A stretch of DNA of 64,000 bases from Chromatiales bacterium (GTDB taxonomy: Bacteria; Pseudomonadota; Gammaproteobacteria; UBA6429): the NCBI GenBank assembly GCA_027076405.1, contig JALTJN010000515.1, positions 62,001-126,000 on the forward strand, in the 5' to 3' direction. Below, one piece after another: positions 1 to 64,000 of the stretch. How positions within the stretch are numbered: position 1 is the first letter of the stretch; the number at the start of each line of letters is the position of its first letter. The notes beneath the pieces are model-generated. The model was not told the origin of the DNA. It was given only the letters and a program-made list of their open reading frames with translations, and made no database searches. The position numbers and the translations under genes are program-made.

Positions 1-150
1 TAATTGGTAAACACCATCATCAACAAAAGCCAAAGAGACTTCTTGATCGAAAGCAGCGCCAATCAGTACAACTTCGAGGGATTCCCAAGCGTAAATTGTA
101 CCGTAGGGTGCCTTGCGGTTGATGTACATAAATTTCTTTGCATCAGACAT
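1..150 (-). CDS. dsrF: DsrF, sulfur-transfer subunit (3' end outside window)
   Basis: This is the first 50 codons of a protein beginning MSDAKKFMYINRKAPYGT; it runs off the left edge on the minus strand. The N-terminus and its place straight after dsrE match DsrF, which with DsrE and DsrH forms the cytoplasmic DsrE2F2H2 hexamer that hands persulfide sulfur to DsrC in sulfur oxidisers. It starts 17 bases after the dsrE stop, so it is part of the dsrABEF operon. Only the N-terminal third is visible, so conserved residues further in cannot be checked. dsrH and dsrC would be expected next, beyond the edge. Confidence 0.9.
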   Translation of the reverse strand, partial: MSDAKKFMYINRKAPYGTIYAWESLEVVLIGAAFDQEVSLAFVDDGVYQL

Positions 151-167
151 TTTTAAACACCCTTAAA

Positions 168-560
168 TTAGTCGCCGAAAACAACAAGACGGTCAGATTC
201 AATACCAGCTTCAATTAACTGACCTAAGCCAGAAATACGGAAGCCATCCATGATGTTCATGCCATCTTTCTTGTTACGTTCCATTTCACCCTGGTCAACA
301 ATACCGCGACGCTGCGCAGCTGCAACACAGACAACCAAGTCTATGTCGTGTGCTGCTGCTAACTCAGACCACGTTTTCTGGATATTCATATCATCCTGTG
401 GCGGAGTTGCGAATTTAGTGCCGTTATTAACACCATCGTGGTAAAAGAACACACGAAAGATATCGTGACCCGCTTCAACAGCAGCTTTAACATAGTTAAT
501 CGCTGTTACTGAAGCTTCGTGGTTATATGGGCCTTCACTAACTTGAATACTAATTTTCAT
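168..560 (-). CDS. dsrE: DsrE, persulfide-carrying subunit of DsrEFH
   Basis: A 130-residue protein of the usual DsrE length. The conserved cysteine lies in the stretch VVCVAAAQRRGI (about residue 78), the residue known in Allochromatium to accept persulfide sulfur. DsrEFH passes sulfur to DsrC, which feeds sirohaem sulfite reductase run in the oxidative direction. dsrEFH is typical of sulfur oxidisers and normally absent from sulfate reducers, so this gene sets the direction of the pathway. It lies 14 bases after dsrB with a readable ribosome site, consistent with one transcript. Confidence 0.95.
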   Translation of the reverse strand: MKISIQVSEGPYNHEASVTAINYVKAAVEAGHDIFRVFFYHDGVNNGTKFATPPQDDMNIQKTWSELAAAHDIDLVVCVAAAQRRGIVDQGEMERNKKDGMNIMDGFRISGLGQLIEAGIESDRLVVFGD

Positions 561-574
561 CGTCAGATCCTTTA

Positions 575-1651
575 TTAGAAACGGATATGAGTTGAAGCGT
601 TCAAGCTGTTACGAGCACCGCGCCAGTTATCAATGTGATACTTAGTGAACGGTAAACCAGTAACTTCGAAGAAACGAGGCCAACCGATGCGGTCGATCCA
701 GTCGTTGATACGTTCCCAATCTTTCGCGCCTTCTTTGTATTCTTTAAGAATGCGTTTAACGATAGCCGTTGCTTCAGGCCAACGTGGTGGGTTATTTGGT
801 ACACCAGCAGCAACCAGTTTCTGGAATGAAGGTTTGCTACGAGCATTTGAGTGATTACCACCAACCCAGATAGCAAGCTTAGAGTTTTCCGGATCATTGA
901 TTTGCATTGGAGGACAAGGTGGGAAACATGCACCACAACAGATACATTTCTTCTCATCAACTTCCAGTGAAGGACGACCGTTAACCATTGCAGGACGAAT
1001 CGCAGCAACCGGACAACGAGCAACAACTGTTGGACGCTCACAAACGTTAGCAACTAAATCATGATTGATTTTAGGTGGCTTAGTGTGTTGAACATTAATC
1101 GCGATATCACCTTGGCCACCACAGTTAATCTGGCAGCAAGAAGTTGTGATATGTACACGGTTAGGCATGTTACATTCTCTGAATTCGTCAATTAACTCAT
1201 CCATCATTGCTTTAACAACACCAGATGCATCAGTACCCGGGATATCGCAATGTAACCAACCTTGCGTGTGTGACATCATAGCAACAGAGTTTGCAGTACC
1301 ACCAACGATGAAACCTGCATCTGTAAGAGCTTTGATTAAAGGTTCAACCTTAGCTTCTTCTGTTACCATATATTCAATGTTTGAACGTAAAGTAAAACGG
1401 ACATAACCATCAGCAAATTTATCGCCGATATCCATTAATGTACGTAAAGAGTAAACATCAAGGATACGTTGAGTACCGCATTTTACAGTCCAGATTTCGT
1501 CGCCACTATGAGCAACGTGTAATAAAACACCTGGACGTGGATGTTCGTGATATTTCCATTGACCGAAGTTTTTACGCATTGTTGGATGCATGTATTGGAA
1601 GCCATCTGGGCAACCAGATTCAATCGGTGAACGCATGTCTTCAAGAGCCAT
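575..1651 (-). CDS. dsrB: DsrB, dissimilatory sulfite reductase beta subunit
   Basis: A 358-residue beta subunit of the alpha2beta2 sirohaem sulfite reductase, cytoplasmic. The sirohaem-[4Fe-4S] binding cysteines are visible in SCCQINCGGQGD (residues about 171-182), followed by a further cysteine in ARCPVAAIRP. A ferredoxin-type insert follows at about 235-250 with the cysteine-rich run CICCGACFPPCP. Length and order match the family. It sits 52 bases downstream of dsrA and 14 bases before dsrE. With the adjacent dsrE/dsrF the enzyme is expected to oxidise sulfane sulfur to sulfite rather than reduce sulfite. Confidence 0.97.
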   Translation of the reverse strand: MALEDMRSPIESGCPDGFQYMHPTMRKNFGQWKYHEHPRPGVLLHVAHSGDEIWTVKCGTQRILDVYSLRTLMDIGDKFADGYVRFTLRSNIEYMVTEEAKVEPLIKALTDAGFIVGGTANSVAMMSHTQGWLHCDIPGTDASGVVKAMMDELIDEFRECNMPNRVHITTSCCQINCGGQGDIAINVQHTKPPKINHDLVANVCERPTVVARCPVAAIRPAMVNGRPSLEVDEKKCICCGACFPPCPPMQINDPENSKLAIWVGGNHSNARSKPSFQKLVAAGVPNNPPRWPEATAIVKRILKEYKEGAKDWERINDWIDRIGWPRFFEVTGLPFTKYHIDNWRGARNSLNASTHIRF

Positions 1652-1703
1652 GTTAATCTCCTAGTTCTTTAAATCAAATTCGTTAATAGTAAATAGTTAT
1701 GAA

Positions 1704-2963
1704 TTAAGCAGAAGCTTCTTCAGCTTTGCGTTCAAACCATTTTTCAGCTTCTTCGTCCCAGCCGTCCATACGAACGTAAGAACATTGACGAGGAGAGCTA
1801 ACCATATGAGGGTTAACATCGATGTCGATGCCTTCAAGGAAGTTAACTAAGCCGATACGCTCAATCATTTCACCAGTACGCTCATGCTCAAGAGCATTTT
1901 CAGCGAAGAAGTCAATGATATCGCCAGCCATTTCAACCAGCTCTTCGTAATCTTCAGCAGTATCAAGCTTCTTAAATGGAACAACTACTGTACCCATTAA
2001 GTCACCAATCTTCAGTGTGCGCTTACCACCGATAAGAATCGATACACCTTTATCATCACCTGGAGATAAAGCTTTAGTCATAACGTTTAAGCAATGCATA
2101 CAACGTACACAGTTGCTGTTGTCTACTGTTAATTCATCGTTGTCTGCTAAAGTCATGCAGTTAGTCGGGCAACGAGTGATTACGTTATCGATGATGTATT
2201 GACGACCTTTAGCTTCGATGAAGTTTTTAACTTCAGCCTGATCAATTTTCATTTCGTCACGCCATGTACCGATTACAGCGAAATCCGCTCGTTCGATAGC
2301 ATTTTGGCAATCATTTGGACAACCTGAAACTTTAAACTTGAATTTGTAAGGAAGTGCTGGACGGTGAACGTCATCAGTAAATTCGTTTACAAGGTGACGG
2401 TGAATTGCATGTTCGTTTGCACAAGATTGCTCACAACGCGCTGCACCAACACAAGACATTGCTGTACGTACACAAGGACCTGCTCCACCTAAATCCCAAC
2501 CATAGTCATTGATTTCATCGAAGAAGTGCTGGATGTTATCAGTGTCAGTACCGATAAACATGATGTTACCAGTTTGACCGTGGAAAGTGATAAGACCTGA
2601 ACCGTATTTTTCCCAGCTGTCTGCCAGTTGGTTCATCATGTCAGTTGTGTAGTAGTTACCTGGAGTAGGTTGTACACGTAATGTGTGGAATTCTTTTGAT
2701 TCTGGGAAGGCATCACCAACTTCAGAAAAACGTGGAATGATACCACCGCCGTAACCGAATACAGATACGGTACCACCTTTCCAATAACCTTTACGAGTTT
2801 CGTAAGAGTGTTCTAATTGGCCAATCATATCGCCAAGCATAGTGTTAATACGTTCACTTGGATGTTCATCACGTAGGCGTTTAAAACCTGAAATGAATGA
2901 AGGCCATGGACCTTTTTCTAACTCATCAAGCATTGGTGTGTCATGAATTGTTGCTTTTGACAT
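1704..2963 (-). CDS. dsrA: DsrA, dissimilatory sulfite reductase alpha subunit
   Basis: A 419-residue alpha subunit, full length. The sirohaem-linked cluster motif is complete: CX5C at 171-177 (CVGAARC) and CX3C at 215-219 (CPNDC). A ferredoxin domain follows at about 264-290 (CPTNC, then CVRCMHC). The start ATG is preceded by a good AGGAGA ribosome site. It is the first gene of the operon, with a 583-base divergent gap upstream towards a plus-strand dioxygenase gene. Together with DsrB it forms the core rDsr enzyme that converts DsrC-bound sulfur to sulfite. Confidence 0.97.
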   Translation of the reverse strand: MSKATIHDTPMLDELEKGPWPSFISGFKRLRDEHPSERINTMLGDMIGQLEHSYETRKGYWKGGTVSVFGYGGGIIPRFSEVGDAFPESKEFHTLRVQPTPGNYYTTDMMNQLADSWEKYGSGLITFHGQTGNIMFIGTDTDNIQHFFDEINDYGWDLGGAGPCVRTAMSCVGAARCEQSCANEHAIHRHLVNEFTDDVHRPALPYKFKFKVSGCPNDCQNAIERADFAVIGTWRDEMKIDQAEVKNFIEAKGRQYIIDNVITRCPTNCMTLADNDELTVDNSNCVRCMHCLNVMTKALSPGDDKGVSILIGGKRTLKIGDLMGTVVVPFKKLDTAEDYEELVEMAGDIIDFFAENALEHERTGEMIERIGLVNFLEGIDIDVNPHMVSSPRQCSYVRMDGWDEEAEKWFERKAEEASA

Positions 2964-3546
2964 TGCGTTCTCCTAAATCGGGTTACCCGTTAGCGCGTTA
3001 CAAAATTTCAAATAAAAGTTTATTAGTATAGCTCTTCTTTTAAAAAGAACTACCCACTTCTTGTGTTGTTATATTTTCAAAGACACCACATATGGGGTCA
3101 ACAAAAATATAACGTAAGTACTTTTTCAGTTGCGACGAAGTCTATGTGTCCCGCGTCTCAACGAAAATCACACTGATGGGGGGTTAAACCAGCTTAATTT
3201 ATCCCTTTTGGGATATAAACAACCTAGCCTAATTCCCATCACAAATAACGTTACTACAGTCTCATTCATCATCAATAGTGATTAACCATCATTAAAACAA
3301 AGGGTTAGCTGCTACTGCATGCTAGGTATTAGTTGCTTATCAGGTCTATGCTTTAATCTCTGCTTTAACAACTTACTTAAAAAACTGAGTTGTTTTACGA
3401 GTGACTACCGGAGCCAGATATAAACATAGCGCTGGAAATAACCTAGTAAAACACTCGGAAATACCGTATAGTTCGTGGGCGTATTTTACTGTTGCAAGCA
3501 GAGATTGCAATACTTTGTTGGGTATAAATTAAGTTTATCTATTATT
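2964..3546. other. Divergent intergenic region between dsrA and the dioxygenase gene
   Basis: About 580 bases with no convincing gene. On the minus strand it holds the dsrA ribosome site and a short palindrome CGGGTTACCCG (2979-2989) just upstream of it. There is also a TATACT box (3025-3030, minus) that could be the -10 of a dsr promoter; I found no clear matching -35. The perfect inverted repeat at 3200-3215 is listed separately. The upstream in-frame extension of the dioxygenase (GTG at 3475) also falls here and is judged non-coding. Promoter calls are weak. Confidence 0.4.
3200..3215. promoter_or_regulatory. Perfect inverted repeat, possible operator
   Basis: TATCCC-TTTT-GGGATA is a perfect 6+4+6 inverted repeat about 240 bases upstream of dsrA and 330 bases upstream of the divergent gene. 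It has no following T-run, so it is not a terminator. It could be a regulator site; chance cannot be excluded. Confidence 0.25.
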
Positions 3547-4479
3547 ATGGTTATAAAACACTCACCTTTCTCGTTACATCCGGAAGCACAAACTGCATAC
3601 CAGCAATGGCGAGAATGGAAAATTTCTCTGTATCCGATAAAGGTTGAGGAACTGGTTGTCACTGTGGATAATCCTTTCGAACTGACAGAAATTGAAAAAT
3701 CTCAAATGCTGACCTGTTTTTCCCGTTTCAATATGGCTATTTATACTATTAATAATAGATTTGATTTTGGTGATAAGAAAATTGTTGAGTCAATAGGGCA
3801 AAACTTCGGCTTAGTACGTCTCGATAATAATCTGGGTTCGGATAGTGACAGTATTACTTCTTTACAGGTTATTGAGGGGGGACGTAAACAAAGCTATATC
3901 CCGTACAGTAATCGAAAGTTAAGCTGGCATACGGATGGTTACTATAATCTTCCTGAAGAACAAGTAAGGGGAATAGTTTTACATTGTGTGAATAATGCTG
4001 CTTCGGGTGGAGAGAATGCACTTTTAGATCATGAAATGTTGTACATCCACTTGAGAGATCAAAATCCCGCCTATATATCAGCGTTAATGAAAGAAGATGT
4101 TCTCACTATTCCTGAGAATATTGAGAAGGGGGTGAAAATTCGTGATGCACAGACGGGCCCCGTTTTTTCTATAGATGAAAATACCGGAGCACTGCACATG
4201 CGTTATAGTGCTCGTAAGCGCAATATCATTTGGGCTGAAGATGAAACAACACAAAAAGCAGTGAATGCAATAGATGATTTTCTTGCCAGTGATTCTTGTT
4301 GGATATTACGCCATCGTCTTGAACCTGGGCAGGGGCTTATTTGTAATAACGTATTACATAATCGTACTGCTTTTGAAAATGATGATGGTGAACATCAGCG
4401 ACTAATTTTTCGTGGTCGCTATTATGATCGTTTGGCGGACACGACATTTAGTGACACTGTAAAAGCAATGTCACAATAA
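3547..4479 (+). CDS. TauD/TfdA-family Fe(II)/2-oxoglutarate dioxygenase
   Basis: A protein of about 310 residues. The metal-binding HxD lies in SWHTDGYY (H128, D130), and the distal histidine and 2-oxoglutarate-binding arginine in VLHNRTAF and RLIFRGRYYDR near residues 280-300, so the active-site set appears complete. Members of this family hydroxylate small molecules such as taurine or gamma-butyrobetaine; the substrate here is unknown. ATG 3547 is preferred over GTG 3475 because the extra 24 residues look non-coding, though neither start has a strong ribosome site. It leads a plus-strand set (61-residue unknown, Cas6-like, DsrC-like) next to dsrA, hinting at sulfur-linked chemistry. Confidence 0.85.
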   Translation: MVIKHSPFSLHPEAQTAYQQWREWKISLYPIKVEELVVTVDNPFELTEIEKSQMLTCFSRFNMAIYTINNRFDFGDKKIVESIGQNFGLVRLDNNLGSDSDSITSLQVIEGGRKQSYIPYSNRKLSWHTDGYYNLPEEQVRGIVLHCVNNAASGGENALLDHEMLYIHLRDQNPAYISALMKEDVLTIPENIEKGVKIRDAQTGPVFSIDENTGALHMRYSARKRNIIWAEDETTQKAVNAIDDFLASDSCWILRHRLEPGQGLICNNVLHNRTAFENDDGEHQRLIFRGRYYDRLADTTFSDTVKAMSQ

Positions 4480-4524
4480 ATATTACTATGAAGTTTGTAT
4501 AAAGAAATTTAAAGGTTAAATAAT

Positions 4525-4710
4525 ATGTTGTACTTAAGTGAAGTATTAATGGAAGGGCACGCACTGGAAAGTTTTAAAGAACTTTGTAATGCCGTTTCCG
4601 AAAAAGGTAAAGCAGGTGAAATGTTTTTTCGTATTGATGTAAAACCTCCTTTTACGGATACACCAGAAAACTGGGAAGAACAACTTGAGGCCGCTTTTAC
4701 CTCTATTTAA
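4525..4710 (+). CDS. Small conserved-context protein, unknown
   Basis: A 61-residue acidic protein (MLYLSEVLMEGHALESFKEL...). No domain recognised, no signal peptide or membrane segment. It has a plausible ribosome site (AAGG about 10 bases upstream), and its stop lies 41 bases before the favoured start of the Cas6-like gene; the alternative start at 4710 would overlap its stop as TAATG. Sandwiched between the dioxygenase and the Cas6-like gene, it is probably part of the same transcript. Real coding is supported by its position and natural composition, but the function is unknown. Confidence 0.6.
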   Translation: MLYLSEVLMEGHALESFKELCNAVSEKGKAGEMFFRIDVKPPFTDTPENWEEQLEAAFTSI

Positions 4711-4751
4711 TGCTTGTATATAGGCTTAATATTACATACTGGAATTATTTT

Positions 4752-5435
4752 ATGTACTGGAATGAAGAGAAAAAAAGAGAGAAATACCAAATCCCCGATG
4801 ACGTGGTAGATCTTTCTTTCACAATTAAGTGCAAGTGTTTGCCTCTTGAACACATGCAAGAACTTTCTGACAGCTTAACGAAAAGTTTACCCTGGCTTGA
4901 AGATAATAAATTTGCAGGTATTCATCCGATTAATGGCGCCGAATCAGGTAATGGTTGGGAGCGTTCAAATGATCCAAATGAACTTATTTACTTATCTCGT
5001 CGTCAGAAATTGACGTTACGTATTCCAAAGGAACATATTGCTGATGCAGAAAGCCTGGTTGGTAAAACCATTAATGTTGCAGGTTATGATATAGATCTGG
5101 GTAAAACATCAATTAAAAAATTGAGTGATTTGCCAACGACTTTTTGTCGTTCAATTTTAATTAGTGAACGCATGAATGAAGATGATTTTTTACAATGGGC
5201 ATTTGATGAACTTAAATCACTGGATATTGCGGTACGTAAAATGATGCCCGGCAAAGAACGCGTGATCAATTTACCTGACGGCAATGAGAGAATTACACGC
5301 AGCTTAATGGTAGCGGAATTAACACAGGAAGAATCTGTGCGCTTGCAGCAGCATGGAATGGGTAAAGGCAGAAATTTAGGCTGTGGAATATTTTTGCCGC
5401 AAAAAGACATTAAAGCGGTAAATTCTGATGATTAA
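4752..5435 (+). CDS. Cas6/Cmx6-like RAMP-fold protein without CRISPR
   Basis: A 227-residue protein starting MYWNEEKKREKYQIPDDVVD. It matches my memory of the family annotated 'type I-MYXAN Cas6/Cmx6', which also occurs in sulfur bacteria away from CRISPR loci. Visible features are the VVDLSFTIKCKCLP opening strand, H58 in a GIHPINGAESGNGW stretch, and a C-terminal glycine-rich loop GMGKGRNLGCGIFLP (about 202-215) as in RAMP/Cas6 RNA-binding folds. No cas gene or repeat array lies in this window. ATG 4752 is preferred over 4710 because GGA lies 8 bases upstream and the family starts MYW. Its neighbours are a dioxygenase and a DsrC-like protein. RNA cleavage here is an inference only. Confidence 0.75.
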   Translation: MYWNEEKKREKYQIPDDVVDLSFTIKCKCLPLEHMQELSDSLTKSLPWLEDNKFAGIHPINGAESGNGWERSNDPNELIYLSRRQKLTLRIPKEHIADAESLVGKTINVAGYDIDLGKTSIKKLSDLPTTFCRSILISERMNEDDFLQWAFDELKSLDIAVRKMMPGKERVINLPDGNERITRSLMVAELTQEESVRLQQHGMGKGRNLGCGIFLPQKDIKAVNSDD

Positions 5436-5559
5436 AGGCTTTAAATTGGTTGGGTTTTCTGATTAAATAAGCGCCCGTTAATATAGCGCGAAGTTAGTTA
5501 GACAACGCTGCTGGAAAGATTTTTAATAATTTTAGATAAACTCGTTAGAGGACATGAAA

Positions 5560-5898
5560 ATGGCTTTAGAAGTAAACGGAAAATCAATTGCAACAACAGA
5601 AGATGGTTATCTTGAAGATTTAAATGATTGGGACTTAGATGTTGCTCAAGCAATTGCTGATGCAGATGAACTTCCTATGACTGATAGACATTGGGACGTT
5701 GTAAAGTATTTACGTGATGAGCATGTAAATAACAACGGTGCAGAGCCAAATGAACGCGGTATTTTGAAAGCAATGAGTAAACTATGGGGCGAAAAAGTCA
5801 GTTCTAAAGTTATGTACGAGATGTTTCCAACTATGCCTTCAAAACAAGGCCGTAAAATTGCCGGTTTACCAAAAAGTACTCGTAAAGGCGGTTATTAA
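5560..5898 (+). CDS. DsrC/TusE-family protein lacking both C-terminal cysteines (RspA-like)
   Basis: A 112-residue DsrC-fold protein: ALEVNGKSIATTEDGYL at the N-terminus, DWDLDVAQAIA, and a C-terminal arm KQGRKIAGLPKSTRKGGY. In DsrC this arm reads like KQGCKIAGLPKPTGCV, with two redox cysteines that carry sulfur. Here both positions are arginine, and the protein contains no cysteine at all. It therefore cannot carry persulfide or form the trisulfide. DsrC homologues without these cysteines have been termed RspA (regulatory sulfur-related protein). ATG 5560 is chosen because GAGGA sits 7 bases before it; ATG 5554 is too close. A regulatory or scaffold role is inferred. Confidence 0.88.
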   Translation: MALEVNGKSIATTEDGYLEDLNDWDLDVAQAIADADELPMTDRHWDVVKYLRDEHVNNNGAEPNERGILKAMSKLWGEKVSSKVMYEMFPTMPSKQGRKIAGLPKSTRKGGY

Positions 5899-6064
5899 TT
5901 CGCCAAATAGTCGGCAGCGAGTTAATTCAAGCCTGATCTACACCCAAATGGGTATAGTCTGAATTAAATTAGCCTGTTAAATTTCGGTTTAAGGATATGT
6001 TGTCCAACCAAATTTTTCGTTTTTCGACTATACTCGAAAAGCAAAACATACTGAGGATTTAAAA

Positions 6065-6280
6065 ATGAGTGAAAAAGCAAAATTAATCGCAGAAATGCTC
6101 GAAATGCAAAAGATGTTTCAAGACTACGAACATAAGAATGGCGTTGATTCTGCGGATTACTTCGCAGCTAAAGAAGGCCATCCTTTATTCGGTTATACTG
6201 AAAAATATCAAGAGTTAGCAAATAAAGTTGATGCTATGGCTCATGAAGAAAAAGGTTCAACTCGTTGGTTCCAATCTTAA
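6065..6280 (+). CDS. Small soluble protein, unknown
   Basis: A 71-residue charged protein beginning MSEKAKLIAEMLEMQKMFQDYEHKNGVD, probably helical, cytoplasmic, with no cysteine. ATG has a GAGG ribosome site at normal spacing. A TATACT box flanked by TTTTCG/CGAAAA arms lies about 25 bases upstream and may be its own -10. A strong terminator follows directly, so it ends the cluster that began with the dioxygenase. I do not recognise the family. Confidence 0.65.
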   Translation: MSEKAKLIAEMLEMQKMFQDYEHKNGVDSADYFAAKEGHPLFGYTEKYQELANKVDAMAHEEKGSTRWFQS

Positions 6281-6302
6281 TAACGAATTGAATGCTAAGA
6301 AA

Positions 6303-6338
6303 AGGCGCTGCTGATTTTATTCAGCAGCGCCTTTTTTT
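6303..6338 (+). terminator. Rho-independent terminator
   Basis: A 12-bp perfect stem (AGGCGCTGCTGA / TCAGCAGCGCCT), 6-base loop, then a run of T. It lies just after the 71-residue gene and closes the plus-strand sulfur-associated cluster. Confidence 0.9.
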
Positions 6339-6357
6339 ATGACTAAAAATATTTATA

Positions 6358-6450
6358 GCCACGAAGAGCACCAAGAAAAATAATCTACAGGGAACATGCT
6401 GCACAGGGGAAATATTTGATCTTCTTGGCGTTCTTCGTGTCCTTAGTGGC
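6358..6450. repeat. Imperfect long palindrome (dispersed-repeat-like)
   Basis: The left arm GCCACGAAGAGCACCAAGAA (6358-6377) matches the reverse complement of 6422-6450. The right arm differs mainly by an extra 9-base unit inside it. The arms are separated by about 44 bases. The 'CACGAAG..' words resemble repeated intergenic sequences seen in many proteobacterial genomes. No coding potential. Confidence 0.6.
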
Positions 6451-6458
6451 CAAATTTT

Positions 6459-7133
6459 TTAGAGTTCAGACCACATACGAAATAAATTCACGTATGACAC
6501 ATCCACTTGTTTTGTCTCAACTTCATCAGGCCGATTTTTAAGTAAGGATTCTCGCGCCTGATTAAGCTGATACAGTAATTCACGTTTAGCCGGATCACGT
6601 ATCATGCTTTGAGACCATGTTACAGCCACTAAACGAGTTCCTTTAGTGACTTCTGCGACATGGTGCAGGCTTGATGAAGGATAGACGACAGCCGAGCCGG
6701 CTGCGAGTTTAACTTTTTGTTCACCAAAGGATGTTGTGATAACAAGCTCACCACCTTCGTATTCTGAAGGCTCATTTAAAAAAACAGTTGTGGAAATATC
6801 CGAGCGGTATTGTTGACCACCCGTTCCCATAATAGGATCATCAACATGATCACCATACGTCATACCCTTGATATAACGTGCGTAATAGGGTGCAGCAACC
6901 CGTAAAGGAATGACAGCAGCTTTGAATTTATCATGCTGAACCAAACTGCCCATTACGATATTATTAAGTTGTTGCATTTGTTTATCGTCTGCAGCAAGTT
7001 CTTCGTTATTTTTTACACGCTTGGCAGCCATTCCGGCAGAGAACGTACCATCAATAAACTGAGCTTTATCTAATACCTGAGCGATAAAGTGAAGTCGTTC
7101 TTTATCAAGAATATTGGGGATTGTAATGAGCAT
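6459..7133 (-). CDS. PKHD-type Fe(II)/2OG hydroxylase (PiuC/YbiX family)
   Basis: A 224-residue protein of the PKHD-type hydroxylase family, full length. The iron ligands are HxD in YGDHVDDP (H96, D98) and a distal histidine in LHHVAEVTKGTR (about 157), followed by the 2-oxoglutarate-binding arginine. Family members are cytoplasmic and often linked to iron uptake, but here no TonB-dependent receptor is nearby. It stands alone on the minus strand between two plus-strand units. The substrate is unknown. Confidence 0.9.
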   Translation of the reverse strand: MLITIPNILDKERLHFIAQVLDKAQFIDGTFSAGMAAKRVKNNEELAADDKQMQQLNNIVMGSLVQHDKFKAAVIPLRVAAPYYARYIKGMTYGDHVDDPIMGTGGQQYRSDISTTVFLNEPSEYEGGELVITTSFGEQKVKLAAGSAVVYPSSSLHHVAEVTKGTRLVAVTWSQSMIRDPAKRELLYQLNQARESLLKNRPDEVETKQVDVSYVNLFRMWSEL

Positions 7134-7214
7134 AAATGATTACCTAATTCAAACAGTGATGTATAATAATACCTTATATATTAAGCAAAAACCTCATGGT
7201 TTGAAGGAATTAAA

Positions 7215-7532
7215 ATGTTATTAAATGTTGCTATAGACGGTCAAAATGTTGATATCAATGTACCGGATTCGATGTTGTCTGAAGCTCGGGATTTTTTTGC
7301 GAAAGTCGATTCAGATTTAGATAAAGGATATCAAATGGGACGGTTCTGGGTTGAAAACCCGAATGGAGAACAGCGCTGTCAAATTGCTGCAGATAAACTG
7401 GTAACAGCCATTGAAAATGAGAATAAAAATATGGCAACGATGATGTCTGCTTATATTTTAAGCAAAGCGCCCCATATTGAAAGTGTGGTTGTAGATTCCA
7501 GTGATGAAATTCAGGAAATTCATTTTATTTAA
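7215..7532 (+). CDS. Small cytoplasmic protein, unknown
   Basis: A 105-residue acidic protein (MLLNVAIDGQNVDINVPDSML...). No cysteine or signal peptide; no domain recognised. A GAAGGAATTAAA ribosome region precedes the ATG. It stands 31 bases upstream of the inner-membrane protein of the cytochrome cluster and could be co-transcribed with it, but the composition differs from the Lys-rich cluster proteins, so it may belong to an older local background. Confidence 0.65.
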   Translation: MLLNVAIDGQNVDINVPDSMLSEARDFFAKVDSDLDKGYQMGRFWVENPNGEQRCQIAADKLVTAIENENKNMATMMSAYILSKAPHIESVVVDSSDEIQEIHFI

Positions 7533-7563
7533 ATACAAATTTGGTTAAATACTTTCTTAAGTT

Positions 7564-8541
7564 GTGAATAAAATCACAGCGTCCCACCCCTTTATAACTT
7601 TATTATTAGGTTTATATACGTTGTTGTATAGGCCAGATATGAATAATGAAGCGATTATCGATAAATCAAGTAGCAATCCTTCTGCTGTAATGTCTATCAT
7701 TCGATTTACAATTAAAAGCTCAAGTAAAATATTTTACTTGAGCATTTTTATTTTAATCTATTTCGGCTGGAAAAATAGAGAGTTTAGCAATCTTACCCCT
7801 GAGTCCGGTGCCGGCTATTGGCTTGGCATCATAGGGGGGAGTTTAATGTTGCTTCTCCTTCTTTATCCCTTACGTAAAAAAATCCGCTTTTTTGACTTAT
7901 TTGGAAAAATCAAATACTGGTTTAAGTTACATATGCTTTTTGGCGTACTCGGACCAGTAGCTATTTTATTTCATGCAAATTTTTCGTTAGGCTCTACAAA
8001 TAGTAATGTTGCCTTTTTTTCTATGGTTGTTGTTGCTACAAGCGGGCTTGTCGGTCGCTATTTATATGCAAAAATTCATCATGGATTATATGGACGTAAA
8101 GCAAGTTTAAAGGAATTACGTGAGTCTTTGAAGGAATCAAGAGGTAAGCTTGGTACTCATCATTCGTTAACCAAAAATGTTGTTGAGAAAATTAAAACTG
8201 CTGAGAGGCTATTATTACGTAATAGAAATATATTCGTTTCAGTATTGTTGTGGCCGTTCATTTTTATTAAAACTGAATTGTTAAAAAGATCCGTCGGTAA
8301 GGCAATCTATAAAACTTATCAGCAACTTGCTACTGAAAGAGGCTGGGACAAAGGTATGGTGCGTTCATTGAGCAAGGATGCCAATAAAGAGGTTCAGCCT
8401 TATATCAACGGTCTATATGAAATGTATGGTTTTAGAATATTTGAAGGATTATTTTCTTTTTGGCATTTTTTGCATTTACCTTTATTTATTATGCTTGTTT
8501 TTAGCGGTATTTTACACGTTATTGTAGTGCACAGCTATTAA
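7564..8541 (+). CDS. Inner-membrane protein, cytochrome b/ferric-reductase-like
   Basis: Up to 325 residues, with hydrophobic segments near 45-65, 82-100, 122-140, 147-165 and 295-320. Histidines lie in or beside membrane segments: WFKLHMLFG, ILFHANFS, KIHHGLYG, WHFLHLPLF and ILHVIVVHSY. That pattern suggests b-type haem binding, as in cytochrome b561 or ferric-reductase-like membrane proteins. A charged cytoplasmic loop lies at about 170-230. Start GTG 7564 or ATG 7639 (25 codons later) cannot be separated by eye. It is followed 6 bases later by the first multihaem cytochrome, so it is the likely quinol- or reductase-side entry of the conduit. Confidence 0.65.
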   Translation: MNKITASHPFITLLLGLYTLLYRPDMNNEAIIDKSSSNPSAVMSIIRFTIKSSSKIFYLSIFILIYFGWKNREFSNLTPESGAGYWLGIIGGSLMLLLLLYPLRKKIRFFDLFGKIKYWFKLHMLFGVLGPVAILFHANFSLGSTNSNVAFFSMVVVATSGLVGRYLYAKIHHGLYGRKASLKELRESLKESRGKLGTHHSLTKNVVEKIKTAERLLLRNRNIFVSVLLWPFIFIKTELLKRSVGKAIYKTYQQLATERGWDKGMVRSLSKDANKEVQPYINGLYEMYGFRIFEGLFSFWHFLHLPLFIMLVFSGILHVIVVHSY

Positions 8542-8547
8542 ACTCAA

Positions 8548-10149
8548 ATGCGATTTTTACAAAATACATTTTTTATATATATTGCATTATTGCTTGGTTA
8601 TAATTCAATAGTTTCTGCCAATCCATTTGAATCATTGGTGATGCCTGGTAAAGTCATTGAAGGCCATAAAAAATATGAATCAGACTGTAGTAATTGTCAT
8701 GAACTATTTAGTACACGAGGACAAGAGAAGCTTTGTCTGAACTGTCATAAAAAAGTCAATAAAGATGTTAACAGACGAAAAGGTTTTCACGGGAAAAATA
8801 AATCAGTCAGAATTGCACAATGTAAATCTTGTCATACAGAACACAAGGGAAGACATGTAGATATTATTAAGTTTGAAAAGGAGATCTTTGATCATAATAA
8901 AACTGATTTTAGGTTAAAGGGGCGACATACTTCAATTGAGTGTCATGCTTGTCATAAGAAAAATAAAAAATACCGTGAAGCTAAATCACAGTGTCGTGGT
9001 TGCCATTTAAAAGAAAGTCCGCATAAAAAAGCAAAAGCGAAGAAAAACACCTTTAAAATATGTTCAGCCTGCCATCGTGCAACAGGCTGGGATAAAATGG
9101 TTTTTAATCATGCTCGAAAAACTAAATATAAATTGACTGGGGCACATAAAACTGCATTGTGCCAATCATGTCATATTAATCAGCGCTATAAAAAAACACC
9201 CAAAAAATGTATTTCATGTCATAAAATTGATGATGTTCATCAAAATAAAAATGGTAGTAAGTGTAATAAATGTCATACAACAAAACAGTGGGGCAAGATA
9301 ACATTTAATCACAATCGGGATACAAGTTTCAGGTTAAAGGGGAAACATAAAAAAACACCTTGTAAATCCTGCCATAATAAAATTTCTTTTAAGAAAAAAT
9401 CAAAGAAGAAGAAAAAGGCAAGAAAATGTTATTCATGTCACAGCTATGATGACAAACATAATGGGGTCTTTGGTCAAAAATGTAATTCTTGTCATCATGA
9501 AAAAGACTGGGGTTGGGATAAGAACAGATTTGACCATGCAAAAGAAACCAAGTTCGCATTAGAGGGGCAGCACAAAAAAATTGGCTGTGATTATTGTCAT
9601 AAGGTGAATAAGAAAAAGAAAAAATTAAAATCCGGTTGTATAAGTTGTCATAAAAGTGATGATGTTCATCATGGGAATTTAGGTGAAAAGTGTAACTCAT
9701 GCCATACCCCGTTTAGTTGGAAAAAGAGAGTGAAATTTGAACATGATTTAACCCGCTTTCCTTTAATAGGCATGCATAGCGAAGTGGCGTGTGAAGAATG
9801 TCATAGCAGCACGGGATACAAAAAAATTAGCAAATCATGTGTTACGTGTCACAAGAATGATGATTTTCATAAAGGAAAATTGGGAAATAATTGCGATCGG
9901 TGCCACACTCCTAATGATTGGGGAGTCTGGTTTTTTAGTCACAATAAACAGTCAAGATTTAAGATAAGAAATAGTCATAAAAAGGTTCATTGTCACTCTT
10001 GTCATAATGTACCGATAGAAAAAGTTGCTCGCATACCGAGAGATTGTCAAAGTTGTCATTCAACGGATGATCCTCATAATGGTCAGTTTGGAGCACGTTG
10101 TAACGATTGCCATAATACAAAAGATTTTAGTCAGATAAATATGAAGTAG
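8548..10149 (+). CDS. Periplasmic multihaem cytochrome c, 21 CxxCH
   Basis: A 533-residue secreted cytochrome. The signal peptide is MRFLQNTFFIYIALLLGYNS followed by IVSA, with cleavage likely after SA. I count 21 CxxCH motifs spread over the whole mature chain, arranged in repeats of about 55-60 residues of the type KCxSCHK.DDVH.G..G.KCNxCH...W....F.H. Distal histidines (FNH, FDH, GKHK) are available for bis-His ligation. The chain is extremely lysine-rich (for example KKKSKKKKKARK), so strongly basic. It is co-directional and nearly contiguous with the membrane protein and the second cytochrome. Role: electron wire in the periplasm; partner unknown. Confidence 0.92.
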   Translation: MRFLQNTFFIYIALLLGYNSIVSANPFESLVMPGKVIEGHKKYESDCSNCHELFSTRGQEKLCLNCHKKVNKDVNRRKGFHGKNKSVRIAQCKSCHTEHKGRHVDIIKFEKEIFDHNKTDFRLKGRHTSIECHACHKKNKKYREAKSQCRGCHLKESPHKKAKAKKNTFKICSACHRATGWDKMVFNHARKTKYKLTGAHKTALCQSCHINQRYKKTPKKCISCHKIDDVHQNKNGSKCNKCHTTKQWGKITFNHNRDTSFRLKGKHKKTPCKSCHNKISFKKKSKKKKKARKCYSCHSYDDKHNGVFGQKCNSCHHEKDWGWDKNRFDHAKETKFALEGQHKKIGCDYCHKVNKKKKKLKSGCISCHKSDDVHHGNLGEKCNSCHTPFSWKKRVKFEHDLTRFPLIGMHSEVACEECHSSTGYKKISKSCVTCHKNDDFHKGKLGNNCDRCHTPNDWGVWFFSHNKQSRFKIRNSHKKVHCHSCHNVPIEKVARIPRDCQSCHSTDDPHNGQFGARCNDCHNTKDFSQINMK

Positions 10150-10162
10150 GGAAGCTCGGTAT

Positions 10163-11347
10163 ATGCAGGCTGGATTAAATATGATGAATGGAAACACCAA
10201 ATCTTTAAATTTCACAACAAAATTTTTATTATTGATATTATTATTCACGTTTTCGTTTGTGCTTGATGCAAAAGAAAGCACATATAATCATGATAAAACA
10301 GGCTTTGAGCTAACTGGTCCGCATGAACGTTTAAGTTGTGATTCCTGTCATATACGTGGCGTATTTAAAGGCATTCCAAAGCAATGTGAAGGATGTCATG
10401 ATAGTGGTAGTCAGATAGGTTCAAGTATTAAACCTAATAATCACATTCAAACATCGGGGAGTTGCGAAGGTTGTCATGCAGGTAATACATGGGTAGTTAC
10501 AGGTTTTAATCATGACAGTATTACCGGTTCATGCATAAGTTGTCATAATGGAACAACAGCGACTGGAAAAACAACTAATCATGTTCAGAGCACTAATACT
10601 TGTGATGATTGCCATAGTCAGATTTCCTGGATCCCGGCACGTTTTGATCATTTAGCCATAACGGGTAGTTGTGTCTCATGTCATAACGGCATAACGGCGA
10701 CCGGAAAATCACCTAACCACATCAGCTCATCAGACACCTGTGATAATTGTCATGTTACGGTTACCTGGTCAACGAATCGTGTAGATCACAATGATGTTGT
10801 TGGTGGTAGTTGTTTTACATGTCATAACGGTACAACTGCCACTGGAAAACCGTCAAATCATATTTCTAGCGGAACAGTATGTGATGATTGTCATAGTACC
10901 AGTGCCTGGATACCGGCTAATTTTGATCATGATACTATTACTGGTTCATGTACAAATTGCCATAATGGTGTGACTGCGGTTGGTCCATCAACAGGGCATT
11001 TTATCACCTCATTACCGTGTGAAACCTGTCATACAACTATTTCATTTATTCCTGATATTTATAATCACGCCAGTACTGATTTTCCGAATCACCCTAGTGA
11101 TCCAACATGTATAAAATGTCACGCTGGTAATAATAGTACTGTTACGTGGAATACGACTTATTCACCAAATTGTGGTGCATGTCATGAAGCGAAATTTAAT
11201 ACCAAGCCACATAAAAAAGTCGATGGTGTTTCAAATTATACTATTAGTGAATTACAGGATTGTACGAATAGTACATGTCACCTGCTAAATCCGGATCTTA
11301 CGATTAAGCAAACATATAATCCAAGGCATTTTTTAAGTGGCTGGTAA
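10163..11347 (+). CDS. Secreted multihaem cytochrome c, 13 CxxCH plus CX4CH
   Basis: A 394-residue secreted protein; signal peptide hydrophobic core FLLLILLFTFSFVLDA (about 21-36). It has 13 CxxCH motifs and a C-terminal CX4CH (CTNSTCH). The centre is built of about four tandem units of roughly 42 residues, each with ITGSCxxCHNG..A.GK..NH then CDDCH....W.PA.FDH, giving two haems per unit plus distal histidines. The same unit style appears in the giant cytochrome at 25988. The start could be ATG 10163 or 10181. It is encoded 13 bases after the 21-haem protein and before the outer-membrane barrel. Confidence 0.9.
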   Translation: MQAGLNMMNGNTKSLNFTTKFLLLILLFTFSFVLDAKESTYNHDKTGFELTGPHERLSCDSCHIRGVFKGIPKQCEGCHDSGSQIGSSIKPNNHIQTSGSCEGCHAGNTWVVTGFNHDSITGSCISCHNGTTATGKTTNHVQSTNTCDDCHSQISWIPARFDHLAITGSCVSCHNGITATGKSPNHISSSDTCDNCHVTVTWSTNRVDHNDVVGGSCFTCHNGTTATGKPSNHISSGTVCDDCHSTSAWIPANFDHDTITGSCTNCHNGVTAVGPSTGHFITSLPCETCHTTISFIPDIYNHASTDFPNHPSDPTCIKCHAGNNSTVTWNTTYSPNCGACHEAKFNTKPHKKVDGVSNYTISELQDCTNSTCHLLNPDLTIKQTYNPRHFLSGW

Positions 11348-11366
11348 TATATTTAATTAATCTTCT

Positions 11367-13400
11367 ATGTTTTCGATGTATCCTAAATTTAAATTAAAGA
11401 CATTCAGTCTTTTTCTGGTTCTTTTGTTCCCGGGGATGCTGCTGGCGAAAACGACGCTGTATAAATATGCAGTAAGCCTCGAGTCTAGTCAAAAAGAAAT
11501 TCTTTCTTCAATTAATTCGAATGATCTTAAACTAAGTAATAAGTATAAAGTCTATCAGACAAAAGTTCGGCTTGGGAAAAATAAATCGCTATATCGTCTG
11601 CGAGTGGGGTTTTTTAAATCAAAAAAAGAAGCAAATCGTATAGTAAGAAAGCTTAAATTTAAATATCCTAAATTGTGGATAGATAATATTCGTAAGGAAG
11701 ACAGGAAAGTAATGCTAAGCTGGTTAGCTTCGGTTAAGGAAACAGGAAAAAATAGTAGAAATAGTAAAAGGAATGTTTCAGTAAAACAATCCTTAACTAA
11801 AGAGAAAAAGGCAAAGAAACTGATGGCACGAGCTAACCTTGCTATGAAAAATAAAAAATACCGATTGGCTGCCGGACTTTATACACGAATTATTAGTTTA
11901 AAGAACACGTCACAACATCAGCAAGCAATGGAGTTTTTAGGGTTAGCCCGTGAAAAAAATAACCAATTGATTCATGCTCGTGCTGAATATCGGCTATATT
12001 TAAAAAAATATCCGAAAGGTGAAGATTCTATGCGTGTAAGGCAACGTTTGTTGTCTTTAAAAACATTATTACTAAAACCGAGAAAGCGATTAAGAAATCG
12101 GAAATTAAAACTCTCTAACTGGCAGTTTTTTGGCAGTTTGTTGCAATATTATCGCTTGGATTCTTTCAACTCCAATCAGGCCAACACAAATAATGAAACA
12201 TTTTCTACTAACGTCAATTTTTTATTACGAAAAAGAACTGAGTCATTAAATATAAAATCTCAGTTTAATGCCAGCGATCTGGAATATATTAATAACCCTT
12301 TACGTTCGGGTAAAGGGAGGATTAACGTTTTTTTTGTAGATATAGCAGATCTTAATAGTAATAAGTCAATGCGGTTAGGCAGACAAACACAAAGTAAAGG
12401 TGGCGTGTTAGGAAAAATGGATGGTGTCTGGTTAGGTTATAGAATTAATCCTACATGGAAAATTAATCTGGTCTCGGGCTATCCTGTTCAAACGAGCTCG
12501 TCAAATTTGGCCCAAACAAACCGTCCCTTTTTTGGTGTAAGTGCAGATATTAACTCGGCAGCAAAGAACTGGAATTTTAATATTTATACGATCAATCAAA
12601 AAGTGGATTCTATTCTTGATAGAAATGCAATTGGTGGCGAAATTCGATATCGAAAAGGGAAACAGAATCATTTTATGCTTGTTGATTACGACACTTATTT
12701 TTCAGTATTAAATACATTGTTTTATGTGGGTAATTGGCGTTTTCGTAACAATAATTCTATTGTGCTAACTGTAAGTCATAGGAATAGTCCGATCTTAACA
12801 TCCACAAACGCGATAGTGGGTCAGACCACTGCAAATATAGAGGGCTTATTATTAACTTACTCTGAAGAACAATTAAAACAATTTGCAAAAGATCGAACGT
12901 CAAAATATAACTCGGCAGTTATTTCAACATCAATACCATTATCAAAAAAATGGACATTTTTGGCTGATGGAACAATATCAAGTTTGTCTTCATTACCTGC
13001 ATCTGGTGGAGTGCAAGCGATTGAAGGTACTGGAAATGAGTTTTTTTATATCGCACAATTAATTGGCTTCAATGTTTTTAATTCGGATGAGACAACCCGA
13101 TATGCATTGCTTTATGATGATACAAAAACATTTCAACGAACACGGTTCAGACTTAGTGCACGTTTTAGACTGAAAAATAAAAAATGGCGTTTTCGACCTC
13201 AGTTAACATTGGAAAAAAGAAATAATAGCAATGGTGGCACAACAAATAAAATTAAAGCGGCGCTTAAATTTGATTATAAAATAAAGAGAAAGCTTAAGAT
13301 TGAGTTTGATATAAGTTATGAAGCTGGAAAAACTACTTTCCCGGTGAGTTTAACTGAAAATAATTATTCTATTTCTGCCGGGTATATTTGGGATTTTTAA
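11367..13400 (+). CDS. Outer-membrane beta-barrel with N-terminal SPOR/TPR-like region
   Basis: A 677-residue protein. The signal peptide is about residues 1-27 (LFLVLLFPGMLLA). Residues 28-110 resemble a SPOR-type fold (repeated YKVYQTKVRLGKNKSLYRLR-like strand with GFFKSKKEA helix), and 140-225 are TPR-like helices. From about 245 the chain alternates in short amphipathic strands (LNIKSQFNASDL, MRLGRQTQ, YRKGKQNHFMLVDYD) and ends in the aromatic-terminated SAGYIWDF, the usual signal for outer-membrane barrel assembly. It follows two multihaem cytochromes, as porins do in porin-cytochrome conduits. The SPOR part may anchor it to peptidoglycan. Confidence 0.75.
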   Translation: MFSMYPKFKLKTFSLFLVLLFPGMLLAKTTLYKYAVSLESSQKEILSSINSNDLKLSNKYKVYQTKVRLGKNKSLYRLRVGFFKSKKEANRIVRKLKFKYPKLWIDNIRKEDRKVMLSWLASVKETGKNSRNSKRNVSVKQSLTKEKKAKKLMARANLAMKNKKYRLAAGLYTRIISLKNTSQHQQAMEFLGLAREKNNQLIHARAEYRLYLKKYPKGEDSMRVRQRLLSLKTLLLKPRKRLRNRKLKLSNWQFFGSLLQYYRLDSFNSNQANTNNETFSTNVNFLLRKRTESLNIKSQFNASDLEYINNPLRSGKGRINVFFVDIADLNSNKSMRLGRQTQSKGGVLGKMDGVWLGYRINPTWKINLVSGYPVQTSSSNLAQTNRPFFGVSADINSAAKNWNFNIYTINQKVDSILDRNAIGGEIRYRKGKQNHFMLVDYDTYFSVLNTLFYVGNWRFRNNNSIVLTVSHRNSPILTSTNAIVGQTTANIEGLLLTYSEEQLKQFAKDRTSKYNSAVISTSIPLSKKWTFLADGTISSLSSLPASGGVQAIEGTGNEFFYIAQLIGFNVFNSDETTRYALLYDDTKTFQRTRFRLSARFRLKNKKWRFRPQLTLEKRNNSNGGTTNKIKAALKFDYKIKRKLKIEFDISYEAGKTTFPVSLTENNYSISAGYIWDF

Positions 13401-15244
13401 AAGATCCCTAAAAATCCGTTTGCGTTTTCTGCTTTTTCAATTAGCTTGACAGTATTACGATACCCCTTCGATTTTGCAATGTCATATGCCGTTTTTCGGT
13501 TTTTATTTCTAATTCTGATATCAGCATTAGATTTTATCAATAATTTAACCAGTTTGTATTTCCCCGCTTGTGCAGCAGATATTAAAGCTGTGTTTCCATA
13601 TTTATTTTTTGTGTTTATACGGGCTTTATTTTCCAATAAGTATTTACATGCATTGTAATATCCTTTGCCAGCAGAAATTATTAAGGGGGTATTCCCACTG
13701 TTGTCAGTTATATTTAAATTGACCCCTTTACTTATTAGCAGCTTGATAGTGTTAGTGTGTCCGTTTGCAGAAGCATGAAGTAGTAGTTGTCTTGATTTTG
13801 ATGTGCTTAGGTTTGTTAAATTATTTTTAATTAGATAATTGATAATGTTTTGACGGTTGTTTGTCTGGGCTATGTCAATTAATGTTCTTTTCTTTTTATC
13901 TTTAAAAGAAGTTGCCGCATTAAATTTAATAAGTTTTTTAAATGGACGTATTTTTCCTGCGTCAGCAGCATGCATTAAAGCAGTCATTCCATTTTTATCT
14001 CGTATATTTATTTTTGCTTTTTTATTTAATAAGTACTCTAATATTTTATACTTGCCTTTAGAAGCGGCTATCATTAAAGGGGTTAGTCCGTTCTTGTTAC
14101 TTTTGTTAATTAATGCAGAATGCTTTATTAATATGGCAACAGATTTTAAATTCCCTCTTTCTGATGCGCGCATTAATGCAGTATTACCATCCTTATCTGT
14201 TATATTAGGATTTGATTTTTTCTTTAGTAATGATTTTAAAAGGTCATTTTTCCCTCTCCAGGCTGCAGTAATGAGTATTGGCCACTGACCTTTTGCAAGT
14301 TTTGTTTTTGTGTTGATTTTTCTTTTAATTTTGGATGAAGGTTTAGCTCCATAACTCTCAAGTAAATCCATTATTTTGGAATGTTGCTTTACCTCGGCAA
14401 AATGGTAGGCTGTATTTCCATTGACATCTTTTAAGTTTATTTTAGCGCCTTTGCGTAACAAGTAAGATGCCGATATTAAATCGTTTACAAGTACAGCTTT
14501 CATTAAGGGAGTAATACCTTTGATTGATGCGGTATTAATCGTAGATCGGCTTTTTTGCAATAGTAGTTTAACTGTGTCTGTTTTTTTGGAATGAATAGCT
14601 ATTAGTAGAGGCGTGTTTCCGGAGCGATCTTTTATTTTTAGATTAGGTTTACATTTTAAAATTAACTTTGTGATCTTGTTGTTACTAAATTTAATGGCTT
14701 CTATTAATGGTGTGTTCTTATCAGTGTTTTTTATATTGATTCTGGAACATTTCTTTGTGAGTTTTTTGACGGCTTTAGTATTTTTGTTTTTTATTGCGTT
14801 AAATATATCTGAAGGTTTGAGTTTTTTGCTGTTTCCATTAAGTAATACACCGGATTTGATTTTTAGGATTGATTTTTGATGGCCCTTTTTAGCAGCCATT
14901 TTATACCAGCGTAAAGCTTTATCATTGTTTTCTTTTACTCCATAACCATTTTCAAGAAAAATCCCGCAATTATATTGCGCTCTAACATTTCCATTTTTTG
15001 CAGAACGCTTAAACCAGTAAAAGGCTTTTTTGTAATTCTTGCGGGTACCTTTTCCATTTCGGTATAATAATGCCAGATGGTATTGAGCATCTGCATTATC
15101 TCTTGCTGCTTGTTTTCCAAGTAATTTTAGTGCTTTGTTGTAGTCATGTAGACGTAAAGCAACTTTAGTTTGATATGAAATTGCTGCGTAGCTTTGATGT
15201 GGGAATGAAATGAGAATTATGAAAAAAACAACCAGTTTCATCAT
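13397..15244 (-). CDS. Secreted Sel1-like and ankyrin repeat protein
   Basis: About 615 residues from the start MMKLVVFFIILISF, which gives a clean signal peptide ending SYAA; the longer reading frame to 15370 is rejected because it overlaps the upstream gene. Mature residues about 40-110 hold two to three Sel1-like repeats (AQYHLALLYRNGKGT..., AQYNCGIFLENGYGV...). After that come about a dozen ankyrin repeats with the typical NGNTPLI..A...G / LL.KGA..N pattern. It is lysine- and asparagine-rich like the cytochromes. The start lies one base after the stop of the oxidoreductase gene, so translation is likely coupled. Its stop overlaps the convergent barrel stop. Probably a periplasmic scaffold. 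Confidence 0.85.
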   Translation of the reverse strand: MMKLVVFFIILISFPHQSYAAISYQTKVALRLHDYNKALKLLGKQAARDNADAQYHLALLYRNGKGTRKNYKKAFYWFKRSAKNGNVRAQYNCGIFLENGYGVKENNDKALRWYKMAAKKGHQKSILKIKSGVLLNGNSKKLKPSDIFNAIKNKNTKAVKKLTKKCSRINIKNTDKNTPLIEAIKFSNNKITKLILKCKPNLKIKDRSGNTPLLIAIHSKKTDTVKLLLQKSRSTINTASIKGITPLMKAVLVNDLISASYLLRKGAKINLKDVNGNTAYHFAEVKQHSKIMDLLESYGAKPSSKIKRKINTKTKLAKGQWPILITAAWRGKNDLLKSLLKKKSNPNITDKDGNTALMRASERGNLKSVAILIKHSALINKSNKNGLTPLMIAASKGKYKILEYLLNKKAKINIRDKNGMTALMHAADAGKIRPFKKLIKFNAATSFKDKKKRTLIDIAQTNNRQNIINYLIKNNLTNLSTSKSRQLLLHASANGHTNTIKLLISKGVNLNITDNSGNTPLIISAGKGYYNACKYLLENKARINTKNKYGNTALISAAQAGKYKLVKLLIKSNADIRIRNKNRKTAYDIAKSKGYRNTVKLIEKAENANGFLGIF

Positions 15245-15245
15245 G

Positions 15246-16553
15246 TTATGCTTGACCATGTTTAGTTTCAACTTCAATTCCGATTTCTTTGAGAAACGGG
15301 GTAGGTAATATACCGCCAGCGCATACAATAACGCCATCATTTTTGACTTTTTCTTCATTATCACCAACATTTAAAACAACATCATTTTCTTCTATGGTTT
15401 TAACTGTTGATGGTAGTACCAGTTTTAAATTTCCATCCTTAACGGCTTGCTTTATTTTGTCCTGGTTTTTTTGTTTTGCGCGAGAGAAAGATTCGCTGCG
15501 ATATGAAATAGTTACTTGTGTCCCTTTTTCTGCTGCAATACTTAATGCGGCTTCAAGTGCACTATCACCACCACCGACAACAAGCACATGCTTGTTTTCA
15601 TATTGAGCAGGATCTATTAATCGATATACGACTTTAGGCTGCTCTTCTCCGGGAACACCTAATTTCCTTGGTGTACCACGTCTTCCAATTGTTAATAATA
15701 CTGAGCGCGTTTTATAGGTGTTTTTATTTGTTGTTACTTCAAAACCATTAGCTGTTTTTACTATGTTGTCCATTTTTTCTTTGTAATTGATTTTTAATTG
15801 CGTTTTCTTTTCAATCGCCAGCCACATTTTTAATAAAGCTTCTTTTGTTGTCTCCCTGATTTTAATTTTTCCAATTACCGGTAAGTTAACCGGTGCCGTC
15901 ATTACAACTTTACCGCGAGGAAAATTAAAAACTGTGCCGCCTAAAGAATCTTGTTCTAATGTTACAGCCCGCAACCCATGTTGTTTTGCTGCTAAACTTG
16001 CCGAAAATCCGGCAGGGCCTGCTCCAACAATAATAACATCAAGATCTTTACCTTTGCCTATACCGCTTAATTTGCGTATAGATTCCATTGCCTGACGACC
16101 TTGTTCAATTGCATTACGAATTAATCCCATACCACCTAATTCACCGGCAATAAATATTCCTGGTATATTTGTTTCAAAATTTTCTGTGACATGAGGAATA
16201 TCAATACCCCGTTTTTCGGTTCCAAAAACGAGTGTGATAGCATCAAAAGGACAAGCTCTTTTACAGGCGCCATGTCCGATACATTTAGTTGGATGAATCA
16301 GATGAGCTTTTCCTTTAATGAGGCCTATCACTTTTCCTTCCGGACAAGCTGTCGTGCAGGCACCACAACCCAGGCATTTACCGGGATCGATAACAGGATG
16401 CAAAGAAGCTGGCTCGGTAAGGCCGGCCTCAGTTACTTCGTGGAGTGTCTTACGGCTGGTTTTGTGTTCTTTTTTAGTAAATGAATAATAAACGAGAATA
16501 AACACGACGGGGATAAGATAAAATAGCCACGTAATGAGGTTTTCTGTAAGCAT
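15246..16553 (-). CDS. Membrane-tethered 2x[4Fe-4S]/FAD/NAD(P) oxidoreductase
   Basis: A 435-residue protein. One N-terminal membrane anchor (about 6-25) is followed by two [4Fe-4S] ferredoxin motifs (CLGCGACTTACP and CIGHGACKRACP, about 60-105), then a thioredoxin-reductase-like fold with FAD motif VGAGPAGFSA (about 177-186) and an NAD(P) motif VVGGGDSALEAA (about 325). The redox CxxC of true thioredoxin reductase is absent, so electrons should pass between NAD(P)H, FAD and the iron-sulfur clusters rather than to a disulfide. Its position in the cytochrome cluster suggests it feeds or drains the membrane electron path. It is coupled to the Sel1/ankyrin gene. Confidence 0.85.
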   Translation of the reverse strand: MLTENLITWLFYLIPVVFILVYYSFTKKEHKTSRKTLHEVTEAGLTEPASLHPVIDPGKCLGCGACTTACPEGKVIGLIKGKAHLIHPTKCIGHGACKRACPFDAITLVFGTEKRGIDIPHVTENFETNIPGIFIAGELGGMGLIRNAIEQGRQAMESIRKLSGIGKGKDLDVIIVGAGPAGFSASLAAKQHGLRAVTLEQDSLGGTVFNFPRGKVVMTAPVNLPVIGKIKIRETTKEALLKMWLAIEKKTQLKINYKEKMDNIVKTANGFEVTTNKNTYKTRSVLLTIGRRGTPRKLGVPGEEQPKVVYRLIDPAQYENKHVLVVGGGDSALEAALSIAAEKGTQVTISYRSESFSRAKQKNQDKIKQAVKDGNLKLVLPSTVKTIEENDVVLNVGDNEEKVKNDGVIVCAGGILPTPFLKEIGIEVETKHGQA

Positions 16554-16696
16554 TACACTATCAACTCCATTTTAATTGTGGAGTTATTATGGTGAATTTT
16601 GCTGCGAAAATCCTTTAAATAGTGAGATAAAATACAAGTTTATTAAAATATTGAGATTAAAATCACATAACTATTATTGTAAGTACGGCTCAAGAG

Positions 16697-17293
16697 TTAG
16701 GCAAAAACAATCCAGGTTGTTGCAATATATTTTACCCCTTCGTTTAACGTGACAGCACGGTGCTCATGTGTCCAGAAAGGTGGAAATAGAACTAACTTTC
16801 CTTTTTCCGGTTTGATTTTGATATCTTGAAATAAAAATTCTGTTTCGCCGCCGGGCCCCGGTACATCATTGAGGTACCAGAGTGCGACTAATTGTCGCTG
16901 GCTAAAGTCATGAGAGCCACCATCAATATGCCAGTGATAATATTCACCCGGGTTATAGCGTTGAATACCATAACCCATGTCTTTGAAAGGCCCTTTGAAA
17001 TATGGGTAAGCTTCTCGAAACTCTTTAATTGCAATGCCCATAGAGCGAAATAAATTATTATCAACATCTTTCCAGTGCTCTTTACCGCTGACAACGAGAT
17101 CGGTCGTTTTTTTCACACTGCTATCTTGTGAGACTGTCTGGCCAATTCGCCCCTGATATTGATCTTCAGTATGTTCTTCAAATCGCTTTATCATATCGTC
17201 ACATAATGCGGCCGGTAGGGCGTTATGCTTTTCAAATATAAAGGTGTTTTCTTTTACTTCTTTGATTGTGGTGAGTGCATCAGTTTGAGACAT
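16697..17293 (-). CDS. 2OG-Fe(II) oxygenase, prolyl-4-hydroxylase-like
   Basis: A 198-residue single-domain oxygenase. Iron ligands are visible as HxD in YYHWHIDGGSHDF (H122, D124) and the distal histidine in PFWTHEHRAV (about 175), with the family's GETEF loop (PGPGGETEFLF). Cytoplasmic, no signal peptide. It starts 20 bases after the 350-residue gene at 17314 and is probably co-transcribed with it. Substrate unknown; a protein or peptide side chain is usual for this fold. Confidence 0.88.
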   Translation of the reverse strand: MSQTDALTTIKEVKENTFIFEKHNALPAALCDDMIKRFEEHTEDQYQGRIGQTVSQDSSVKKTTDLVVSGKEHWKDVDNNLFRSMGIAIKEFREAYPYFKGPFKDMGYGIQRYNPGEYYHWHIDGGSHDFSQRQLVALWYLNDVPGPGGETEFLFQDIKIKPEKGKLVLFPPFWTHEHRAVTLNEGVKYIATTWIVFA

Positions 17294-17313
17294 GGAAGAT
17301 CCTGTGGAAATAA

Positions 17314-18366
17314 TTATAAACGACTTTGCTCGATGATATTTTCAATTTTAGTTTGGCGTGACTTAATATCTGTTACTTCAATTTGCAACACTTGCTGGCA
17401 CAGTGACAACCAGTGTTGTTGGGCTATTTCAATGTATTTAGACATTTTACTTAATGAACCATTTTCATACCACTCATCATAGCTTTTAATTAACGATGGA
17501 CTGAGATCTTTACGCATATTATTCAAATTACCAAAATAAAAATGCCATGAAGCTGCAGAATCTGAATTTAACAGGGCTGGAAGGGTAGTCAGGCTATCTG
17601 CAAGGTGGTCCCGGATTGCTCGAAGCATAATAGAGGCTTTAGAGTGTGGTAATGAATACAGTAACTGATGCCATGCTTCCCCCAGTAATTTGCCTGCCTG
17701 AATCTCTCCCCGTTCATGTTGAATGACATTACCGACTTCAGCTTCGGTCATTTGAACTAGTGCTATATCGAGATTATTTTCACAGTCATAGCAGGCAAAT
17801 GCACGGCCTAGCGCATTGTCTGGTTCATTCCAGCGCCAGGTCTCCAGCTTTTCCCATAACAGTCTTTGAAAACTTTCTTTACGAATAAAAATGTTATTGT
17901 TATGAGACATTGCGGGTGGTGCCGACATGTCTCGTGCATACTCTTTACCTGCAATATAAAGCGTATAGTCATCATGCTGTTGTGTTGATTCAAGATCAGC
18001 AAGAAAAAAGTGAGGCCGGTTATTGAGCCCCATACCACCGCTATAAACGAGCTGAAATTGCTGCAGTTTCCGGTTTATAGAGTCTGATTCAAAAGGTGAA
18101 ATTTTGTCATCTTCAATTTGAATCTCTTCGTATTCATTCTCCTCTAATTCCTCCCATAATGCTTCTCGTTGTCTTAGCCATTTTCCTACAGACTGATTGG
18201 GTAGTGCGGTTGAAAACGTTTCTTTACATTCCCAACGATATAACTCTCTCATTTTTAGCAAGTAGATACACAAGGTATAATCACCGGCATGATTAGCATC
18301 TGCAATGTGGCAATTTTGCTGAACCGTTTTTGTTATTTTAGAAAGAATGTTTTCTTTAGATTGCAT
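17314..18366 (-). CDS. Conserved protein of unknown function (Sfum_1244-like?)
   Basis: A 350-residue soluble protein starting MQSKENILSKITKTVQQNCH. Stretches such as ADANHAGDYTLCIYLLKMRE and YRWECKETFS look familiar from a family I believe is annotated Sfum_1244 in sulfur-metabolising bacteria, but I cannot confirm that. It has tryptophan- and glutamate-rich helices, several histidines (HERGEIQAGKLLGEAWH) and no signal peptide. A metal-binding helical bundle is possible. It lies directly upstream of the oxygenase, so the two may act together. Confidence 0.6.
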   Translation of the reverse strand: MQSKENILSKITKTVQQNCHIADANHAGDYTLCIYLLKMRELYRWECKETFSTALPNQSVGKWLRQREALWEELEENEYEEIQIEDDKISPFESDSINRKLQQFQLVYSGGMGLNNRPHFFLADLESTQQHDDYTLYIAGKEYARDMSAPPAMSHNNNIFIRKESFQRLLWEKLETWRWNEPDNALGRAFACYDCENNLDIALVQMTEAEVGNVIQHERGEIQAGKLLGEAWHQLLYSLPHSKASIMLRAIRDHLADSLTTLPALLNSDSAASWHFYFGNLNNMRKDLSPSLIKSYDEWYENGSLSKMSKYIEIAQQHWLSLCQQVLQIEVTDIKSRQTKIENIIEQSRL

Positions 18367-18539
18367 GTCATTAGGTTACCTTACTTTTGAGGTATTGAAG
18401 CAGCTAAATAGTTGAGTAAAATACTACACTTAGTTGATTATATGCTCAAATGGTTAAATTAAGCGTATAATACCGAATAATTACATATAGTATTAACATT
18501 ACAAAAATACTTTATCTTATTGTTTTTAGAGGAATAAAT

Positions 18540-19088
18540 GTGAGAATCAAAAGTCGCTGGAGTAAAAGAGGCAAAACCCATACGGTGGAAGAAATTGCTG
18601 GTGCAGTTGCCTTCATCACATGGCGCATAGCGGGAAATTGTTTGCTGAGTCTTGAGAATAATGATTTCCAGACAGATACTCATGAGCAACGCCTTAATAT
18701 CATCACTGAATTCCTGATTTTTACTATTCATATGATCGATCGAATGACCATCGAGAACTTTGATGACAATGAACGAGTTCGTTTTATTACTGAGCTGGTG
18801 ACTAAAACATCAAAGCATCTAGAAGATAACAAACGGGATTTAATTGGTAGCGGAGAGTATCGCGATGAATTTGTGACTCGTTTGAATGAACGTATCAATG
18901 ATTACTCTGAATTCTCATATGACGAAAAGGATGGTCCGAGCTTTCCTATGAAACGCTTTTTTGGTGATAAAGTAGCGCTCATTATGGGCGAGAAAAATCA
19001 AAAATGGGTAGCCGATCAGGTCATTGAAATTGAAGTGCGCGATATTATGCAGCATTTGAAAAAGTCTGTTCCCAATTTATTTAAATAA
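18540..19088 (+). CDS. Conserved hypothetical protein
   Basis: A 182-residue, mainly helical cytoplasmic protein. The start is GTG 18540: an AGAGGA ribosome site lies about 8 bases upstream, and the overlapping ATG at 18538 runs straight into a stop. No known domain recognised; features are an N-terminal basic tail (RIKSRWSKRGK), a helical centre and an acidic linker. It converges on the CheY-like gene with only one base between the stops. Confidence 0.65.
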   Translation: MRIKSRWSKRGKTHTVEEIAGAVAFITWRIAGNCLLSLENNDFQTDTHEQRLNIITEFLIFTIHMIDRMTIENFDDNERVRFITELVTKTSKHLEDNKRDLIGSGEYRDEFVTRLNERINDYSEFSYDEKDGPSFPMKRFFGDKVALIMGEKNQKWVADQVIEIEVRDIMQHLKKSVPNLFK

Positions 19089-19089
19089 A

Positions 19090-19452
19090 TTAGTTCACCA
19101 ATTTATTTACGGCTTTCATTAGTCTGTCGGGATCAAAAGGTTTTTGTAGCCAACCTGTTGCGCCCATTCTTTTTGCTTTGTCTTTCTTAAAATTACTACT
19201 TTCAGTGGTTAGCATGATAATCGGGATGTGTTCATAGCCGGCGAGTCGGCGCACTTTGCTGACCATACTAATCCCGGTCATATTCGGCATATTGATGTCA
19301 GACAAGATCATGTCAAACTTCTGATTTCGTGTCGCACTTAAGCCTTCTACACCATCATTAGCCGTGGTTACAGTATGTCCATTTTCTACAAGAACAGCTT
19401 CGACTAAATCACGTATAACCCTGGAATCATCGACGGTCAGTATTTTTGCCAT
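19090..19452 (-). CDS. CheY-like single-domain response regulator
   Basis: A 120-residue receiver domain without an output domain. The acidic pocket is DD at 8-9, the phospho-acceptor is D52 (LSDINMPNMTG), with the conserved threonine in MLTTESS (about 82) and lysine in LQKPF (about 104). It should relay phosphate to another protein, such as a chemotaxis or pilus motor switch or an enzyme. The next gene on the same strand is an HD-GYP phosphodiesterase with a 96-base gap, a possible partner. No histidine kinase is nearby. Confidence 0.92.
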   Translation of the reverse strand: MAKILTVDDSRVIRDLVEAVLVENGHTVTTANDGVEGLSATRNQKFDMILSDINMPNMTGISMVSKVRRLAGYEHIPIIMLTTESSNFKKDKAKRMGATGWLQKPFDPDRLMKAVNKLVN

Positions 19453-19548
19453 GATATTTAACCTTTTTTCTTTGATTGAATTAAGTTAATTATCGTCAGA
19501 ATATCAATAAACTTTAGAAGGTATTATTTGATAAGGCGAAGAAAGAGT

Positions 19549-20817
19549 TTAAATCAGCGACTCTTCATTTATAATTTTTTGTGTGTCGATATTATATTCT
19601 TTAGGATCGGCAATACGGCGAATCTCTGGCTTGCCATCTCTCTTATCCCAAATTGAGCTGGCAAGATTGATTAACTTTCGACGTGGATAAAACTCTTTAT
19701 CACGGTTCATGACTAATATAATAACAGGCTTAAGGCGCTGGTTATCATTAAGTTTAACGACGATGCCGATATGCCCGGTTTTAAGCTCAACCACACTTCC
19801 AATTGGGTATATGCCTAATGTCCTTATAAAAACTTCCATTAATTTTTGATCAAAGTTTTCGGGCATCCATTCATATAACCGTTGCATTGCTTCATGTGGT
19901 GTCATGCCATCGTGATAAACTCGATCGCTAGTAACGGCATCATAGACATCAGTTATCGTTACAATTTTTGTGAAATAGGTAATTTCCTGTTTAGAAAGGC
20001 TGTCTGGGTAACCACTCGCATTAAGACGTTCATGATGACTTTTTACAATAGATAAAACTTCTTGAGATAAACTATTATCTTTGAGTAGCATTTCATAGCC
20101 TTTTTGCGGATGCGTTTTCATAATTTCAAATTCATCCTGACTCAATTTACCCGGTTTGTTGAGTACTTCTAAGGGAACCTGCATTTTTCCTATATCATGC
20201 AATAAGGCACCTAAACCCAGTTCATGTAACTCTTCAGTGGATAAGTCCAGGGCACGACCAAGTGTTAATGATAAGACACAGACATTCAGACTATGAATTG
20301 CGGTATATTCATCACGTTTTTTTAGTTGCGTTAACCACATCGAAGCATCAAGGTTATTTACAATATTGTTAGCTAATTCCGCAACTAGAGTTTTAGCTCG
20401 TTCAGTATCAACAACTTTCCCCATTTTGGCTTGTGATAGCATTTCTTCAATATAGATGCGTGTCTTGTCACGCGATTTGCGTGCAGAAATTAAATTATCG
20501 GTAAAAGCATTTTTATCAAACTTGGACCTTTTTAGCGTAACAGTATCTGTGAAATCTATTTTAGTTGGCTTACGCTTTTTCTTTCGAGCTGGTTTTTGAA
20601 TGGTTTTAGAAATGGTTCTTAACTTACGAGTCAGTTCAATCGGGGTCTTTTCAGTATCAACATAAACATAGTTACATGTTGATTGCAGCTGCTGAATTTC
20701 TTCAATTTCCTTTATTTTGAACCCCTGAAATAGAAAGGGTGACTCAATCCATGGAATATCCAGATCAGAAACATGCATCCCTAATTTTAAGTTTTCACTG
20801 AATACTTTTATTTTCAT
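19549..20817 (-). CDS. HD-GYP cyclic-di-GMP phosphodiesterase
   Basis: A 422-residue cytoplasmic enzyme. The N-terminal about 120 residues match the DUF3391 domain that often precedes HD-GYP. The HD-GYP domain spans about 165-350 with HD in LLHDIGK (207-208), the signature HHERLNASGYP (261-271) and a further TDVYDAVTSDR stretch. All metal and GYP residues are present, so it should hydrolyse c-di-GMP. A lysine/arginine-rich linker (PARKKKRKPTK) separates the domains. Likely antagonist of the GGDEF protein at 34237 and acting on the PilZ protein at 51650 through the shared second messenger. Confidence 0.93.
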   Translation of the reverse strand: MKIKVFSENLKLGMHVSDLDIPWIESPFLFQGFKIKEIEEIQQLQSTCNYVYVDTEKTPIELTRKLRTISKTIQKPARKKKRKPTKIDFTDTVTLKRSKFDKNAFTDNLISARKSRDKTRIYIEEMLSQAKMGKVVDTERAKTLVAELANNIVNNLDASMWLTQLKKRDEYTAIHSLNVCVLSLTLGRALDLSTEELHELGLGALLHDIGKMQVPLEVLNKPGKLSQDEFEIMKTHPQKGYEMLLKDNSLSQEVLSIVKSHHERLNASGYPDSLSKQEITYFTKIVTITDVYDAVTSDRVYHDGMTPHEAMQRLYEWMPENFDQKLMEVFIRTLGIYPIGSVVELKTGHIGIVVKLNDNQRLKPVIILVMNRDKEFYPRRKLINLASSIWDKRDGKPEIRRIADPKEYNIDTQKIINEESLI

Positions 20818-20892
20818 AATTTAAGAATTTTTATACTAAATTGCACTGACATTTATCGGCAATCCCATTTGTTTCTTTAAAACTCAGGCAAT

Positions 20893-20923
20893 AAAAAAGC
20901 CAGGGCTGAGCCTGGCTTTTTTT
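20893..20923. terminator. Bidirectional terminator
   Basis: A stem GCCAGG/CCTGGC with loop GCTGA is flanked by A6 on the left and T7 on the right, so it can stop transcripts from either strand. It lies downstream of the minus-strand 64-residue gene and upstream of the HD-GYP gene. Confidence 0.92.
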
Positions 20924-20949
20924 AAAAACAAAGGGTACGTACAGGCTAA

Positions 20950-21144
20950 TTACTTAGTCCAGTTACCAAAGTTTTCAGTTGTGTGCGCTTGCCCATCTTC
21001 AAAACCAGCTGAATAAGCTTCGTTTACACGTTGTTCTTCACGCTCAGGGTTATTTACATAACCACCTTGCCATCCTTGTATGTATTCAGCGTCTACGCCC
21101 ATTTCTTCCATTTTAGTGCATGCATCATAATATTCTGTGTTCAT
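20950..21144 (-). CDS. Small protein, unknown (weak RMF-like look)
   Basis: A 64-residue protein with a good AGGAG ribosome site. The motif pattern YIQGWQGGYVNNP followed by EAYSAGFEDGQ recalls small ribosome-modulation-factor-like proteins, but it lacks their basic character, so I leave it unnamed. It is transcribed alone and closed by the strong terminator at 20893-20923. Confidence 0.65.
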   Translation of the reverse strand: MNTEYYDACTKMEEMGVDAEYIQGWQGGYVNNPEREEQRVNEAYSAGFEDGQAHTTENFGNWTK

Positions 21145-21499
21145 TGGTGTATCTCCTCGGAATAATCCGGTAATTATCTCAAATTTATAAACAAATGTAC
21201 AAATTCTTTATCAGCTTTTCCTGTTAATTATCAGGAAATCTCCAATTACAGCGTACAGTTACTTCAATGAGACGCTGCTTCAACCAGAACTGATTTGTCT
21301 AATAACCACGTAAAAAGCATGGTTAAAATAGTTATGTTCGCAAGTATACAAAGCTAGGAAGCCAGACAATATATCCCTATAGGGCAGGTTTATGTTTGGA
21401 TAACCCTATCCAAAAGATAATAACCAAGTTGGTGCGTCAGGTATGGGTTTCAGGATATAATAGAGCGCTATTATAGACCATTTTGAGAGAATTGAAGAT
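21145..21499. other. Intergenic region between divergent small genes
   Basis: About 355 bases without a gene. It contains a perfect 8+4+8 palindrome (21395-21414, listed separately) and a TATAAT box at 21456-21461 that is a good -10 candidate for the Sel1 gene; no strong -35 at proper spacing was found. A second short inverted repeat, ATCCCTATAGGG, lies near 21373-21384. Confidence 0.45.
21395..21414. promoter_or_regulatory. Perfect 8+4+8 palindrome, possible operator
   Basis: TTTGGATA-ACCC-TATCCAAA is a perfect inverted repeat about 40 bases upstream of the TATAAT box of the Sel1 gene, the usual place for an activator or upstream repressor site. It has no T-run. The regulator is unknown. 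Confidence 0.4.
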
Positions 21500-21931
21500 A
21501 TGACAACAGAAGCTGCAGAGATTGTAGAATTTAACAGTGCCATGACAGCATTTGACACCAAGCAGTTTTCAACTGCTGCCCAGCTGCTTACGCCTTTTGC
21601 AGAAAAAGGTAATGCCGATGCACAACATCGATGTGCAATTATGTTTCAAAATGGCTTAGGCGTAGCACCAAATGAAGAGAGAGCTCTTAAATATATGAAG
21701 TCTGCTGCAGAACAAGGTCATCCTGTTGCTCAACACGGGCTTGGCTTTATGTACATGGAAGGTGAGTGCGTAGAGAAAAATGCTGAAGAAGCACTTAAAT
21801 GGTTTATGAAAGCAGCAGAGCAAGACATGGTGGGTTCAATGACAACCATTGCGATGATGTATGAAGAAGGCAAGGGAGTGGAGAAAAATCCTGAACTAGC
21901 CAAAGAGTGGTACGCCAAAGCAGGCTTTTAA
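21500..21931 (+). CDS. Sel1-like repeat protein
   Basis: A 143-residue protein without a signal peptide. It has three Sel1-like repeats of about 36 residues (AQHRCAIMFQNGLGV, AQHGLGFMYMEGECV, SMTTIAMMYEEGKGV, each followed by an AL.Y..AAEQG-type helix). Such repeats mediate protein-protein contacts. It is cytoplasmic by appearance, unlike the secreted Sel1/ankyrin protein at 13397. Single-gene unit with its own likely promoter. Confidence 0.88.
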   Translation: MTTEAAEIVEFNSAMTAFDTKQFSTAAQLLTPFAEKGNADAQHRCAIMFQNGLGVAPNEERALKYMKSAAEQGHPVAQHGLGFMYMEGECVEKNAEEALKWFMKAAEQDMVGSMTTIAMMYEEGKGVEKNPELAKEWYAKAGF

Positions 21932-22124
21932 TTTTAAAATTCCTTCTGTCCATTTTGGGGGCGTTAAAAAGCATATGCGAAATGCTCATTTACTGATCGT
22001 AAACTCCGCTTTCTCATATACTTTTTGCCTTCCCAAAAAGAACATAAGAAACTTTAAAAGGCTTTTGTAAAAAATTTAGTTATAAGCAGTTATATTAAAA
22101 TAATTATTAGATGGTATTTATGAA

Positions 22125-23165
22125 ATGCGTCCTGCACATTTAGTTTCGGTTTTAGATAAAGAATTTTTGAGTGTTCATGACGGGCATCATACGCCTGTTA
22201 TGTTGTGGGGTGCGCCGGGTGTCGGTAAGTCTCAGATCATTTCACAAATTGCGAAGCGACATAATGCGCCATTAATTGATATACGTTTGTCGCAAATGGA
22301 ACCGAGTGATTTACGTGGTATACCTTTTCGCGATGGTGATAAAGTGGAGTGGGCTATTCCTTCGATGTTGCCAAGTGTTGAAACACACGGTGAAGAAGGC
22401 ATTTTATTTCTCGATGAAATTACTTCAGCACCACCAAGTGTTTCTGCTGCTGCTTATCAGTTAATTTTAGATCGCAAACTTGGTGATTATGAAGTTCCAA
22501 AAGGCTGGGCAATTTTTGCTGCAGGTAACCGTCAGGGGGATCGTGGTGTGACATACACCATGCCAGCACCATTAGCAAATCGTTTTTCGCATTTTGATTT
22601 CGAAGTCAATGTTGATGACTGGGTCGCCTGGGCTTATAAAAATAATATCGATGATCGTGTGATTGCTTTTGTTCGTTTTCGTCCTGAACTTTTATTTGAA
22701 TTTGATCCGGCTCATAATCCGGTTGCCTTTCCGTCACCTCGTTCATGGGAATTTGCACATCGTGCAGTACAAAAGTTTGAACATCAAAATGATGTTCGTT
22801 TAGGTGCTTTACAAGCCTGTGTTGGTCCAGCTGCGGGTATAGAGTTAAATGCTTTTATTGCAAATCTGGATCAACTTCCTGATATCTCGGCAATTTTAAA
22901 AGGTGAGCAGGTTAGTGCTCCAACAGAAATTGATTTGCAATATGCGGTTGCTTCTTCATTGGTGGGGCATGCAATACGTGTTCAGGACAAAGAGGAAGCT
23001 CAAACTGTACATGGACATATATTAAATTATGCTTCTGTTTTTCCGCAGCGGGAAATGGGTGTTATGCTGGTTTCAGATATGCATCGTGCAATTGGTAATG
23101 ATATTTTTGCTGTTCCCGAATTTGCACAGTGGTCGAATGCAATAGCTGACGTGCTTTTGTATTAA
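22125..23165 (+). CDS. MoxR-family AAA+ ATPase
   Basis: A 346-residue AAA+ ATPase. Walker A is GAPGVGKS (29-36), Walker B is ILFLDEITSAPPS (about 93-105), and a sensor region AAGNRQGDRG follows. MoxR ATPases usually work with a VWA-domain partner as chaperones that help assemble or insert cofactors into enzyme complexes. The next gene, 9 bases on, encodes just such a VWA partner. The DsrS-like gene follows, suggesting a client in sulfur metabolism, though that is inference. Confidence 0.9.
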   Translation: MRPAHLVSVLDKEFLSVHDGHHTPVMLWGAPGVGKSQIISQIAKRHNAPLIDIRLSQMEPSDLRGIPFRDGDKVEWAIPSMLPSVETHGEEGILFLDEITSAPPSVSAAAYQLILDRKLGDYEVPKGWAIFAAGNRQGDRGVTYTMPAPLANRFSHFDFEVNVDDWVAWAYKNNIDDRVIAFVRFRPELLFEFDPAHNPVAFPSPRSWEFAHRAVQKFEHQNDVRLGALQACVGPAAGIELNAFIANLDQLPDISAILKGEQVSAPTEIDLQYAVASSLVGHAIRVQDKEEAQTVHGHILNYASVFPQREMGVMLVSDMHRAIGNDIFAVPEFAQWSNAIADVLLY

Positions 23166-23174
23166 ACATTATCA

Positions 23175-24518
23175 ATGTCAGCTCAGTTGGAACAGGAACA
23201 ATCTAAGGTTGAGTTAAAGTTAACAGCCGCGCGTACGCGTTTAATTATTGATAAACCCTTCCTGGGCGCTTTGGTTTTACGTTTACCGATGATCGAGGCC
23301 GATCCGCAGTGGTGTAAAACGACTGCAACTGATGCGCGTACGTTTTATTATAATGCTGAATATATCGATTGCTTATCCATAGAAGAAACCCAATTCATGT
23401 TATCGCATGAAGCACTGCACTGTGCCTTATCTCATTTTTCCCGCCGCCAGCATCGTGTAACACATAAGTGGGATCTTGCCTGTGACTATGCGATTAATCC
23501 TTTACTGGAAAAAGATGGTCTAACACCGCCGCCGGGTACCTTGCGTCTGCGAGAGTACGAAGGTATGACGGCAGAAGAAATTTATCCTTTAATTGATGAT
23601 TTAGATGATCAGGAAACTCTGGATCAGCATATTTATGATGATTCAAATTCTGACAGTGAAAACAATGTTGCGCCGCCACCAAAAGATGATTCAGAAACGG
23701 ATAATACGCGCAAAGAAAAATTACCGAGTCAGGGTAAAGGCAGCCAGAATAATCCTGAACAAAAAGAAAAAAGCGGAGGAAGTTTACCTTCGTCTGAAAG
23801 TGAAGGGGAGGGTAAAGAAAAATCTGAACCTAAAGACTCTAATGACGGCAAGGGCGCAGAAAAACCACAGCCATTGACCCATCAGGAAAAAGAAAATTTA
23901 ACAGTGCAATGGCAACAGCGATTAGCCGGTGCGGCACAACAAGCGATGCAGGCTGGAAAGCTGGATGGCGAGATGGCGCGTATGGTGGATTTTTTATTAC
24001 AGCCTCAGTTGCCATGGCGTAATTTAATTTCACGTTACCTTAACTCACTTGCCAGAGATGATTATAGTTATACCCGACCTTCAACACGCCGGGGGGATCC
24101 GGCAATATATCCGAGTTTGCGAAGTGCGCAGCTTGATATTGCCATTGCCATTGATACCAGTGGGTCGATAAGCTTATCCGAGATTCAGGAGTTTGTTTCT
24201 GAAATTGATTCATTAAAAGCGCAAATGCGTGCCCGGGTAACACTCATTGCCTGTGATTCTGAATTAGCAGCTGGCTGTCCCTGGGTGTTTGAACCATGGG
24301 ATGAATTTACATTACCTAAAAGTATTAACGGTGGTGGTGGTACTCGTTTTAGCCCTGTTTTTGACTGGGCGAACCAGCAAGATAAAATTCCGGATATTTT
24401 AGTTTACTTTACCGATGGTGAAGGTGAATTCCCAAAAGTTGAACCACACTTTGATGTTCTGTGGTTGGTTAAAGGTAAAGCTAAGGTGCCATGGGGACAG
24501 CGGGTTCAGTTGAACTAA
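23175..24518 (+). CDS. VWA-like protein with N-terminal metallopeptidase-like domain (DUF2201)
   Basis: A 447-residue protein. Residues about 15-150 match the DUF2201 N-terminal domain with a zinc-type HExxH motif HEALH (78-82). A low-complexity charged linker spans about 155-235 (Asp/Ser/Lys/Glu rich). The C-terminal part has a VWA fold with MIDAS motif IAIDTSGSIS (about 320) and ILVYFTDGEGEFP near the end. It is the standard partner of the MoxR ATPase immediately upstream; together they likely remodel or mature an unknown metalloprotein. Cytoplasmic. Confidence 0.9.
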   Translation: MSAQLEQEQSKVELKLTAARTRLIIDKPFLGALVLRLPMIEADPQWCKTTATDARTFYYNAEYIDCLSIEETQFMLSHEALHCALSHFSRRQHRVTHKWDLACDYAINPLLEKDGLTPPPGTLRLREYEGMTAEEIYPLIDDLDDQETLDQHIYDDSNSDSENNVAPPPKDDSETDNTRKEKLPSQGKGSQNNPEQKEKSGGSLPSSESEGEGKEKSEPKDSNDGKGAEKPQPLTHQEKENLTVQWQQRLAGAAQQAMQAGKLDGEMARMVDFLLQPQLPWRNLISRYLNSLARDDYSYTRPSTRRGDPAIYPSLRSAQLDIAIAIDTSGSISLSEIQEFVSEIDSLKAQMRARVTLIACDSELAAGCPWVFEPWDEFTLPKSINGGGGTRFSPVFDWANQQDKIPDILVYFTDGEGEFPKVEPHFDVLWLVKGKAKVPWGQRVQLN

Positions 24519-24534
24519 CATAAAAAATGCCTGC

Positions 24535-24564
24535 CATTCCTGCTGTGAAAAGCTTGCCGGAATG
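24535..24564. repeat. Short inverted repeat (REP-like)
   Basis: CATTCC (24535-24540) pairs with GGAATG (24559-24564) in the gap after the VWA gene. The words GCCGGAATGACG resemble short repetitive palindromes common in bacterial genomes. Without a genome-wide count this is tentative. There is no T-run of the sort needed for a terminator. Confidence 0.3.
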
Positions 24565-24622
24565 ACGTTATAATAATACTTGTCGTATGTACTTCGAATA
24601 ATAATATTAAGTAATAGTAAAA

Positions 24623-25747
24623 ATGAATCTATCCAATGAAGATAATTTAAGAATGAATGTATTACTGCATCAGGACTTGCAGGCAATACGTATTGATGAA
24701 TCTAAAATGATTGTTTATGGTTTGTCTGATAAAGGTGAAGCCAAGGTTCCTTTAAAAGCAAACTGCAAAGATGAAGTTTATATTAAACAGGTCAAGGAAC
24801 TTATTTCTACTCATGTTCTGGGTTCACCCGGTGGCTATCCTATATTCCTTCGGCGCTGGACTCGAATGGGACAATCCCGCACAAATGAAAGTTTGGAACG
24901 CCTGTTACTGCTTGGTGAATCAGAAGCTATTGTTGCAGTAGTGAATTCGGATGACGTAACCAATGAAATTGCTCGACGTGCATGGTGGGCAATGCCAACA
25001 TCAGCAAATGCGCGTTGTTTACTTCGACATAAAGATGTTGTTGAAGGAGACATGGGTAAAGAGCTTGCTGAATTTTTAGTTGAGTTCTTACCTTTTGAGG
25101 AAGAGCCTCTGGCTATGATTGAATCAGCACGATTAGTTTTGCAGGAAAACCTGATATCTGAAGACGTAAAGAATAATTTATGGAAAAAAGGTTTAAGGAA
25201 AAATGCGTTACACGTTGGTTTTTTAAAAACACTGCCTGATGATTTACCTGTCGAATCTGTCGCGCATTCTCTATTACAACAATATAACGAGATACTGGTT
25301 TCCAAACAGGATAATGTCTACGCCAATATTTTATTGCGAATATTAAGTGCGAAAGGGCAGGCATATATCAAAACAATTGAAGCTGTTTTAAAAAAACCTT
25401 CAAATCAGGATGTAGTGATCTCGCTGTTTAAAACGATAAGAGAGTATTTTTCATCAGTTCGCCCGAATAATGTTGGCTATCAGGATGTCAAATTATTAAT
25501 TTCTGACGTTGATAAATATATTGATATTACGGCAACTCAAACTGATGCACTTAAAGAAATCATTAATCAGGCAGAAGAACTTTTACCTGTTATTAAAGCT
25601 ATTCTGGTTTTATCCCTTATAGATGAAACACTCCTTACACCGGTATTCTCACGTACAGATGCAATTGGTTCACTCATGAGGCGTAAACTGGAGCACATTA
25701 TTAGTCCCTTGTTAGAAGAAGTTTTAATTCTGAATAACAAAAAGTAA
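24623..25747 (+). CDS. dsrS: DsrS-like sulfur oxidation protein
   Basis: A 374-residue soluble protein. The stretch LGSPGGYPIFLRRWTRMGQ and the overall helical-repeat character agree with my memory of DsrS, the last gene of the Allochromatium dsr cluster, a cytoplasmic protein of unknown biochemical role. No signal peptide, no metal motif. In this genome it lies about 22 kb from dsrA, behind a MoxR-VWA pair rather than inside the dsr operon. Identification rests on recall, so a HEAT-repeat-like unknown is the alternative. Confidence 0.7.
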   Translation: MNLSNEDNLRMNVLLHQDLQAIRIDESKMIVYGLSDKGEAKVPLKANCKDEVYIKQVKELISTHVLGSPGGYPIFLRRWTRMGQSRTNESLERLLLLGESEAIVAVVNSDDVTNEIARRAWWAMPTSANARCLLRHKDVVEGDMGKELAEFLVEFLPFEEEPLAMIESARLVLQENLISEDVKNNLWKKGLRKNALHVGFLKTLPDDLPVESVAHSLLQQYNEILVSKQDNVYANILLRILSAKGQAYIKTIEAVLKKPSNQDVVISLFKTIREYFSSVRPNNVGYQDVKLLISDVDKYIDITATQTDALKEIINQAEELLPVIKAILVLSLIDETLLTPVFSRTDAIGSLMRRKLEHIISPLLEEVLILNNKK

Positions 25748-25987
25748 TTTTATTTATGTGTTAATGGATACATTACTGGCTTTAATAACATTGTATTTAT
25801 GTGTTATCTGATTAAGTTTTGTAGATTGTTTTTGTTATTATAGTTTGTTTCAGTAAAGTGTTAACAACTTCCGGTTTCAAGATGTGACCCGTTACTCAGT
25901 TTAAATATTCGCGACTTACATTAGTAATAATCACCGAATACAATAGTCCTCATCACTTTTCTGTAAAAGAAAATTAAGGGACTAACT

Positions 25988-28900
25988 ATGAAACTTAACG
26001 GAAGATATGCAACCAAAGCCGGATGTATTTCTATATTCATACTTGCGCTATTTATGGCAGGTTGCGGGGGCGGAGGAAGTAGTAGTTCTTCTGACTCATC
26101 ATCGGGTGGTGGCGTCTTATCTGTACAGGCCGTTGCAGGTGATATTATCGGAATTCGAGTAGGTGATATTGCGCATCTTGATGGTAGCGCTTCTACAACC
26201 TCAAGCTCTGACGCGTTACAGTATACTTGGTCCTTTACTCATAAACCTCAAGCAAGTACCGCCACATTAATTAATCCCAACTCTTCAAACCCTACTTTTA
26301 AACCTGATGTTGTAGGTACCTATATGGTGCAACTCACCGTTACTTCCGGTGGATTGACGAGTAAACGTGCTATAGCACTTGTTGAAGCATCTATATCAGG
26401 TAATGTCACAGGTAATGTTCGAGTTCATACTTCTTTTCCATCCAAGTGTTCAAATTGCCATGATGGCAGATATTTAGATCCCAAAATTAATCCGGGTTTT
26501 ATATTACCTAAATCAGGTAGTCACGTTGGTACGACGAATGTATGTGAAGCTTGTCATACTACCTTTGGTTTTAAGCTTGTCAATTATGTTGATCATAATG
26601 AGGTTTTTGGCAAATGCAGCACTTGTCATGATGGTGTTAAAGCTGTCGGTAAATCCCCGTTTCATGTGGCAACAACAAGTGAGTGTGATAGTTGCCATAA
26701 TACCACTAGTTTTCTTAATCTGGATGCTAATGGAAAGTATGATCATACGGGGATAAGCAGTGGCTGTGCTACTTGTCATAATGGCAAAACAGCGATAGGA
26801 ACTAATCACAACCCGGATACTTTTGCCAAATCAAATAATGATTGTGTGTTTTGCCATAACACAACATCTTTTAAAGGTGCATACCCTGATCATAGTGTTA
26901 TTTTAGCTGATGTAACCGCGGGTACAGCGAAATGTACAGATTGTCATGGTAGCACTGCTCAAGGGCCTAAAAGCGGACACCCGAATATCGCACCGGCTGA
27001 TTGTGTTGCTTGTCATTCTGTTAAAAAGTTTTCTCTTGGTGGTGTATTTAATCATCGTGTAGATGCTTCTGTCGTGGCATGTCAGGCTTGTCATACTGAA
27101 CCCAATTCGATAAATGCTATTGGTACTGCATCTTTCCCTGCCAACGTAGCACCGGGTATTCACGGCGCAACCAATGGAAATGATTGTGGTGTATGCCATG
27201 GCACATCAGTTGTACGTAGCTTTAAAAATACAGTTATCGACCATTCGGCAGCGAATGTTATCGCGCAGCGATGTGACTCTTGTCATGATGGTGCTGGTAC
27301 AGCATTACATAAAACCCCCAATCATATAACAACACAAACTACGCCTGCTGTTGTAGATTGTAATGCCTGCCATACACCGGGGAACTTTGCGACGGGAACA
27401 TTTGATCACTCAGTCAATAATATGGTTGGGCTTACTTGTTCAGGTTGTCATAATGGTACTAATTCGGTCGGTAAAATTGGTAACCATATTCCTACAACAC
27501 TGGAATGTGATAGTTGCCATACTGCTGATACTCCTACTACACCGGCAACATTTGCGGGAACGCAATATCATCCAAATAATAATCCGACAAGTTGTAGTTC
27601 TTGTCATGATGGTGTAATTCAAAAAGGCAAAAACACAACACACCTTGCAACAACGCGAGATTGTTCTAATTGTCATAACACGGTAACGCCTTTGACTTTT
27701 AAAGGCGGTACTTATGACCATGCTGATTCTGGAGTGAGTACAAATTGTGCATCATGCCATAATGGTATAACAGCAATAGATAAGACGAATAAAGGTACTA
27801 AGCTAAATCATATTCCGGCGAAGAATGAGTGCAGTGAATGTCATAATAATACTGCTGTCCCTGGTGGTTTTACTAGCAACATGTTTTTGGCAAATGTGCA
27901 TCCAAATAACATAAACGGCTGTGCCGGCTGTCATACTGCAAAGTATCTTTCAGCGCGTCCTGCACTTTTAAAAACGGGATCTGTAAAACACTTACCAACA
28001 AGTCAGGATTGTCACTCGTGCCATTCAAATGTGAATTTTGCTGATAAGACGCAATTTACGCATGATGGAATAACGGGGAATTGTGCTTCATGCCACGATG
28101 GAAGTTACTATGCTTCATCAGGGGCAAAAGGTAAATCAAATCCTGTTCCAGCAAAGACTCATCCTGTTACAACAACAGATTGTGGATCTTGCCACGGAAT
28201 TGGTAATGGCTTCCTGGACGGCGGGTTTGATCACACGGGTACAATTGATAATTGTGCATCGTGTCATGGTGATAATGCGCCTGCACCTCCAACGGGTGCT
28301 GTGACGCGTAAATCCAGCTTCCCTGGCCATGTTGTGACTACGCAGGATTGCAGTATCTGTCATATCCCGGGTACGTTTAAAACAGCAGTGTTTAATCATA
28401 ACCAAATAGTTAAAGACTGTGTGTCTTGTCATGAGAATCCGGGCGCAACAGCAACAGTTAAACCAAATCCAGGTCACGTTGCGACGACTAAAGATTGTTA
28501 TGAATGTCACAATAAAGATAAGTTTGCCGGTGCAAAATATGATCATACCGGAATTACTTCAAATTGTGCCACATGCCATGATGGAGTAATTGCATTAGGT
28601 AAAAATGGTACCCATGTTCCAACCGGGGATGATTGTAGTGTGTGTCATCAGACAACAGGAATGAAACCTGCAACGTTTGATCATGCCGGTATTATCACAA
28701 ATTGTGTGTCCTGCCATGATGGAACATTAGCTACAGGGAAAAAAGCAGGGCATGTTGCAACAAATCTTGATTGTGGTTCATGCCATAGTGTGCCCAAAAA
28801 GGTCATTGTTGCAAATGGTCCAACGAATAGCTGGATACCCGCATCACACGTTGCAGTAAGTAATAATACTCGTTGTGATTCCTGTCATGGTGTAACGGCA

Positions 28901-29419
28901 ACAGGTAAAGATGCCAAGACAAACCCTAACCATTGGCTAACAAGTCTTGATTGTCGTGACTGCCATACAACAGCAGGGTTTAAACCTGCTGGCTGGAAAC
29001 ATGAAACAAGCAGTAAAGGAACGTGTAATACTTGTCATTCGCCTAGCGGAGGTGCAAGAGACAAGACAACGGCTCCTGGTGGACATATGACAACAACTTC
29101 CCAATGCGATGAATGTCATACTACAACAGCATGGGCGCCAACGAACTTTAGTCATGATCCCAACAAGATAACCCAGGATGATTATCCTGGTGATCATAAA
29201 GCGGCATTCGGATGTGTTGCATGCCATGGGAACTCAATTGATAATCCTTTCGTTTATCCTGCTGCGAAATATGCGCCATTCTGTGCAGCTTGCCATGCAA
29301 AAGATTTTAAAAGTGAAGGCAAGCATAATGGCGGGAAAAATGGAACTGTAGATCAGAATAAAGATTGTAGTGGCGGTGGCGCCGGCTGTCATAAAGTCGG
29401 CGACAGAAAGTTTGGCTAA
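25988..29419 (+). CDS. Giant multihaem cytochrome c lipoprotein, 36 CxxCH
   Basis: A 1143-residue protein. The lipobox LFMAGC places the lipid-bearing cysteine at residue 26, followed by a Gly/Ser linker. Residues about 45-135 form a PKD/Ig-like beta domain (AHLDGSASTTSSSDALQYTW). From about 155 to the end I count 36 CxxCH motifs, plus a final CX6CH. Units alternate as GH...T..C..CH......F.H / I...C..CHDG...GK, like the 394-residue cytochrome at 10163. It has its own upstream gap (240 bases) and AAGG ribosome site. A surface- or outer-membrane-anchored electron carrier is the likely role; localisation on the outer face is unproven. Confidence 0.93.
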   Translation: MKLNGRYATKAGCISIFILALFMAGCGGGGSSSSSDSSSGGGVLSVQAVAGDIIGIRVGDIAHLDGSASTTSSSDALQYTWSFTHKPQASTATLINPNSSNPTFKPDVVGTYMVQLTVTSGGLTSKRAIALVEASISGNVTGNVRVHTSFPSKCSNCHDGRYLDPKINPGFILPKSGSHVGTTNVCEACHTTFGFKLVNYVDHNEVFGKCSTCHDGVKAVGKSPFHVATTSECDSCHNTTSFLNLDANGKYDHTGISSGCATCHNGKTAIGTNHNPDTFAKSNNDCVFCHNTTSFKGAYPDHSVILADVTAGTAKCTDCHGSTAQGPKSGHPNIAPADCVACHSVKKFSLGGVFNHRVDASVVACQACHTEPNSINAIGTASFPANVAPGIHGATNGNDCGVCHGTSVVRSFKNTVIDHSAANVIAQRCDSCHDGAGTALHKTPNHITTQTTPAVVDCNACHTPGNFATGTFDHSVNNMVGLTCSGCHNGTNSVGKIGNHIPTTLECDSCHTADTPTTPATFAGTQYHPNNNPTSCSSCHDGVIQKGKNTTHLATTRDCSNCHNTVTPLTFKGGTYDHADSGVSTNCASCHNGITAIDKTNKGTKLNHIPAKNECSECHNNTAVPGGFTSNMFLANVHPNNINGCAGCHTAKYLSARPALLKTGSVKHLPTSQDCHSCHSNVNFADKTQFTHDGITGNCASCHDGSYYASSGAKGKSNPVPAKTHPVTTTDCGSCHGIGNGFLDGGFDHTGTIDNCASCHGDNAPAPPTGAVTRKSSFPGHVVTTQDCSICHIPGTFKTAVFNHNQIVKDCVSCHENPGATATVKPNPGHVATTKDCYECHNKDKFAGAKYDHTGITSNCATCHDGVIALGKNGTHVPTGDDCSVCHQTTGMKPATFDHAGIITNCVSCHDGTLATGKKAGHVATNLDCGSCHSVPKKVIVANGPTNSWIPASHVAVSNNTRCDSCHGVTATGKDAKTNPNHWLTSLDCRDCHTTAGFKPAGWKHETSSKGTCNTCHSPSGGARDKTTAPGGHMTTTSQCDECHTTTAWAPTNFSHDPNKITQDDYPGDHKAAFGCVACHGNSIDNPFVYPAAKYAPFCAACHAKDFKSEGKHNGGKNGTVDQNKDCSGGGAGCHKVGDRKFG

Positions 29420-29480
29420 TGATATATTATTTTTTAATTAATAACTTCATGCCATGCAATGACCGAAGTTATTAATTTAT

Positions 29481-31289
29481 CTATAACATAAGCCAGTCTT
29501 TCTGATTATTGCTTGTTTCTACATCTGGAGCTTCGACAAGCTGTAAATAACATGTCGTTAATTCTGCAGCTTTGAGAGTTAGATTAAATACGTTTAGTTC
29601 ATCACGTCTAAAAGCATGAATTATTAGTTGGTCATTAACCGAGTAACTCTCTATTAATGTATTAATGTTAGTCATGTTAACCTGAATATGGTTGATAGCG
29701 ATAATCACATCGCCGGCAGACAGCCCGGCAAGTTCGGCACTCCCTTCACTAAAAACCTGAGTCAGTTTGACATGTGAGTCATGTTGTTTAAATCGTGCAC
29801 CAAAAGAAACGGGGGACTGCTGTTTGTTGGTCTTTTTTGCGGTTCCGCCTTTATCATCTACCGAGAGAGTGGGGCGTAATTTAAATGCGACTCCTACATT
29901 CGATAGCAAGTCTTCCAAAGGAAGCTCTTCTGTACCATATAAATATTTTTCAAAGAATTCTGTTAAATCACTCCCTAAAATTTTACTACAGATCTTTTCT
30001 ATTTCTCCTTCATGCACCCCGGTCGATTTTTTACCGTAGTTGAGCCAGAGATAGCGCATAACATCATCAAGTGATTTTTCATTATGACTGTTGGTTCTAA
30101 TCGTTAAATCGAGACACAGCGCAAGCAATGCGCCTTTAGCGTAATAACTGACGATAGTATTCGGAGCACTTTCATCCTGTTTATAAAATTTTGTCCATGC
30201 TTCGAAGCTTGACTCTGCAATACTTTGATTAAAACGGCCTTTACCACGTAAAACCCGGGTTATTGTTTGTCCGAGTAGTTCGAGGTAGCTTTCTATAGAG
30301 ATGACTTTACTGCGAACAAGAGCGAGTTCATCATAATATGAGGTGATGCCTTCAAAAGCCCAAAGTTGTCTGGTATAAGTTTCACGAGTTAAATCATAAG
30401 GTAAAAAGACTTCAGGTTTAATTTGTTTAATATTCCAGGTATGAAAATACTCATGACTGCATAAGCCAAGAAAATTTCGATATTTTTCATTGGGTTCATC
30501 AGGCTCTGTTGTTAAAGGCAAGTCATCACGGCTACACAATAAGCTTGTAGAACTACGGTGTTCTAAACCACCATAACCGTCTCCTGTCACCATCGTTAAG
30601 AAGATATATTCGTTTAACGCCGGAATCTCGCCAAACATTGTGCAATGTGTTTGACATATTTTTGATAAATCTTTTTTTATTCTCTCTTTGTCTGCTCTTT
30701 GAACGCCAGTTAAGGCAACTTTATGAGGCGTGTTTTCTACAGTAAACTCAAATTCCGTTTGTGTACCTACTTCCACCGGATGATCGATCAGGTCATCGTA
30801 ATCGATAGCCTGATATAGCCCAAACCCTGATTCATCAACATCATTTTTTGTGAGTGACGTTGTTGATTTCCATTGATGATATTTTTTTTCTGCAGGTTTG
30901 TTGAGTTTTAGAGTACAAGCTTCATTCTCAAATCCGTGAGGCATTAAAAACAAACTGGTACCGTTAAAAAAAGCGTGAGTCATATCAAAATGGGCTGTAC
31001 GAACAGACAAGTCCCAGGCGTAAACATGATATTCAATTAGAAGAGGTGATGTGGTTGGCGCTACTTTCCATGTGCTTTTATCCATTTTTTCAAGTTCAAC
31101 GGGGTTGTTGTTTGAGCTTGCCTTTATGTTAATAATATTTTTAGCAAAGTCTCGTATCATATAACTACCGGGAATCCAGGCCGGAAGAGATAATATTTGT
31201 CCTTGCTGATCGGGGGTTGGTATTTCGAGGGTAACTTTAAAAATGTGTGCATGAGGGTTAAATAGGTCAACCGTATATCGAATAGTCAT
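29481..31289 (-). CDS. M61-family metallopeptidase with PDZ domain
   Basis: A 602-residue peptidase of the M61 (glycyl aminopeptidase) family. The N-terminal beta domain is about 1-190, and the zinc motif is HEYFH (279-283) in LCSHEYFHTWNIKQI. A PDZ domain is at about 500-580 (AGLSAGDVIIAINHIQV). No signal peptide is evident, so probably cytoplasmic. It overlaps the upstream secretin-domain gene by 4 bases (stop and start overlap), so the two are co-translated. The physiological substrate is unknown. Confidence 0.93.
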   Translation of the reverse strand: MTIRYTVDLFNPHAHIFKVTLEIPTPDQQGQILSLPAWIPGSYMIRDFAKNIINIKASSNNNPVELEKMDKSTWKVAPTTSPLLIEYHVYAWDLSVRTAHFDMTHAFFNGTSLFLMPHGFENEACTLKLNKPAEKKYHQWKSTTSLTKNDVDESGFGLYQAIDYDDLIDHPVEVGTQTEFEFTVENTPHKVALTGVQRADKERIKKDLSKICQTHCTMFGEIPALNEYIFLTMVTGDGYGGLEHRSSTSLLCSRDDLPLTTEPDEPNEKYRNFLGLCSHEYFHTWNIKQIKPEVFLPYDLTRETYTRQLWAFEGITSYYDELALVRSKVISIESYLELLGQTITRVLRGKGRFNQSIAESSFEAWTKFYKQDESAPNTIVSYYAKGALLALCLDLTIRTNSHNEKSLDDVMRYLWLNYGKKSTGVHEGEIEKICSKILGSDLTEFFEKYLYGTEELPLEDLLSNVGVAFKLRPTLSVDDKGGTAKKTNKQQSPVSFGARFKQHDSHVKLTQVFSEGSAELAGLSAGDVIIAINHIQVNMTNINTLIESYSVNDQLIIHAFRRDELNVFNLTLKAAELTTCYLQLVEAPDVETSNNQKDWLML

Positions 31290-32095
31290 TTAATATCTTC
31301 AGTTTGTATTTTGTTATTAATAAGTGTTTCAGCGGGAAGTTTATTTTTTAAAACTTTAACGTATAAAAAAATATCAGCAGAGTGTGGGCGATTAGTCGAA
31401 TAGGTTTGGCCACTTTGCTCATGAATAACCGGATTGCTCGATGTGACTTCAAGCCATTCTCCGGTTTTACCTATAATTGTTGTGTTGAGTTTTGTATGTG
31501 CTATAGCTCCGGCAACATCTTCACTCACCGATGAAGAGTTTAAACCTACCTGGATAACGGACCAGCCACTAAATTCATGTACTTTGAATACATATTGCTC
31601 GCTAATTTTTTTATAATGAAATGACTGTACCTCGGTACCATCAGCGTAACGTCTTCGTTCAGCAACCGGGATTGATAACCCTGTGTTTAACGTTACCCAC
31701 TGGCGTTCTGTAATCGACATTGATTGAGATGTTTTGTTTCTGCTTTTACCTGATTGATATGTTGTACCGGTGTTTTTGAAATCAATTTTACGGTTCGATG
31801 CAATAAATTGAATGGTTAAGGGAACTGCTGGTGTGTCGATTTTATTAATTATATGTAAAATGTTTTTTGTTTTATCAGGTGTACCATTGATAAATAAAAT
31901 ATTATCTTTCTCGGTAATTGATATAGACTGATCGACAAGTGATTTTAAAACAGAAAGAACTTCGCTTCCGGTAATGTATTTTAAATTAATGGTCGTTAAT
32001 TGAGGCTGATTAGTGTCTGCTTGTTCCGCATGAGTTTGAACTATCGGCAAGGATAAGAATAAAACAAGAAAGAGCCGGATGCTTAAGTTGATCAT
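31286..32095 (-). CDS. Secreted protein with secretin-type N domain
   Basis: A 269-residue protein with signal peptide (LFLVLFLSLPIVQTHA). Residues about 30-95 form a secretin/NolW-like N domain (INLKYITGSEVLSVLKSLV...INGTPDKTKNILHIINKID). The remainder carries beta strands (RQWVTLNTGLSIPVAERRR) but there is no secretin channel domain. It cannot be a complete secretin; it is rather a periplasmic protein with a secretin-like module. Four-base overlaps with both neighbours place it in one operon with the DUF7931-type gene and the M61 peptidase. Confidence 0.75.
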   Translation of the reverse strand: MINLSIRLFLVLFLSLPIVQTHAEQADTNQPQLTTINLKYITGSEVLSVLKSLVDQSISITEKDNILFINGTPDKTKNILHIINKIDTPAVPLTIQFIASNRKIDFKNTGTTYQSGKSRNKTSQSMSITERQWVTLNTGLSIPVAERRRYADGTEVQSFHYKKISEQYVFKVHEFSGWSVIQVGLNSSSVSEDVAGAIAHTKLNTTIIGKTGEWLEVTSSNPVIHEQSGQTYSTNRPHSADIFLYVKVLKNKLPAETLINNKIQTEDIK

Positions 32096-32607
32096 ATGTA
32101 CAATCTACGTAAGTTTGAGTCGGGGGCACTGCGTTCCCAAACTTCATTAAAGAAATTAGTGAGTTCTGACACCAGGCGTGGGCGGTTGAAGTTAGCAAAA
32201 CCTTCATATCGATCTGCATAGCGTAAATAAATAACGCCTTTTCCATCATAGAGTGAAAAGGCTTCGTTGTATGATTTATATTCTTCTGCTATTTGCCTTA
32301 CTTCAATACTGCTGGTGAGTTGCTGTATTAAATCAGTCATTCGATGACCCTTTTGAGTGATTGGGCTTGAATCTTTAATCAGTATGCGTATTTTTGTAAA
32401 TTTACTGGAGATAGACAGCTGTTTTACCGCTTCAATAAAATCCGGGGTATCAAAAACAGCGGAATCAAGATGTTTAGAGATAACATCAATATTCCTTACA
32501 GTTTGCTGGGTGAGAGCAATATTAATAATCTTTACCTCATCTTTTGATGCTAAAGAAATATCATTATCACTTTGTTTAAACTTATAAAGTTTGTGGTCTG
32601 TTTTCAT
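32092..32607 (-). CDS. DUF7931-type protein
   Basis: A 171-residue cytoplasmic protein. Features such as NIALTQQTVRNIDVISKHLD, IRILIKDSSPITQKGHRM and ANFNRPRLVSELTNFFNEVWERS match a family that often accompanies or is fused to a GNAT acetyltransferase (now called DUF7931). Here the acetyltransferase is the separate gene 17 bases upstream. The fold resembles a phospholipase-D-like or nucleotide-binding half-domain, without a visible catalytic HKD. Function unknown. Confidence 0.65.
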   Translation of the reverse strand: MKTDHKLYKFKQSDNDISLASKDEVKIINIALTQQTVRNIDVISKHLDSAVFDTPDFIEAVKQLSISSKFTKIRILIKDSSPITQKGHRMTDLIQQLTSSIEVRQIAEEYKSYNEAFSLYDGKGVIYLRYADRYEGFANFNRPRLVSELTNFFNEVWERSAPDSNLRRLYI

Positions 32608-32623
32608 TTATAGCAACCGTATC

Positions 32624-33046
32624 TTATTTTGTATATTCCATATCATAATGAGGTATTCCGGCATCCATATAAAGACTGCTTGTTACTTTAAAACCATGTT
32701 TTTCATAAAAACCAATAGCATGCTCCTGAGCGGACAACCTGATTTTATTATTTGAGTCTTTTTTCGCTATTTCAAGTAAAAAGTTAAGTATTTTAGAGCC
32801 GATAGCACGGCGTCGATATTCAGGTAATACAGCCATTCTTCCAATATAACCGTTCTTCAATAACCGAGCCGTTGCGACAGGCTTAGTATCATAATAGGCT
32901 AAAACATGAGTAGAATCATCATCAAATTCATCCCACTCGAGTTCTACCGGCACTTTTTGTTCATTAATAAAGACGGTAGTACGTATTTTTTCTATCTCAG
33001 AAAAGTGTTTATGAAAATCTGCAATTTTGATTTCGATATTACTCAT
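32624..33046 (-). CDS. GNAT-family N-acetyltransferase
   Basis: About 140 residues from start MSNIEIKIAD at 33046. The acetyl-CoA binding region is GRMAVLPEYRRRAIGSKIL, with later HAIGFYEKHGF, both standard for GNAT enzymes; it resembles the ElaA/YjcF group. The longer frame to 33097 is rejected because those 17 residues run deep into the RoxA gene; the chosen ATG overlaps the roxA stop by 8 bases, consistent with translational coupling. Substrate unknown. Confidence 0.88.
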   Translation of the reverse strand: MSNIEIKIADFHKHFSEIEKIRTTVFINEQKVPVELEWDEFDDDSTHVLAYYDTKPVATARLLKNGYIGRMAVLPEYRRRAIGSKILNFLLEIAKKDSNNKIRLSAQEHAIGFYEKHGFKVTSSLYMDAGIPHYDMEYTK

Positions 33047-34190
33047 CTGATAATTCCAGATAGCCTTTAATATAAAGTTGATATAAAAAATCGGCATTAT
33101 TGGTCTCAGACAACATTGTTTGTAAACTCTTGCACTGAATTAAATGCTGATTACAGAAAATTTTAACCAATGCTGCTGTATTTTGTATTGTGTTGAGTTT
33201 ATTGCCATTAACAAATAAAACAACTTCACCATTTTGAGATGTTAGATAATTTGCTTTTACCGTTGCCGGCCTTCTCAGGTAATTAGCTTTGTCCATTTGA
33301 TAAAAAAAATCTTCATAAGGTAATGTGTTGCAAACAGGTTCTTCATCATCGGTGAGATATTCCGTTATATAGCGGCCAAACCAGTCTGAGATTTTATCTT
33401 TATTTTTAAGATGTGAAAGAAAAATACCTTGTATCTGTTCAATAGTATCTGCTGATATTTCCCCCGGGCTTTGTATTGCAGAAAATGCCGGATCCTTGTA
33501 GCGTATTTTATCGCCAAGACTTGTTATATAGTCATCAATATAACCTGATAGTAACTCGGCATGTGAGGGAGCTCTAAAACCAATAGAAAAGGTCATACAG
33601 TCTTCCAGACCTATTCCATAATGGGCTACATTTGCAGGCAGATAAAGCATGTCGCCAGCCTCAAGAACCCATTCTGATTGAGCATTAAAGTCTTTAATTA
33701 GTTTTAAAGGCAGTCCCGTTTCGAAGTTATCATCAGCGATAGCTGATTCACTAATTTGCCATTTTCTTCTTCCTTTTGCCTGTAATAAAAACACGTCATA
33801 ATTGTCAAGGTGTGGACCAACACTACCTTCTGGTGCTGCATAACTTGCCATAAGATCGTCTACACGCCAGCTTGGAATGAAATTAAACTCATGCAGTAAG
33901 TCATCAATTTCCGGAAAAATTTTATTCAAACCCTGGATTAATAATGTCCAGTGAGTATCCGGTAAATGATTGAATCGTGATTCGGAAAATGGACCGTTCT
34001 CCAGTGTCCATTTAGGCGCTTTACGTTGTTCGTAAATAATTCTGGATTCAATGAATTCTTCGCATGCGAGTCCGGCGAGTTCTTCAGGGGAAAGGGGGGA
34101 TTGATAATCTGGAAATGCAGACTGAATTAATAACGGCTTTTGTTGCCAGTAGTTTTCTAAAAAATCAGGAATGTCTAGGTTTTGTATCAA
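33039..34190 (-). CDS. roxA: Ribosomal oxygenase RoxA (L16 arginine hydroxylase)
   Basis: A 383-residue JmjC-type cupin matching YcfD/RoxA, which hydroxylates an arginine of ribosomal protein uL16. HxD is at H127-D129 (VGPHLDNYDVFL) and the distal histidine in LPANVAHYGIG (about 190), close to the E. coli positions. The C-terminal winged-helix region continues to the end. In E. coli this gene lies near purB-hflD-mnmA; here purB is two genes upstream on the same strand, so the neighbourhood is conserved. Confidence 0.93.
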   Translation of the reverse strand: MIQNLDIPDFLENYWQQKPLLIQSAFPDYQSPLSPEELAGLACEEFIESRIIYEQRKAPKWTLENGPFSESRFNHLPDTHWTLLIQGLNKIFPEIDDLLHEFNFIPSWRVDDLMASYAAPEGSVGPHLDNYDVFLLQAKGRRKWQISESAIADDNFETGLPLKLIKDFNAQSEWVLEAGDMLYLPANVAHYGIGLEDCMTFSIGFRAPSHAELLSGYIDDYITSLGDKIRYKDPAFSAIQSPGEISADTIEQIQGIFLSHLKNKDKISDWFGRYITEYLTDDEEPVCNTLPYEDFFYQMDKANYLRRPATVKANYLTSQNGEVVLFVNGNKLNTIQNTAALVKIFCNQHLIQCKSLQTMLSETNNADFLYQLYIKGYLELSDE

Positions 34191-34236
34191 TGGGAATATT
34201 TACCGCTATGTTTATTTTATGTATTTACTATCAGTG

Positions 34237-35247
34237 TTAAAATAACTCGACATCACCTTCAAGAATTTCAGTATCTTTTAACTCATTATTGCTTACTAAA
34301 TATTCGAATCCGCTCACTTTATTTCGGCCATGTTCTTTAGAGTAATATAAAGCCTTATCTGCGCGTTCAATAATCGTAGTTAATGGTACTTTATTATTAA
34401 ATTCACAATAGCCAATACTTGCCGTTACTTTGTTTTCCATAGGGAAATTAAAATTTTCGATGTTTTCTCTAAACCTGTTTAATACCGAGTTTGCCTGTTC
34501 TAAATTTATATTGCTTAACAGTACCGCAAATTCTTCACCACCATAGCGAAATAGCATATCGCTATCCCGAAAGGTTTTTTTCATTAAGTTAGAAAATATT
34601 AACAGTACTTCATCACCATATACGTGCCCGTATTTATCATTTACTTTTTTAAAAAAATCAATATCGAGAAGGGCAAAGCAAAGATTAGTGGGTTCATCAT
34701 TAACCCGGTTTTCTATGCCAAAGTTTGCATGAATCTTTGATAGTTTTGAATCAAATGATTGCCTGTTTAATAAACCGGTAAGAGAATCCGTATCTTTGTT
34801 TCTTAATAAATGCACCTGATGGTTATATGCACTTAGCAAAGTATAAATATAATGCTCATCAATCACGCTTTCATTAATGGTAATAAGCAAGCCTCGGGTA
34901 GAGCGTTCGCTTTCTACAGTAAAAACCTGTACATAATCATCCGTAGGTAAATATTTGAAACCGTCAAACTGTATTGACTTGGAGTCACCAGAAAGCTGCA
35001 TGGATTTGGCTTTTGTTAAGCAGTCATTATTTTTACTTCGACATGCGAGTAATGAGGGTGAAAATGCTTTATTGTAAGAGTCATATAAGCCATATCCCTG
35101 TTCATAAAGGTATAATTCTATGTCAGGGTAATGTTTATTTATTCCATCGAGCAATGCGTTTCTTAACTGTTCAAGATCATCCTGTCGAATTAAGCATAAC
35201 AGGTCTTTAACAGGGCACTTAATAGTATTGTTAAACTCATTATTCAT
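34237..35247 (-). CDS. Diguanylate cyclase (GGDEF)
   Basis: A 336-residue protein. Residues 1-145 form an unknown, GAF-like sensory region with several cysteines. The GGDEF domain spans about 150-325 with active-site GGEEF (236-240) and the inhibitory I-site RDSD (227-230) five residues before it, so it is a product-inhibited active cyclase. No membrane segment. It sits 14 bases after purB; it inserts into the roxA-purB neighbourhood and is a candidate partner of the HD-GYP enzyme at 19549. Confidence 0.93.
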   Translation of the reverse strand: MNNEFNNTIKCPVKDLLCLIRQDDLEQLRNALLDGINKHYPDIELYLYEQGYGLYDSYNKAFSPSLLACRSKNNDCLTKAKSMQLSGDSKSIQFDGFKYLPTDDYVQVFTVESERSTRGLLITINESVIDEHYIYTLLSAYNHQVHLLRNKDTDSLTGLLNRQSFDSKLSKIHANFGIENRVNDEPTNLCFALLDIDFFKKVNDKYGHVYGDEVLLIFSNLMKKTFRDSDMLFRYGGEEFAVLLSNINLEQANSVLNRFRENIENFNFPMENKVTASIGYCEFNNKVPLTTIIERADKALYYSKEHGRNKVSGFEYLVSNNELKDTEILEGDVELF

Positions 35248-35261
35248 TCTATATTGTAATA

Positions 35262-36638
<1,377 letters not shown>

Positions 36639-36833
36639 TTACAAACGATAAAAATGAGGTGGATATTCTACCCGTAATTACGAATAAATGATATTGGGGG
36701 ACAACTGTGAAACAGGGTAATTCGCAATGAAATCATAGGGATAAAGAGATATAGGTTGTTTTGTTGATGTTGGTTTGCTTTTTGGTTAGTCTGATTAAAT
36801 AAATTTTAAGAATCATAGCAATGGGGAAATCAT

Positions 36834-37148
36834 ATGATCGTTACTAATCTTGAAGTTGTGCCTGGCAAAAGGACAGTTAAGCATTTTGGTCTTGTACAGG
36901 GCAGTTCAGTGCGCGCAAAACACGTTGGACGTGACATTATGGCGAGTTTTAAGAATATTTTTGGTGGCGAACTAAAGGGTTACACTGAATTATTACAGGA
37001 ATCCCGTGAAGAGGCATACGAACGCATGCTTGAGCAGGCAAAAGCAACAGGGGCAAATGCGGTACTTAATGTTCGTTTTTCAACCTCAAGTATTGCAGCT
37101 GGAGCAGCCGAATTATTTGCTTACGGTACAGCTGTTACACTCGAATAA
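36834..37148 (+). CDS. YbjQ/UPF0145 family protein
   Basis: A 104-residue protein of the UPF0145 (YbjQ) heavy-metal-binding-like fold, homopentameric in known structures. Family words: VVPGKRTVKHFGLVQGSS, IFGGELKGYTELL and GANAVLNVRFSTSSI. Cytoplasmic. It is the first of three plus-strand genes (two UPF0145 proteins and an M48 peptidase) with short gaps, so one operon. Function unknown; metal binding is inferred from fold only. Confidence 0.9.
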   Translation: MIVTNLEVVPGKRTVKHFGLVQGSSVRAKHVGRDIMASFKNIFGGELKGYTELLQESREEAYERMLEQAKATGANAVLNVRFSTSSIAAGAAELFAYGTAVTLE

Positions 37149-37172
37149 GTAACGCTAAATAGGAACAGTATT

Positions 37173-37619
37173 ATGGCTGATTTAATTATATTTGTTACTT
37201 TATTAGCATTTGGCTACGGTTTTGGCCGTTATGCAGAAAAAAAACATTACAAATCTATCTTCAAGCGCGAAAAAGAACTCAGTAATATTCCTGCAATTGC
37301 ATCTAAAATTCCCCCCTTCAGACGCAATGACTTAAAAAGTCAGTTGGTTGCAGGTAATGTTGTGATTTCTGTCGATTTTTTTAAACGCTTTATTGCCAGT
37401 TTACGCAATATTTTTGGTGGGCGGGTGGCATCGTATGAAACCTTGCTTGATCGCGCTCGCCGGGAAGCCATTTTGAGAATGAAAGAAGAAGCTAAAAATT
37501 TAAATGCCGAACTTGTTTTTAATATTAAATTAGAAACATCCAGTATTTTTAAAGGACGTAAAAATGCAGTAGGTTCGGTAGAAGTTCTTGCCTATGGTAC
37601 AGCCATGTATCCAAAGTAA
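37173..37619 (+). CDS. UPF0145 family protein with N-terminal membrane segment
   Basis: A 148-residue protein. An N-terminal hydrophobic helix (LIIFVTLLAFGYGFG, about 3-18) is followed by a UPF0145 domain from about 55, with IFGGRVASYETLLDRARREA and NAELVFNIKLETSSI like the preceding gene. The two domains are clearly paralogous, one soluble and one membrane-anchored. It ends 6 bases before the M48 peptidase gene. Confidence 0.88.
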   Translation: MADLIIFVTLLAFGYGFGRYAEKKHYKSIFKREKELSNIPAIASKIPPFRRNDLKSQLVAGNVVISVDFFKRFIASLRNIFGGRVASYETLLDRARREAILRMKEEAKNLNAELVFNIKLETSSIFKGRKNAVGSVEVLAYGTAMYPK

Positions 37620-37625
37620 ATCTTA

Positions 37626-38474
37626 ATGGAATATTCAAATCCCGAATTACCTGAAGGCATTAATACCTCTAAAGAAAACCCGTTAAAAGAGTTTTTTATT
37701 TTAACCACGGGGTTACTCGCTTTTGTTTTCTTATCTATTTTACTACTTATTATCTTTGTTGATAACTTTGCCGATAAAATTCCCTTTGAAATGGAGAAAA
37801 ATTTACCGGTTACAAGTTTTCTGGACAATATGAAAACACAAGAGATGCCGCCATATCTTAAAAAAGTTAGTCAGAAAGTTTTAGCCAGTATTGATTTACC
37901 CAAAGGAATGAAGATAACTTTTCATTATGTTAATGATGATACTGTAAATGCCTTTGCTACTCTGGCCGGTCATGTTGTTTTATACCGGGGCTTGTTAGAA
38001 AAACTAAAGTACGAAGATGAGCTGACTATGGTTATTGCGCATGAAGTCGCTCATGTGAAATACCGGCATCCTATTTTAAGTGCCAGTCACGGCCTTGTTG
38101 TTGGCATTGCTTTAACCGCAATCAGTAACTCTACAGGTAGTGGTATCATAAACGATCTTGTTGGTACGACAGGAACTGCTGCGTTAATGAAATTTTCACG
38201 AAATTTTGAATACCAGGCCGATAAGGAAGCGATAAATAGTTTAATAAAAATTTATGGTCACGCAGATGGGGCTATCGCCTTATTTGAAGTCTTTAAAACA
38301 GTCGCCGCGGACAATATATCTTTTGAGTTTTTAGCCACTCACCCGTTAACAGCTAATCGTATTTCTCAAACAACTAAAATGATTCAACAAAACAGCCTTT
38401 CTCATAAAAATAAAATGCTGTTATTTCCAAAAAAATTCCAGACTTGGTTGAAATCACAAAAAGATAAAGAATGA
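37626..38474 (+). CDS. M48-family metallopeptidase
   Basis: A 282-residue membrane-anchored zinc peptidase. One membrane helix is at about 22-45 (FFILTTGLLAFVFLSILLLI); the zinc motif is HEVAH (about 139-143) in MVIAHEVAHVKYRHP, and the third ligand in FEYQADKEA. It is related to the periplasmic BepA/LoiP-type or Oma1-type peptidases involved in envelope quality control. Its co-transcription with two UPF0145 proteins suggests a shared function that I cannot name. Confidence 0.9.
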   Translation: MEYSNPELPEGINTSKENPLKEFFILTTGLLAFVFLSILLLIIFVDNFADKIPFEMEKNLPVTSFLDNMKTQEMPPYLKKVSQKVLASIDLPKGMKITFHYVNDDTVNAFATLAGHVVLYRGLLEKLKYEDELTMVIAHEVAHVKYRHPILSASHGLVVGIALTAISNSTGSGIINDLVGTTGTAALMKFSRNFEYQADKEAINSLIKIYGHADGAIALFEVFKTVAADNISFEFLATHPLTANRISQTTKMIQQNSLSHKNKMLLFPKKFQTWLKSQKDKE

Positions 38475-38607
38475 GATAGATACTGTAATTAATTTCATTC
38501 AAATTAATTATCAATAGTTGTTACATAATAAAATTGTAATCGTTATTACTTTTAAATATAATTTTTCCTAATCATTTGTTGAAGTATAAAATTAATATGG
38601 GGGCGAT

Positions 38608-39021
38608 ATGAAGAAAATTATTTTAATTTCTATGATGTTTATATCCGTTACGATTTATGCATCTGATTTAAAGGTGGTTTATAAAGGTAAAACATATACA
38701 ACAACAACTAAAATACCTGCGAAATATATTGGTATTTATGAAGATCAGTATAAAAGAGTTAAGGATATCATTGTTATTAAAAAGAACGGGAGTTGTACAT
38801 TATCCGGTGAACCGTGTCAGTGGGGTGTGAAATTAAAAAATGGAAAGATTGCAACGACAAGAATAACACCGCCAAATCCTGATTTTAAACCTTATGATCA
38901 AATGATAATATTTTATCGCTCTAAAAATACAGGGCAGGTAACTTCAGGTAAGCTGTATACAGCGTCATCTAAAAAATGGGGAACTTACCAGCAAATTAAT
39001 TATTTGAGAAAAAGAAAATAA
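38608..39021 (+). CDS. Small secreted protein, unknown
   Basis: A 137-residue protein with signal peptide MKKIILISMMFISVTIYA. The mature part is basic, beta-rich and holds two cysteines in GSCTLSGEPCQWG, which could form a disulfide. No family recognised. It has a GGGGGCG-like ribosome region and is closed by a terminator directly after the stop. Confidence 0.65.
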   Translation: MKKIILISMMFISVTIYASDLKVVYKGKTYTTTTKIPAKYIGIYEDQYKRVKDIIVIKKNGSCTLSGEPCQWGVKLKNGKIATTRITPPNPDFKPYDQMIIFYRSKNTGQVTSGKLYTASSKKWGTYQQINYLRKRK

Positions 39022-39049
39022 AAAAAACCTGCCTTAAGGCCGGTTTTTT
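39022..39049 (+). terminator. Rho-independent terminator between convergent genes
   Basis: Stem AACC-GCCTTAAGGC-GGTT with a small mismatch is flanked by A-run and T-run, so it serves the plus-strand secreted-protein gene and probably also acnA on the minus strand. Confidence 0.8.
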
Positions 39050-39067
39050 ATTTAACACATAAAAGTT

Positions 39068-41734
39068 CTATAATGCGAGCTGGCGTAATACATAATGTAA
39101 TATGCCACCGTTGCGCATGTAGATAATTTCTTGCGGAGTATCAATACGTACTTTAGCGGTAAAGGTGATGTCACCCTTATCGCCTGATGCTACGACATTG
39201 ACTTCTTTCGCTTCACCATTATTTAAACCGGTAATTGAGAAAACCTCATGGCCGATTAAACCAAGACTTGCTGCGGTATCACCCTCATTAAATTGTAATG
39301 GTACGATGCCCATGCAAACTAAGTTAGTACGGTGAATACGCTCATAGCTTTCAGCAATAACTGCTTTCACACCTAATAGGCGAGGGCCTTTTGCTGCCCA
39401 GTCACGAGATGAACCTGAGCCGTATTCTTTACCTGCGATCACAATACTGGCAACGCCTTCTTTCTGGTAATCCATTGCAGCTTCATAGATAGAGGTTTGC
39501 GTACCTTCAGGTAGTTTAAGTGTTATGCCACCTTCAGTTCCCGGTGCAAGCAAGTTACGTAAACGAATATTGGCAAAGGTACCACGCATCATAACTTCAT
39601 GATTACCGCGACGTGAGCCATAGGAATTAAAGTTTGATTTAGTAACGCCATTGTCCATCAGATATTTACCTGCCGGGCTGTCTTCTTTAATGGCGCCCGC
39701 GGGGGAAATATGATCGGTTGTTACAGAGTCACCTAGTAAAGCAAGTACGCGTGCACCGGTAATATCTTCAACACTACCGGCTTCTTTACTCATATCGGTA
39801 AAGTAGGGAGGATTTTGTATATAGGTAGAATCATTCGCCCAGTCAAACAGCTGTTCTTCAGGCGAAGCCAGATTTGCCCAGCGTTCATTACCGGCAAATA
39901 CATCCTGATAAGATGAAGTAAACTGTTCACGAGTTACGTTTGCACTGACCACATCTTGAATTTCATGCTGAGTTGGCCAGATATCTCTTAGGTAAACATC
40001 ATTACCTTCTTTATCTTTACCGAGTGAATCGTTTTGTAGATCAATATCCATAGTTCCTGCAATGGCATACGCTACAACTAAAGGTGGTGATGCTAAATAA
40101 TTCATACGCACTTCAGAATGAACGCGGCCTTCAAAGTTACGGTTACCGGAGAGAACAGAAGTTACCGTTAAATCACCATCACTAATGGCTTTACTAACTT
40201 CAACCGGCAGCGGTCCTGAGTTACCAATACAGGTAGTGCAACCATAACCGACAACATTAAAACCGAGAGCATCAAGATCATCCGTTAGACCGGCATGATC
40301 AAGATAATCTGACACAACACGTGAACCGGGGCCTAAAGATGTTTTTACCCAAGGCTTCACGTTTAAGCCTTTTTCGTGAGCTTTTCGTGCAACCAGGCCT
40401 GCACCTAACATAACAGACGGGTTCGAGGTATTTGTACATGATGTAATGGCGGCAATAACCACTGCGCCATCTTTAATTTCCACATTCTGACCATTAATAA
40501 TTGTTGATGATGACCCTGTGCTTGTCGAACCACGTTCTTCTTTTAGCGATTTTAATGAATGGTTAAATTTAACTTGTGATTCTTTTAACAGCACTCTGTC
40601 TTGTGGGCGCTTTGGTCCGGAGATACACGGTTCAACCGTTGAAATATCTAAAGTAACCGTTGAGCTGAATTTTGCCTGCGGCATATCTTTTGTTCTAAAG
40701 AAGCCCTGTGCTTTTGCATAGGCTTCAACAACGGCAATCGACTCTTCATCACGACCGGACAAACGTAAGTAGTTAATAGTTTCGTTATCAATCGGGAAGA
40801 TACCGCAGGTAGCGCCATATTCAGGTGCCATGTTTGCAAGTGTTGCGCGATCAGCCAGAGGTAAAGAATCTAAACCTTCTCCATAGAATTCAACAAATTT
40901 ACCAACAACACCATGGGCACGTAACATTTCAACCACTTGTAATACCAGATCGGTTGCAGTTGTTCCTTCGGGTAACTGACCTTTTAATTCAAAGCCCACA
41001 ACTTGTGGTATGAGCATGGAAATAGGCTGACCTAACATGGCTGCTTCTGCTTCAATACCGCCTACACCCCAGCCTAATACGCCGAGGCCGTTAATCATGG
41101 TGGTGTGAGAGTCTGTCCCGACCAGGGTGTCAGGATAAACTTGTAGTACACCATCATTTTTTTGAGTGAAAACTGTTCGAGCGAGGTATTCAAGATTAAC
41201 CTGATGAACAATACCTGTTTCTGGCGGGACAACTTTAAAGTTAGAAAAAGCTTTTTGCCCCCACTTCAAAAATGCATAGCGTTCCTGATTACGTTGATAC
41301 TCTAATGATTCATTTTCTTCAAATGCAGAACTGTTACCAAACTTATCAACTTGTACTGAATGATCGATAACGAGTTCAGCAGGTTGTAATGGATTAATTT
41401 TATCCGGGTCACCACCGAGTTTTTTCATTGCATCGCGCATTGCGGCTAAATCAACAACAGCAGGTACACCGGTGAAATCTTGCATGAGTACGCGAGCAGG
41501 GCGGAAGGCTATCTCCTGAGTCGGGACGGCTTGCGAATCCCAGTTTGCGACAGCTTCAATGTCTTCTTTACTTACGGTTAAGTCATCTTCAAAACGTAAT
41601 AGATTTTCCAGTAATATTTTCATGGAAAATGGGAGTTTTTCACTGCCTTGAATAGCATCAAGACGATAAAACTCATAATCTTTTCCGTTAACTGTAAGGG
41701 TATCGCGTGAATTAAAACTGTTTTTATTACTCAT
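39068..41734 (-). CDS. acnA: Aconitate hydratase A
   Basis: About 888 residues of the AcnA/IRP type, converting citrate to isocitrate in the TCA cycle. The [4Fe-4S] cysteines are in ITSCTNTS and [13 protein letters not shown]. The swivel domain with [11 protein letters not shown] is intact. The start [11 protein letters not shown] (41734) is chosen because AGGAA lies about 6 bases before it; the frame to 41758 adds only 8 unlikely residues. Monocistronic, inserted between purB and hflD compared with the E. coli order. Confidence 0.97.
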
Positions 41735-41914
41735 TAGATTTCCTATATTTAATTCCACCTCTATTATGAGGGGCGGGGCAGGGGATTCAATCTCATACCC
41801 TAATCCTCCACTTAAATGGAGGGAACAAATGGTTATTTATCTAGCTAATACACTATTATAGCGTGGATAGGCTTGAAATGTGAGCTGAATTTTTATCGGC
41901 GTATTGAATCATTT

Positions 41915-42535
41915 TTACGAGCTGCGTGCTAAATATTGTGCTGTTTTTAAGTATTTTTGCCGACTAAACAAAATATGCCAACGTCGTCCGCCGAGTTGTT
42001 GCCATAATACAGCACTGCGAATCCCGCCGAGTAATACAGAGCGTATTTTGTTCGATATTGAGGTGGTTTCAAGGTAACTTTGCTCGCCATTAACCATAAT
42101 TCGCGGGCCGAGCTCACTAATTGTGCGGCTATATAAATCTGCAAGATTAGCGATCACATTTTCATGGATGGTTGAAAAGTGTTCAGATTGACGTGAGGCC
42201 AAGTCCACCCCGTTTGAAAGCGTCTCTAACATAGCGGGGTTTTTCATCAGGCGACGTTCGAGAAATAATAAACTCACTACATAACGGGCAATATCCATAT
42301 TTCTGTTACTGCTGTCTTTACCTAATTGATTGATCATCGTACTAAAGCCAATGGCAAGGTTTTCAATGTTGCCAAAGACTTCAATCGCTTCATCGGGGTC
42401 AGTTTTAAAAATACTCTCGATGCTAATCGTTAACTCATCATTCGAAATAGTGCCTTCATTGGCGAGTGTATTAACGAGAGCAGCAGCACGAAAGACACCG
42501 GCTAGAGCAATGGTTCTGGATTCAAAATTATTCAT
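41915..42535 (-). CDS. hflD: HflD, lysogenisation regulator homologue
   Basis: A 206-residue helical protein matching HflD (YcfC), beginning with ESRTIALAGVFRAAALV and carrying LLFLERRLMKNPAML and RSVLLGGIRSAVLWQQLGG. In E. coli it is membrane-peripheral and binds lambda CII; the native role is unclear. It follows mnmA by 17 bases on the minus strand, the usual mnmA-hflD pairing. Confidence 0.93.
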   Translation of the reverse strand: MNNFESRTIALAGVFRAAALVNTLANEGTISNDELTISIESIFKTDPDEAIEVFGNIENLAIGFSTMINQLGKDSSNRNMDIARYVVSLLFLERRLMKNPAMLETLSNGVDLASRQSEHFSTIHENVIANLADLYSRTISELGPRIMVNGEQSYLETTSISNKIRSVLLGGIRSAVLWQQLGGRRWHILFSRQKYLKTAQYLARSS

Positions 42536-42552
42536 TATTTAATATTCTTTGA

Positions 42553-43659
42553 TTAACTAAACGGACTGTTAGAGATAATTGTTCCACCACCTAAACATTC
42601 TTCACCATCATAAAACACAATGGCTTGTCCGGGCGTGATTGCCCATTGTGGATCATCAAAACGAATGTGCCAGTTTTGATTTTCTTTATTGTATTCAACT
42701 AAACAAGCGGCGTCTTGCTGTCGGTAACGGGTTTTTGCGGCACAGCGAAAAGACTGGGACGGTGCTTTACCCTGAACCCATGACATTTCATTTGCTGAAC
42801 ATGCTTTATGATGAAGCAAAGGATGATCATTTCCTTGTACAACAATAAGAATATTATTGTCTAAATCTTTGTCGGCAACATACCAGGGAGTATCACTAAA
42901 ATCTTTTAAACCGCCGATACCTAAACCCTGACGTTGACCTAAGGTGTAATACATTAAACCATCGTGCTTTCCAACAATCTGACCTTCGGGGGTTTGCATT
43001 TCGCCGGGTTGAGCCGGTAAATACTTTTGTAAAAAGTTTTTAAAGTCACGCTCGCCAATAAAGCAAATACCGGTGCTGTCTTTTTTATTAAAGGTAATTA
43101 AGTGATTTTCTTCTGCTAAAGCTCTAACAGCAGGTTTTTCTAATTCACCAATAGGAAATAAACTTTTTGAAAGTTGATCCTGTCCGAGCGTATATAAAAA
43201 ATAGGTTTGATCTTTATTATTGTCGATGCCTTTTATCAACTTATAAACACCGTCTTCAAATCGGATGCGCGCATAGTGACCGGTGGCAATTTTTTCTGCC
43301 CCTTGTGATACTGCATAATCTAAAAAGGCTTTAAATTTGATTTCTTTATTGCAAAGAATGTCCGGGTTGGGTGTTCTGCCGGCGGCATACTCCTGCAAAA
43401 AATATTCAAAGACTCTGTCCCAGTATTGATCGGAAAAATTAACACCCTGCAATTCTATTTCTAACGTGTCACAAACTTTTTGTGCATCACTTAAATCTTC
43501 TTCTGCGGCACAATATCCGTCTTCATCATCACCTTCCCAGTTTTTCATAAAAAGGCCATGCACAGAATAGCCTTGCTGTTTTAACAACAAGGCGGCAACG
43601 GATGAATCAACACCACCGGACATGCCAACAAATATATTTGTACCTTTTTTCAAACTCAT
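42553..43659 (-). CDS. mnmA: tRNA-specific 2-thiouridylase MnmA
   Basis: A 368-residue enzyme that makes 2-thiouridine at tRNA position 34. The ATP-pyrophosphatase loop is [15 protein letters not shown] near the N-terminus, with catalytic cysteines in [12 protein letters not shown] (about 105) and [12 protein letters not shown] (about 200). Full length. It uses sulfur relayed from TusE-type proteins in E. coli, which is worth noting in a genome with diverged DsrC/TusE proteins. Lies between nudJ and hflD as in E. coli. Confidence 0.97.
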
Positions 43660-43665
43660 CGACTT

Positions 43666-44115
43666 TTATTCTATATCCTGAATTAACGATAATGGATATT
43701 TTTGTCCGGCTAAAAAGTCATCAATTGATTTAATGACTAACGGACTGCGTAAACTCGGGTGTTCTCTAATTTCTGTTTCGCTTAACCAGACTGCCTGCTC
43801 AATACCGGTATCAAGTTTTAATTCAGTATGTTCTTTTATTATATTTCCTGCAAAACACACGCGTAAATAAGTTTCACCATTATCATGAATCCAGCGATAG
43901 ATAGCACTAATATATGATGGCACAAATTCGAAGCGGGTTTCTTCCAGAGTTTCCCTGATTACGGCATCAATAAAGGATTCATTATTTTCCAGATGTCCGG
44001 CAGGCTGGTTGATAACATGTTTTCCATTAACGGTTTCTTCGACCAGAAGAAATTTTCCGTCTTTGTGTATGATGGCCGCGACGGTGACGTGAGGTGCCCA
44101 GTAGTTTAATTGCAT
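43666..44115 (-). CDS. nudJ: Nudix hydrolase NudJ-like
   Basis: About 149 residues from start MQLNYWAPHVTVAAI (44115). The Nudix box is visible (GHLENNESF ... RETLEET). It matches NudJ, which hydrolyses HMP-PP and nucleotide diphosphates, and the neighbours agree. The longer reading frame to 44181 is disfavoured because homologues begin near this ATG. Even so the gene overlaps the end of rluE by 89 bases. Confidence 0.9.
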   Translation of the reverse strand: MQLNYWAPHVTVAAIIHKDGKFLLVEETVNGKHVINQPAGHLENNESFIDAVIRETLEETRFEFVPSYISAIYRWIHDNGETYLRVCFAGNIIKEHTELKLDTGIEQAVWLSETEIREHPSLRSPLVIKSIDDFLAGQKYPLSLIQDIE

Positions 44116-44674
44116 CTGCCTGCTTTGTGAGTTGTGGTGGAATCGGGATTTTACGCCATTCTCCCGGTGATAAGCCATCAATTATAAATTCTCCGATTGA
44201 ATAACGTATTAAGCGTAATGTTGGAAAACCCACAGCGGCTGTCATTCTTCTTACCTGACGGTTTTTACCTTCAGTAATGGTGAGCTCAATCCATGAGGTT
44301 GGAATTTCTGCACGATAACGAACCGGTGGATCGCGTGGCCATAACTTTGGTTCTTCTATTTTTTTCGCTTTTGCCGGTAAGGTTAACCCGTCTTTTAGCT
44401 TAACGCCTTTTTCCAGCTCAGCAATGGCCAACTCGGTTATTTCACCATCTACCTGAACCCAGTAGGTTTTTGCTTGCTTGTGTTTAGGGTGGCTTAAACA
44501 ATGCTGAATTTTACCTTCATCGGTGAGAATTAATAACCCTTCGCTATCATGGTCAAGTCGACCGGCAGGGTAAAAGTCTTTATTTGTTATGTATTTTGAG
44601 AGGGGAGTGTGTTTTTCATGCTCACTGAACTGGCTGATGACACCATAGGGTTTATTGAAGAGAATCAAAGACAT
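44027..44674 (-). CDS. rluE: 23S rRNA pseudouridine synthase RluE-like
   Basis: A 215-residue RsuA-family synthase; the catalytic aspartate is in PAGRLDHDSEGLLIL (about 40). It matches RluE by size and by nudJ-mnmA neighbourhood. The normal domain ends near SPGEWRKIPIPPQL; the following 30 or so residues are basic low-complexity (RHRRGHHTQRRKISSGRRNR) because this frame runs 89 bases into nudJ before meeting a stop. The tail may be a real extension or the result of a lost stop codon. Confidence 0.92.
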   Translation of the reverse strand: MSLILFNKPYGVISQFSEHEKHTPLSKYITNKDFYPAGRLDHDSEGLLILTDEGKIQHCLSHPKHKQAKTYWVQVDGEITELAIAELEKGVKLKDGLTLPAKAKKIEEPKLWPRDPPVRYRAEIPTSWIELTITEGKNRQVRRMTAAVGFPTLRLIRYSIGEFIIDGLSPGEWRKIPIPPQLTKQADAIKLLGTSRHRRGHHTQRRKISSGRRNR

Positions 44675-44718
44675 TAGTGAATCTTACAGACAAGAGAATT
44701 TCAACGCAAAGGCCATAA

Positions 44719-44738
44719 TGTAGGTCAGGCAACCTACA
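44719..44738. repeat. Short palindrome
   Basis: TGTAGGT-CAGGCA-ACCTACA is a perfect 7+6+7 inverted repeat in the rluE-cspD gap. Its TGTAGGTC word recurs at the left end of the larger palindrome at 47909 and, altered, at 50364. It has no T-run. Confidence 0.5.
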
Positions 44739-44815
44739 CGAAAAACTCTAAAACCTTCAGGCAAAAATATACCCCGGCCGTAACTGGACGAGGTAATTTA
44801 AACTATCAAAATGCT

Positions 44816-45055
44816 TTAATGTTGAGTGTCGCTTATTTCATGCTCGGGAATATCACCGAGTTTAATTTCAGTTGCATGTTGTCCTTTTGGACCGGCGATA
44901 ACTTCATACTCAACGAACTGTCCTTTTTTGAGAGTTTTATAACCGTCCATAGTAATCACCGAGAAGTGTGCAAATATATCTTCGCCGCCTTCTGTGGGTG
45001 AAATAAACCCGTAACCTTTACTATTGCTGAACCACTTTACTGTACCTTTAGACAT
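44816..45055 (-). CDS. cspD: Cold-shock domain protein, CspD-like
   Basis: A 79-residue single cold-shock domain binding single-stranded nucleic acid. RNP motifs are KGYGFISP and DIFAHFS, with GTVKWFS at the start. It is called CspD because it lies divergent to clpS, as cspD does in E. coli, and has the extra C-terminal tail. E. coli CspD inhibits replication in stationary phase; whether this one does is inferred only from position. A good AGGAAGC ribosome site precedes it. Confidence 0.88.
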   Translation of the reverse strand: MSKGTVKWFSNSKGYGFISPTEGGEDIFAHFSVITMDGYKTLKKGQFVEYEVIAGPKGQHATEIKLGDIPEHEISDTQH

Positions 45056-45277
45056 TGCTTCCTAGCCTCCGTGTCATTGAAAAACTACATTTGAGCCCAT
45101 ACATTCCCAATGAAGGTTTGAGTGAATATCCACAAAATTTGTGAAATAACAACTCACCAAATTGAAAATACGACTATCATGATAAATATAGACAATTTTC
45201 AATATTATGCACAAAATATCATCATCATTTTGAAACAGTGATCACAAAATAAGGTCTAATAAGTTAGAATTTAAATT

Positions 45278-45613
45278 ATGAGTAAAGAGTTACAACAAAT
45301 TCCCGGTGACGATTTCGATGACGGCGTCGCTACCGCAGAAGCAAAACCCAAGTTAAAAAAACCACCTATGTATAAGGTGATTATTTTGAATGACGATTAC
45401 ACCCCAATGGACTTTGTGGTGCATATTTTGCAAGCTTTCTTTAACCTGAGTCACGAAAAGGCACAAAACATCATGTTAAATGTGCATACCAAAGGCAAAG
45501 GCGTCTGTGGCGTCTATACTCGTGATGTAGCCGAGACAAAAGTAGATCAGGTAAACGAATATTCGAGACAGAATCAGCATCCATTACTTTGTACATTAGA
45601 AGCTGATTCATAA
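45278..45613 (+). CDS. clpS: ClpS, ClpA adaptor for N-degron substrates
   Basis: A 111-residue adaptor. The N-degron pocket motif [10 protein letters not shown] (about 38-47) and [19 protein letters not shown] are conserved. It delivers proteins with destabilising N-terminal residues to ClpAP. The genes for the transferases that add such residues, aat and bpt, lie a few kilobases downstream, so the whole N-degron route is encoded here. It is 18 bases upstream of clpA. Confidence 0.96.
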
Positions 45614-45631
45614 ACTAAAAGGCCATTTAAG

Positions 45632-47899
45632 ATGTTGGATAAAGAACTCGAACAAACTTTAAATCAAGCATTTCGTGAGGCGCGAGGAAACAATCATGAA
45701 TTCATGACGGTTGAGCACTTGTTACTTGCGTTACTCGATAATAATGCCTCACGTGAAATATTATTGGCATGTGGTGCCGATATTCCGGCACTCAAAGAAG
45801 AGCTGGATACTTTCTTACAGGAAACAGTTCCACTGCTACCGCCAAATGATGAACGTGATACTCAGCCAACGTTGGGTTTTCAACGGGTATTACAGCGCGC
45901 TGTATTTCATGTGCAATCTTCCGGCAAACAAGAAGTGTCTGCGGCGAATGTGTTAGTGGCTATTTTTAGTGAGCAGGAATCACAGGCTGTTTTCTTCCTG
46001 AAAAAACAGGATATTAATCGTTTAGAAGTTGTGAATTATCTTTCTCACGGTATTAATCGTTTATCTTCTGATGAGGAAATGGAAGAAGATCTTGAATTGT
46101 CAGATGATGAAGAGGAATCAAGTGCACAAAATCCTTTAAATCAATATACGATTAATTTAAATGCGTTAGCAGAATCCGGAAAGATCGATCCACTCATTGG
46201 ACGAGCCGAAGAAGTTGAACGGACTATTCAGGTTTTGTGTCGTCGCCGTAAAAACAATCCGTTATTTGTTGGTGAAGCGGGTGTCGGTAAAACAGCTTTA
46301 GCTGAAGGCCTGGCAAAACGTATTGTTGAAGACGATGTACCGGATATTATTAAAGATGCAGTGATCTATTCACTTGATCTTGGTGCTTTGCTTGCTGGCA
46401 CTAAATACCGTGGTGATTTTGAAAAGCGTTTTAAAGCGGTCATGGTACAACTGAAAAAAGAAGATAATGCGATTTTATTTATTGATGAAATTCACACTAT
46501 TATTGGTGCCGGTGCTGCATCGGGCGGTGCAATGGATGCGTCTAATTTAATTAAACCTGTTTTATCAAATGGTGATTTAAAATGCATTGGTTCAACCACC
46601 TATCAGGAATACCGGGGTATTTTTGAAAAAGATCGCGCTTTAGCCAGACGGTTCCAGAAGATTGATGTACCAGAGCCTACCGTTGAAGAGTGCATTCAAA
46701 TCTTACAAGGTTTAAAGACTCGCTTTGAGTCTCACCACAATGTTAAATACACACAACCTGCCTTACGTGGTGCTGCTGAATTGGCTGAACGGTATATTAA
46801 TGATCGTCATCTACCCGATAAAGCGATTGATGTAATTGATGAAGCTGGTGCTTATCAGCAATTACAACCCAGTTCTAAACGTAAGAAGACGATTGGTATT
46901 AAAGAGATTGAAAATATCGTTTCTAAAATTGCGCGGATTCCTTCTAAAACCGTGTCTAATGATGATATGGATACTTTAAAGAATCTTGAGCGTAACCTTA
47001 AGCTGGTTATTTATGGTCAGGATCAGGCTATCGACAGCTTATCAACAGCAATTAAACTCTCAAGAGCCGGTTTAGGACATGAAGATAAACCGATTGGTTC
47101 TTTCTTGTTTGCCGGGCCAACGGGTGTAGGTAAAACAGAAGTGACGCGCCAGCTTGCACGAATTATGGGTATCGAACTGATTCGTTTCGACATGTCTGAA
47201 TATATGGAAAGACATACCGTTTCGCGCTTAATAGGTGCACCTCCTGGCTATGTTGGCTACGATCAGGGTGGTCTGCTGACAGAAGAAATTAATAAACATC
47301 CGCATGCTGTTTTATTGCTGGATGAAATCGAGAAGGCGCACCCTGAAGTCTTTAACCTGTTATTACAAGTTATGGATCACGGCACCTTAACTGACAATAA
47401 TGGTCGCAAAGCGGACTTTCGTAATGTCACTATCATTATGACAACCAATGCGGGTGCCGAAATGCTGAGTCGTGCTTCTATGGGCTTTGCTTCTCAGGAC
47501 CATTCTACAGATGGTATGGAGTCGATTAAGAAAGCCTTCTCTCCGGAATTCAGAAACCGTCTCGATGGCATCATTCAGTTCAAACAGCTTGGACAGGATA
47601 TGATTGCTCGCGTTGTTGATAAGTTTGTCATCGAGTTTGAGCATCAGTTAGAAGAGAAGGGTGTTACCTTGTCTATTGATGATGAAGTTCGTACATGGCT
47701 CGCACTTAAAGGCTATGACCCTGTCATGGGGGCTCGACCATTAACTCGCGTGATTCAGGAAAAGCTGAAAAAACCACTTGCTGAAGATTTACTCTTTGGT
47801 GCGTTAGCCAAGGGTGGACATGTTACGGTAATGGTAAAAGATGATGAGTTAGTCTTTGATTCCCGGAGCAAGAATTTGCCCGCAAAGCAGGATGCTTAG
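45632..47899 (+). CDS. clpA: ClpA, ATPase subunit of ClpAP protease
   Basis: A 755-residue double-AAA+ unfoldase. The N-domain binds ClpS; Walker A motifs are [13 protein letters not shown] (about 210) and [13 protein letters not shown] (about 495), with Walker [10 protein letters not shown] and [12 protein letters not shown]. The [14 protein letters not shown] pore region is intact. The ClpP-binding loop is in the second domain. It unfolds substrates for ClpP, whose gene is not in the window. Co-transcribed with clpS. Confidence 0.97.
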
Positions 47900-47912
47900 G
47901 CAATTATTGTAG

Positions 47913-48109
47913 GTCGGCTCTCGTAGTGCCCCACATAAAAATAATCGAGAGGGTATCAGGCCGACACGGCGGTATATTGAAACCACTTAAATTTTAGTTA
48001 AAAGAAATTACTATTGGAAATAAGTGTATTGTGGGCTAAATCAAATACCGCGTTGGTCTGATACCCTCTATAGCATTTCTTGATGAGGGGTACTATGAGG
48101 GCAATCGAC
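47913..48109. repeat. Long imperfect palindrome, MITE-like element
   Basis: The left arm (47913-47975) matches the reverse complement of the right arm (48045-48109) over about 63-65 bases, with a perfect core GAGGGTATCAG and shared ends GTCG and GGTAT. A 69-base AT-rich centre separates the arms. No open frame. This is the shape of a miniature inverted-repeat element or a large structured repeat. It sits between clpA and infA, exactly where E. coli has a tRNA-Ser gene. Confidence 0.7.
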
Positions 48110-48122
48110 AGGTATCAGAAAT

Positions 48123-48341
48123 TTAACGTCCGCGGAAAACGATACGACCCTTGCTTAAGTCATAAGGAGTTAATTGAACCGTGACCTTATCTCCCGTTAA
48201 AATGCGAATATAGTTTTTGCGCATTTTTCCAGAAATATGAGCTGTCACAACGTGACCATTCTCCAGTTCAACTTTAAACGTTGTATTAGGCATTGTATCT
48301 ACGACAGTGCCTTCCATTTCAATATGTTCTTCTTTAGCCAT
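48123..48341 (-). CDS. infA: Translation initiation factor IF-1
   Basis: A 72-residue S1/OB-fold protein, the standard IF-1 length, starting [20 protein letters not shown] and ending [11 protein letters not shown]. It binds the 30S A site during initiation. It sits on the minus strand convergent to clpA, as in E. coli, with the palindromic element between the two stops. Confidence 0.97.
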
Positions 48342-48458
48342 TCTAAGTTTTTATAACCACAGTTAAAAATCAGGCGCAATAATGCCTGAATCAGGCCAAA
48401 TTATCAAAGCATGATTGCTTTAGTATGATAAAAATGACCAAAATTCGTGTTTTTATTA

Positions 48459-48692
48459 TTAAGCTGTGATTTTTGTCCACTCAATCGGTTGCCAGACAAC
48501 GTGTGGATGCGTCGCTTCCTCGGAAAAAACGAGATCCATTCCTAAGAATTGGGACAGTTTTTCGAGATTGTTGATTTCTTCTAACTCATCACACAATGCA
48601 GCATAGTGACGCTGGTTGATGTAGAGAAGATTTGCGCGATAGCCGTGGCTTAGTTCAAAGTCATGGGCTAGATTGTAAAGGAAGCTTAACAT
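48459..48692 (-). CDS. Small conserved-context protein, unknown
   Basis: A 77-residue protein starting MLSFLYNLAHDFELSHGYRANLLYINQRHY, with a GGAGG ribosome site. No domain recognised and no clear membrane helix; a tryptophan-rich C-terminus (VVWQPIEW). It lies between bpt and infA on the same strand. Judged real from its ribosome site and from amino-acid use like that of its neighbours. Confidence 0.65.
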   Translation of the reverse strand: MLSFLYNLAHDFELSHGYRANLLYINQRHYAALCDELEEINNLEKLSQFLGMDLVFSEEATHPHVVWQPIEWTKITA

Positions 48693-48922
48693 GGTGAACC
48701 TCCGTTCATCCTTTTCAGGATAGTTGCTAGGTTGTCATTACAATGCAGAATAATTGGGACTATTACTGCATTAATTGCTATATCGGCTGTTTTTCTCCCT
48801 GTTTTAATAAATATAGCCAATATTTATGACATTTTTGTTAAATATTGAAAAAATATTGTGATCTGGCACAAGATATGGTGTTTTAATTATGATATTCCAC
48901 TAAATGTAGTGTGTTCGTGGTT

Positions 48923-49651
48923 TTAACGAGCGGTTTTTAACCATTGCCAGTTTTGGCCATCAAAGAATTCCATTGGTTGGTATTGACTCTTATACGACAT
49001 TTTATGAGTTTTTGGATTCCAGTAACCCAAATAAAGCCAGTCAAGATTAAGCGTTTGTGTGTAGTTAATTTCAGACAAAATACCAAACACTCCAAGGCCA
49101 CGACTGGAATAATCCGGGTCGAAAAAGGTATACACAGCCGAGAGGCCGTCATCAAAGCAATCAACAACGGCTATCATTACCAGTTGACCATCTAAACGAA
49201 ACTCCAGTAACTTCGATAATGACCAGTCGGCACTAATCAAGCCTTCATAACTGTCGGCATCATCATTATCCATACCGCCACCGGCATGACGACCTTTCAT
49301 ATATTTACGATAGAGGGCGTAGTGTTCCTGAGCAAAAACAGCATCTTTAATCTCATAGCGAATATTGCGATTGGCTTTCTTATTACGCCGTTGGCTGCGG
49401 TTAGGTTTAAATTCTTCAACAGGAATTCGTACAGGAATGCATAAACCACAATCGGAACAATGCGGGCGATACACATTTGCACCACTTCGTCTGAAACCCA
49501 GCTGTGCAAGTTGACTGTATTGCTTCATTACAATGGGATAATCTGGATCAACAAAGAGAGTAATGGCTTCTTTATTATCAAGATAACTACACTCGTGTGC
49601 AGGTGTGATACGAAAACCTATTTCTTCAAGTAGGGGAGTATCATCATTCAT
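48923..49651 (-). CDS. bpt: Aspartate/glutamate leucyltransferase
   Basis: About 242 residues from MNDDTPLLEEIGF (49651). It matches Bpt, which adds leucine from Leu-tRNA to N-terminal Asp/Glu, marking proteins for ClpS-ClpAP. The cysteine set of the family is present (ECSYL, YRPHCSDCGLCIPVRIPV). The start overlaps the aat stop by 8 bases, so they are translationally coupled. The frame to 49675 is rejected. Confidence 0.95.
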   Translation of the reverse strand: MNDDTPLLEEIGFRITPAHECSYLDNKEAITLFVDPDYPIVMKQYSQLAQLGFRRSGANVYRPHCSDCGLCIPVRIPVEEFKPNRSQRRNKKANRNIRYEIKDAVFAQEHYALYRKYMKGRHAGGGMDNDDADSYEGLISADWSLSKLLEFRLDGQLVMIAVVDCFDDGLSAVYTFFDPDYSSRGLGVFGILSEINYTQTLNLDWLYLGYWNPKTHKMSYKSQYQPMEFFDGQNWQWLKTAR

Positions 49652-50354
49652 TATTATGCCACTTGTTTTTTTCAAAAGGGTGGTTTGTGTATTGATGCAG
49701 CAAGCTAATGAACTCCTGACGTGTAATCATGCCTGCGCCGAGACTTTCTAAATGAGACGTGTAGACCTGACAATCAATAAGCTTGAAATCCCATTGTTGC
49801 AGCTGTTGAGCTAAGGTGACAAAAGCAACCTTTGAGGCGTTTGAAAGTCGTGAAAACATTGATTCACCAAAAAAGACTTTACCAATTGCAACGCCGTATA
49901 AACCTCCGACAAGTTGATTGTCCTTCCAGCATTCCACACTATGCGCATAACCTGCTGCATGTAACCGAACATAAGCTTCAATCATCTCATCAAGAATCCA
50001 GGTTTCATTTTGTATTTTGCCTTTTTCCAGACGAGCTTCTGAACAGGCTGTAATAACATCCCTGAAACATTGATCAAAAGTAACATGAAATTCTTTTTTA
50101 CGAATAGTTTTTGCTAAGCTGCGTGAAATTTTAACATCGGCTGGTGCCAGCACCATACGTGGATCGGGTGACCACCAGAGAACAGGTTGACCTTCACTAT
50201 ACCAGGGAAAAATGCCCTGTTGATAAGCGGCGGTTAAACGTTCAATAGACAGATCACCACCGACTGCCAGTAAACCATCGGGTTCTGTTAAAGCTAATTC
50301 AACATCCGGAAAAAGAGTTTTATGGTTGTTGTCGAGTAAGTAAGGTGCCGTCAT
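49644..50354 (-). CDS. aat: Leucyl/phenylalanyl-tRNA-protein transferase
   Basis: A 236-residue full-length Aat. Family motifs: FPDVELALTEPDGLLAVGGDL near the start, GIFPWYSEGQPVLWWSPDPR and FFGESMFSRLSNASKVAF. It adds Leu or Phe to N-terminal Lys/Arg and thus supplies ClpS substrates. It is coupled to bpt downstream, giving both transferases in one operon close to clpS-clpA. Confidence 0.97.
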   Translation of the reverse strand: MTAPYLLDNNHKTLFPDVELALTEPDGLLAVGGDLSIERLTAAYQQGIFPWYSEGQPVLWWSPDPRMVLAPADVKISRSLAKTIRKKEFHVTFDQCFRDVITACSEARLEKGKIQNETWILDEMIEAYVRLHAAGYAHSVECWKDNQLVGGLYGVAIGKVFFGESMFSRLSNASKVAFVTLAQQLQQWDFKLIDCQVYTSHLESLGAGMITRQEFISLLHQYTNHPFEKNKWHNNE

Positions 50355-50368
50355 TTATCTTTATGTGG

Positions 50369-50386
50369 GTCGACCTTGAGGCCGAC
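50369..50386. repeat. Short imperfect palindrome
   Basis: GTCGACC-TTGA-GGCCGAC, one mismatch in a 7-bp stem, lies between aat and the next upstream gene. It resembles in wording the palindromes at 44719 and 47913 (GTAGGTC/GTCGG). Could be a dispersed repeat or weak structure. Confidence 0.35.
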
Positions 50387-50480
50387 ATGATATTAATTTA
50401 ATAGAACGATAATTTCTCGCATGGGCATGATGTTGTCTTGAAAGACAATAGACCTCTAAAATATAGCATATCTAAAATTA

Positions 50481-51626
50481 TCAGGTTTCTGTTTTAAAAG
50501 GACTATGTTGATTCAGCTCATCTATATAAGTCAACATACCCTGTGTTTCATGATTTAGAAAGTGCTTAATGCTTTCACTAAACTGTGGATGTGCAATCCA
50601 GTGGGCTGACCATGTTTTTGTTGGCATAAAGCCACGAGCAATTTTATGTTCACCCTGAGCCCCAGGCTCAAAGTGCTGTAATCTATTATCAATACAATAT
50701 TCCAGCCCCTGATAATAACAGGCTTCAAAGTGGAGGTTATCAAACTCTTCAAAACATCCCCAATGCCGGCCATACAAGGTATCTGTTCCTTTAAGGTTAA
50801 ATGCACTGGCAACATATTCATTTTTTTGTTTAGCTAAAACCAGAACAATATTCTCTGGCATGGTGTGTGCAATTTCTTTAAAGAATTTTTTTGATAGTGT
50901 TGCCATGCCACTTTTACGCTCAAAAGTACTTTCATAAAAACGATGGTAAATATCCCAGTGCTCATCACTTGCGTCATTGCCGTTTAATATTTCAAACTCT
51001 ATTTCCTGTTCTTTTACGATACGACGTTCACGCTTTATTTGTTTACGTTTTTTTGAAGTAAGATGTTCTAGATAATGCGTAAAGCTTGTGTAATTATTAT
51101 TAGACCAGTGAAACTGGCAACCCAGCCGCATCATAAACTCAGGATGATTTTTAAAATACTCAGTATCGCGTTGACTGGTAAATAAACAATGATATGAAGA
51201 GAGCTGATTTTTTTGTGCAAATTGTAAGGCCGCCTCGGTGAGTGCATCTGCAATTTCTTTGTATTGCTGCTGCGACTTAATTAAGAGTCGGGGCCCTGTT
51301 GCTGGCGTGTAGGGGATTGAGGTCACTAGTTTTGGGTAATAGCGAAGTCCGTTTTGCTGGTAGGCATCAGCCCATGCCCAGTCAAAAACAAATTCACCAT
51401 ATGAATTAAACTTGATATAAGCAGGTAGGGCACCTACTAGTTTATTTTCATCATAAGCAAGAAAAAAATGCGGTATCCAGCCAAACTCTTTTCCAACGGC
51501 ACCATTGTTTTCTAAAGCAATAAGAAATTCGTAACGGCCAAAGGGGAATTGTTCGCCAGCGATATGGTTCCACTGTTCTGCAGAAACATGACGAAGTGAA
51601 TCAATCGTTTTGATTTTAATATTCAT
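50481..51626 (-). CDS. FemAB/GNAT-like peptidogalycan-type acyltransferase (DUF482)
   Basis: A 381-residue protein of the DUF482 group with a GNAT/FemAB fold. Recognisable parts are LVGALPAYIKFNSYGEFVFDWAW, LTSKKRKQIKRERRIV (about 190-205) and HFEACYYQGLEYCIDNRLQHFEPGAQGEHK in the C-terminal half. FemAB-like members add amino acids to peptidoglycan precursors using aminoacyl-tRNA; for this branch the substrate is unknown. Cytoplasmic, single gene behind the PilZ gene. Confidence 0.88.
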   Translation of the reverse strand: MNIKIKTIDSLRHVSAEQWNHIAGEQFPFGRYEFLIALENNGAVGKEFGWIPHFFLAYDENKLVGALPAYIKFNSYGEFVFDWAWADAYQQNGLRYYPKLVTSIPYTPATGPRLLIKSQQQYKEIADALTEAALQFAQKNQLSSYHCLFTSQRDTEYFKNHPEFMMRLGCQFHWSNNNYTSFTHYLEHLTSKKRKQIKRERRIVKEQEIEFEILNGNDASDEHWDIYHRFYESTFERKSGMATLSKKFFKEIAHTMPENIVLVLAKQKNEYVASAFNLKGTDTLYGRHWGCFEEFDNLHFEACYYQGLEYCIDNRLQHFEPGAQGEHKIARGFMPTKTWSAHWIAHPQFSESIKHFLNHETQGMLTYIDELNQHSPFKTET

Positions 51627-51649
51627 TTAAACAAATGAAATAAGATAAA

Positions 51650-52327
51650 TTAAATGGAAATATTCAACATTTGCTCATAAATAAAGCCATGCAGAATGAG
51701 TTTGTCGGTATCATCCGGAATGGTGAATTCAATACCGTACTCATACTTGCCTATCTCGGCTTCTTCGTTTTCATTTATACGTCTTATAATACCTGTGATA
51801 TTTAAATATTGTTCAAATTTGGCAACATTAACTTTACAGGTTATCGAGATCTGTTCTCCAAGCTCACCAATAGGATCATTTGTAGTGAGTTGTGCACCAG
51901 CTGTACTCAGGTTTTTCATTGCTGCACTTTTTCCCTTGGCAAAGGCTTTTCCTTCTTCTTCATTTTGTACAGAGACGATAAGTTTACATTCAACGCGTTC
52001 TGCTTTACGGACGGTTGTAGATTCAAGACTGTCGGGAAAAGTAAGGTGAAGATGAGGGTAAGGGTGTTTTGTTGTATGTATTGCTGTGGCATTAAACCCT
52101 TTAGCTGAATTACCACTGACAAGTCTAACAATGAACTGTTGGTCATTACTGATGCGTAAAGCCGCTCCCTGATCTCTGGGGGTGGTAACAACTATACTTT
52201 TACCGTCTAAAAAGCCAATAAGTTTGACGTAATAACGATCATCTTCGTTACCCGGATAAAATTGCAACTGTACTGTATCGCCAATGCTGTGCTTGAGATC
52301 CAGATTATTTTTATTATTTTCAGCCAT
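51650..52327 (-). CDS. PilZ-domain flagellar-brake-like protein (YcgR-type)
   Basis: A 225-residue protein. Residues about 10-100 form a YcgR-type N-terminal domain (HSIGDTVQLQFYPG). The C-terminal PilZ domain has the c-di-GMP signature RKAER (RxxxR, about 107) and NLSTAG (NxSxxG, about 139). It should bind c-di-GMP and control motility or surface structures. No flagellar gene is in the window, so a pilus or other motility target is possible. It follows trxB but is separated from it by a terminator. Confidence 0.9.
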   Translation of the reverse strand: MAENNKNNLDLKHSIGDTVQLQFYPGNEDDRYYVKLIGFLDGKSIVVTTPRDQGAALRISNDQQFIVRLVSGNSAKGFNATAIHTTKHPYPHLHLTFPDSLESTTVRKAERVECKLIVSVQNEEEGKAFAKGKSAAMKNLSTAGAQLTTNDPIGELGEQISITCKVNVAKFEQYLNITGIIRRINENEEAEIGKYEYGIEFTIPDDTDKLILHGFIYEQMLNISI

Positions 52328-52404
52328 TGTTTATTTAAGCATTCCTTTTTTAATGAGCAGCCCCTTTAATTTTCTTATGCAGTGATAACTTACTGGAAAG
52401 AATA

Positions 52405-52438
52405 TTAAAAACACACTTCTGAATATCAGAAGTGTGTT
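52405..52438 (-). terminator. Rho-independent terminator of trxB
   Basis: A 12-bp perfect stem (ACACACTTCTGA / TCAGAAGTGTGT) with a short loop; on the minus strand it is followed by TTTTAAT. It lies just after the trxB stop and isolates trxB from the PilZ gene. Confidence 0.85.
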
Positions 52439-52453
52439 TAAGGAAGCTCAATA

Positions 52454-53724
<1,271 letters not shown>

Positions 53725-56028
53725 GTGGCTCAAGCAAAACAAACATTAAACGACAAAAAACCTCTCGCCAGCCATATCACCCGTGGCTTAAAAGAGGGCG
53801 CGCTATTTATTTTCGGATTTGTTGCGATATATTTCTTTTTGGCATTATTTACTTACAGTGCCTCTGATCCGGGCTGGTCTTATAGCGGTCTGGCAGGTCA
53901 AAAGCATATCGCTAATCTTGGCGGCCCAACCGGTGCATTAATTTCAGATATTTTCTTTTCTTTATTTGGATATCTTGCTTATCTTTTTCCGATTATGGTG
54001 GCGTACTCGGGGTTATTGATTTATCGCGATCGCCAAAAAGAACATGTGTTCGACAAACGTGCGCTGGCATTACGTTCATTAGGTTTTATTCTTACTTTGT
54101 TTTCCGGTTGTGCATTAGCAAGTATGCATGAAATAACCGCTGTTAGTCCGTTACCACAAAATGCTGGTGGAATATTAGGTCAAATTCTCGGTAGCAAGAT
54201 GGAGCAGGGCTTTAATATCATTGGTGCGACTTTGCTTTTGTTGTCAATATTTTTTGCGGGCGTAACACTTTTTACTCATTTGTCTTGGTTGTGGTTAATG
54301 GATACAACCGGTGCTTATACAATTAAAGGTCTTAATTATATTAAACAGGCTTTTATCCGTTTATATGGTGTCTATGAAACCCACAAAATGAAGAAAGAAC
54401 GTGACAAGCAATATCAGGTTACCGCTCAACGTCATCAAAGCAAAAAGCAAAAGCGAAAAGATCCTGTCATTAAAGCACCACCCAAACCGGTGCAACCCAG
54501 TCCTCGTGTACAACAGGAAAAACAGGCTTCTCTTTTTGTTGCTGATTCAGATGGTTCTTTACCGTCTTTGTCTTTATTGGACGATGCAACACCAAGTCAG
54601 CATGTTTTATCAGAAGATGCACTTAAAGCCATTTCACAACAAGTAGAAATGAAGCTACAAGATTTTAATATAGATGCTGAAGTAGTTGCCGTTCATCCCG
54701 GCCCGGTCATTACACGCTTTGAATTACAACCGGCTGCAGGCACAAAAAGTAGCCAGATTTCTAATTTGGCAAAAGATTTAGCGCGTTCATTATCTGCCAT
54801 CAGCGTACGAATTGTTGAAGTGATTCCCGGTAAAACAACGATTGGTTTAGAAATCCCTAACGAACATCGTGAAATTGTCCGTTTAAGTGAAATCATCAGT
54901 TCTAAAGCCTTTGCTGATGCAAAGTCATCATTAACGATGGCGCTTGGTAAAGACATCAGTGGTGTACCTGCTGTTGCAGATTTAGCCAAAATGCCCCATT
55001 TACTTGTTGCCGGTACTACCGGTGCGGGTAAGTCAGTTGCTTTGAATGCCATGGTATTGAGTTTGCTCTATAACTCAACACCGAATGAAGTCCGTATGAT
55101 TATGATTGATCCAAAAATGCTGGAACTTTCTATTTATGATGGTATTCCACATTTATTAGCACCCGTTGTAATTGACATGAAAGAAGCCGCCAATGCGTTG
55201 CGCTGGTGTGTTGCTGAAATGGATCAACGTTATTTGCTCATGTCGAAGTTAAAAGTGCGAAATATTGTTGGCTTTAATAAAAAGGTTAACGATGCCATTA
55301 AAGCAAAAGAACCGTTAAAAGATCCTTTACATCCGCAAGACTCGGAACTTCCTGCCGCAGATTTGCAACCCTTGCCTTATATTGTTGTCGTAGTGGATGA
55401 GCTGGCTGACATGATGATGATGGTAGGGAAAAAAGTGGAAGAGCTGATTGCACGTTTAGCACAAAAGGCACGTGCTTCGGGTATTCATCTGGTTCTTGCT
55501 ACACAGCGTCCATCGGTAGATGTATTAACCGGTTTAATTAAATCTAATATCCCGACACGTATTGCCTTTCAGGTTTCATCGCGTGTTGATTCAAGAACTA
55601 TTCTTGATCAAATGGGTGCAGAACAATTACTGGGGCATGGTGACATGTTGTATTTGCCGCCGGGAACAGCAATCCCAACACGTATTCATGGTGCATTTGT
55701 TGATGATCATGAAGTGAATAATGTTGTTGATAGCTTAAAGAAAAGTGGCAAACCTCAATACATTGAAGAGGTCACAACCGGGCCTAAAAATGATAATGCA
55801 ATGCCGGGCTATAACGACGATGACGAAGGTGACGCTTTATATGACGATGCCGTTAAAATTGTCACCGAGACGCGTAAAGCTTCTATTTCCGGAGTGCAGC
55901 GACGTCTTAAGATTGGCTATAACCGTGCAGCACGTATGATAGAAGCAATGGAACTCGCGGGTATCGTCGGGCCGCCGGAGTCTAACGGTAGCCGGGAAGT
56001 GATTGCACCGCCACCCGTTAAAGATTAA
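53725..56028 (+). CDS. ftsK: DNA translocase FtsK
   Basis: A 767-residue translocase, start GTG. The N-terminal membrane domain has about four helices (residues 25-200), followed by a short charged linker (about 220-270), shorter than in E. coli FtsK but usual for SpoIIIE-sized forms. The motor domain has Walker [15 protein letters not shown] (about 431-444) and Walker [16 protein letters not shown]. The C-terminal gamma winged helix ([20 protein letters not shown]) recognises KOPS sites. Acts at the septum with XerCD in chromosome segregation. Followed by lolA and rarA as in E. coli. Confidence 0.97.
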
Positions 56029-56030
56029 TA

Positions 56031-56056
56031 AAAACAGGCCACTTATATGGCCGTTT
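56031..56056 (+). terminator. Weak hairpin between ftsK and lolA
   Basis: GGCCA-CTTA-TATGGCC-type hairpin flanked by AAAAC and GTTTTAAA. The short stem and T-run suggest an attenuator or partial terminator within the ftsK-lolA-rarA series. Confidence 0.5.
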
Positions 56057-56084
56057 TAAAATTAGAAATATTAAAGAGTCAATA

Positions 56085-56690
56085 ATGTTAAATAAAATAT
56101 TACTAACCATTATCTTTGGTCTATTAAGTTTGCAGGCCAATGCAAGCGAATTAACAAAGTACTTAAGTAACCTTCATACTTTTAAAGCTGATTTTACCCA
56201 GTCTGTTTTTGCGAAAAACAATATTGTAAAACAAAAAAGTAAAGGCGTTATTATAGTTAAAAGCCCTAACAAGTTTTATTTAGAGTATAACGAGCCTTAT
56301 AAATTACTTTATGTTGCCGATGGAAAAAAACTCTGGAGTTACGATGAAGATTTAGAGCAGGTTGTGGTTAAAGCTCAAGGCAACTTATTAATTAATACAC
56401 CAGCCATGTTATTAGGTAACCCGAAAGACTTAACCAAATCTTATGAGATTGAAAAAACAGGATTCGTTGATGGCTGGTTATGGTTTGAATTAACCCCCAA
56501 GCAGGAAAACAATAATTTTGAAACAGTTGGGCTTGCTTTTGATAATGGCAATCTTGTTGCTATGGAAATGAAAGATAACTTTGGACAAACAACCCGTTTA
56601 GAATTTAATCATGTTGTTAAAAATCAGGGCTTAAGTAGAAAACAATTTAAATTTGTTCCGCCAAAAGGCGTTGATGTCATCGGTCAATAA
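56085..56690 (+). CDS. lolA: Outer-membrane lipoprotein carrier LolA
   Basis: A 201-residue periplasmic chaperone with signal peptide (ILLTIIFGLLSLQANA). The LolA fold opens with LHTFKADFTQSVFAKNN, and a FYLEYNEPYKLLYVADGKKLWSYDEDL stretch follows; C-terminal LSRKQFKFVPPKGVDVIG is typical. It ferries lipoproteins from LolCDE to LolB, and would be needed for the haem lipoprotein at 25988 if that is outer-membrane bound. Confidence 0.95.
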   Translation: MLNKILLTIIFGLLSLQANASELTKYLSNLHTFKADFTQSVFAKNNIVKQKSKGVIIVKSPNKFYLEYNEPYKLLYVADGKKLWSYDEDLEQVVVKAQGNLLINTPAMLLGNPKDLTKSYEIEKTGFVDGWLWFELTPKQENNNFETVGLAFDNGNLVAMEMKDNFGQTTRLEFNHVVKNQGLSRKQFKFVPPKGVDVIGQ

Positions 56691-56737
56691 AAGCTCAATA
56701 AAGTTTAATAAAACGCAAATATAATCTGTATTTCATT

Positions 56738-58069
56738 ATGAAGCAGGAACAAAACCTTTTCCCGGACAGCGATAGCAGTGAGTGGCAACCACTTGCAGAT
56801 CGCATGCGCCCACAACAACTCGATGATATTGTCGGACAACAACATTTATTATCTAAAGACAAACCACTTAGACAGGCCATTGAAAATGGCAAGTTACATT
56901 CTCTTATTTTATGGGGACCACCAGGTACCGGTAAAACGACATTATCACGCATGATTGCAAATTATTGTGATGCTGAGTTCATCAGTTTGTCAGCGGTATT
57001 ATCTGGAGTAAAAGATATCCGGGAAGCAGTCAGCCGCGCACAACAATACCAGCAGCAGGGCAAGCCGAGTATTTTGTTTGTTGATGAGGTACATCGTTTT
57101 AATAAATCACAACAGGATGCCTTTTTACCTTATGTTGAAGATGGCACAGTGACTTTTATAGGGGCTACTACAGAAAACCCGTCTTTTGAACTTAACAACG
57201 CTTTGCTTTCCCGGGCTCGTGTTTATGTTTTAAAATCGATTAATGAACAAGAGATAACAAAAGTTTTAAAACGGGCATTAAAGGATAGTGAAAAGGGACT
57301 GGGGAATAAAAAGATACAGGCAACGGATGATGTTTTAAGTTTATTAGCTCAGGTAGCCGATGGTGATGCACGCAGGGCATTAAACTTGCTGGAAATTGCC
57401 AGTGATTTAACCGAAAACAATATCATTGATAAAGACATTATCAAAAGTATCTCTGGTGAAACACTTCGACGCTTTGATAATCATGGCGAAGCATTTTATG
57501 ATCAAATATCTGCATTACATAAATCGGTGCGCGGTTCAGCACCGGATGCGGCTCTTTACTGGCTGGTAAGAATGCTCGATGGCGGCTGTGATCCGCTTTA
57601 TCTCGCCCGACGTGTTGTGCGTATGGCAAGTGAAGACATTGGTAATGCTGATCCACGGGCATTAACACTCTCAATGCAGGCATGGGATGTATTAGAGCGT
57701 TTAGGCAGTCCCGAGGGGGAACTTGCTTTAGCGCAAGCCGTCCTTTATCTGGCAAGCGCAGCTAAAAGTAATGCCGTGTATAAAGCTTATAATCAGGCAA
57801 AATCAGATATTAAACAATATGCTTCGGCAGAAGTGCCGGTACATTTACGCAATGCACCGACAAAATTAATGAAAGAGTTGGGTTACGGAAAAGAATACCG
57901 TTATGCGCATGACGAGCCAGAAGCTTACGCAGCCGGAGAAAGTTATTTCCCTGAAAACATGCCCGAGATGAATTACTATCAACCTGTTGAACGCGGTCTT
58001 GAGATTAAAATTAAAGAAAAACTCGCTCACTTGCGAGAGTTAGATCAAAAAATGGGGAAGAAAGGGTAA
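56738..58069 (+). CDS. rarA: Replication-associated recombination protein RarA (MgsA)
   Basis: A 443-residue AAA+ clamp-loader-like ATPase. Walker A is [13 protein letters not shown] (about 59-71), Walker [19 protein letters not shown], sensor [13 protein letters not shown]-terminal tetramerisation region with [32 protein letters not shown] signature is present. It acts at stalled replication forks. Order ftsK-lolA-rarA-(crcB, DUF190)-serS follows E. coli apart from the two inserted fluoride-channel-type genes. Confidence 0.96.
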
Positions 58070-58078
58070 ACTACGCCA

Positions 58079-58453
58079 ATGAATAACTTAATTGCCATTG
58101 CGATAGGCGGGGCGCTCGGTGCGGTAATGCGTTACCTGACGTCTATTAGTGTTTATCGAATTTTTGGAACCGATTTTCCGTATGGTACATTAACCGTTAA
58201 TGTTGCCGGTTCCTTATTAATTGGTTTTATTTCTATCTTGTTGCTTGAACGATATATGTTACCGGAGTTTTGGCGAGCCATCATTATTATTGGTTTCCTT
58301 GGAGCATTTACTACCTTTTCGACATTTTCATTAGAAACTTTTAATTTAATTGAATCGGGTGAAATGATAAAAGCGCTGACAAATATTTTACTGAATATCT
58401 TCCTCTGTTTGGGGGCAACCTGGATTGGGGTTATTGCAGGGAGACAACTATGA
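58079..58453 (+). CDS. crcB: Fluoride ion channel CrcB/FluC
   Basis: A 124-residue four-helix membrane protein of the FluC family. Signature GGALGAVMRYLTS at the start, TLTVNVAGSLLIGF and the TM3 break GFLGAFTTFSTFSLE are all present. It forms dimeric dual-topology fluoride-exporting channels. The gene overlaps the following DUF190 gene by 4 bases (ATGA). No fluoride riboswitch was noticed upstream, as it follows rarA by only 9 bases. Confidence 0.94.
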   Translation: MNNLIAIAIGGALGAVMRYLTSISVYRIFGTDFPYGTLTVNVAGSLLIGFISILLLERYMLPEFWRAIIIIGFLGAFTTFSTFSLETFNLIESGEMIKALTNILLNIFLCLGATWIGVIAGRQL

Positions 58454-58755
58454 AAATGCATGATGTGACAGTAGTACGAATCTATCTTAGTGAAGGCGAA
58501 ACGCAGCTTAAAAATTTAATGAAACGTTTACGTGACTGGGAGAAATTGCGTGGACTGACGGTTTTTCGTGGTGTTTCTGGTTTTGGTGAGTCCGGTGTGA
58601 TTCATGGTACAGACATTGTTGATTTGTCTTTGAACTTGCCGATTGTGGTTGAGTTTTTTGATGAAGATGAAAAAATAAATAAAATCATTGAACATATTAA
58701 CGATCAAATTAAATCCGGCCACATGTTAAAATGGTCTGCTCAAATTAATCAATAA
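58450..58755 (+). CDS. DUF190 family protein
   Basis: A 101-residue soluble PII-like protein of DUF190, a family commonly paired with or fused to CrcB. Characteristic words: LSEGETQLKNLMKRLRDWEKLRGLTVFRGVSGFGESG and VEFFDEDEKI. The ATGA overlap with crcB supports a shared function, perhaps sensing linked to fluoride export, though no mechanism is known to me. ATG 58456 is an alternative start. Confidence 0.9.
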   Translation: MKMHDVTVVRIYLSEGETQLKNLMKRLRDWEKLRGLTVFRGVSGFGESGVIHGTDIVDLSLNLPIVVEFFDEDEKINKIIEHINDQIKSGHMLKWSAQINQ

Positions 58756-60075
<1,320 letters not shown>

Positions 60076-60101
60076 AAAAATTAAATTTAGCCTAAGTTTT
60101 T

Positions 60102-60287
60102 TTATCTTCGGGTCATAACGACAAGAAAGACCACAAAGAGAACCACACCTGCCATAGGTAAAAGAAAGCTTTTCCAGTCATCGCCGCTGGCTTTAGGAGA
60201 ATGCTTTAACATCTGCTTTGCTCTGGGCCATAAATAAACCACCATTGCTCCGAGTATGATGGCTGAGAATATTTTCATCCAATCCAT
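60102..60287 (-). CDS. Small two-helix membrane protein, unknown
   Basis: A 61-residue protein with two hydrophobic helices (about 5-20, IFSAIILGAMVVYLWP; and 43-58, LLPMAGVVLFVVFLVVM) joined by a basic and polar loop. It has a GGAAATTAAA ribosome region. No family name is known to me, but the clean two-helix layout and charge distribution support a real protein. It converges on serS. Confidence 0.7.
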   Translation of the reverse strand: MDWMKIFSAIILGAMVVYLWPRAKQMLKHSPKASGDDWKSFLLPMAGVVLFVVFLVVMTRR

Positions 60288-60327
60288 ATTTTAATTTCCT
60301 GTTAAATATTATTTGTTAGCAAAAAAG

Positions 60328-60353
60328 AAAGCCCCGACATGCGGGGCTTTTTT
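60328..60353. terminator. Bidirectional terminator
   Basis: AAAGCCCCGACATGCGGGGCTTT with a GC-rich 5-8 bp stem, A-run on the left and T-run on the right. It lies downstream of the minus-strand Bax-inhibitor-like gene. Confidence 0.9.
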
Positions 60354-60371
60354 ATTATTTAGCACCAGTGA

Positions 60372-61043
60372 TTAATCATCACCACTTAATGCACCCAAAA
60401 TACTTAATAAGTGAACAAAAATATTGTACACATCCAAGTATAAAGCGGCTGTTGCGAGCAAGTAGTTAGTCTCGCCACCGTGGATAATACGGCTTGTGTC
60501 ATAAAGAATCAGGCCACTCATAATAAAGATGACGGCAGCTGAAATTGTTAAAGACAATGCAGGAATCGCAAAAAAGATATTTGCAATCATCAGCATTAAT
60601 ACAACTAACAGGCCGATAAACATCATACCGCCGAGGAAGCTGAAGTCTTTACGTGTGGTTAATGCATAACCAGACAAACCGAGGAAAATAACACCGGTAC
60701 CACCTAAGGCCGTCATAATTAATTCACTACCATTAGATAAAGCAAGGTATGAATTTAACATTGGACCTAGGCCAAAACCTAGCAAGCCGGTAAATGCAAA
60801 TACCACAACTACACCCGAACTGGAGTTAGCCGTGCGTGGTAATACAAACCAAAGTAAACCAATGGCGAGCAGTGACGATATCATTGATGCACCAGGAGGT
60901 ACGTTCATTGACATCGAAACAGCAGCCATAATGGCGCTGAAAACTAACGTCATTGACAGCATTAAATAGGTATTACGCAGTACCTTATTGGTTGCTAATA
61001 CCGAATCAGCTGACCGTGAAACGACAGACTGGTTATCATACAT
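60372..61043 (-). CDS. Bax inhibitor-1/YccA family membrane protein
   Basis: A 223-residue protein with seven predicted membrane helices of the BI-1/YccA (UPF0005) family. N-terminus RSADSVLATNKVLRNTYLMLSMTL and C-terminal ILYDTSRIIHGGETNYLLATAALYLDVYNIFVHLLSILG are typical, including the conserved aspartate pair that controls channel opening in relatives. E. coli YccA modulates FtsH. Monocistronic, with a strong terminator. Confidence 0.94.
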   Translation of the reverse strand: MYDNQSVVSRSADSVLATNKVLRNTYLMLSMTLVFSAIMAAVSMSMNVPPGASMISSLLAIGLLWFVLPRTANSSSGVVVVFAFTGLLGFGLGPMLNSYLALSNGSELIMTALGGTGVIFLGLSGYALTTRKDFSFLGGMMFIGLLVVLMLMIANIFFAIPALSLTISAAVIFIMSGLILYDTSRIIHGGETNYLLATAALYLDVYNIFVHLLSILGALSGDD

Positions 61044-61229
61044 AAAAGTATTCCTCTCTTTGAAAAAATTATTAACTTCGTTACAGTTATTGACTGAAGC
61101 ATACGCTATTAGTTCCTAATATCAAGGCATTAGTTCTGAATTTCAAGGTCAATTATGACTGGATAATTACTTTTTCTTGCTGTATATTGCGCACCCTCAG
61201 AAAGGGCAAAAGCCCATTTTGAGCAAATT

Positions 61230-61318
<89 letters not shown>

Positions 61319-61442
61319 TATTATAAAAGGCTGTCCTGTCAATGGATGGCCTTTTTTATTACCTGATTAGAAACAATGACTACACATAATTGGGTGTTTA
61401 GGTTATTGTTTAACCATAGTATCTAACCCCAATATTATAAAA

Positions 61443-62090
61443 ATGATAAAAATTATTCTTGCAGATGATCATTGTCTCGTTCGGACCGGCCTTAGCCGTT
61501 TGCTCAATGATGTCGATGAATTTACGGTTGTTGCAGAAGCAAATAATGGTATTGATGCCATTGCCCGCGTTAAAGAACATTCTCCTGATGTCGCTATTTT
61601 AGATATTAATATGCCGGAACTCGATGGCATTAAAACCACCGAAGTACTGTGCCGTGATTTCCCGGAGTTAAAAATCATCATTATTAGTATGCATAGTGAT
61701 GAGTTATTCCCGCAACGGCTGTTAAAAGCAGGGGCAAATGCTTATTTAACCAAGGACTCGAGTATTCAGGAAATTACTCATGCAATACACGAGGTTTTAG
61801 CTGATCATAATTATATTTGTACTGAAGTTGCACAAAAACTCGCTCTGGTGAATATAGGCGGAAATGGCGCATCGCCCTTCAAAAATTTGTCCAAGCGAGA
61901 ACTTGAGGTTTTAAGTTTGATGATAAAAGGACTCAAAGTCGCCGATATTTCTGACAAGCTCTGTTTGAGCCCTAAAACAATAAGTACTTATCGCTATCGT
62001 CTTTTAGGCAAGCTTTCAGTACAAAATGATATTGAATTGACAAAACTAGCCATGCAACACGGTTTTATCGAAGAATCTCCACTTCCATAG
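61443..62090 (+). CDS. uvrY: Response regulator UvrY/GacA family
   Basis: A 215-residue NarL/FixJ-type regulator. Receiver domain 1-120 with DD at 8-9 and phospho-acceptor D54 (ILDINMPELDG); LuxR-type helix-turn-helix at about 145-205 (LSKRELEVLSLMIKGLKVADISDKLCLSPKTISTYRYRL type). It matches GacA/UvrY, which with the BarA/GacS kinase drives CsrA-antagonising small RNAs. It is followed by uvrC, the same pairing as in E. coli and Pseudomonas. The kinase is not in the window. Confidence 0.94.
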   Translation: MIKIILADDHCLVRTGLSRLLNDVDEFTVVAEANNGIDAIARVKEHSPDVAILDINMPELDGIKTTEVLCRDFPELKIIIISMHSDELFPQRLLKAGANAYLTKDSSIQEITHAIHEVLADHNYICTEVAQKLALVNIGGNGASPFKNLSKRELEVLSLMIKGLKVADISDKLCLSPKTISTYRYRLLGKLSVQNDIELTKLAMQHGFIEESPLP

Positions 62091-62251
62091 TTTTAATAAC
62101 CCACGTACTATCAATACCTTAGAGGCATTAGTTACAGCAAAAGTGATGTAATTTCGCTTGCTGTTGCATTAATGTGCGATAAAAGATGAACAACTGAAAT
62201 GTTTGAATATACTTTAAGACAAACAGATGGTTTTTAGGGTAGCAGCGAATT

Positions 62252-64000
62252 ATGACAACCACCTCAGACTTTGATGCTAAAGCAGCATTGCGTAACATCC
62301 CGCATAAGCCGGGGGTTTACCGTATGCTCGATGAAAAAGGCATCGTTATTTATGTCGGGAAAGCAAAAGATCTCACCAAGCGCGTTTCGAGTTACTTTTT
62401 AAAAAATGTGAGCAGCCCGAAAACACGGGTCATGGTCAGCTATATTAGAGACATTGAAATCACGGTGACACACACCGAAAATGAAGCGCTCATTCTTGAA
62501 AATAACTTAATTAAATCCCTCAAACCACGATATAACGTATTATTCAGAGACGATAAAAGTTACCCGTTTATTTACCTCTCAAGTAAACATGAGTTTCCAC
62601 GACTAGGTGTGCACCGTGGCGCAAAAAAACGAAAAGGACGTTATTTTGGGCCGTATCCCAGCGCCGGAGCGGTACGGGAAACGCTTGGCTTACTACAAAA
62701 AATATTCCCTGTTCGCCAGTGTGAAGATAGTTTTTACAGCAATCGTTCGCGGGCATGTTTGCAGCATCAAATAAAGCGATGTACAGCACCTTGTGTAGGC
62801 CTAATTTCAGCGGAAGATTATGCTGTAGATGTTAATCATGCCGTGATGTTTTTACAGGGTAAAAGTAATATCGTAATAGAACAATTGATCTCGCGTATGG
62901 AGCAGGCATCGGCAGATCTTAATTTTGAAAAAGCCGCTCACTTTCGTGATCAAATTGCCAGTCTGCAACGTATTCAGGAAAAGCAGTATATCGACAGCGA
63001 GGGAGGGAATCAGGATATCATCGCAGCAGCAATACAAAATGGCATTGCTTGTGTCCAGATATTTTCTGTTCGTGGTGGTCGTAATTTAGGCAGTAAAACC
63101 TTCTTTCCGCAAAATGCCAAAAACAGTGAACCCGAAGAAATCCTCAATACTTTTATTACCCAATATTACTTAGGTGATGCACAAAGCCATGCCCGTGACA
63201 TACCCTCGGACATAATTATCAGTCATGAAATTGAAAATATCGAACTGATTGAACAAGTATTAAAAGATCAAAGTGAACGTATCGTTAAGTTGCAAGCAAA
63301 GCCTCGTGGACAACGTGCCCGCTGGTTAGAAATGGCAGAACAGAATGTAAAACAAGCTCTTTTAGGCCGAATAAATAGTCATGCTACCGTGTTACAACGC
63401 TATGAAGCCCTGCAAAATGCGCTACAGTTAGATGAAATACCAAGTCGGATGGAATGTTTTGATATTAGTCATACCATGGGCGAGGCAACCGTCGCTTCTT
63501 GTGTGGTGTTTGATGATAAAGGTCCTCTAAAAGCCGATTATCGCCGTTTTAATATCGAAGATATTACCCCCGGTGATGACTATGCCGCGATGAAACAAGC
63601 GCTGATGCGACGCTATAAACGACTAAAAGAAGGGGAGGCTAAACTGCCTGATATTCTCTTTATAGACGGTGGAAAAGGGCAGGTTAGTCAGGCAGAAGAT
63701 GTGCTCGAAGAGCTGCAAATCAATGATATTTTGCTAATCGGCGTAACAAAAGGCGAGGGAAGAAAAGCGGATTTAGACACTCTTTACTTGTCGGCAACTA
63801 AACGCAAGATTATACTGCCCGCTGATTCACCGGCACTACATTTAACACAACAAATTCGAGATGAAGCACATCGGTTTGCCATTAGCGGTCACCGTAATCG
63901 TCGTGCTAAAAAGCGCAAAACATCCGTTTTAGAAGGTATTGCAGGTCTGGGGCCAAAACGACGACAGCAGCTATTAAAACAGTTTGGCGGCTTACAAGAA
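62252..64000 (+). CDS. uvrC: Excinuclease ABC subunit C (3' end outside window)
   Basis: The first 583 codons of UvrC; the frame is open to the right edge. The N-terminal GIY-YIG nuclease domain is visible (PGVYRMLDEKGIVIYVGKAKDL, about 20-42), the UVR motif for UvrB binding at about 210-230 (LNFEKAAHFRDQIASL), the RNase H-like C-terminal nuclease with FDISHTMGEATVAS and LFIDGGKGQ, and the start of the helix-hairpin-helix region (LEGIAGLGPKRRQQLL). It makes both incisions in nucleotide excision repair. Start ATG 62252 gives the usual N-terminus. Pairs with uvrY upstream. Confidence 0.96.
   Translation, partial: MTTTSDFDAKAALRNIPHKPGVYRMLDEKGIVIYVGKAKDLTKRVSSYFLKNVSSPKTRVMVSYIRDIEITVTHTENEALILENNLIKSLKPRYNVLFRDDKSYPFIYLSSKHEFPRLGVHRGAKKRKGRYFGPYPSAGAVRETLGLLQKIFPVRQCEDSFYSNRSRACLQHQIKRCTAPCVGLISAEDYAVDVNHAVMFLQGKSNIVIEQLISRMEQASADLNFEKAAHFRDQIASLQRIQEKQYIDSEGGNQDIIAAAIQNGIACVQIFSVRGGRNLGSKTFFPQNAKNSEPEEILNTFITQYYLGDAQSHARDIPSDIIISHEIENIELIEQVLKDQSERIVKLQAKPRGQRARWLEMAEQNVKQALLGRINSHATVLQRYEALQNALQLDEIPSRMECFDISHTMGEATVASCVVFDDKGPLKADYRRFNIEDITPGDDYAAMKQALMRRYKRLKEGEAKLPDILFIDGGKGQVSQAEDVLEELQINDILLIGVTKGEGRKADLDTLYLSATKRKIILPADSPALHLTQQIRDEAHRFAISGHRNRRAKKRKTSVLEGIAGLGPKRRQQLLKQFGGLQE

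Follow-up and report, generated by a model that had tools for sequence, protein, structure and literature searches.

The locus analyzed here raises the question of whether a 9-kb group of genes for multihaem cytochromes, a barrel, and a flavoprotein provides an electron route across the cell envelope and, if so, whether that route is a new one and where it would begin inside the cell. The window is the whole 64,000-nucleotide stretch of a Chromatiales bacterium contig (JALTJN010000515.1), for which an earlier note had proposed a porin-cytochrome conduit of a separate design and new composition. The six parts named in that proposal are all present (Table 1): an inner-membrane protein (IMP), two multihaem cytochromes, a barrel, a Sel1/ankyrin protein, and an Fe-S/FAD/NAD(P) oxidoreductase (OXR), the last two being confirmed also by Pfam matches. 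IMP, both cytochromes, and the barrel make up a core quartet at 7639-13400 on the plus strand, with the Sel1/ankyrin and OXR genes on the minus strand.

Table 1. Features of the conduit locus, in window coordinates
Feature	Coordinates	Strand	Basis or remark
IMP, 300-aa inner-membrane protein	7639..8541	+	two WX3HX13H + SGxxG; probable di-haem b protein (PCC3 IMP)
21-CxxCH multihaem cytochrome, 533 aa, lysine-rich, assigned periplasmic	8548..10149	+	CxxCH count
Second multihaem cytochrome, 13 CxxCH, 394 aa, T/S/A/G-rich	10163..11347	+	probably extracellular, inferred from PCC3
Outer-membrane porin: SPOR, helical TPR-like region, 22-strand barrel, C-terminal Phe	11367..13400	+	Pfam + AlphaFold2 model
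Secreted Sel1 + ankyrin repeat protein	13397..15241	-	start 15241 or 15244; ORF opens 15370
OXR, Fe-S/FAD/NAD(P) oxidoreductase with one N-terminal membrane helix	15246..16553	-	CxxCxxCxxxC + CxxHxxCxxxC, YpdA/TrxR-like domain

IMP probably starts at the ATG at 7639 rather than at the GTG at 7564, because most of its closest homologues are 299-301 residues long, and the Sel1/ankyrin protein probably at 15241 or 15244 rather than 15370, because a hydrophobic, signal-like N terminus is found there. The window also contains dsrB and dsrA at 578-2963, and judged on these genes the host is plausibly a sulfur oxidizer. A CRISPR array beside a Cas6-family gene was discarded as a candidate, just two weak two-copy repeats being present in 2900-7600.

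The CxxCH counts given for the cytochromes are exact, 21 and 13 (the latter with one additional CxxxxCH), against a maximum of 3 in 1000 shuffles of each protein. A comparison with related loci shows 21 CxxCH at 49 of the 62 positions compared, window included. The N terminus of the 21-haem protein looks signal-like by eye and lies under the Kyte-Doolittle threshold used. The 13-haem protein has a T+S+A+G fraction of 0.358, versus 0.206 in the 21-haem protein, and matches the DmsE family of NCBIfam at 65.5 bits, the cut-off being 192.2. By analogy with the clusters discussed below, it would probably be located at the cell surface.

The barrel, whose failure in a structure model would have counted against the proposal, is well supported: the AlphaFold2 model has a mean pLDDT of 88.3, mostly above 90 in the barrel blocks, and shows 22 strands in residues 253-676, preceded by the strands of a SPOR region and a helical repeat region. 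The 50 Foldseek matches listed are all outer-membrane beta-barrels, with low TM-scores (0.18-0.36 by query length), and therefore a class of fold is shown rather than a specific relative; the absence of MtrB from those 50 matches says nothing firm. Of the SPOR/TPR region described by the earlier note, SPOR passes the Pfam cut-off, whereas TPR is weak and falls below it; DUF481 is also weak, and the only NCBIfam match, BamD, is below the cut-off. A related porin is encoded in 32/33 well-flanked loci. This conservation, together with a well-modelled barrel encoded beside the cytochromes, argues against a periplasmic electron store, in which the cytochromes would hold electrons or act on a soluble partner and transfer none outside the cell, a reading that we consider very improbable.

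The homology check against MtrB and PioB gave no family match for barrel or cytochromes in Pfam or NCBIfam, libraries that presumably include MtrB models. An MtrCAB-type complex was rejected, since neither the MtrB nor the MtrA family is matched. Thus, in contrast with MtrCAB, MtoAB, and PioAB, the barrel has no MtrB/PioB-type match and no decahaem family scores above its cut-off; nor is a CymA-type protein recognized in the cluster. No Geobacter OmbB-OmaB-OmcB family is named among the Pfam and NCBIfam matches, though models for them may be missing from these libraries.

In the 300-residue form of IMP, the paired histidines noted earlier belong to WX3HX13H motifs that match exactly at residues 94 and 275, and SGxxG stands at 135; two such motifs occur in 0/20000 shuffled sequences. 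Both histidine motifs are found in 80 of 81 IMP reading frames, and so is SGxxG. Five hydrophobic segments emerge from a Kyte-Doolittle scan; the motifs fall inside or at the edge of the second, third, and fifth, and an extra hydrophobic stretch around residues 28-44 is visible by eye only. Pfam returns no match at E<=0.01, including PF01794 (ferric reductase domain), and hhalign against 10 PF01794 proteins gives a nonsignificant E of 0.076 (reversed control, 0.34). IMP as a recognizable ferric-reductase homologue was therefore rejected, a remote relation being possible. Since the profile match is not significant and sequence search finds no relative of solved structure, the assignment of IMP as probably a di-haem b protein is based on the motifs.

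This quartet is not new. The porin-cytochrome cluster PCC3, predicted by He et al. in 2017 (PMC5566968), has according to the main text the same four-gene core, with a 21-haem periplasmic cytochrome, a T/S/A/G-rich second cytochrome, a barrel, and an IMP of ~300 residues bearing SGxxG and two WX3HX13H motifs. Matched to this description in order, IMP motifs, and the 21-haem cytochrome, the core is of the PCC3 type, and the separate design claimed by the earlier note does not stand. The number of residues per haem, 25.4 in the 21-haem and 30.3 in the 13-haem protein, is also low, as in PCC3 (22-39, given with the periplasmic cytochrome). Moreover, the order in Slit_1446-1449 as given in the text of PMC12016527 (IMP, periplasmic multihaem cytochrome, extracellular multihaem cytochrome, porin) is that of the window. 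In the main texts, the second cytochrome of PCC3 has a median of 34 CxxCH, compared with 13 in the window, a value within the 10-35 of Gallionellaceae, and IMP is described with five transmembrane helices and the motifs on TM3, TM4, and TM5. The PCC3 literature consulted (PMC5566968, PMC10734462, PMC12442390, PMC8788666) comprised open main texts. In the open main texts searched, OXR and the Sel1/ankyrin protein are not mentioned as parts of PCC3 (Figure 6 of PMC5566968 may draw neighbors), and the passages searched hold no biochemistry of any PCC3 part. Relative to these texts, the new element would be OXR as a partner of PCC3, the four-gene core being already known.

OXR carries a CxxCxxCxxxC motif and an invariant CxxHxxCxxxC motif and has a YpdA/thioredoxin-reductase-like FAD/NAD(P) fold, scoring 175.8 bits against the YpdA family, below the curated cut-off of 339.9. 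The window's own TrxB carries CATC at 136. Compared with the bacillithiol disulfide reductase YpdA/Bdr and with thioredoxin reductase, OXR differs in its membrane anchor, its two Fe-S motifs, and the missing redox-active CxxC, a motif found after the Fe-S region in 0/46 OXRs; because of this absence, an ordinary disulfide reductase was rejected.

A further difference is that the C-terminal FAD segment appears to have shifted to the front, OXR being a probable circular permutant. The canonical TrxR segment places best ahead of GxGxxG in 46/46 OXRs, at low scores (1.3-7.7 bits, median 4.5; best reversed control, -0.2). In the reverse test, also with weak scores, most of seven TrxR-like proteins have their C-terminal FAD motif as the best place for the OXR segment; in L082 a different position did slightly better. 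When the segment is transferred to the end, the canonical score rises in 29/35 OXRs (median +1.1 bits; shuffled segment, median -0.9), 11 of the 46 being left out for want of a pattern hit or of a score. Also, the solved chains listed align only to OXR residues 165-435 and most leave their own C-terminal stretch unmatched, a result that a sequential aligner gives anyway. OXR is not claimed to be the ferredoxin-like cluster 360 of PMC10734462, because that cluster holds a haem motif and 0/73 OXR reading frames contain CxxCH; in a table of that paper, cluster 360 occurs in 41 genomes and the PCC3 periplasmic cytochrome in 42.

The inclusion of OXR in the system, part of the earlier proposal, is strongly supported by its distribution, and the genes prove to be co-conserved in other genomes, the lack of which would also have counted against the proposal. 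From 372 relatives, 80 IMP loci were kept, and OXR lies within the locus in 72 of them, or in 31 of the 33 with ample flank; in one of the two well-flanked misses (L004), it is encoded ~0.7 kb past the locus edge. Its placement varies: it may neighbor IMP and be divergent from it, precede IMP and be read the same way, or, as in the window, lie on the far side of the porin. The gap to IMP is <1 kb in 44/73 loci, window included. Genome samples centered on loci titled Gammaproteobacteria, Emcibacteraceae (Alphaproteobacteria), and Nitrospirota, whose centers (G001, G380, G381) were already known to carry both genes, gave both/IMP/OXR counts of 41/42/44 of 369, 3/3/3 of 289, and 14/18/15 of 148 genomes. 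Pooled, IMP is present in 63 of 806 genomes, OXR in 62, and both in 58, leaving 5 IMP-only and 4 OXR-only genomes (Fisher p 2e-77, related genomes not being independent). In five genomes IMP occurs twice, and so does OXR; at E<=1e-30 OXR is single in 11 of 12 genomes and absent from the twelfth. The IMP match is weak in G203 and in four genomes of the Nitrospirota sample, and L055 encodes IMP and a 27-CxxCH protein, with no OXR in the genome and no porin found. OXR is thus a near-obligate companion of IMP in the genome samples examined, and this co-occurrence indicates that the two are functionally linked but does not show that electrons pass between them.

This near one-to-one link, including the five two-copy genomes, exceeds the needs of a side role, such as ferredoxin exchange or redox sensing, which OXR would have if IMP were a quinone-reactive cytochrome b as in the published PCC3 model. 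In the main text of PMC5566968, that quinone link is modelled by analogy with cytochrome b subunits, and the later texts (PMC12442390, PMC10734462, PMC12016527) count PCC3 among the possible iron-oxidation routes, which fits the model; even so, we judge it unlikely.

The Sel1/ankyrin gene lies directly downstream of OXR in 62/73 loci, window included. This neighborhood, the protein-binding nature of Sel1 and ankyrin repeats, and the need of apocytochromes for reduced cysteines would suit a different role, in which both proteins are dedicated to biogenesis, assisting the loading or folding of the large cytochromes, and carry no electrons for the conduit. However, OXR has Fe-S and flavin sites and yet lacks the CxxC in all 46 proteins, and four loci retain it although no Sel1/ankyrin match was found there: L041 (titled Gammaproteobacteria), L058 and L068 (Thiobacillus), and L067 (Rhizobium). 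We hold this reading to be quite improbable. Because some loci have no Sel1/ankyrin gene, its product probably acts in the periplasm as a scaffold or in assembly.

An envelope electron conduit, as proposed at the outset, is the best reading of the locus, with the oxidoreductase as a member and the known PCC3 core in place of a separate design. We thus favor, with somewhat better than even confidence, a PCC3-type conduit with OXR as its dedicated, membrane-anchored Fe-S flavoprotein at the inner end. The FAD of OXR would trade a hydride with NAD(P)(H), and its Fe-S clusters would hand single electrons, at the cytoplasmic face, to the pair of b-haems in IMP; IMP would carry them over the inner membrane to the 21-haem cytochrome, which would span the periplasm and connect to the barrel and to the surface-located second cytochrome. 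The whole chain would work as an NADPH oxidase or ferric reductase does, except that its modules would be distributed over several proteins and its electron path would continue across the outer membrane. In those enzymes too, an NAD(P)H-FAD module feeds a two-haem-b protein with HX13H pairs, an analogy already drawn for IMP in the main text of PMC5566968, whereas here the polypeptides are separate, Fe-S clusters and a TrxR-type flavoprotein are involved, electrons pass to c-haems, and no significant sequence relation is found.

Since OXR occurs in nearly every examined genome with PCC3, the conduit is suggested to be tied to NAD(P)H inside the cell. The more specific claim, that PCC3 is a trans-envelope NAD(P)H:extracellular oxidoreductase, with a permuted Fe-S flavoprotein containing a His-bearing cluster site and with pyridine-nucleotide coupling instead of, or besides, the quinone pool, is a tentative one that falls somewhat short of even confidence.

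Regarding direction, electrons have about an even chance of moving mostly outward, with NAD(P)H as donor and an acceptor outside the cell, if the rest of the scheme holds. With the same anatomy, extracellular iron, minerals, or partner cells could instead be the electron source, IMP and OXR then serving to reduce NAD(P)+ for carbon fixation. Such a reading departs from the favored one only in direction, so their probabilities overlap, and taken by itself it is of low probability. An NAD(P)-linked inner end would suit the supply of reductant, but reducing NAD(P)+ with Fe(II)-like donors requires energy and runs against the membrane potential, and some loci are titled Emcibacter and Thalassolituus, which are usually heterotrophs. 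In the texts consulted, PCC3 is present in iron oxidizers and autotrophs, and in CL21 the inner-membrane gene of one PCC3 copy rose on gaining iron oxidation (PMC12442390), which fits inward flow. On the other hand, both PCC3 clusters of ES-1 are lower on Fe(II) than on thiosulfate according to the text of PMC8788666, a lack of induction that speaks slightly against Fe(II) uptake as the principal task. Extracellular electron transfer by PCC3 is described in the text of PMC12442390 as functionally unverified.

PCC3 is a discussed candidate for iron oxidation and for an extracellular electron route, and OXR is a candidate for its missing inner end; such a flavoprotein, NAD(P)-linked and nearly always present, implies a reaction that can be measured directly. 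Because the loci with IMP and OXR are titled Gammaproteobacteria, Alphaproteobacteria, Nitrospirota, and Nitrospinaceae, the conduit may serve sulfur and nitrite oxidizers as well as heterotrophs. If the favored reading is true, the quinone-only model of PCC3 would be challenged and the usually assumed direction could change, OXR would become an extra genome marker for PCC3, and the locus would supply a stand-alone module for electron exchange between NAD(P)H and electrodes.

A scan of genome contigs with an alignment of the inner-membrane protein (IMP), a probable di-haem b protein, gave 372 relatives, the best 80 of which were kept as loci. He et al. predicted a porin-cytochrome cluster type, PCC3, comprising a porin, extracellular and periplasmic multihaem cytochromes (median haem numbers of 34 and 21, respectively) and an IMP of ~300 aa with an SGxxG and two WX3HX13H motifs (PMC5566968). 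The IMP of the window carries all these motifs, and W119, H123, H137, S160, G161, G164, W300, H304, and H318 (325-aa numbering) are invariant in 25 chosen homologues including it. Among the 81 IMP ORFs from the loci and the window, both histidine motifs occur in 80 (exception L024), as does SGxxG (exception L079). The IMP probably starts at ATG 7639, since most of the closest homologues (among 120 listed of 4234 found) have 299-301 aa. Also, IMP ORFs of 720-782 aa at two loci (L010, L021) and in one genome (G671), all Nitrospirota, suggest an N-terminal extension or fusion, or a mere long open frame upstream.

Coordinates of the proposed conduit and its neighbors in the window
Feature	Positions	Strand	Remarks
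dsrB and dsrA	578-2963	-	both above NCBIfam cut-offs
Cas6-family protein (PF09559)	4710-5435	+	close to dsrAB
2OG-Fe(II) oxygenase protein	6459-7133	-	one flank of the cluster
Proposed conduit and oxidoreductase region	7639-16553		six genes
IMP, 21-CxxCH protein, 13-CxxCH protein, barrel protein		+	in that order
Oxidoreductase, then directly Sel1/ankyrin protein		-	Sel1/ankyrin protein with signal-like N-terminus
2OG-Fe(II) oxygenase protein	16697-17293	-	other flank of the cluster
Probable surface cytochrome	25988-29419	+	1143 aa, 36 CxxCH, PKD-like domain, lipobox-like N-terminus (by eye)

The plus-strand genes are separated, from stop to next start, by 6, 13, and 19 nt, and both cytochromes have many more CxxCH than expected by chance (1000 shuffled versions of each never contained more than 3). 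In the 62 loci (window included) where two cytochromes came in order after the IMP, the first has 21 CxxCH in 49 cases and the second 9-67, with a median of 19; for Gallionellaceae PCC3, 21-27 and 10-35 haems are reported (PMC10734462). Gene order is identical to that of Slit_1446-1449, a PCC3 of strain ES-1 (PMC12016527). Because motifs, haem counts, and gene order agree with published PCC3, the four-gene core is filed as a putative PCC3, the comparison being with the published description.

The outer-membrane barrel claimed in the earlier note is borne out by an AlphaFold2 model (mean pLDDT 88.3, pTM 0.61) based on 37 porins, the window protein and 36 of 44 locus candidates. The model displays strands in the SPOR region (34-107), followed by helices (140-234) and a set of 22 strands (253-676), and the 50 listed Foldseek matches are barrels, for example, FimD, OprD-type, AlgE, and MOMP, with low TM-scores.

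The membrane-anchored Fe-S/FAD/NAD(P) oxidoreductase (OXR) belongs to the PCC3 system. Across the best 80 loci of 372, an OXR-like ORF is found in 72 and an ORF with an ankyrin match in 66; 49 contain a porin and 63 at least two cytochromes, the corresponding values being 31, 30, 32, and 30 for the 33 well-flanked loci (>7 kb left and >9.5 kb right). At L004, OXR lies ~0.7 kb outside the locus edge, and a whole-genome search found none for L055. When the window is included, OXR is <1 kb from the IMP in 44 of 73 loci and on the opposite strand in 61; in 62, a Sel1/ankyrin ORF follows it on the same strand within 400 nt, and each of these ORFs matches the Sel1 part of the window's own protein. 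The locus search found no such ORF at L041, L058, L067, and L068. The window shares with seven relatives (L001, L003, L005, L007-L009, and L062) a layout in which the OXR pair is placed beyond the porin, 6.5-7.6 kb off, yet is retained; among other layouts seen, L018 has OXR alone after the porin.

Co-conservation, which the earlier note proposed as a check, is also observed in whole genomes (IMP E<=1e-20; OXR E<=1e-60, searched with alignment A2 in the first set and with A4 in the other two). In the class to which G001 belongs (369 genomes; its locus is titled Gammaproteobacteria), 42 have the IMP, 44 OXR, and 41 both; in that of G380 (289 genomes; titled Emcibacteraceae), the three with IMP are the three with OXR; and in the phylum that includes G381 (148 genomes; titled Nitrospirota), the numbers are 18, 15, and 14. 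Pooled, 58 genomes have both, against 5 IMP-only and 4 OXR-only, with 739 having neither (Fisher 2e-77, a guide value, given that related genomes are non-independent and that G001, G380, and G381 were known beforehand to have both). All IMP-only cases are weak matches (G203, E 3e-33; G682, G691, G699, and G788, E 9e-26 to 4e-32), while a further six weak IMP matches, from the Nitrospirota set, do come with OXR. Two of the OXR-only matches (G110 and G313) are partial, the others being G190 and G733. Both genes share a contig within ~13 kb in 50 of the 58 genomes (37/41, 2/3, and 11/14; place lists read by eye) and lie on different contigs in the remaining 8. Two copies of each gene are present in five genomes (G045, G048, G113, G312, and G329). 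The double matches seen for the IMP in G349 and for OXR in G046 (internal stop) look like pieces of one gene.

The "new composition" suggested in the earlier note does not hold for the core, already known as a PCC3 prediction, and would concern OXR and the ankyrin protein. This is a limited claim: neither is mentioned as a PCC3 part in the literature listings and main-text passages searched (including PMC12016527, PMC13386937, PMC13322032, PMC11475568, and PMC11748539), supplements and figures being outside this scope.

Regarding the surroundings, the 36-CxxCH protein lies ~12.6 kb from the porin and matches second cytochromes of other PCC3 loci, perhaps mostly via haem motifs. Two more multihaem ORFs (18 and 11-12 CxxCH; 781-1234 aa) stand just upstream of the IMP at L009 and L062. 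Among the 80 loci, the oxygenase following the cluster is matched in L001, L003, L008, L009, and L062, and the preceding one in L001 only. No array-like repeats were found near the Cas6-family gene (2900-7600).

He et al. likened the HX13H pairs of the IMP to ferric reductase/NOX domains and proposed a quinone linkage (PMC5566968). The NOX comparison becomes closer because a dedicated flavoprotein, OXR, goes with the IMP, which would give a flavin donor and a di-haem membrane module. OXR residues 91-101 form a CxxHxxCxxxC Fe-S motif with His in the usual Cys place, invariant in 46/46 sequences, a candidate His-ligated cluster site. Electrons would then pass from NAD(P)H through FAD, Fe-S, two b-haems, and 21 c-haems to the barrel and 13 c-haems. 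Redox potential and membrane potential would both favor outward flow. The lower level of PCC3 on Fe(II) than on thiosulfate in strain ES-1 points mildly the same way (PMC8788666), although in strain CL21 an inner-membrane gene of one PCC3 copy is up with iron-oxidizing ability (PMC12442390). Finally, dsrA and dsrB are present in the window, and elsewhere sulfide oxidation is known to be coupled to Fe(III) reduction (PMC12545173); this coupling would be a possible use of the conduit in this organism.
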